From the NCBI GenBank assembly GCA_017963875.1, contig JAGCTA010000461.1, positions 1-25,523 of the forward strand: a stretch of DNA of 25,523 bases, read 5' to 3'. Below, one piece after another: positions 1 to 25,523 of the stretch. Position 1 is the first letter of the stretch. The number at the start of each line of letters is the position of its first letter. The translations under genes and the position numbers were made by a program. Origin of the DNA: Victivallales bacterium (GTDB lineage Bacteria; Verrucomicrobiota; Lentisphaeria; Oligosphaerales; Oligosphaeraceae). The notes beneath the pieces are model-generated. The model ran no database searches. It worked only from the letters and a program-made list of their open reading frames with translations, and had not been told where the DNA came from.

Positions 1-1
1 C

Positions 2-2764
2 GACAACTCGGGGCGACTGCTCGCCGCCTATCTCATCAGGCTTGACGACGACGGCTTTCTCGCCGAATACCGCCAGTGCGCCGCAGACACCGCCGTTCCC
101 GAAGGCTTCTTCAGAATCTACTGCTATCTCGTCGTCGCCGAAAAGACCCCGTGGTTCAACGACCAGACCTACGTCGACACGCTGAATCCGGACGCCATCC
201 GCGAATTCTTCCACGTCACCCACGACAAGTATTTCGAAAAGGTCGGCGGCGAGTTCAACAAGTCGATTCCAGCGATTTTCACCGACGAGCCGCAGATGTC
301 CGCCAAGATTCCGCTGACCTTCGCCAAGGAGCAGACGGTCCTCCACATGCCCTATACGGACGATTTCCCCAAGACCTACAAGGCGGCCTACGGCGTGGAT
401 TTCCTCCCGACGGTGCCCGAGCTCATCTGGAACCTCCCAGACGGCAAATACTCGCTCGCCCGCTACCGCTACCACGACCATGTGACGGAGCGCTTCGCCA
501 ACGGCTTCTTCAAGGTCGTCTCCGACTGGTGCCTCGCGCACAATCTGCGCAACACGGGCCACCTGATGGCCGAATCCTCCCTCTACCAGCAGATGCTCTT
601 CCTCGGCGAGGCGATGCGCAACTACCGTTCGTTCATCATCCCAGGCATCGACATGCTCTGCGACCTGACCGAATACGCGACCGCAAAGCAGGCGCAGAGC
701 GTCTCGCGGCAGGACGGTCGGAACGCGCTGATGAGCGAACTCGACGGCGTCACCGACTGGGACTTCAACTTCATGGGGCACAAGGGCCACGGCGACTGGC
801 AGGCGGCGCTCGGCGTCACCATCCGCGTCCCCCATCTCTCCTGGGTGTCAATGGCGGGCGAAGCGAAACGGGACTATCCAGCGTCCATCAGTTACCAGTC
901 ATCGTGGCATGAAAAATACCACATCATCGCTGACCACTTTGCGCGTGTCGGAGCAGCGATGACGCGTGGGACGGCGGTCTCGCATGTCGCAGTCGTTCAT
1001 CCAATTGAATCGTACTGGCTCTTTTGGGGGCCGTCTGATCAAAGCGCAAGCGCGAAGACACAGGCGGAGGAAAATTTCACCAACATCATCAACTGGCTGC
1101 TCCACGGCCTGATCGACTTCGATTTCGTCTGCGAATCGCTCCTGCCTGGACAGGAAGTCCACGTCGAAGGCACGGAACTTGTTGTCGGCCAGATGCGCTA
1201 CAAGTCCATCATCGTCCCACCGACAGTCACGCTACGCAAAACGACACTGGATATTCTCGAAATGTTCCAGGCTGCGGGCGGCGACGTGATTTTCTCAGGC
1301 GACGTCGCGACGCATTGCGACGCACTGCCATCCAGCCGCGCCACCGACATCGCCGCCAGATGTCGCCGAATCATGTTCTCGCAGGATGCCATACTAAAAG
1401 CACTCGAATGCAACCGTGAAATTCAAATCATTGATTCCTCACTCGGCAGCCAGGCAGAAAACATGCTATATCAACTCCGTGAGGACAAATCCGACAATGC
1501 ACGCTATCTGTTCATCGTCAGGCATGAACGCTATGGCATTGTCCAGACATCCTACAGGATTCTTATCCGAGGACACTGGCAACTTGAATTCCTCGATACC
1601 AGCAATGGCTCCATTACGCCCATTCAGGCAAAACAGGATGGCGATTGGACAATCCTTGAGACGGAAATCTATCCGCATGGCCACCTTCTCCTGCGCATGA
1701 CGCCATCAGAAAAGAGTATTGGTCAGGAGATTCCGCGCTTCCCCATCGACCAGGATGCAATCGAAGAGGCGACTGTCGCACGCGTCGAAGGATGGGAAAT
1801 CCCGATTACGCTTGACGAACCGAATGTCCTTGTGCTCGACCAGGCAAAATGGCGTGTCAACAACGGCGAATGGCAGACCACGGAGGAAATCCTTCGCATT
1901 GACAACAAGGCGCGTGCGCTCATGGGCATGGAAAAGAAAACAGGCCACATTGTCCAGCCATGGGTCTATCCAGTCTCCAACAAAGTCCACGGCACGCTTG
2001 AACTCTGCTATGACATCGAATGCGAATGCGCCGTCAAAGGCGCATGGCTAGCGGCAGAACAGCCCGAACAAACGAAATTCCTCCTCGACGGCTCACCGAT
2101 TGAGTTCACCGACTGTGGCTGGTGGACTGACGAATGCGTCAGAAAATCGCTTCTGCCCGAACTCACACAGGGGCGTCACACGCTGACCGTCATCAGAAAC
2201 TACATGGACGACACGGACATCGAGCGGCTATACTTGCTTGGAGATTTCGGAGTTTCCGTCAGGGGGCGCAAAGCCGTTGTCACAGCACCTGTCCGCACGC
2301 TCCATTGGGGAGATGTCGCGCAACAGGGGTTGCCATTCTACGGTGGAAACATCACCTATCATGCGAATTTCACCTTGGACGCATCTGCGGCAAACGCCGC
2401 CCTGCGCATCCCGTCTCGCCAATACGATTTCGCGCCTGACTGCCGCGGCACCCAGGCAGCGAGGGAAATTGACTTTGTCGAATTCAGGGGAACACTCCTC
2501 AGCGTTTCTCTGGACGGCAAAGAAATCGGTGACATCGCCTTCTCGCCGTATCAACTTCCACTCGGTGCGTTGTCCGCTGGCAAACATGACATTGACCTCA
2601 AGTTATATGGCAGCCGAATCAACTGTTTTGGCGCTTTGCATCTGACTGGGCGCAAACGCTGGATGAACTCCGTTGCATGGCGCTCCGTCGGTGACGCCTT
2701 CACATACGATTATTCGCTCATTCCATTTGGAATCTTCAAATCAGCGGTCATTCTCTCGCTGTAG
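2..2764 (+). CDS. Large GH106-like glycoside hydrolase, 5'-partial
   Basis: The frame is open from the first bases of the window, so the true start lies upstream; 920 codons are visible. The N-terminal half looks like a (beta/alpha)8 barrel of the GH106 (alpha-L-rhamnosidase) type. It has a conserved FTDEP motif (visible residues 93-97, Glu96) and a GHLMAESS segment (Glu191), followed by a YRSFIIPGIDML stretch; these acidic residues are candidate catalytic or metal-binding positions. The C-terminal half contains beta-rich galactose-binding-like segments (around nt 2340-2640, ending in a jelly-roll-like SLDGKEIG...LSAGKHDIDLKLYG pattern). It would release sugars from a branched glycan or glycoside; the substrate cannot be told from sequence. 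It precedes the nagB-nagA pair with a promoter-containing gap between. Base composition changes inside the gene near nt 850 (C-ending codons dominate before, more mixed after). GH106 is the best guess; a related unassigned family is possible. Confidence 0.7.
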   Translation, partial: DNSGRLLAAYLIRLDDDGFLAEYRQCAADTAVPEGFFRIYCYLVVAEKTPWFNDQTYVDTLNPDAIREFFHVTHDKYFEKVGGEFNKSIPAIFTDEPQMSAKIPLTFAKEQTVLHMPYTDDFPKTYKAAYGVDFLPTVPELIWNLPDGKYSLARYRYHDHVTERFANGFFKVVSDWCLAHNLRNTGHLMAESSLYQQMLFLGEAMRNYRSFIIPGIDMLCDLTEYATAKQAQSVSRQDGRNALMSELDGVTDWDFNFMGHKGHGDWQAALGVTIRVPHLSWVSMAGEAKRDYPASISYQSSWHEKYHIIADHFARVGAAMTRGTAVSHVAVVHPIESYWLFWGPSDQSASAKTQAEENFTNIINWLLHGLIDFDFVCESLLPGQEVHVEGTELVVGQMRYKSIIVPPTVTLRKTTLDILEMFQAAGGDVIFSGDVATHCDALPSSRATDIAARCRRIMFSQDAILKALECNREIQIIDSSLGSQAENMLYQLREDKSDNARYLFIVRHERYGIVQTSYRILIRGHWQLEFLDTSNGSITPIQAKQDGDWTILETEIYPHGHLLLRMTPSEKSIGQEIPRFPIDQDAIEEATVARVEGWEIPITLDEPNVLVLDQAKWRVNNGEWQTTEEILRIDNKARALMGMEKKTGHIVQPWVYPVSNKVHGTLELCYDIECECAVKGAWLAAEQPEQTKFLLDGSPIEFTDCGWWTDECVRKSLLPELTQGRHTLTVIRNYMDDTDIERLYLLGDFGVSVRGRKAVVTAPVRTLHWGDVAQQGLPFYGGNITYHANFTLDASAANAALRIPSRQYDFAPDCRGTQAAREIDFVEFRGTLLSVSLDGKEIGDIAFSPYQLPLGALSAGKHDIDLKLYGSRINCFGALHLTGRKRWMNSVAWRSVGDAFTYDYSLIPFGIFKSAVILSL

Positions 2765-2785
2765 GCATAAGACACGTCTTTTTAT

Positions 2786-2815
2786 TTGTGTATTTTTGTT
2801 TTCATGTGATATATT
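2786..2815 (+). promoter_or_regulatory. Candidate sigma-70 promoter for nagBA
   Basis: A TATATT -10-like hexamer lies at 2810-2815, with a weak TTGTGT -35-like hexamer at 2786-2791 and an 18-bp spacer, in the AT-rich gap after the upstream hydrolase stop. The -10 fits well and the -35 poorly. Transcription would start just before the leader hairpin at 2835. Confidence 0.35.
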
Positions 2816-2834
2816 ACCTGAAATCTTCAAAAAA

Positions 2835-2854
2835 GCCTGCGCACGCGCGCAGGC
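2835..2854 (+). promoter_or_regulatory. Perfect GC hairpin in nagB leader
   Basis: GCCTGCGC (2835-2842) pairs perfectly with GCGCAGGC (2847-2854) around the loop ACGC. On the + strand no U-tract follows, so it is not a terminator for the upstream gene. On the minus strand it would be followed by six T. It sits between the candidate -10 and the ribosome binding site of nagB (AAGGAAA, 2873-2879), so it probably stabilises or regulates the nagB messenger. Confidence 0.5.
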
Positions 2855-2886
2855 GAAAAATAACCACCAATAAAGGAAATCGCATC

Positions 2887-3654
2887 ATGAGTCTGTCCAT
2901 CTACAAGACCAAGCAGGAATGCGGCGTCGCCGCAGCCAAATTCGGGGCGGAGAAAATCCGCAAGGCCATCGCCGAAAAAGGCGAATGCCGCATCATCATC
3001 GCCACAGGTGCCAGCCAGTTCGACATGCTCTCGCAACTCGTCCAGGAACCTGGCATCGACTGGACAAAGGTCACCATGTTTCATTTGGACGAATATGTCG
3101 GCCTGCCCGAATCACATCCTGCCAGTTTCCGCAAATACATCAAGGAACGCTTTGTCGCCAAACTCCCATGCCCGCTCAAGGAAGCCAACTTCGTCCCAGG
3201 CGATGCGCCTGACCTCCAGGCCGCCGTTGACAAACTTGGTGAACATCTCCTTGACAAAATCGTCGATGTCTGCTTCATCGGCATCGGTGAAAACGGCCAT
3301 ATCGCCTTCAATGACCCGCCATGCGATTTCGATACGGAAAAACCATACCTCATCGTCAATCTCGATGAAGTCTGCCGCAAGCAGCAACTCGGCGAAGGCT
3401 GGTTCCCGACTTTCGATGACGTTCCCAAGCAGGCGGTCTCCATGAGCGCACGCATGATCATGAAGAGCCGCTGCATCGTCAACACCGTTCCAGACGCTCG
3501 CAAGGCATACGCCATGAAAATCACTTTCGAGGGCGACATGACCCCGATGCACCCCGCATCCATCATCCGCATCCACCCCGACTGCGAGACGTTCTGTGAT
3601 GTCCCCGCCGCCGCTCAACTCTGCCAACTCACAAAGGATGTCTGCAGCAAATGA
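2887..3654 (+). CDS. nagB: Glucosamine-6-phosphate deaminase
   Basis: Cytoplasmic enzyme that isomerises and deaminates glucosamine-6-phosphate to fructose-6-phosphate plus ammonia, the last step of GlcNAc catabolism. The 255-residue length fits the family. It has the FHLDEY motif (Asp68, matching catalytic Asp72 of E. coli NagB) and GIGENGHIAFNDPP (His138 matching His143). The position of E. coli Asp141 is Asn136, as in Gram-positive NagB enzymes, and that of Glu148 is Asp143. The ATG at 2887 is chosen because AAGGAAA lies 7 bases upstream; an in-frame extension back to 2788 would encode the leader hairpin as protein and lacks homology. Its TGA overlaps the nagA ATG, so the two are translationally coupled. 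Confidence 0.93.
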   Translation: MSLSIYKTKQECGVAAAKFGAEKIRKAIAEKGECRIIIATGASQFDMLSQLVQEPGIDWTKVTMFHLDEYVGLPESHPASFRKYIKERFVAKLPCPLKEANFVPGDAPDLQAAVDKLGEHLLDKIVDVCFIGIGENGHIAFNDPPCDFDTEKPYLIVNLDEVCRKQQLGEGWFPTFDDVPKQAVSMSARMIMKSRCIVNTVPDARKAYAMKITFEGDMTPMHPASIIRIHPDCETFCDVPAAAQLCQLTKDVCSK

Positions 3655-4553
3655 AAACCTTTGATTTACAAGTCAACGGCGCATTCGGGGTCAATTTCGC
3701 CGACCCGAACATGACCGAGGACGCGTTCATTGGATGCGTGGAGAAAATTCTCGATAAAGGATGCACGCGCTTCCTGCCGACGCTTCCAACCTCCTCGTTG
3801 GAGACCTATCGCCGCAATCTGAAGATGATGAACCGCATCATCGACAGTCACGGCCTGCGCTATGCGATGCCTGGCTTCCATATTGAGGGGCCGTTCATCT
3901 CCAAGGTTCCAGGCTATGTCGGCGCACACCACCCGCCATACGTCCAGGAGCCGTCCATCCCATTGCTGGACGAGTTCAACGACTTGGCTGACGGCAAGAT
4001 TTCCATTCTGACTGTCGCTCCAGAAATTCCTGGAATGTATGAACTTATCAAGCATGCGCATAAACTCGGCATTGTCGTGTCCATCGGGCACAGCAATGCA
4101 TCCGAAGACGATGTGCTAAACTCGGGTGCCGATACGATGACGCATCTTGGCAACGGCCTACCCAACCTGATTGACAGACACCACAACCAAGTCTGGTCGG
4201 GCCTGGCCAACGATGACATGACCATCATGGGCATTTGCGACGGACACCACATTCCCGCACTGATGCTCAAATGCTATCTGCGCTGCAAAGGCCTCGACAA
4301 GTTCGTCGCCGTCAGCGATGCATGCGGTGTCGCTGGAATGCCGCCAGGGCGCTACAGTTCGTATGGCAACGAAAACGCCATCCTTGAACCAAACGGACGC
4401 TATCACAACCCTGAAAAGGGTTGCCTGGTCGGAAGTTCCAGCCTGCTCAACGGCTGCGCGGATTTCCTGCGCCGCGAACTGCATCTCCCTGAGGCGGACA
4501 TTGAAAAGGTCTGTTGGATCAACCCGCACAAACTGATGAAACTTGAGCCGTAA
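3651..4553 (+). CDS. nagA: N-acetylglucosamine-6-phosphate deacetylase, barrel-only form
   Basis: Removes acetate from GlcNAc-6-phosphate to feed NagB. The 300 residues cover only the amidohydrolase barrel, from VNGAFGVNF (matching the QLNGCGGVQF region of E. coli NagA) to INPHKLMKLEP. The N- and C-terminal strands that build the small beta-sandwich domain of the usual ~380-residue enzyme are absent, yet the gene is intact and starts on an ATGA overlap with nagB. Active-site residues are present: Glu79 in HIEGPF, His147 in GHSNA, His165 in THLGNG, His200 in DGHH and Asp223 in VSDA. The usual HLYNAM is replaced by HLGNGL. Short NagA-like enzymes acting on related N-acetyl sugars are an alternative. 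A strong terminator follows. Confidence 0.88.
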   Translation: MKTFDLQVNGAFGVNFADPNMTEDAFIGCVEKILDKGCTRFLPTLPTSSLETYRRNLKMMNRIIDSHGLRYAMPGFHIEGPFISKVPGYVGAHHPPYVQEPSIPLLDEFNDLADGKISILTVAPEIPGMYELIKHAHKLGIVVSIGHSNASEDDVLNSGADTMTHLGNGLPNLIDRHHNQVWSGLANDDMTIMGICDGHHIPALMLKCYLRCKGLDKFVAVSDACGVAGMPPGRYSSYGNENAILEPNGRYHNPEKGCLVGSSSLLNGCADFLRRELHLPEADIEKVCWINPHKLMKLEP

Positions 4554-4568
4554 GACATTTTTCTCGGT

Positions 4569-4610
4569 AACGCCCGAGCACCCGCTCGGGCGTTTTATTC
4601 TTTATTTTTG
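4569..4610 (+). terminator. Rho-independent terminator of nagBA
   Basis: An 11-bp perfect stem, AACGCCCGAGC (4569-4579) with GCTCGGGCGTT (4584-4594), closes an ACCC loop and runs into a T-rich tract to about 4609. It ends the nagBA transcript only a few bases before the MFS transporter start. Confidence 0.92.
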
Positions 4611-4616
4611 ACATCA

Positions 4617-5834
4617 ATGACTCCTTGGAAGAAAAATCTGATTATCCTTTGGGCCTCGCAGTTCATGTCGAGGGCTGGTTTCGACCTGTGCATGCCATTC
4701 ATGCCGTTGCTTCTGCGTGAAACTCTTCACATCAGCGAAGAATACCGTGGCCTCTGCGTTTCAATATACACGTTTGCGAGTTTGACGAGTCTTTGTATCG
4801 CCACCGCCTTCTGGGGCATCATCGGCGATCGTTACGGGAGCAAACTCATGCTTCTCCGCGCCAGTTATGCCGCCGCCATCTTCTATCCGCTACTTGCACT
4901 TGCGCCGAACTTCTATGTTCTGCTTGCCATACGATTTATCTGCTCGTTCTTCTCTGGAACCGTCAATCCCGCCCAGACACTCCTTGTCAGCACAACGCCA
5001 CCCGAAAAGCATGGCTTCGCTCTTGGGACGCTTAGTACAGCCACATCGAGCGGCGACATGCTTGGCTTCCTGCTCGGCGGCCTCATTGTCGAATACTTCG
5101 GCTACACCACCGCATTCATGACCTGTGGCGTCATCTATTTGGTCAGCGCCCTTTTAGTCCATCTCTTCATCCACGAGGACTTCCACCGCACAATTCCAAC
5201 GAAAACAACCGTCAAGGAATCTCGCTGGCAGTCGTTCCGTCGTCTCGCGACGCCTGGCGTCACATGGTTGCTACTCCTGTTCATGCTCAACGGACTGGCG
5301 ACCCGCAACGACAGCCCGTTCGTCCCCATGCTGGTTGAAACAATCAACGGCTTCGACCGAGCCGCTTTCTTCACGGGCATCGCCAGCGCCGCCGCCGCTT
5401 TCGGAGGAATCCTCTCTGGAATCGCCATCGGCCGCCTCAGCGACAAATATAGCCCGAAAATGCTCTTGACATTCGTCATTGCTTTGACCGCAACTCTGAC
5501 TGCAACGCACGCATTCGTGCCAAATATCCATTCGCTCATCGCCATCCGTTTCGCGACGCGTTTCGCCGCTGGCGGTCTCCAGCCGATTCTTCTGGTCGTC
5601 CTGTCACGAATCACATCACCTGAACGCAAGGGGACGTTCTTTGGCTGGTCTGGAAGCGTCAATCAGGCGGGCGGAATCTTCGCCGCGCTCCTCAGCGGCA
5701 CCGTCGCCTACTACGTCGGCGTCCGTGGCATCTTCATCTCGTCTGCCATCATCTTCTTCATGATGCTGCCATTGTCCATACCGATGCTCAAGGCCGCCGC
5801 CATTGAGGAAAAAGCATTGAAGTCTTCGAAATAG
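4617..5834 (+). CDS. Major facilitator superfamily transporter
   Basis: Integral inner-membrane transporter of 405 residues with about 12 hydrophobic segments, typical of MFS. The first cytoplasmic loop carries the family signature around GIIGDRYGSKLMLLRA (about residues 64-80), and the second half repeats it as AIGRLSDKYSPKMLL. The pattern GGLIVEYFGYTTAF and the overall layout resemble MdtG-type multidrug exporters, but the position between nagBA and secreted glycan-degrading proteins makes sugar uptake equally plausible. I chose ATG 4617; a TTG at 4608 lies in the terminator T-tract. Neither has a recognisable Shine-Dalgarno sequence, which is odd. The next gene follows after 37 bases without a terminator, so they may be co-transcribed. 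Confidence 0.85.
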   Translation: MTPWKKNLIILWASQFMSRAGFDLCMPFMPLLLRETLHISEEYRGLCVSIYTFASLTSLCIATAFWGIIGDRYGSKLMLLRASYAAAIFYPLLALAPNFYVLLAIRFICSFFSGTVNPAQTLLVSTTPPEKHGFALGTLSTATSSGDMLGFLLGGLIVEYFGYTTAFMTCGVIYLVSALLVHLFIHEDFHRTIPTKTTVKESRWQSFRRLATPGVTWLLLLFMLNGLATRNDSPFVPMLVETINGFDRAAFFTGIASAAAAFGGILSGIAIGRLSDKYSPKMLLTFVIALTATLTATHAFVPNIHSLIAIRFATRFAAGGLQPILLVVLSRITSPERKGTFFGWSGSVNQAGGIFAALLSGTVAYYVGVRGIFISSAIIFFMMLPLSIPMLKAAAIEEKALKSSK

Positions 5835-5871
5835 TTTCTTCCTATCACAAACAACAAGGAGTTTCGACATC

Positions 5872-8800
5872 ATGACGACCAAGATTCCACGCTTATTCTG
5901 CCTTGTTTGCATCCTTGCCATCTCTGTCATCGCCGAACCTCTGATTGTCTCTGAATGGACTCCTTCCAACAAAAACGCGACATCCAGCAACGATGGCATC
6001 CTGTCTGTCCGCGGCAACGGGGAGGATTGCATCTATTGGCTCTCCCCCCAAAAGACCTTTACTCCTGGGACCGCCTATTGTATCTCATTTCTTGCAAAAG
6101 GCGATGATGCTTCAGGCAACACACTGGTGTCAGGACCTCTTTGCACAAACGTCGATGTCGGTATTCCTCCAGCCCAGTGGAAGCGCTATTCCAATATCTT
6201 TGCGGCTCCTGTCACTCCCAAAGGCGAAAACACTCGCATCCGTTTGGGGCAATGGCATCTCAAAGGCTCCGCGTCCTTCTCCGACCTCACCATCGCTCCT
6301 GTCATGCCAGTCTTTCTGGAAAGCAACGGTATCGTCTTGGGAGACGGAGAGCGGATTTCAACCAATGAATACCTGTTTCAGCCTTTCTTCAACTCTCCTA
6401 GCCGTAATTTCTCCAGGCCACTCCATAAAAACAACGCCATTTTCAATACAAGCCGCTGGGTATTCAACGACAGGCTTTATATCATCTATAAATTCCAACT
6501 TAATGGCCGTAAACAACTTAGCGGAAGGGTGCAGGCATCCGTACATTACCACGTGGGCGGCGTGCTGAAGGCTGAAGTCAGCAAGGACGAAACACAGTGG
6601 ATTCAAATCGGAACTTTGGACAAAAAGGGCCTCCTGGACGCCCAGGTGCCCGAGTCTTTCTTCCCAGCAGACACGGTCTTCCTCAAACTCTCCGCAACCA
6701 CATCCGAATCAGGCGATATCCGAGATGCCGCGCCTGGCTCCTTCCAAATCGGCCAACTCTCCTACAAAGCGACGTTGACAGGACCGCCCGTCGAAATCAC
6801 AGGCACGACGTCTTTCTTCGAGTTGCCAGTACAGGATGATTCACTCGCAGTAAAGGTTAAAGACCTCGGCGATGCAATGCCTGGCGACAAAAGCCATGTC
6901 ACATTGAGCGTGAAGAATTTGAAGGATTCAACATTGAAATTGACGCCGCACATAGTTCTAAGCCTTGCTAACAGCGATATTCGCCTAGAGTCAAACGCGT
7001 CTTCATTGACACTCAAGCCCCAGCAAGAGCAGGAAGTGACAATACCCTATTCCATCACGGACGTCGGCGACTGGCGAATGGTCATTTTCCTAACGGAAAG
7101 TTATTCTCTCGCAACGACTATCAACATTCCTGATTACCTTCGGCAGGACTACGGAGAACTGCTCGCTGACGAAGGAAAGGTCGCCATCTGGAGCACATCC
7201 TCAGGCTGGAAAATTCCACGTAACCGCAAACCGCCCCAAAAACGCGGCACGGCGTTGAAAATCAGCGCAGCGCTCAACGAAGCGGAAGCCGCCCAACTCG
7301 TTCTCACACCACATGATGCGTTAACCAACCTCACGGCAACCGCCACGGCACTCAACGGTCCTAATGGGGCAGTCCTTCCTGCGTCCGCTGTTGAAATCTT
7401 AAATGTCTATTATCATGAAGTCAAAATACAGAGCGACAGTTCATCCATCAAAGGTTTCTGGCCAGATGCCCTGCCCCCCATCAAGCCTGGCTTCTCCATT
7501 TCAGCAAACAAAACGCAGCCGCTATGGGTACGCGTCACCATCCCAACAAATGCGGTGCCAGGGATTTATCACGGAAGCATAAACCTCAAAGCGGACGGCT
7601 GGCAAACATCGATTCCCCTTGAAATCGAGGCATATCCATTCATCCTGCCAGACAAAATGACCGTCAAGACCGCCTTCGGATTCTACGACAGTATCACCTG
7701 GCGGTACCACGGAGCAAAGAAGATTGAGGATAAACGGAAAATCCTCGAAATGTATTGGGAACACCTCGGCAAGCACCACATCAGTCCCTATAATCCCGCT
7801 CCGCTTGATCCATGCAGTATCAAACTTCTTGGAAACAATAACCAATGGAACGGCGGCACGCGCATCAAGGATGCCCCGAAAACAGGAGAGTACGCACTGG
7901 AAATCGTTGACAATTCCACTACGGGACAGCAATGCGCGACCTACAACGAACCAATTCTCTTGCAAAATGGATCATACGCTTTCTCCTTCGATGCGAAGAC
8001 CGCTACGCCAAACCAGCAATTCATGGTGACAATCTCTTCAATGGATGACCAAAAGCAATGGATTTCAAGAAACAACAAGGACTTTGTCTTCACTGGCGAC
8101 GTCAATTGGAAATCATTCTCTGGCGAATTCAAAATCACAAACCCGTTGACAAAATACATCGGCATCACACTTCGTCCAACATGCTGGACGGAAAAGATGG
8201 AACTGACTGGCACGACCACATTCGCCAATTTCAGCCTCAGACATATCGAATCAGACAAATCCATCGTCGATGTCAGTTCATTCAAACCAGCCGATTACCA
8301 TGATTTCAATATCCTTTTCAACTGGGATGCCTGGGACAAAGCCGTCGAGCACGCATTCAAAACATATCATTTTGACGGAATGCGCTTCCCGCTCCAGGGA
8401 CTTGGAGGCGGCACGTTCCATTCGCGCAACGCCCCCAAACTCTTCGGCTTCACGGAAGGAACGCCCGAATACGACCATCTCATCAAAATTTACTTCAAGG
8501 GGGTCGAAGAGCACCTTGCCGAAAAAGGCCTTCTCGGCAGCGCATACATCTACTGGTTCGATGAGCCCGACAAGAAGGACTACGAGTTCGTAATGAACGG
8601 TTTTAGCAAAATCAAAAAGTACGCGCCACGGCTGCGGCGGCTTCTCACAGAACAGGTCGAACCTGAACTGATTGGCGGCCCCAACCTATGGTGCCCGCTG
8701 ACGCCAGCCGTCACAAAGGAAAGCGTCGCAGAACGCCATGCAGCAGGCGATGAATACTGGTGGTATGTCTGCACTGGCCCCAAGGCGCCTTACGCGACGC

Positions 8801-9333
8801 TCTTCATCGACCATCCTGGAACCGAGTTGCGAGTCTGGCTCTGGCAGTCATGGGACTTCGGCATTGACGGCATTCTCGTCTGGTGCAGTAATCTGTGGCA
8901 TAGCGCCACCGCCTATCCTGATTCTCTCCAGAATCCATACGAAGACCCCATGGGATGGGTGACTGGATATGATGTGCCCAAAGGCGTCAGAAATCCATGG
9001 GGCAACGGTGACGGACGATTCCTCTACCCGCCAGAAAGCCTCCAGAACGGCCCGCAAGACACTGTTTCTTTCGACAAACCCGTTGATAGCATTCGCCTTG
9101 AAATGCTTCGTGACGGTATTGAGGACTATGAATATTTCGTCATGCTGAAACGCCTCCTCTCCCAAAAAGCGGACAAGTTGCCTCCCGAAAAGAAGGCCGC
9201 ATACGAAGACCTGCTCAAAGTCCCTGCGGATGTCTCCACAACGCTGACGGAGTTCACTCGCGCGCCTGAACCTCTGGAACTCCATCGTGCAAAACTAGCA
9301 AAGGCAATTGCTGAGGTTATCGCCATTCCATAA
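5872..9333 (+). CDS. Secreted GH123/DUF4091-like glycoside hydrolase with carbohydrate-binding modules
   Basis: A 1153-residue exported protein with signal peptide MTTKIPRLFCLVCILAISVIA and a good ribosome site (AAGGAG, 5856-5861). Residues about 22-145 form a CBM4/9-like beta-sandwich. Residues about 300-590 are beta-rich Ig-like segments. The catalytic part begins near residue 600 and contains YIYWFDEPDKKDYEFV, whose adjacent Asp897-Glu898 pair matches the Asp-Glu dyad of GH123 N-acetylgalactosaminidases. It ends with the DUF4091 signature RLEMLRDGIEDYEYFVMLKRL (around 1075-1095). A second CBM-like module (about 647-795) interrupts the barrel between its first strands and the catalytic dyad. 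The GH123 relation is from family knowledge; the real substrate is unknown. Amino-sugar cleavage would fit the neighbouring nagBA. Confidence 0.8.
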   Translation: MTTKIPRLFCLVCILAISVIAEPLIVSEWTPSNKNATSSNDGILSVRGNGEDCIYWLSPQKTFTPGTAYCISFLAKGDDASGNTLVSGPLCTNVDVGIPPAQWKRYSNIFAAPVTPKGENTRIRLGQWHLKGSASFSDLTIAPVMPVFLESNGIVLGDGERISTNEYLFQPFFNSPSRNFSRPLHKNNAIFNTSRWVFNDRLYIIYKFQLNGRKQLSGRVQASVHYHVGGVLKAEVSKDETQWIQIGTLDKKGLLDAQVPESFFPADTVFLKLSATTSESGDIRDAAPGSFQIGQLSYKATLTGPPVEITGTTSFFELPVQDDSLAVKVKDLGDAMPGDKSHVTLSVKNLKDSTLKLTPHIVLSLANSDIRLESNASSLTLKPQQEQEVTIPYSITDVGDWRMVIFLTESYSLATTINIPDYLRQDYGELLADEGKVAIWSTSSGWKIPRNRKPPQKRGTALKISAALNEAEAAQLVLTPHDALTNLTATATALNGPNGAVLPASAVEILNVYYHEVKIQSDSSSIKGFWPDALPPIKPGFSISANKTQPLWVRVTIPTNAVPGIYHGSINLKADGWQTSIPLEIEAYPFILPDKMTVKTAFGFYDSITWRYHGAKKIEDKRKILEMYWEHLGKHHISPYNPAPLDPCSIKLLGNNNQWNGGTRIKDAPKTGEYALEIVDNSTTGQQCATYNEPILLQNGSYAFSFDAKTATPNQQFMVTISSMDDQKQWISRNNKDFVFTGDVNWKSFSGEFKITNPLTKYIGITLRPTCWTEKMELTGTTTFANFSLRHIESDKSIVDVSSFKPADYHDFNILFNWDAWDKAVEHAFKTYHFDGMRFPLQGLGGGTFHSRNAPKLFGFTEGTPEYDHLIKIYFKGVEEHLAEKGLLGSAYIYWFDEPDKKDYEFVMNGFSKIKKYAPRLRRLLTEQVEPELIGGPNLWCPLTPAVTKESVAERHAAGDEYWWYVCTGPKAPYATLFIDHPGTELRVWLWQSWDFGIDGILVWCSNLWHSATAYPDSLQNPYEDPMGWVTGYDVPKGVRNPWGNGDGRFLYPPESLQNGPQDTVSFDKPVDSIRLEMLRDGIEDYEYFVMLKRLLSQKADKLPPEKKAAYEDLLKVPADVSTTLTEFTRAPEPLELHRAKLAKAIAEVIAIP

Positions 9334-9407
9334 TACATCATTGAGATGATAATTAATCTCTGTTTCTAGGTCCATAGTCATTTGCTTTCTTCAGGATATT
9401 TCCCACC

Positions 9408-12400
9408 ATGCGCCAAATCATCACATTTATCCTGCTTTCCTGCTTCATCCTTTGTGCCCAATACACGCGCGTTTTGCAACTTTCTCTGAATCCATCAGAG
9501 CCGCATCAAAACGCGACTGTATCCCTTGGCACCAAAGACGCAGCACCCGTGTTGACGCTCGCCTTTGGCGACAATCTTGCAATCAAAGATGCCTCTGGCC
9601 AAGCGTTGCTCAACACACCTCTTCCGTTGAAAAGTTCCTCGCAAATTCTTCAACTATGGTTCGCGAATGACCATACGCAGGTTGTGCTGGACGGACAAAT
9701 CGTCGCTTCTGGGAAAGCAGCAGGGAACATCCCACAACGCCCAACAATAGCATCCTCGCATTCTAAATTTACAGAAAAGGCGAAACCGCTCTTCCAACGA
9801 CTCTCTTCTTTGAATTTTCAGGATGATTTTGCACGCGCGGAGGAAAACGGCGAGGCGCTTTGGAAGCCGTTGTCTGGTCATTTTGCGCCGAATGCCTCTT
9901 TGAATCCAGGCAGTGCCCTAGGCGCATTCCAACTGTGGGGAAGCACCGAAAATAACTCCGAAGCCATCGCCGTCTCCACGACATCCCGCTGGTTCTGGCG
10001 TGACATCCGTTTCGGCGTATCCGCCATCATGCCGACCGAATCCCAAACATGGGGGCTCGTCTTCGCCTATAACTCCCCTGACGATTTTCTTCGTGCGGAA
10101 TTCGACCGAACCACTGCCGAAGCACGGCTTGTCCAAAGGTCTGCTGGAAAAGACGCGGTACTTCAACGTGGCAGAATCGTCATGACAACATCCTGGACGC
10201 GTGCGGAAATCATCGCAGCCAAAGGGGAAATCACTGTATTTTTCGGGGCGCAGAAACTCTTCACATACAAGGAAAACCGCAGTTTCGCTGGACAAATTGG
10301 ACTGTATCTGAAAAACGCACCGACGGCGTTCTTCGATGATGTGTCCGTGACTTCCTGCACCGTCTGCCCTGAACAACTGGATTCGCCTTTCGGCCCATGC
10401 GAACGTAACTGGTCGGACTTCTCTGACAAACAGTTCTTCACGGATGCCTATATGTCACATTGGGCTCATCCGCGCAGTTTTTGGAATGATGGCCCTGACA
10501 AGTTGCTCTGGTTTCGTTCACGCCTCTTCAACGACATCAGTTTTTCCTGGAAGGCGAAAGGCGCTTTGAAACCTGTTTCCGCCCTCCGACTTCGGATGTT
10601 CACAGATGACACGAAACCCGAAAGCGGCTTTCTGCTGACAGTCGCGGAAAGCAAGGCCGACCTGACTTTGGACGGAGCGAAACTTGCCGAAGCCCCCGCC
10701 CCCGCGACCATTTTCAACCATTTCTGTCAACGCGACGTCGGATTTCACGGCAACTTTCAATGACAAAGAGCGCATCAGTTGGAAGGCACCTTCGTTCGTC
10801 GAACGCAAAGGCTTCATTGCGACATCGCTTGGCCCTGCGGCAGGCGTCGCAAATCTAAACGCCCCCGACTGGCGCGACACCGCTCTCGTCTCCTCAAGCC
10901 ATCGTATGGATTACAGTTTCGAGCACGCGCCGACCGCCTGGTTTCCACAAGCAGGAGATTGGAAGGCGACCCACCGCTGGGCCTGCGTACCCAAATGGTC
11001 GTTCTTCGCAGGCAGGGGCACGCCAAGTCCTGCGGAAGTCGATAATGGCAATGCCGTCCTCTGGAACCTGCGTAAAATCTCGGGGGACTTTGACCTTGAA
11101 ATCTTCGCCGCGCCACTGGAAGGCACGCCGCAACGTGCACATTTCACCTACCCTCTCAACCTCAACCTATCTTTTGCGGTGGATGGGAGCAACCTTGATT
11201 CAGGCTATACGTTCATCAACGGCATCTACGACATGCCATCACGCCTTTTCCTGCATGACAAGCAGCTGGCAACCAATCAAGACCGCGTCATACCAACGCT
11301 GCGACTGCAAGAAAACGCATGGTACAACCGCGTCACGCGCGTCTGGCAGCATTTCCGTATCCAGCGCCGCAATGGCCGAATCCTTGTCGATTCTGCCTCG
11401 AACGGCGACCATGCGGAATATCTTCCGCTTAAACGCGTCTTCGACCAACCAGATAGCCTAGATGCTGCGAAACCTTCTCAATTTGCGGTCTGGGCTTGGG
11501 GAGGCAACGGCCTGGCCATCGCTCGTGCCACGCTGTCATTTCAAAACTCCCCTGGCGGTGCCCTCCCCCCTGCGGATGTCCCACGGTCCAAAGTCATCAA
11601 GGGCGACAGCAAGACCGAACCAGAGTCCTACACACGCGTCCACAACCCGATTTCAGGCGGACAGTTTGTCACTGTGCTGCATGATACGCCGTTTGAACTA
11701 AACAAACTGAATCACCTGGAAATGCTTGTCCGCCCTGCCAAAAACACGCATCTGAGCCTCTTCGCCACCATCAACGGAAATGCATTCGAGACAATCATCA
11801 ACGGACCGAAGATTACCAGAGACTATGCGTGCCTTTTAGAAGATACAGTCACCCCCGCAGAGGGAATGCCAGGCTGGCTGAAGTTGGACGTTCTGATGGA
11901 TTCACATAAACTAAGCAACTATTTCCGCCCTGATGAGCCGCTCGTCTGCACATCCATCGCGATTGCAAGTCCGTATGACACTGTCGAGGAAATCGCAGGG
12001 CTTGGCGTCAATCCACGCGGAGCCACGCTGGACTATACGCCTATAAAACTGTCTTTTTCACGGATAATGTATAAAATGGCACCTCCACGTTCAATCATTG
12101 CAAATGCGCACGGACGTCGTCTAATGGTTGATTTTGAGGACGATATGGGCGAATTCCAACGTTTCGGCGGTCATGACGGAGCCGCATTGATTCGCGTTCT
12201 GCGACCGCTAAAACAGCCCGTCGGCCTCCCTGACAAGGTATTGCGTTTGCTCAACCAGAATATCGGCGGCACGGCTGGCGCGACAATTACCGCCACGCCG
12301 TTCAACCTCACGGCGTTCCCCAAAATCGGTTTCGACTACGCAATTCCACAAGGCTATGAACTTAATCTCATCGCCGTCACAGACAGTGGTTGCTTTGAAA

Positions 12401-13737
12401 TCAAGTTGACGGGCGCAGACCACACGTGGCCGATTGTCGGAGACGCAAAAGTCACGCAGGACGGCCAGTGGCATCACACGGAAATCGACCTCGAAGCCAT
12501 GCTCAAGCCACGTTTGAAAGAGCCTTTTGTCATTCGTAAACTCATCTTCGCGGACTCCAACCGAATGTCAACCTATCAGAGACTCGCATTCTTCATTGAC
12601 AATTTCCAGTTCATCCCGCGCCTCGCCAACGGCGACAAAATATCCTTTACAAACGACGGAACAAACGATAAAGATATGGCTCTGGCAGTCTGTTGCGACA
12701 AATCACCGAACACTGCCCCAGACATCAAGACCGCCGTTGCTGCCAACGAAGTCCCCTTGGCAATTCCCGCCGACGGTGCCACATGGCTCCACATCATTCG
12801 AACAAGCAACGGAAAACCTTATTTGACAAAACACCTGCGAATTGAGACCGCTGCCGCGCCTGTCAAAAACGATGTCCCAGCGCAGCAAAAAGCCACCGTT
12901 GCGCTCCAGCCGCCTCTTATCTCGTACATTCCGTCAGACAGACTTGTGCGTGATACGTTTGAACTTCCTGCAGGAATGTCTGAAAACGCAGAAGTCATGG
13001 GCGGCTTTGAAATCCGCCGTCAAGCCTGGGCAATTCGTAACACAGATACCGCCGCGACGGGAACGGCCTGTGGCGAACTAGTCAACCTCAATCCAGGCGA
13101 CTTCTGCTCCATTTTCTTCCGCAAGGCCGCATGGGACGTCAACCGCTGGCCATGTTTCTCCTTCAACTACCGTTTCCGCCAATCTGGCTGCGCACTCGTC
13201 CTTTCGCTCCTCGTCAACGATGCCATGACCATCGTCGAATGGACGGGCAAGGACAGACATGGCAGTTATTTCACCGAAGGTCTCGTCGGCAAGACTAATG
13301 AATACGCCATTCAGGACGGGCAGTGGCATGAATCCGTCTGCGACCTGCGTTCGCAATTGCTGAAGACACGCTTCGCCAAATCCATTCCGCCAACAGGAAT
13401 CACTGCCACGGAACTTTCGACCTGGGCGACAAACCACCATGGCGGTGGCTACAGCAATCCCGCCGATGCCCGTGTCTATATCGACAACTTCACCATCTAT
13501 TCCAATCATGGAAAGAATCCTGCCTTCGAGTGGCAGCAACGCGTAACGGACGCGGGCTATGCCGTCATTTTCGACCAGAAGCCCGATACCATCCCAGAGG
13601 AAAAAGTCACGCAGAAAGAATCTCGAAGCGAGTACAAAGACGTTGCTCCTGGCACGTGGTTCATCCATGTCCGCACACAGGACAAGTCAGGCGCTTGGAG
13701 TGCGGCAGCACACAAGAGAATTATTATTGAAAAATAA
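9408..13737 (+). pseudogene. Secreted LamG-like multidomain protein, frameshifted
   Basis: Two overlapping frames read as one protein: 9408-10763 (signal peptide MRQIITFILLSCFILCAQ plus a LamG/DUF1080-like beta-sandwich, about residues 135-310) and about 10684-13737. The second frame continues with another concanavalin-like domain (TAWFPQAGDWKATHRWACVPKW type), further carbohydrate-binding-like sandwiches, and a C-terminal Ig-like domain ending WFIHVRTQDKSGAWS. Removing one base restores a single frame of 1442 residues. The second frame has only a TTG start with no ribosome site and begins mid-domain, so it is not a separate gene. The break lies between 10666 and 10763, most likely in the C5-G-C5 tract at 10693-10703. 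Ribosome site AGGAT precedes ATG 9408. It probably binds or presents glycans for its neighbour; no catalytic motif was recognised. Decay, sequencing error or slippage could explain the break. Confidence 0.75.
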
Positions 13738-13745
13738 GAATTGCC

Positions 13746-13970
13746 ATGAGAAGTGAACAAGATAATAAAATAGATTTTATTGTTGTTTGCATAAACGACT
13801 TTGCAGATAAGCATCACATTCATTATGTAGATTCATTTAACTATTTGTCTCAATATGGTGCATTGGATTTTATTGAGAAGTACTACGATGTCGAACACAC
13901 GTTGCCGTTTCAAGATGTCCTCGAGGACATGTCAGCCATCTGCCGCCAGCATGGAGGAACGCTCGCATGA
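13746..13970 (+). CDS. DUF3791 family small protein
   Basis: A 74-residue, mainly helical protein matching the DUF3791 pattern: FIVVCINDFADKHHIHYVDSF, then YLSQYGALDFIEKYYDVEHT (about residues 33-52) and a C-terminal DVLEDMSAICRQHGG. No enzyme motif is visible. It begins 8 bases after the preceding stop with no clear ribosome site, and its TGA overlaps the ATG of the DUF3990 gene, so the pair are coupled. DUF3791 genes commonly sit beside DUF3990 genes, which suggests a partner or antidote role; that role is inference. The first half of the gene is AT-rich and the second half GC-rich like the host, a sign of recombination or foreign origin. Confidence 0.75.
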   Translation: MRSEQDNKIDFIVVCINDFADKHHIHYVDSFNYLSQYGALDFIEKYYDVEHTLPFQDVLEDMSAICRQHGGTLA

Positions 13971-14467
13971 TCCTATATCATGGCTCAAATACATCCATTG
14001 ACGAAATCGACCTCGAAAAATGCAGGCCTAATAAGGACTTTGGACAAGGTTTCTATACTACTTCCATTTTTGATCAAGCGCTGAAAATGGCCCGAAGAGT
14101 TGCGAAAAGATTCGGGGGCACACCATGTGTGACTTCTTTTCAATTTGATGAAAACATCCTGTCATCATCTGATCTTTCTATAAAGAGATTTATCACACCA
14201 GACGTAAATTGGGCAATGTTTGTCATGCACAACCGTTCGGGGGGAATTAACCCAAACAGCGAATATACTGATAACAATCTTGATGGACGCTATGATATTG
14301 TCATTGGCCCTGTTGCCAATGATGATCTATCACTGATTTTTCGTTTATTTGAGCGTGGAATTATCAGTTTGGACATGCTTATCTCAGAAATGAAATTTCG
14401 TGACATGACCAATCAGTATTCATTTCATTCACAACGTGCTGCATCTTTATTAAAGAGGATAAACTGA
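13967..14467 (+). CDS. DUF3990 protein, ADP-ribosyltransferase-like candidate toxin
   Basis: A 166-residue cytoplasmic protein. The N-terminus shows the DUF3990 hallmarks: ILYHGS (residues 2-7), DFGQGFYTT (24-32) and Gln37-Ala38 in a following helix. These resemble the His-Tyr NAD-binding core of the ADP-ribosyltransferase superfamily, in which DUF3990 is placed by fold. A conserved catalytic Glu at the usual third position is not evident to me, so activity is not proven. A strong Shine-Dalgarno (GGAGGA, 13953-13958) sits 8 bases before the ATG, and the next gene's ATG follows the stop directly. Base composition is clearly AT-richer than flanking genes. A toxin or phage-defence effector is the favoured reading; a housekeeping modifier cannot be excluded. 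Confidence 0.75.
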   Translation: MILYHGSNTSIDEIDLEKCRPNKDFGQGFYTTSIFDQALKMARRVAKRFGGTPCVTSFQFDENILSSSDLSIKRFITPDVNWAMFVMHNRSGGINPNSEYTDNNLDGRYDIVIGPVANDDLSLIFRLFERGIISLDMLISEMKFRDMTNQYSFHSQRAASLLKRIN

Positions 14468-14710
14468 ATGGATGTAAAACAAGACAAGATAAAGCAGTTA
14501 ATCGAATTCTCAATTCAGGATGTTGTCAGATTGTTGATTTCTGAACGCAAGATATCCATATTGGAAGGAATCAGGATTGTTTATCAATCTGAATTATTCC
14601 CCAAACTACTGGATTCAGAGACTGGTCTGTACCTTGAAAGTCCTCAATATCTCTACGATATACTTAAAGATGAATTGAAATACGGCAAACTCGTTCAAAA
14701 CGAGATTTAA
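14468..14710 (+). CDS. Small protein partner of the DUF3990 gene
   Basis: An 80-residue acidic helical protein. Its pattern SERKISILEGIRIVYQSELFPKLLDSETGLYLES is typical of small proteins encoded next to DUF3990/DUF3791 genes in Firmicutes and Bacteroidetes, and may itself belong to a DUF3791-like group. The ATG abuts the DUF3990 stop (zero spacing), with AGAGGA at 14454-14459 as ribosome site. AT-rich like its neighbour. Together with the 74-residue protein upstream it brackets the candidate toxin. Whether one or both neutralise it cannot be told from sequence. Confidence 0.65.
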   Translation: MDVKQDKIKQLIEFSIQDVVRLLISERKISILEGIRIVYQSELFPKLLDSETGLYLESPQYLYDILKDELKYGKLVQNEI

Positions 14711-14712
14711 GC

Positions 14713-14743
14713 AAAGATAAATGCTTTCGCTCTTTATCTTTTT
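14713..14743. terminator. Bidirectional terminator between convergent genes
   Basis: AAAGATAAA (14713-14721) is complementary to TTTATCTTT (14733-14741), with an 11-base loop and T-rich flanks on the + strand and T-rich complement on the other. It lies between the three-gene cassette and the convergent permease, and its right arm overlaps the permease stop codon (14734-14736). Confidence 0.55.
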
Positions 14744-15669
14744 CTCAGTAGCATCCAGAGAAAGAACGGTCCACCAAGGAGTGCTGTGACGATTCCGACG
14801 GGCAGTTCGGAAGGGGCTAGAATCACACGGCCCAGAGCATCGCAGAATACAAGAAGCGTTCCCCCAAAAAGCAGACTTACGGGAACCAACCGACGGTGGT
14901 TCGCCCCAATCAACAGCCTGCCTACATGTGGGCTGACCATGCCGACAAAGCCAATCGGGCCACAGATGGCAACAATGCAGCCTACCGTCAGCGAAACCGC
15001 GATGTGCAACAGCAGTTTAGTGCGGGCAAGCGAAACGCCTCGGCTGGCGGCAAAGTCGTCGCCGATGGCAAGCAGGTTCAGGGCATCCGCATTGACGGCG
15101 ATGACAGCGCCGCCAATGGCGCAGATGCATGCGAGAAGCGCCACCTCGCCATAATCATACACATCCAAGCTTCCCATCAGCCATCGCATCACCTGCATGA
15201 CCTCCCCTGCCGTACCGATGTACTGCAAAAACATAATGACGCTTGAAAAGAAAAAACTGACGGCCACGCCTGCCAAAAGCAATACATCATCGCCGCCTCG
15301 ATGGCGCAGTTTCGACACGCCTGTAATCAGAAAAAACGCCCCTATCGCCCCAAGAAAAGCGGCAATGTTCTGAATTCCAATGCCCGTCAGATGAAGTTGA
15401 ACCGCGATTGCGACACCTAGTGCAGCACCGCCTGACACGCCAAGCGTGTACGGAGTCGCAAGGACATTGCGAAAAAGTCCCTGGTAGCACATTCCGCACA
15501 GAGAAAGCCCCGCACCTGCAAGAAAACCTGCAAGCACTCTCGGCACGCGTATGCGCCAGAACACTGTTGGAACGTCAATGCTGACGCTCCCGACAAACGG
15601 TGCCGCAAGAACAACAAGCACGCAGCATACTGCTCCAACGAATAATTTGATGGATTGTCTTTTGAGCAT
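14734..15669 (-). CDS. FecCD/BtuC-family ABC transporter permease
   Basis: An inner-membrane permease subunit of 311 residues for iron-siderophore or corrinoid import. It has about nine hydrophobic segments and family signatures: RVPRVLAGFLAGAGLSLCGMCYQGLFRNVLATPYTLGVSGGA near the N-terminus and GPIGFVGMVSPHVGRLLIG (about residues 240-258), the loop that contacts the ATPase, followed by LPVGIVTALLGGPFFLWMLLRKR at the end. It is the only minus-strand gene, and no BtuD-type ATPase or BtuF-type binding protein is encoded in the window. The nearby cobalamin riboswitch and BtuB-like receptor favour cobamide as substrate, but siderophore or heme import cannot be excluded. Confidence 0.9.
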   Translation of the reverse strand: MLKRQSIKLFVGAVCCVLVVLAAPFVGSVSIDVPTVFWRIRVPRVLAGFLAGAGLSLCGMCYQGLFRNVLATPYTLGVSGGAALGVAIAVQLHLTGIGIQNIAAFLGAIGAFFLITGVSKLRHRGGDDVLLLAGVAVSFFFSSVIMFLQYIGTAGEVMQVMRWLMGSLDVYDYGEVALLACICAIGGAVIAVNADALNLLAIGDDFAASRGVSLARTKLLLHIAVSLTVGCIVAICGPIGFVGMVSPHVGRLLIGANHRRLVPVSLLFGGTLLVFCDALGRVILAPSELPVGIVTALLGGPFFLWMLLRKR

Positions 15670-15955
15670 TTATGATACATAAGACCTTGTGTTTCAAAAA
15701 TCGTGGATTTCAGTATCGCCCAATTCCACAAGCGAGCAGGCTCTAGAAAAAGCATATACTGGATTCCCTCTATGCAAACGACTGTTCAGAAAATCTAATA
15801 TAGTATGTTCGATTTGCAAATATATCTGTCCCAGTTATAATTTGATGCCAGTGGCTCGTCTTCATTCCATTGTCCATCTGATAGTTGATTTTTCCCAATT
15901 CATGGATACATTAACTCTAAAATAATAGAGTATTAGGATTTCATGACATGGCAAG
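15670..15955. other. Divergent intergenic control region
   Basis: An AT-rich gap of 286 bases between the minus-strand permease and the plus-strand Fe-S operon; both promoters must lie here. Visible elements are a perfect 10-bp palindrome ATTTGCAAAT (15812-15821), a weak TTGATT/TACATT promoter-like pair (15885-15890 and 15907-15912), and an inverted repeat ACTCTA/TAGAGT (15914-15919 and 15926-15931) just before the operon start. No second cobalamin riboswitch was found on either strand, and no RNA gene was recognised. Confidence 0.4.
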
Positions 15956-16972
15956 ATGAAATTTCAGGTCGGATATCAAAACAATCACCGTCTAGTTGAG
16001 TATCTACTCAAGCACAGGGAAACTGTTTCTGAAGTCTATTTTCCCTGGGGGGATTTCACTACTGGACGCGGTGTCATTCCCGACGATTCATTCCGCCAAA
16101 ACTTAACCGCTGATTTGCAGTCATTCGCCGCAGCAAAAATCCGTCTGACGCTTCTTCTAAACGGCAACTGCTATGGACAACGCGCCCTGGCGCGCTCCTT
16201 CTTCCAGAAACTCGGCGACACCGTCGATTTTCTCGCAGAGACATACGGAATTTCAGGCGTTACAACGGCATCGCCGCTGATAGCGCGATTTTTGAAAAAT
16301 AACTTTCCGCAATTGGAAATCCGCGCCTCCATCAACATGGAAATCGGAACAACGGAAGGCATTGAATATGTAGAAGACTATTTTGACAGTTTTTACCTGA
16401 AACGCGAGTTCAACTACGACAGAAATGTCATCCTGCGCATGCGCGATTTCTGCCATTCGAAAGGCAAGAAACTCTATATGCTTGCCAACAGTGGCTGCCT
16501 CAATTTCTGCTCTGCGCGGACATTCCACGACAACCTTGTCGCACATCAGCACGAAGTGGCAGAAATGGACAACGCCTTCGATTTCCACGGCGAATGCACA
16601 AGTTATCTCAAAAAAGATAATCATATGGAAGAACTGCTCTCAAAATCAAACTTCATCCGCCCTGAGGATATTCACCTATATGAAGACCTCTGCGACGGCA
16701 TGAAACTGGCAACGCGGACAAACTTCAACCCACTGGCGGTGGTCACTGCCTATTTTTCAGCCATGTGGCACGGCAATCTGCTTGATTTGACCGAACCTGC
16801 TCACTCTGAACTGTTGCATCCTGCAATCATCGACAACAAAAAAATCGCTGACGACTTCGCAGAACATCGCATGACGTGCAACCATGACTGCAACGCTTGC
16901 GGCTACTGCCGCAACGTACAGGCAAAAGCGACCGTCACATTGAATGAAAACCAAACACAACTCATGGAATAA
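15956..16972 (+). CDS. U32 peptidase-like Cys-rich Fe-S protein
   Basis: A 338-residue protein resembling the U32 family (RlhA, TrhP and UbiU/UbiV group), whose members are mostly not peptidases but Fe-S proteins in anaerobic hydroxylation or RNA modification. It shows YFPWGDFTTGRG near residue 29, ASINMEIGTTEG in the barrel, LYMLANSGCLNFC (Cys181, Cys185) followed by His-rich FHDNLVAHQHE, and a C-terminal cluster with Cys308, Cys312, Cys315 and Cys318 (CX3CX2CX2C), enough to hold a [4Fe-4S] centre. It is the first gene of an operon with three Fe-S reductase-like proteins, separated from the next by 18 bases. Start ATG 15956 has only a weak ribosome site. The reaction and substrate are unknown. 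Confidence 0.75.
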   Translation: MKFQVGYQNNHRLVEYLLKHRETVSEVYFPWGDFTTGRGVIPDDSFRQNLTADLQSFAAAKIRLTLLLNGNCYGQRALARSFFQKLGDTVDFLAETYGISGVTTASPLIARFLKNNFPQLEIRASINMEIGTTEGIEYVEDYFDSFYLKREFNYDRNVILRMRDFCHSKGKKLYMLANSGCLNFCSARTFHDNLVAHQHEVAEMDNAFDFHGECTSYLKKDNHMEELLSKSNFIRPEDIHLYEDLCDGMKLATRTNFNPLAVVTAYFSAMWHGNLLDLTEPAHSELLHPAIIDNKKIADDFAEHRMTCNHDCNACGYCRNVQAKATVTLNENQTQLME

Positions 16973-16990
16973 TAACCAAGGGAAACGCAA

Positions 16991-18058
16991 ATGCTGACCA
17001 GTCAAATGATCAAGGACGCCGCACTTGCGGCGGGCGCGGATATGTGCGGAATTGGCGACATGGCGCGATTCGACGGCGCACCGCGTGAAATGAATCCACA
17101 GTATCTTTTTCCTGAAGCCAAATCTATCATCGGCATGGTCTTCCGCATCCCACGAGGCGTGCAGCGCGGCATTGAGGAAGGCACGCAGTTCTACCAGTAT
17201 CCCTCGATGGCATACGGCGGAATCAACGAAATCTTCGCGCCGTCCGTGCTCTATCAGGTCGGGCAGTTGATTGAAGACAATGGCTATGAGGCTTTCATCT
17301 ACAGAAACACTGGTGCACGCGGTTGCGTGTCCGACATGGACGGGTCGCCTGGCAACACTCTGTCGCCAGAAGAGCAGATTGAAGTGATGAATCAGGCAAA
17401 GCGCAAGACAAACCACCACCGCTCCGTACAATTCACGCGCCCCGCACGCCCAGGTCAGGTTCCTCCTGACCTGCAATTCCACTTCCGCCTGGCGGCGGTT
17501 GCCTGCGGACTCGGTGAAATGGGCTGGAGCAAGATGTTCCTGACCAAGGAATTCGGTCCATTGCAACGCGTCGCTTTTATCTATACGGACGCAGAACTGG
17601 AACCTGATCCATTATACAGTGGCAAGCCACTGTGCCGCAGATGCTTCGCCTGTGTCAGAGAATGTCCTGGAGGCTGCCTAAGCCGCACGGAAAGCATCAA
17701 AGTCTCCATCGGAGGCAAAATATGCGAATGGGGCAAACTTGACGAATGGAAATGCTATGCGTTTTATACGCACGCGGGGCGGAAATTCAATCCATTCGTG
17801 CCAAAGGAAGTCTGGGACAAAAACGAAAATGGCGACCTGGACTTGCTTGAGGGCAAAGCCACGGCCAATGAAAAGGAGATCATGAAAGTCTATCGTGCGC
17901 TTGAAAAATACTTCCCGACGTGGGTTGGATACAACATGGCCAAATGTGGAGGTTGCATCCGAGCCTGTGTCAGCATGCTCGAAAAGAAAGGCGGATGCAT
18001 GGAAGGCCGCTTCAAGGAACCGTTGCGCACAGGTAAGGCGTGGGTCATGGACCGCTGA
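16991..18058 (+). CDS. QueG/reductive dehalogenase-like 4Fe-4S protein, paralogue 1
   Basis: A 355-residue soluble protein. The middle carries AAVACGLGEMGWSKMFLTKEFGPLQRVAFIYTDAEL (about residues 171-207), a pattern shared by epoxyqueuosine reductase (QueG) and RdhA reductive dehalogenases, where it belongs to the corrinoid-binding nitroreductase-like fold. It is followed by CX2CX2CX3CP (Cys215, 218, 221, 225) and a second set, Cys319, Cys322, Cys326 plus Cys337: two [4Fe-4S] clusters. No twin-arginine signal is present, so it is cytoplasmic. It is longer than the next two paralogues, with extra sequence around 105-155 and between the Cys motifs. A strong ribosome site, AAGGGAAA (16978-16985), precedes the ATG. 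It is probably a reductase of an unknown compound; true QueG is less likely because three divergent copies lie in tandem. Confidence 0.8.
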   Translation: MLTSQMIKDAALAAGADMCGIGDMARFDGAPREMNPQYLFPEAKSIIGMVFRIPRGVQRGIEEGTQFYQYPSMAYGGINEIFAPSVLYQVGQLIEDNGYEAFIYRNTGARGCVSDMDGSPGNTLSPEEQIEVMNQAKRKTNHHRSVQFTRPARPGQVPPDLQFHFRLAAVACGLGEMGWSKMFLTKEFGPLQRVAFIYTDAELEPDPLYSGKPLCRRCFACVRECPGGCLSRTESIKVSIGGKICEWGKLDEWKCYAFYTHAGRKFNPFVPKEVWDKNENGDLDLLEGKATANEKEIMKVYRALEKYFPTWVGYNMAKCGGCIRACVSMLEKKGGCMEGRFKEPLRTGKAWVMDR

Positions 18059-18076
18059 TAAAGGAGATTGCCAATT

Positions 18077-18982
18077 ATGATAAATGCTGAAATCATCAAA
18101 CAGAAAGCGCTGGAATACGGCGCGGCCGCTGTCGGCATCGGTGACATCAGACTTTTTGAAGGCGAAAACCCGCAGCGAGACCCTTTGCAGATACTGCCGC
18201 ACGCCAAGTGCATCATCGGTTTCCTCTTTCGTGTCCCTCGGGCGCTGTACCGCACGATGAACAACCACACGCAGTTCATGCAATACACGCAAATTGGGGT
18301 CAAGTACATCGACGAAGACCTCAGTGAAATCTTCCTGCTGAAAATGGGCGCGCTAATTGAAAATGAAGGATACGACGCATGTCTTCAGCGGAATGTCTCC
18401 AACCTGCGAATCAAAGGCGACCACACGACCAATCCCGAACTGGCGGACACGTATGAACTCGTCCATGCAGAGGCCGTCGCACCTGGCAAGCCCGTACCTG
18501 ACGTCATCATTGATTTCAACCGCGCCGCCGCCATCTGTGGACTTGGATGCGAAGGCGATTCAGGGCACGTCATCGCACCAAAACTCGGGCCTTTCCTGCG
18601 CATGGCTTACATCATTACAGACGCTCCGCTGGACTGTGACAAGCCTTTTACTGGCAATCTCTGCGACCATTGCGGCAAATGCAAGGACGCCTGCCCGGGC
18701 AAGGCAATCGGAGAAAAAGAGATCAACACCTGGCAGTGTGCGGTTTATTATCGTGGTGCCCACAAATCCAACCCATTCATGACCGATGAATTCCTCGCTG
18801 GCAATCCCGAACGCGAGAAAATCATCGACGGAGAAAAGACTTTCGACCGCGAATCCGCACGCGAACTATACAAGCAAATCAATTTTTTACCTAGCCGCTC
18901 AACGGGGTACATCCCCTGCATCTGTGGTCGGGCCTGCGACATGGCGTGTTTTCATCATTTAAAGGACAAAGGTGCACTATGA
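18077..18982 (+). CDS. QueG/reductive dehalogenase-like 4Fe-4S protein, paralogue 2
   Basis: A 301-residue cytoplasmic paralogue of the preceding gene. It has the N-terminal YGAAAVGIGDIRLFEG motif, the central RAAAICGLGCEGDSGHVI and GPFLRMAYIITDAPL, then CX2CX2CX3CP (Cys196, 199, 202, 206) and a C-terminal CICGRACDMAC set. I chose ATG 18077 because AAGGAG (18061-18066) is 10 bases upstream; TTG 18068 is too close to it. The TGA overlaps the next ATG. Downstream of the first Cys set it shares WQCAVYYRGAHKSNPFM with paralogue 3 (WQCAAYYKGANRSKNPFM), so 2 and 3 are closer to each other than to 1. They may act as a heteromeric complex or on different substrates. Confidence 0.8.
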   Translation: MINAEIIKQKALEYGAAAVGIGDIRLFEGENPQRDPLQILPHAKCIIGFLFRVPRALYRTMNNHTQFMQYTQIGVKYIDEDLSEIFLLKMGALIENEGYDACLQRNVSNLRIKGDHTTNPELADTYELVHAEAVAPGKPVPDVIIDFNRAAAICGLGCEGDSGHVIAPKLGPFLRMAYIITDAPLDCDKPFTGNLCDHCGKCKDACPGKAIGEKEINTWQCAVYYRGAHKSNPFMTDEFLAGNPEREKIIDGEKTFDRESARELYKQINFLPSRSTGYIPCICGRACDMACFHHLKDKGAL

Positions 18983-19908
18983 ATCAACTGAAACAAAAAA
19001 TCATCGATGCCTTGAAGAAAAGCGCCGCAGACATCGTCTGCTTTGGTAGCGCGGATAAAATGCGCGACCCAGCGGTGAAAACGCTTTTCCCAGAAGCAAA
19101 GACCGTCATTTGCGTCGCATTCCGTCAATTGCGCGGCACTCGCCGAGGCATAGAGGAAGGCACCGTCTATTATCAATACACGACCTCTGTTGAAACCGTA
19201 GAGGAAGTGATGATACCTGGTGCCCTGCTCCGTGGTTGCTCCATTTTGGAAGAGGCTGGTTTCGAGGCATTGCCGCAACGCCGTTTCCAATTGGTGATGC
19301 AACAAGAGGGCGAGACCAATTTCGAGGTCGCCTACGATGAAATCTACCGTGGTCTGAAATCAGAGACTGTTTTGAATTTCGAGCAGTGCGCTGAAGACTG
19401 CGGGTTAGGCGAAATCGGTCTATCTGGCTCGATTCTGACTGACGATTTTGGCCCGAATCAACGATGGGGATTCATCATCACGGATGCAGAACTGCCCACA
19501 GACGAACCAGCCAAGCCACATCTGTGCGACCATTGCGGCGAATGTATCAAGGCCTGCCCTGGCCATGCGCTCGCCGCTGACGGCAAACGCGATTCGTGGC
19601 AATGCGCGGCATACTACAAAGGCGCAAACCGCAGCAAGAATCCCTTCATGCCGCCAAATGCATTTGCCAACGACCCAGAACGACTGAAAATCATCGCAGG
19701 CGAAGCCGACCTCAGTCCAGAAAGGGCGCGGGAAATCATCAACCAGATTAATTTCTACCCTCCGATAAAACACGCGATGGTCGCAAGTATATGCGGACGT
19801 GCCTGTGATACTGCGTGTTATGTCCATCTTGAGGAAAAGGGCGTGCTGAAGCGGAAGTTCAACACGCCATTCCGCAAGCGGCCTGTGTGGAACCTGCCTC
19901 TTGAATAA
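18979..19908 (+). CDS. QueG/reductive dehalogenase-like 4Fe-4S protein, paralogue 3
   Basis: A 309-residue third paralogue. It has FPEAKTVICVAFRQLRGTRRGIEEGTVYYQYT (shared with paralogue 1), CAEDCGLGEIGLSGSIL and FGPNQRWGFIITDAEL, CX2CX2CX3CP (Cys183, 186, 189, 193), and a C-terminal SICGRACDTACYVHLEEKGVL set for a second cluster. ATG 18979 overlaps the preceding stop (ATGA) with AAAGGTG just upstream; a GTG at 18946 would extend it into the previous gene without support. It ends the operon; a stem-loop follows within 10 bases. Its N-terminus keeps the same length and order as the other two, so all three arose by duplication of one ancestor. Confidence 0.8.
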   Translation: MNQLKQKIIDALKKSAADIVCFGSADKMRDPAVKTLFPEAKTVICVAFRQLRGTRRGIEEGTVYYQYTTSVETVEEVMIPGALLRGCSILEEAGFEALPQRRFQLVMQQEGETNFEVAYDEIYRGLKSETVLNFEQCAEDCGLGEIGLSGSILTDDFGPNQRWGFIITDAELPTDEPAKPHLCDHCGECIKACPGHALAADGKRDSWQCAAYYKGANRSKNPFMPPNAFANDPERLKIIAGEADLSPERAREIINQINFYPPIKHAMVASICGRACDTACYVHLEEKGVLKRKFNTPFRKRPVWNLPLE

Positions 19909-19916
19909 TCGCCTGC

Positions 19917-19958
19917 TGCCTGAATCCGTGAAGTCTCGGGTTCAGGCATTATATTATT
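19917..19958 (+). terminator. Terminator of the Fe-S operon
   Basis: TGCCTGAATCC (19917-19927) pairs with GGGTTCAGGCA (19938-19948), one G-U, loop of 10 bases, followed by TTATATTATT. It ends the four-gene operon immediately before the riboswitch promoter region. Confidence 0.75.
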
Positions 19959-19990
19959 GACTGAATCCGTATGGATTCTTTTATTTTTTA
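19957..19990 (+). promoter_or_regulatory. Candidate promoter with inverted repeat in the spacer
   Basis: TTGACT (19957-19962) fits a -35 box and TTTTAT (19979-19984) or an overlapping T-rich hexamer a -10 box; transcription would start right at the riboswitch 5' end. The 16 bases between them are a perfect inverted repeat, GAATCC-GTAT-GGATTC (19963-19978). This could be an operator for a repressor, or, read as RNA with the T-tract that follows (19979-19989), a second terminator for the upstream operon. Confidence 0.5.
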
Positions 19991-20138
19991 GTCCTCGGGT
20001 AGTTGCCTCTGACCGAATTGCACCGAACACCCAGTTCAGACCAGCAGCAATCATATCCGGTGAATCCAGTGAAAACCTGGAACTGTCGCGCAACCGTAAA
20101 TGGCATTCCGCCATGAGTCGGATCCCGTCCCCGAGGGG
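19991..20138 (+). ncRNA. Cobalamin riboswitch
   Basis: This segment has the order and wording of the B12-sensing aptamer: TTGCCTCTGACC (20003-20014), the core TCCGGTGAATCCAG (20056-20069), CTGTCGCGCAACCGTAA (20083-20099), and a B12 box AGTCGGATCCCG (20116-20127). The closing P1 helix pairs CCTCGGG (19993-19999) with CCCGAGG (20130-20136). It lies directly upstream of the TonB-dependent receptor and should shut that gene down when cobalamin is plentiful. The platform after P1 holds a short TGCG/CGCA hairpin (20157-20169) ending at the Shine-Dalgarno AAGGAAGG (20169-20176) and no clear U-tract, so control of translation is more likely than of termination. TTGCCT (20003-20008) is complementary to AGGCAA next to that site. 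Confidence 0.9.
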
Positions 20139-20181
20139 AAACCCAGCCACAATTTGTGCGCGTAACGCAAGGAAGGCAAAA

Positions 20182-22176
20182 ATGAACCTCAAGCAAAAAA
20201 TCACAAGAACACTCTCCATCCCCATGCTCTGTTTCCTGACAGCGACTTTTGCTCAGGAAGCGGAGCAAAAAGAAGAAAACACTCAACCACAGGAACTTCC
20301 AGCCATTACCGTCACTGGAGTTCGTACAAATGCCCGACCAGAAACGCTCGGGCAGACGGTCACCATCATCGACCGTGAGCAATTGGACAAATCCATGTTG
20401 CCATTTGTGACGGATGTACTCCGCGACCAACCTGGCATTTATTACCGCTCATTCGGACCACTTGCAAGTGATCTCAGCATTTCCCTTCGAGGCATGGAGC
20501 GGTATCATACGAAACTCCTCATTGATGGAATTCCCTATCTCGACAATTCGCAAACAGCTGGCCTCGCACCAATGTTTGATTCACTGTCGTTGAGCCTCAT
20601 CGACCGCATCGAAATCGTGAAAGGCGCCGTCTCCCTCCAAGGCAGTTCCGCCATGGGCGGCATCGTCAACATCATCACGAGAAAGCCGCCAGAGGATGGC
20701 GCAGTGCATGGAATCATCAACATGGAGGCAGGCAGCCATGGTCGTTTTGACACCAGTGCCATCTTCTATGGACGAAGTTCCATCGTTGACTACAAAGTTG
20801 GTGTCGCCCGTCAACGCGAACGCGGTATTTCCGTGTATCGCGGGGGACCAGCAGCAAATATGGCTCTCAATGGCGATGATGACCATTTCCGCTCCATGAA
20901 CTATTTTGCTGATTTGGGATTCCAACTCACCAAGGAATGGCGTGTTGAACTCGGCGGTTCATTCACAGATACTGATGAAGAATACGACGACGGATACGTC
21001 AACTGGGACGAATCCATTGTGGCAGATACTGACAACATCTGGCTCCGCAAATCCATGGGACATGGAAAAATCGAAGGAAAGGGACTTCTTGACGGTGCCC
21101 TCGACCTTGTTTTCTCATACGCGCAGACACGTGCAGACCGTCAGTATCCTGGCGTCGGACCAGGAAACGGCCGACGTTTTATAGGAGACATAACACAGCT
21201 GAATTCCCAGGCGACATTGCATATCAACGACTGGAATACGTTGGTTGGAGGCATTGACTTCCAGCATGAACAGGTCCGCGGCTTCATGATCAACTATGGC
21301 AATACCAAATACAAGGCATGGGATGAGACATACCGCACTGTCGGATACTATCTCGGCTACCAGATGGAACCTATCGAGAATCTTTTCCTCAACGCAAACT
21401 TCCGTTTTAATCACCATTCAGACTTTGACCACGAATGGACAGGAGACGTTTCCGCAAGGTATCTTCTTGAGCCGACTGGCACCACTTTCCGCACATCCTA
21501 CGGCAAAGGCTATCGCGCCCCCAATCCATACGAACTCATGCCCTTGGCAAACACTCTCTGGGGCTGGCGCGGCAATCCCAATCTGAAGCCAGAGAAATCA
21601 CGCACTTGGGATATTGGAATCGATCAAGAAATCATTGGCAAGAAATTGACGGCTGACATCACCTATTTCCAGAATGTCGTCGAGAACTACATTGAAGCCT
21701 TCGGCGGATATGACGCCAATGCACTCTTGTCTTATCCAACCAATGAGGACAAGATGAAAATTCGCGGCATTGAAACTGGAATCAATGCAAAACCGCTGGA
21801 TACCCTTCTCCTGCGTGCAGGCTATACATGGCAACATTATAGAAATCTCCAAAACGGCAGACATTTCTGTGTTCTCATCCCAGACCATCAATTCACCTTT
21901 GATGCGACCTGGACTCCTATCGAGCAACTTGACCTGAACATCGGTGGCGTGCTTGTCGGTCCTCGGCAAAACGTAAATGGCGCAGGTTCTGCGAACAAGA
22001 TGCATAATTACTGCCTCATGCACGCAACCGCAGGCTGGAAATTCAATGAGAATTTCAAAGTCTATGCGCGCATAGACAATCTCCTGAATGAGAACTATGC
22101 AACTGTGGATTCCTGGGGAACCATCTACAATACCTATGGACGCGTCTATTACATTGGAATGACTTATTCATTCTAA
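20182..22176 (+). CDS. btuB: TonB-dependent outer-membrane receptor, BtuB-like
   Basis: An outer-membrane gated barrel importing vitamin B12 or another corrinoid. It is 664 residues, close to BtuB (about 600). Signal peptide MNLKQKITRTLSIPMLCFLTATFAQ; a TonB box-like LPAITVTGVR follows at about 38-47. The plug domain has TVTIIDREQLDKS, VLRDQPGIYYRSFG, SLRGMERYHTKLLIDGIPYLD and IEIVKGAVSLQGSSAMGGIVNIITR. The barrel ends with YYIGMTYSF, with the C-terminal Phe used for outer-membrane assembly. ATG 20182 is chosen because AAGGAAGG lies 5 bases before it; an upstream TTG at 19957 lies inside the promoter and riboswitch. Substrate assignment rests mainly on the riboswitch. DUF3450 and ExbB/ExbD/TonB genes follow in one direction. 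Confidence 0.88.
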   Translation: MNLKQKITRTLSIPMLCFLTATFAQEAEQKEENTQPQELPAITVTGVRTNARPETLGQTVTIIDREQLDKSMLPFVTDVLRDQPGIYYRSFGPLASDLSISLRGMERYHTKLLIDGIPYLDNSQTAGLAPMFDSLSLSLIDRIEIVKGAVSLQGSSAMGGIVNIITRKPPEDGAVHGIINMEAGSHGRFDTSAIFYGRSSIVDYKVGVARQRERGISVYRGGPAANMALNGDDDHFRSMNYFADLGFQLTKEWRVELGGSFTDTDEEYDDGYVNWDESIVADTDNIWLRKSMGHGKIEGKGLLDGALDLVFSYAQTRADRQYPGVGPGNGRRFIGDITQLNSQATLHINDWNTLVGGIDFQHEQVRGFMINYGNTKYKAWDETYRTVGYYLGYQMEPIENLFLNANFRFNHHSDFDHEWTGDVSARYLLEPTGTTFRTSYGKGYRAPNPYELMPLANTLWGWRGNPNLKPEKSRTWDIGIDQEIIGKKLTADITYFQNVVENYIEAFGGYDANALLSYPTNEDKMKIRGIETGINAKPLDTLLLRAGYTWQHYRNLQNGRHFCVLIPDHQFTFDATWTPIEQLDLNIGGVLVGPRQNVNGAGSANKMHNYCLMHATAGWKFNENFKVYARIDNLLNENYATVDSWGTIYNTYGRVYYIGMTYSF

Positions 22177-22177
22177 A

Positions 22178-23011
22178 ATGGACATTATCCCTTCCCTTCT
22201 GCGGCAAAAGTCGCAGAAGGGAGGCTCTGGTATTTTTGACACTATTTTAGATATTGTGAACAAACACCTTCCATTCTTTATTTTTTTATCTCTCCTTTCC
22301 CTTGCGGAATCCTCCCCAAAGGAAATCGCTGACTACTGCCATGCGCTGTCGGGAGAATTGGAAGCCTGCAAGAAATATCTCATCGAATGCGAAACGCAGC
22401 AAAAGGATTTCATTCTCCGAAGTCAGGACCGCGAAAAAGCCGTGGAGAAAGACAACGCGAGACTGAAGTCCGAGATTGAAAAACTGCTCAAGGAGAAGCA
22501 ACTTCTCTTGGCGGCAAAGGGCAGTCTCGCAGCAGAACACCAATCACTGGCCCAGACACACGCTGAATGTGAACGGCCAATCGAACAGGCGGAACAAACA
22601 CTCGAATTCCAAAAGGCTCTCTTACCGAACTCATTGGCTGAAACACTTCTTCCTCCGTTGAAAAGCGATGACCATGCGGCACGTCTTCGTCGTTTCCTTG
22701 ATTCTCTGGAAGCAATAAGGGAATTCAACCGCCAGGCACCGCCGCCAGTTTCGCACGTAATTAAAGGCCCCGACGGTATAGTACACGAATTTCAGATTAT
22801 CTATTTTGGCCTGTCGCTCGCATACGCCTTCTGCAATGAAGCGGAAATCGCGGGCATGGGCATTCGGCAAGGGGGGGAATGGACTTGGCAATGGAACTCG
22901 GAATGGGTTCCACTCATCAGAAAAGCCTTTGAAATACGCATCGGCAAACGTCCGCCAGAACTGCTTCGTCTCCCCATGCCACCGATTTCACGAGGAGGTG
23001 AGGCAAAATGA
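22178..23011 (+). CDS. DUF3450-family periplasmic coiled-coil protein
   Basis: A protein of the DUF3450 type, found as first gene of exbB-exbB-exbD-tonB clusters and thought to assist the motor from the periplasm. It has a signal-like stretch NKHLPFFIFLSLLSLAES (28-45), a long heptad coiled coil (about 48-150), then GIVHEFQIIYFGLSLAYAFCNEAEIAGMG and a C-terminal KAFEIRIGKRPPELLRLPM, the family core. The listed start, ATG 22178, gives 277 residues but puts 27 residues before the signal peptide and makes a strong hairpin (22191-22224) coding. GTG 22256 would place the signal peptide at the very N-terminus and is my preferred biological start, though it lacks a close ribosome site. The stop overlaps the next gene (ATGA). 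Confidence 0.75.
   Translation: MDIIPSLLRQKSQKGGSGIFDTILDIVNKHLPFFIFLSLLSLAESSPKEIADYCHALSGELEACKKYLIECETQQKDFILRSQDREKAVEKDNARLKSEIEKLLKEKQLLLAAKGSLAAEHQSLAQTHAECERPIEQAEQTLEFQKALLPNSLAETLLPPLKSDDHAARLRRFLDSLEAIREFNRQAPPPVSHVIKGPDGIVHEFQIIYFGLSLAYAFCNEAEIAGMGIRQGGEWTWQWNSEWVPLIRKAFEIRIGKRPPELLRLPMPPISRGGEAK
22191..22224 (+). promoter_or_regulatory. Strong hairpin after the receptor gene
   Basis: Fifteen paired bases, including two G-U pairs, close an AAAA tetraloop; arms 22191-22205 and 22210-22224. TATTTTT follows 6 bases later. It may be a leaky terminator or a processing site that separates receptor and motor expression. The right arm contains AAGGGAGG (22217-22224), a perfect Shine-Dalgarno-like sequence, so the hairpin could also hide a ribosome site. 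Confidence 0.55.
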
Positions 23012-24207
23012 AACGTCTGCCGATACTTGTCATTTTCCTCGTGCATCTGTTGCTTGTCGCGCAAGTCGAGACCAATCCATTGGATTTCATCGCCCGCATC
23101 CGCAGTGAAATCGAAACATGCCGCACGGAAGCGGCAAACGTCCGCAAAGCCACGGAAGATGCCTGGAAAGCCCATGCGGCACGCATGGAGACTCTTCGCA
23201 AAGAAAATGATGAACTTCTCAATCAACTTGATCTGCTGAAAGACGAAATTGCTGACATCAAGAGTGAAAACGCCATTGCAGCAAGAGAGAATGCCAATGC
23301 ACGTATCAAAGAACGGCAATTGACCGCACTGCTCCCAGAAGAATCAACATCTTCAAATCTTCCTGAAAAAGTCACTGCATTTCTAGCCGAAAAGCAGTCT
23401 GAACTGAAAACGTTGCTTCAGCCGCCAACACTTTTTCCAGTTATTTTCAAAGATTCTTCTGGACGTGTAACAAACGGCGAGAAAATAAGTTATGGTCCGT
23501 TGTCGCTATGTTTCAGTTATCTCGACTCAGGCCAACTTTACATAAATGACGATGAAAAAACACTTCCCGAATTCCACTGTTTAAAGCAGTCATTTGACAG
23601 AGACATCACTTTTCCTCTGGACATCACAGGAAAACACCCCGAACTCCTGACAGAGCCATCGGGGCTCGTAAAGCATCTACGCCAAGGCGGTCTCATGATG
23701 ATTCCAATTCTGCTGCTTGGAATATCCTGCATCATCATCATGGTCTTGAAAATCGTGGAGATGGTTCTCCACAGACCGTCCATGGATTTGCAGGCTTTGG
23801 AGGACACGGCAAAAAGCACCCATGCGGTTTGTGATGCACTTGAGGATGAACTGTTCTCATTGGCTCAGCAACGTCTTGCGAAGCATGGCCATTTGCTCTT
23901 CTGGCTCAGCGTCAGCGCATCTGCCGCGCCTTTGCTTGGCCTGTTGGGAACTGTCACTGGAATGATACACACGTTCCGACTCATCACTTTCTTCGGCGTC
24001 GGAGACGCACGACTGCTTGCGGACGGTATTTCCGAGGCTCTGATTACCACTGAGGCTGGTCTCTGCATTGCGATTCCCGCCCTGCTCTGCCATGCCTGGT
24101 TCAACCGCAGACTACGCCGCATTTCCACGGAACTAGAGGGCAAAATCACCCAACTCTGCAATAATGCCTCCTCAATACAAGAATCATCACCGCAGGAGCA
24201 ACCATGA
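23008..24207 (+). CDS. MotA/TolQ/ExbB proton-channel protein with periplasmic coiled-coil N-terminus
   Basis: A 399-residue inner-membrane motor subunit. Signal peptide MKRLPILVIFLVHLLLVAQ, then about 200 residues of periplasmic sequence: a coiled coil (26-105) and a DUF3450-like domain (about 140-190, ISYGPLSLCFSYLDSGQLYI). The ExbB part follows with three membrane segments: GLMMIPILLLGISCIIIMVL (about 229-248), LFWLSVSASAAPLLGLLGTVTGM (about 290-314) and ALITTEAGLCIAIPALLCHAW (about 336-356). These carry the PLLGLLGTVTGMI and TTEAGL signatures that line the ion path. It starts on an ATGA overlap with the DUF3450 gene and ends on another. The N-terminus parallels the preceding protein (both end their coiled coil in a short FQIIYFG/ISYGPLS-type block), suggesting a duplicated module fused to ExbB. 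Confidence 0.85.
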   Translation: MKRLPILVIFLVHLLLVAQVETNPLDFIARIRSEIETCRTEAANVRKATEDAWKAHAARMETLRKENDELLNQLDLLKDEIADIKSENAIAARENANARIKERQLTALLPEESTSSNLPEKVTAFLAEKQSELKTLLQPPTLFPVIFKDSSGRVTNGEKISYGPLSLCFSYLDSGQLYINDDEKTLPEFHCLKQSFDRDITFPLDITGKHPELLTEPSGLVKHLRQGGLMMIPILLLGISCIIIMVLKIVEMVLHRPSMDLQALEDTAKSTHAVCDALEDELFSLAQQRLAKHGHLLFWLSVSASAAPLLGLLGTVTGMIHTFRLITFFGVGDARLLADGISEALITTEAGLCIAIPALLCHAWFNRRLRRISTELEGKITQLCNNASSIQESSPQEQP

Positions 24208-24584
24208 TTCTCGACTATCTGAAAACAGGTGGCTTCCTGATGATTCCAATTGCCGCAGTCACTTTTCTGATGTGGCACTGCTATTTTTCGGAACTTGTTT
24301 CTCTGAAATGCCCCAACAGTCATTCCAAGGAAAACACTGACCTTCATTTCATGGCGGCGCTTGTCGCCGCCGCTCCGCTTTTGGGACTGCTTGGAACCGT
24401 CATCGGCATGATTGACACGTTTCATGCGACAGCAACAATCGCATCCGCTGGTCCAGACGCCGCATCTTTAGCAGACGGCATCGGCAAGGCACTTGTCACA
24501 ACCCAGGCTGGCCTGGTATCTGCAATTCCAGGCGCACTTGCGCTCGCTCACCTAAGGCATATCCAGAAGAAGCGCCATGCGTAA
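24204..24584 (+). CDS. exbB: Short ExbB/TolQ-like proton-channel protein
   Basis: A 126-residue inner-membrane subunit, shorter than classic ExbB (about 240) because most of the cytoplasmic loop is missing. Three membrane segments are visible: GGFLMIPIAAVTFLMWHCYF (9-28), FMAALVAAAPLLGLLGTVIGMI (about 49-70), and ALVTTQAGLVSAIPGALALAHL (about 95-116), with both ion-path signatures kept. ATG 24204 overlaps the stop of the long ExbB, and its own stop is overlapped 8 bases by exbD. Together with the long ExbB it would form the stator around ExbD. Confidence 0.87.
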   Translation: MILDYLKTGGFLMIPIAAVTFLMWHCYFSELVSLKCPNSHSKENTDLHFMAALVAAAPLLGLLGTVIGMIDTFHATATIASAGPDAASLADGIGKALVTTQAGLVSAIPGALALAHLRHIQKKRHA

Positions 24585-24984
24585 TCGTCACCTCCAGATG
24601 CCGTCGGATTCACAGGCGGAAATCAACATGTCACCCATGGTGGACATGATTTTCCTCCTGCTTATCTTCTTCATGGTAACGACTGTATTCACAAAGGATG
24701 CAGGCATAGACATCATGCGCCCGACAGCAGAAACAGCCACTGAACTACCAGACAACACTTTGGTTCTCACGCTTTCGGGGCATGGAGAAATCAGACATTC
24801 AGGACAACTTTACCAACTAAAACAGATTCCTGCGTTGCTCAAAGAACAAATTGACGGCAACGGAACAGTCACAATCATCGCCGACAAAATGGCTTCTACA
24901 GGCCTGACTATTCAACTCATTGATCAGTGCAGACTTGGCGGAATTGAAAATGTCAGTATCGCAGCATCAACGGAGTCGCCATGA
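24577..24984 (+). CDS. exbD: ExbD/TolR-family biopolymer transport protein
   Basis: A 135-residue protein with a short cytoplasmic N-terminus, one membrane helix and a periplasmic C-terminal domain. The helix NMSPMVDMIFLLLIFFMVTTVF (17-38) carries Asp23, matching the essential proton-carrying Asp25 of E. coli ExbD. The periplasmic end (about 60-135) has the TolR-like alternating pattern with VTIIADKMASTGLTIQLIDQCRLGGIENVSIA. It couples proton flow through ExbB to TonB movement. ATG 24577 overlaps the exbB stop by 8 bases, and its TGA overlaps the tonB ATG. Confidence 0.92.
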   Translation: MRNRHLQMPSDSQAEINMSPMVDMIFLLLIFFMVTTVFTKDAGIDIMRPTAETATELPDNTLVLTLSGHGEIRHSGQLYQLKQIPALLKEQIDGNGTVTIIADKMASTGLTIQLIDQCRLGGIENVSIAASTESP

Positions 24985-25523
24985 CCACAGGCAATTCCAT
25001 TCATCCATTTATTCTGCGTGCGCTGATTTGGATTCTTTCTGCCTTGGCGACCGTCACCATCCTGCTCGTTTTTCCATTGTTAGAGACGACTGAACCACCA
25101 CCTCAGATTCCCAAACTCCCAACGCCAATTCCTCTACGAATTGCACCGTCAAAACATCAGCCCACTGAAACTGTTCAGACGCAATCAGCCATGACAGCAA
25201 CTGCGTACAGTCGTGGCGACACAGCAACGATTTCATTGCCAAAGCCTCTCCCCCCCCCTCCTGAACTACTCTCCCCCGTTCTGCCGCAAGAACCTGTTGC
25301 CAATCCCGCTGAAACACAAGCACAGGTGAAACAAATTGAATTGTCCATAGAAACAAAAGAACCGCAAAAAGAAGAACAAACCGTAAAAGTACCTGTTGCG
25401 GAAGTTCCTATGGTAGAAGAACCTGTAGCAGAAGAACCTACAATTGAGGCACCTGCGGCAAAAGTTCCTGCGGCAAAAGTTCCTGCGGCAAAAGTTCCTG
25501 CGGCAAAAGTTCCTGCGGCAAAA
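24981..25523 (+). CDS. tonB: TonB-like energy transducer, 3'-partial
   Basis: 181 codons are visible before the window ends. The N-terminus MTTGNSIHPFILRALIWILSALATVTILLVFPLL provides one signal-anchor helix (about 11-34). A long Pro-rich periplasmic spacer follows: PPPQIPKLPTPIPLR, PKPLPPPPELLSPVLPQEP, then nine pentapeptide units from nt 25389. The C-terminal domain that binds the receptor's TonB box lies beyond the window. ATG 24981 overlaps the exbD stop (ATGA). A run of nine C (25250-25258) and perfect DNA repeats make the gene prone to length and frame changes. The assignment rests on architecture and position; a TolA-like or other Pro-rich anchor protein is the alternative. Confidence 0.85.
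   Translation, partial: MTTGNSIHPFILRALIWILSALATVTILLVFPLLETTEPPPQIPKLPTPIPLRIAPSKHQPTETVQTQSAMTATAYSRGDTATISLPKPLPPPPELLSPVLPQEPVANPAETQAQVKQIELSIETKEPQKEEQTVKVPVAEVPMVEEPVAEEPTIEAPAAKVPAAKVPAAKVPAAKVPAAK
25389..25523 (+). repeat. 15-bp tandem repeat in tonB spacer
   Basis: Nine in-frame 15-base units encode VPVAE, VPMVE, EPVAE, EPTIE, APAAK and then VPAAK four times. The last four (25464-25523) are identical at DNA level, unit GTTCCTGCGGCAAAA, and run to the very end of the window, so the total copy number is unknown. The unit before them differs by two bases. Confidence 0.95.

Follow-up and report, generated by a model that had tools for sequence, protein, structure and literature searches.

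A conserved operon of three corrinoid-type iron-sulfur paralogues and a U32-fold protein, a possible class III cobalamin-type redox system

The operon described here, from a Victivallales bacterium, encodes what we judge, at about even chances, to be a cytoplasmic class III cobalamin-type redox enzyme that belongs to an uncharacterised subfamily and has partner subunits and a U32-fold protein. In the window, by which we mean the whole stretch of 25,523 nucleotides that was analysed, four forward-strand genes encode the 338-aa U32-fold protein that is the partner of A (15956..16972); A itself, a probable catalytic subunit of 355 aa with a class III corrinoid-type fold (16991..18058); and two paralogous partners that lack a tyrosine found in A and carry two [4Fe-4S] Cys sets each, namely B (301 aa from its ATG; 18077..18982) and C (309 aa; 18979..19908). 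The ATG at 18077 was taken as the start of B, since at least 95% of 81 homologues share its Met. The tight spacing of the co-directional genes given in the preliminary description (an 18-base gap, a second 18-base gap and a 4-base overlap) is exact, and the paralogy that it proposed is borne out by identities of 31% between A and B, 39% between B and C, and 31% between A and C. The largest doubt about the proposal concerns the binding of a corrinoid by A, which we infer. The fold and the probable cofactors belong to a known class; the subfamily, the multi-paralogue arrangement and the pairing with U32 are undescribed in the open literature that we searched. In the accessible part of PMC6759758, U32 and epoxyqueuosine reductase appear in the reference list only.

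The gene grouping was examined in the best 80 of 194 GTDB contig stretches encoding a relative of A (81 loci with the window), where genes are longest-ORF calls and false calls arise in GC-rich loci. The 80 loci come from Lentisphaeria/Victivallales, Opitutales, Kiritimatiellae (one short contig), Planctomycetia and Clostridia, the last represented by Lachnospiraceae, Oscillospiraceae, Christensenella and others, and many of them are from animal guts. B follows A in 80/80 loci, C follows B in 76/80 (the other four being contig ends inside the operon), and a U32 gene lies beside A-B-C in 73/80, upstream in 72 and downstream in one (L024); the complete order U32-A-B-C is seen in 68 loci. With such frequencies the grouping is far beyond chance, and the conserved joint operon anticipated in the preliminary description is supported. 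In seven of the 80 loci U32 is absent beside A, the contigs of L023 and L035 beginning less than 350 bases from A; six of the seven genomes encode U32 at another locus, and a search of the L035 genome for such a gene found none. Any two A sequences are at least 68% identical, with a median of 79%, the highest of the four proteins (medians of 63% for B, 57% for C and 48% for U32), and A in the Clostridia loci is 77 to 81% identical to that of the window, which suggests that the gene was transferred horizontally, is under strong constraint, or both. Plasmids searched with A as the query gave no match. The named isolate genome of Oligosphaera ethanolica DSM 24202 carries A-B-C (L033) together with three A-U32 pairs (L118, L119 and L122). 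In some Clostridia a gene of 115 to 133 aa, cupin-like by eye, is inserted between A and B (L047, L058, L063, L065, L066, L069, L071 and L073).

The class III assignment of A is supported by its predicted structure, in which a nitroreductase-type module is fused to a ferredoxin domain, and by its structural matches. The top matches are all B12 proteins and lie well above flavin proteins, RDH and QueG being tied as the best and followed by MMACHC and CblD; by sequence, RDH is the best match. In the AF2 model, which holds no cofactor, the likely active-site loop (residues 111-147) has pLDDT values mostly below 50. Each paralogue has the two [4Fe-4S] Cys sets previously ascribed to it, a CX2CX2CX3C motif and four further conserved Cys, and these eight residues are conserved in 81/81 A, 79 to 80 of 81 B and 75/77 C sequences, the remainder being gaps. 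In A the first set consists of C215, C218, C221 and C225 (17633..17665, forward strand; conserved 81/81) and the second of C255, C319, C322 and C326. The GLG...FGP...TDA pattern, said to be common to all three, is broken in B, which has LGP instead of FGP.

None of the four proteins passes the curated cut-off of a Pfam or NCBIfam model, and the placement of A, B and C outside the QueG and RdhA families agrees with the HMM search. Against the QueG model TIGR00276 (cut-off 200 bits) they score 25.2, 43.1 and 50.4 bits, respectively, and against the RdhA model TIGR02486 (cut-off 160.35) 39.9, 49.4 and 40.7 bits, so that the curated cut-offs reject a true QueG or RdhA. QueG (PDB 5d6s, 5d08) has a D-Y-H catalytic motif and a C-terminal repeat domain, whereas the motif is found in 0/81 A, 0/81 B and 0/77 C sequences and the three chains leave no room for the domain; the operon also differs from QueG in its three paralogues, its U32 gene and its sugar-type regulators. 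Compared with RdhA/PceA (PDB 8q4h, 4uqu), A has 355 aa, is part of a multi-paralogue operon and, in the window, shows no export signal. The reported lack of a twin-arginine signal was upheld by reading the N-termini of the window's A, B and C, and an RR pair occurs within the first 40 residues in 3/81 A, 9/81 B and 3/77 C sequences. The B12 chaperones MMACHC and CblD differ from these proteins, which have two sets of four Cys; the human B12-processing enzyme has no ferredoxin domain, according to the accessible part of PMC4646009.

The main competing explanation, which we regard as unlikely, is that A, B and C share the class III fold as corrinoid-free Fe-S (or flavin) electron carriers and that the U32-like protein is the catalyst. 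The structural matches speak against it, flavin proteins ranking well below the B12 proteins, and so does sequence conservation: among the four proteins it is highest in A and, at a median identity of 48%, far lower in U32, so that the role of catalyst suits A better than that of carrier.

The preliminary description treated A, B and C as three equal copies. A division into one subunit that bears the Tyr, A, and two partners without it, B and C, fits them better. In the accessible part of PMC4646009, one tyrosine above the corrin is common to class III enzymes (Tyr101 in QueG, Tyr246 in PceA), and Tyr75 of A (codon at 17213..17215, forward strand) is a candidate for its equivalent. In a joint alignment of 81/81 A, 78/81 B and 75/77 C sequences, with five sequences outside 270 to 400 aa left out, position 75 is Tyr in 81/81 A, Val in 78/78 B, and Val (68), Ile (6) or Leu (1) in the 75 C sequences. 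The choice of Tyr75 is not secure, since Tyr104 is equally A-specific (81/81 A; Gln in the aligned B and C). Asn106 is found in all A yet also in 43/78 B, and Asp160 in all A and 71/78 B, with Glu in C. When sequences and profiles were compared, Tyr75 did not line up with the tyrosine known from RdhA/QueG, and an attempt to map Tyr75 onto RdhA by an N-terminal profile gave chance matches only.

A phylogeny of 89 sequences, with QueG for an outgroup, separates strict A (support 1.0), B (0.999) and C (1.0) clades, with B and C as sisters (0.995) and weak deeper nodes. Among 50 further paralogues from fetched regions, four of which are strict copies (three in L128, one in L130), position 75 is Tyr in 37, a gap in 2 and another residue in 11. 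Ten loci have two or three separate paralogues (L111, L112, L113, L123, L127, L128, L129, L131, L132 and L147), and exactly one member bears the Tyr in nine of them and two in L131; this sample includes a second strict A-B-C set (L128), a partner with a gap at position 75 (in L112) and some pairs of closely related loci. We also observed proteins of 774 to 876 aa that resemble two fused A-like domains (L115 9512-12142, L116 8598-11228, L117 8833-11157, L124 8888-11218 and L133 4331-6787), some of them near regulators that look IclR- or GntR-like by eye.

The 338-aa protein has the U32 fold. Its score against PF01136 (15.6 bits, E 0.01) is below the cut-off of 22.4, and it departs from peptidase U32 (TrhP, RlhA; PDB 5d88) in lacking the canonical motif; this signature is absent in 73/73 aligned sequences (the window included, L047 left out), and 62/73 have an NSGCLNxC...FHDN-type motif. 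The CX3CX2CX2C arrangement reported for the protein is present in the window, but this C-terminal motif is kept in only 52 to 54 of the 73 homologues, the invariant residues (73/73) being C72, C181, C185 and C214.

The pairing of this protein with A extends beyond the complete operon, as diverged operons have A-like and U32 genes side by side without B or C. A gene that is IclR-like by eye stands between or beside the A-U32 pair in L118, L140, L144, L146, L150 and L153, and in L137 the pair lies behind a gene named LacI-like by eye. U32 is within 2.5 kb of 20/50 further paralogues (19/49 without the strict copy of L130), an adjacency seen in a non-random sample of regions chosen for A or U32 matches, some from close relatives. 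Across the 194 genomes of the phylum sample, a strong U32 match (E ≤1e-60) is found in 29/31 genomes with a strong A match (E ≤1e-30) and 13/163 without (Fisher p 3.7e-22, with both thresholds set after seeing the tables), and a loose tally of every match at E 1e-3 gives 33/61 versus 16/133 (p 1.7e-9); both tests count genomes without regard to kinship. Strict A occurs in 17/194 genomes, all 17 of which have U32. Two of the 31 genomes with A are without a strong U32 match. U32 proteins have other roles too, since 13 genomes have them without a strong A match and the three that were checked carry tandem copies beside a metH-like gene. These tandem relatives (L161 6294-12296, L162 6142-9643 and L163 6269-9701) are divergent from a gene for a 1177- to 1203-aa protein that resembles B12-dependent methionine synthase by eye.

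In the mechanism that we propose, the nitroreductase-like module of A would bind a base-off corrinoid near the two [4Fe-4S] clusters, which would pass electrons to the base-off cobamide. A would then carry out a two-electron reductive cleavage, of a C-O or similar bond. Its substrate would be a small compound derived from or attached to a sugar, and Tyr75 is a candidate proton donor. B and C, as paralogous partners that have lost the tyrosine, would relay electrons or complete a heteromeric complex. The U32-fold protein, in which C72, C181, C185 and C214 probably carry an Fe-S cluster, may as the regular partner of A handle the same substrate or deliver electrons. The most specific form of this idea, a multi-subunit cobamide enzyme of anaerobic gut bacteria in which a Tyr-bearing chain, Tyr-less paralogues and U32 reductively strip a hydroxyl or ether-linked alkyl group from sugars, is tentative, and we think it rather unlikely to hold as stated.

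The window also holds B12-related genes, which the preliminary description took as evidence of corrinoid use. A FecCD permease is encoded on the reverse strand in the upstream flank of the operon (14734-15669); the BtuC-like permease proposed there is indeed a permease, but one of the FecCD family, and no BtuC model reaches its cut-off. Downstream, the proposed cobalamin riboswitch (20062-20127) scores 35.4 bits (E 0.0011), below the Rfam gathering cut-off of 50, but is probably real since it sits directly before the gene for a BtuB-like receptor, whose likely start at 20182 was judged by a signal-like N-terminus. With the ExbB/TolQ-like, ExbD-like and TonB-like genes that follow (the last two named by eye), 20062-25523 looks like a B12-uptake operon. 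Farther upstream, two long ORFs overlap in different frames (9408-10763 and 10684-13737) and may represent one interrupted gene. As evidence the B12 neighbours fail, a FecCD or BtuB gene being found in 0/80 other loci (tblastn, E 1e-5, fetched flanks of up to 10 kb), and we rejected them as conserved context. An association with B12 through PF02310 was likewise uninformative: B12-binding proteins of this family are present in 48/50 carrier genomes searched and 182/194 genomes of the phylum sample, and being near universal in the phylum they do not discriminate carriers. The B12 supply is thus compatible with corrinoid use and is not evidence for it. The same observations bear on a B12-processing or corrinoid-remodelling role, in which A-C would remove or exchange corrinoid ligands, like MMACHC, for cobamide salvage. 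MMACHC and CblD come next in the ranking of structural matches, and the window's operon lies between the FecCD permease and the riboswitch-BtuB-ExbB/ExbD locus, but with these neighbours missing from the other loci, AraC and LacI regulators as the commonest upstream neighbours, and strict A in 17/194 genomes against a B12-binding protein in 182, we consider this role very unlikely.

The recurring context of the operon is sugar-type regulators and not B12 genes. Among upstream genes, one from each of 68/80 loci (usually the nearest of at least about 150 aa, in a few cases the second nearest; some short-contig loci left out, and the L047 entry being its U32 gene), 31 match HTH_18 (AraC), 12 LacI and 3 Cupin_2. 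The 67 downstream genes, from 65 loci and including the second nearest in some, match DUF5696 (7), GFO_IDH_MocA (7), GH63/trehalase-like (5) and AP_endonuc_2 (2), and an unnamed cluster of proteins of about 574 aa is present in 13/81 loci; the mixed sets A2 and A3 were aligned solely for the family tally. One conserved downstream enzyme that would name the substrate was rejected, as no Pfam family occurs in more than 7/67, and the variable downstream genes indicate no substrate. Demethylation of 4-O-methylglucuronate was considered as a substrate class, an idea for which a literature search gave nothing relevant. In L152 the neighbours of an A-U32 pair are an FGGY kinase and a gene resembling L-fucose isomerase, with L154 and L158, from close relatives, alike by eye; in L112 a glycyl radical enzyme (6783-8858; PF02901, PF01228) lies beside a tandem A-like pair; and in L115 a GFO_IDH/AP_endonuc_2 protein is near A-like genes. 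Together, regulators and neighbours suggest a link to sugar metabolism.

Lentisphaeria loci share a palindrome, TAACTGT-N9-ACAGTTA, a pattern read from these same loci. With at most one mismatch allowed, 1.32 Mb contain nine occurrences, all of them no more than 50 bases upstream of the operon, and with at most two mismatches 10 of 12 occurrences are within 150 bases upstream. The window does not share this operator, giving no match with up to three mismatches; directly before its operon lies an AT-rich near-palindromic stretch (15888-15954), a possible operator that a relaxed Rfam search matched on both strands, as chance matches to MIR159. In Clostridia, the 9-mer AAAACAAAC or its complement is present in 17/44 upstream stretches (loci L037 and later) and may be the site of an AraC-type regulator.

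The sugar-type context also weighs on the two remaining explanations. A reductive dehalogenase-like enzyme for natural organohalides is improbable: RDH leads the sequence matches and shares first place among the structural ones, but the TIGR02486 scores of 40-49 bits are far from 160, the regulators and glycoside hydrolases suggest carbohydrate, and the N-termini of the window's A, B and C, as read, have no Tat-type signal. Least probable of all is RNA modification, by a QueG-like reductase and a U32 hydroxylase (cf. TrhP, RlhA) acting on tRNA or rRNA, for although wobble bases are the target of both QueG and TrhP (accessible parts of PMC4646009 and PMC6599085) and QueG is above its cut-off in only 3/16 carriers searched, the weak QueG scores (25-50 bits against 200), the absent DYH motif, the lack of room for the repeat domain, the missing canonical U32 signature (73/73) and the sugar-type regulators upstream all argue against it.

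As of 2015, the characterised class III cobalamin enzymes carried out dehalogenation or epoxyqueuosine reduction, according to the accessible part of PMC4646009. If the most specific form of our proposal, the reductive removal of a hydroxyl or ether-linked alkyl group from sugars, is true, the operon would add a third class III chemistry beside dehalogenation and epoxide reduction and would provide an oxygen-free route to uncommon sugars. The subfamily is widespread, far from QueG and RdhA, and tied to a U32 protein and to sugar-type regulators; it would open the role of corrinoids in the carbohydrate metabolism of the gut to direct tests, and its U32 partner may help to explain uncharacterised U32 subfamilies.
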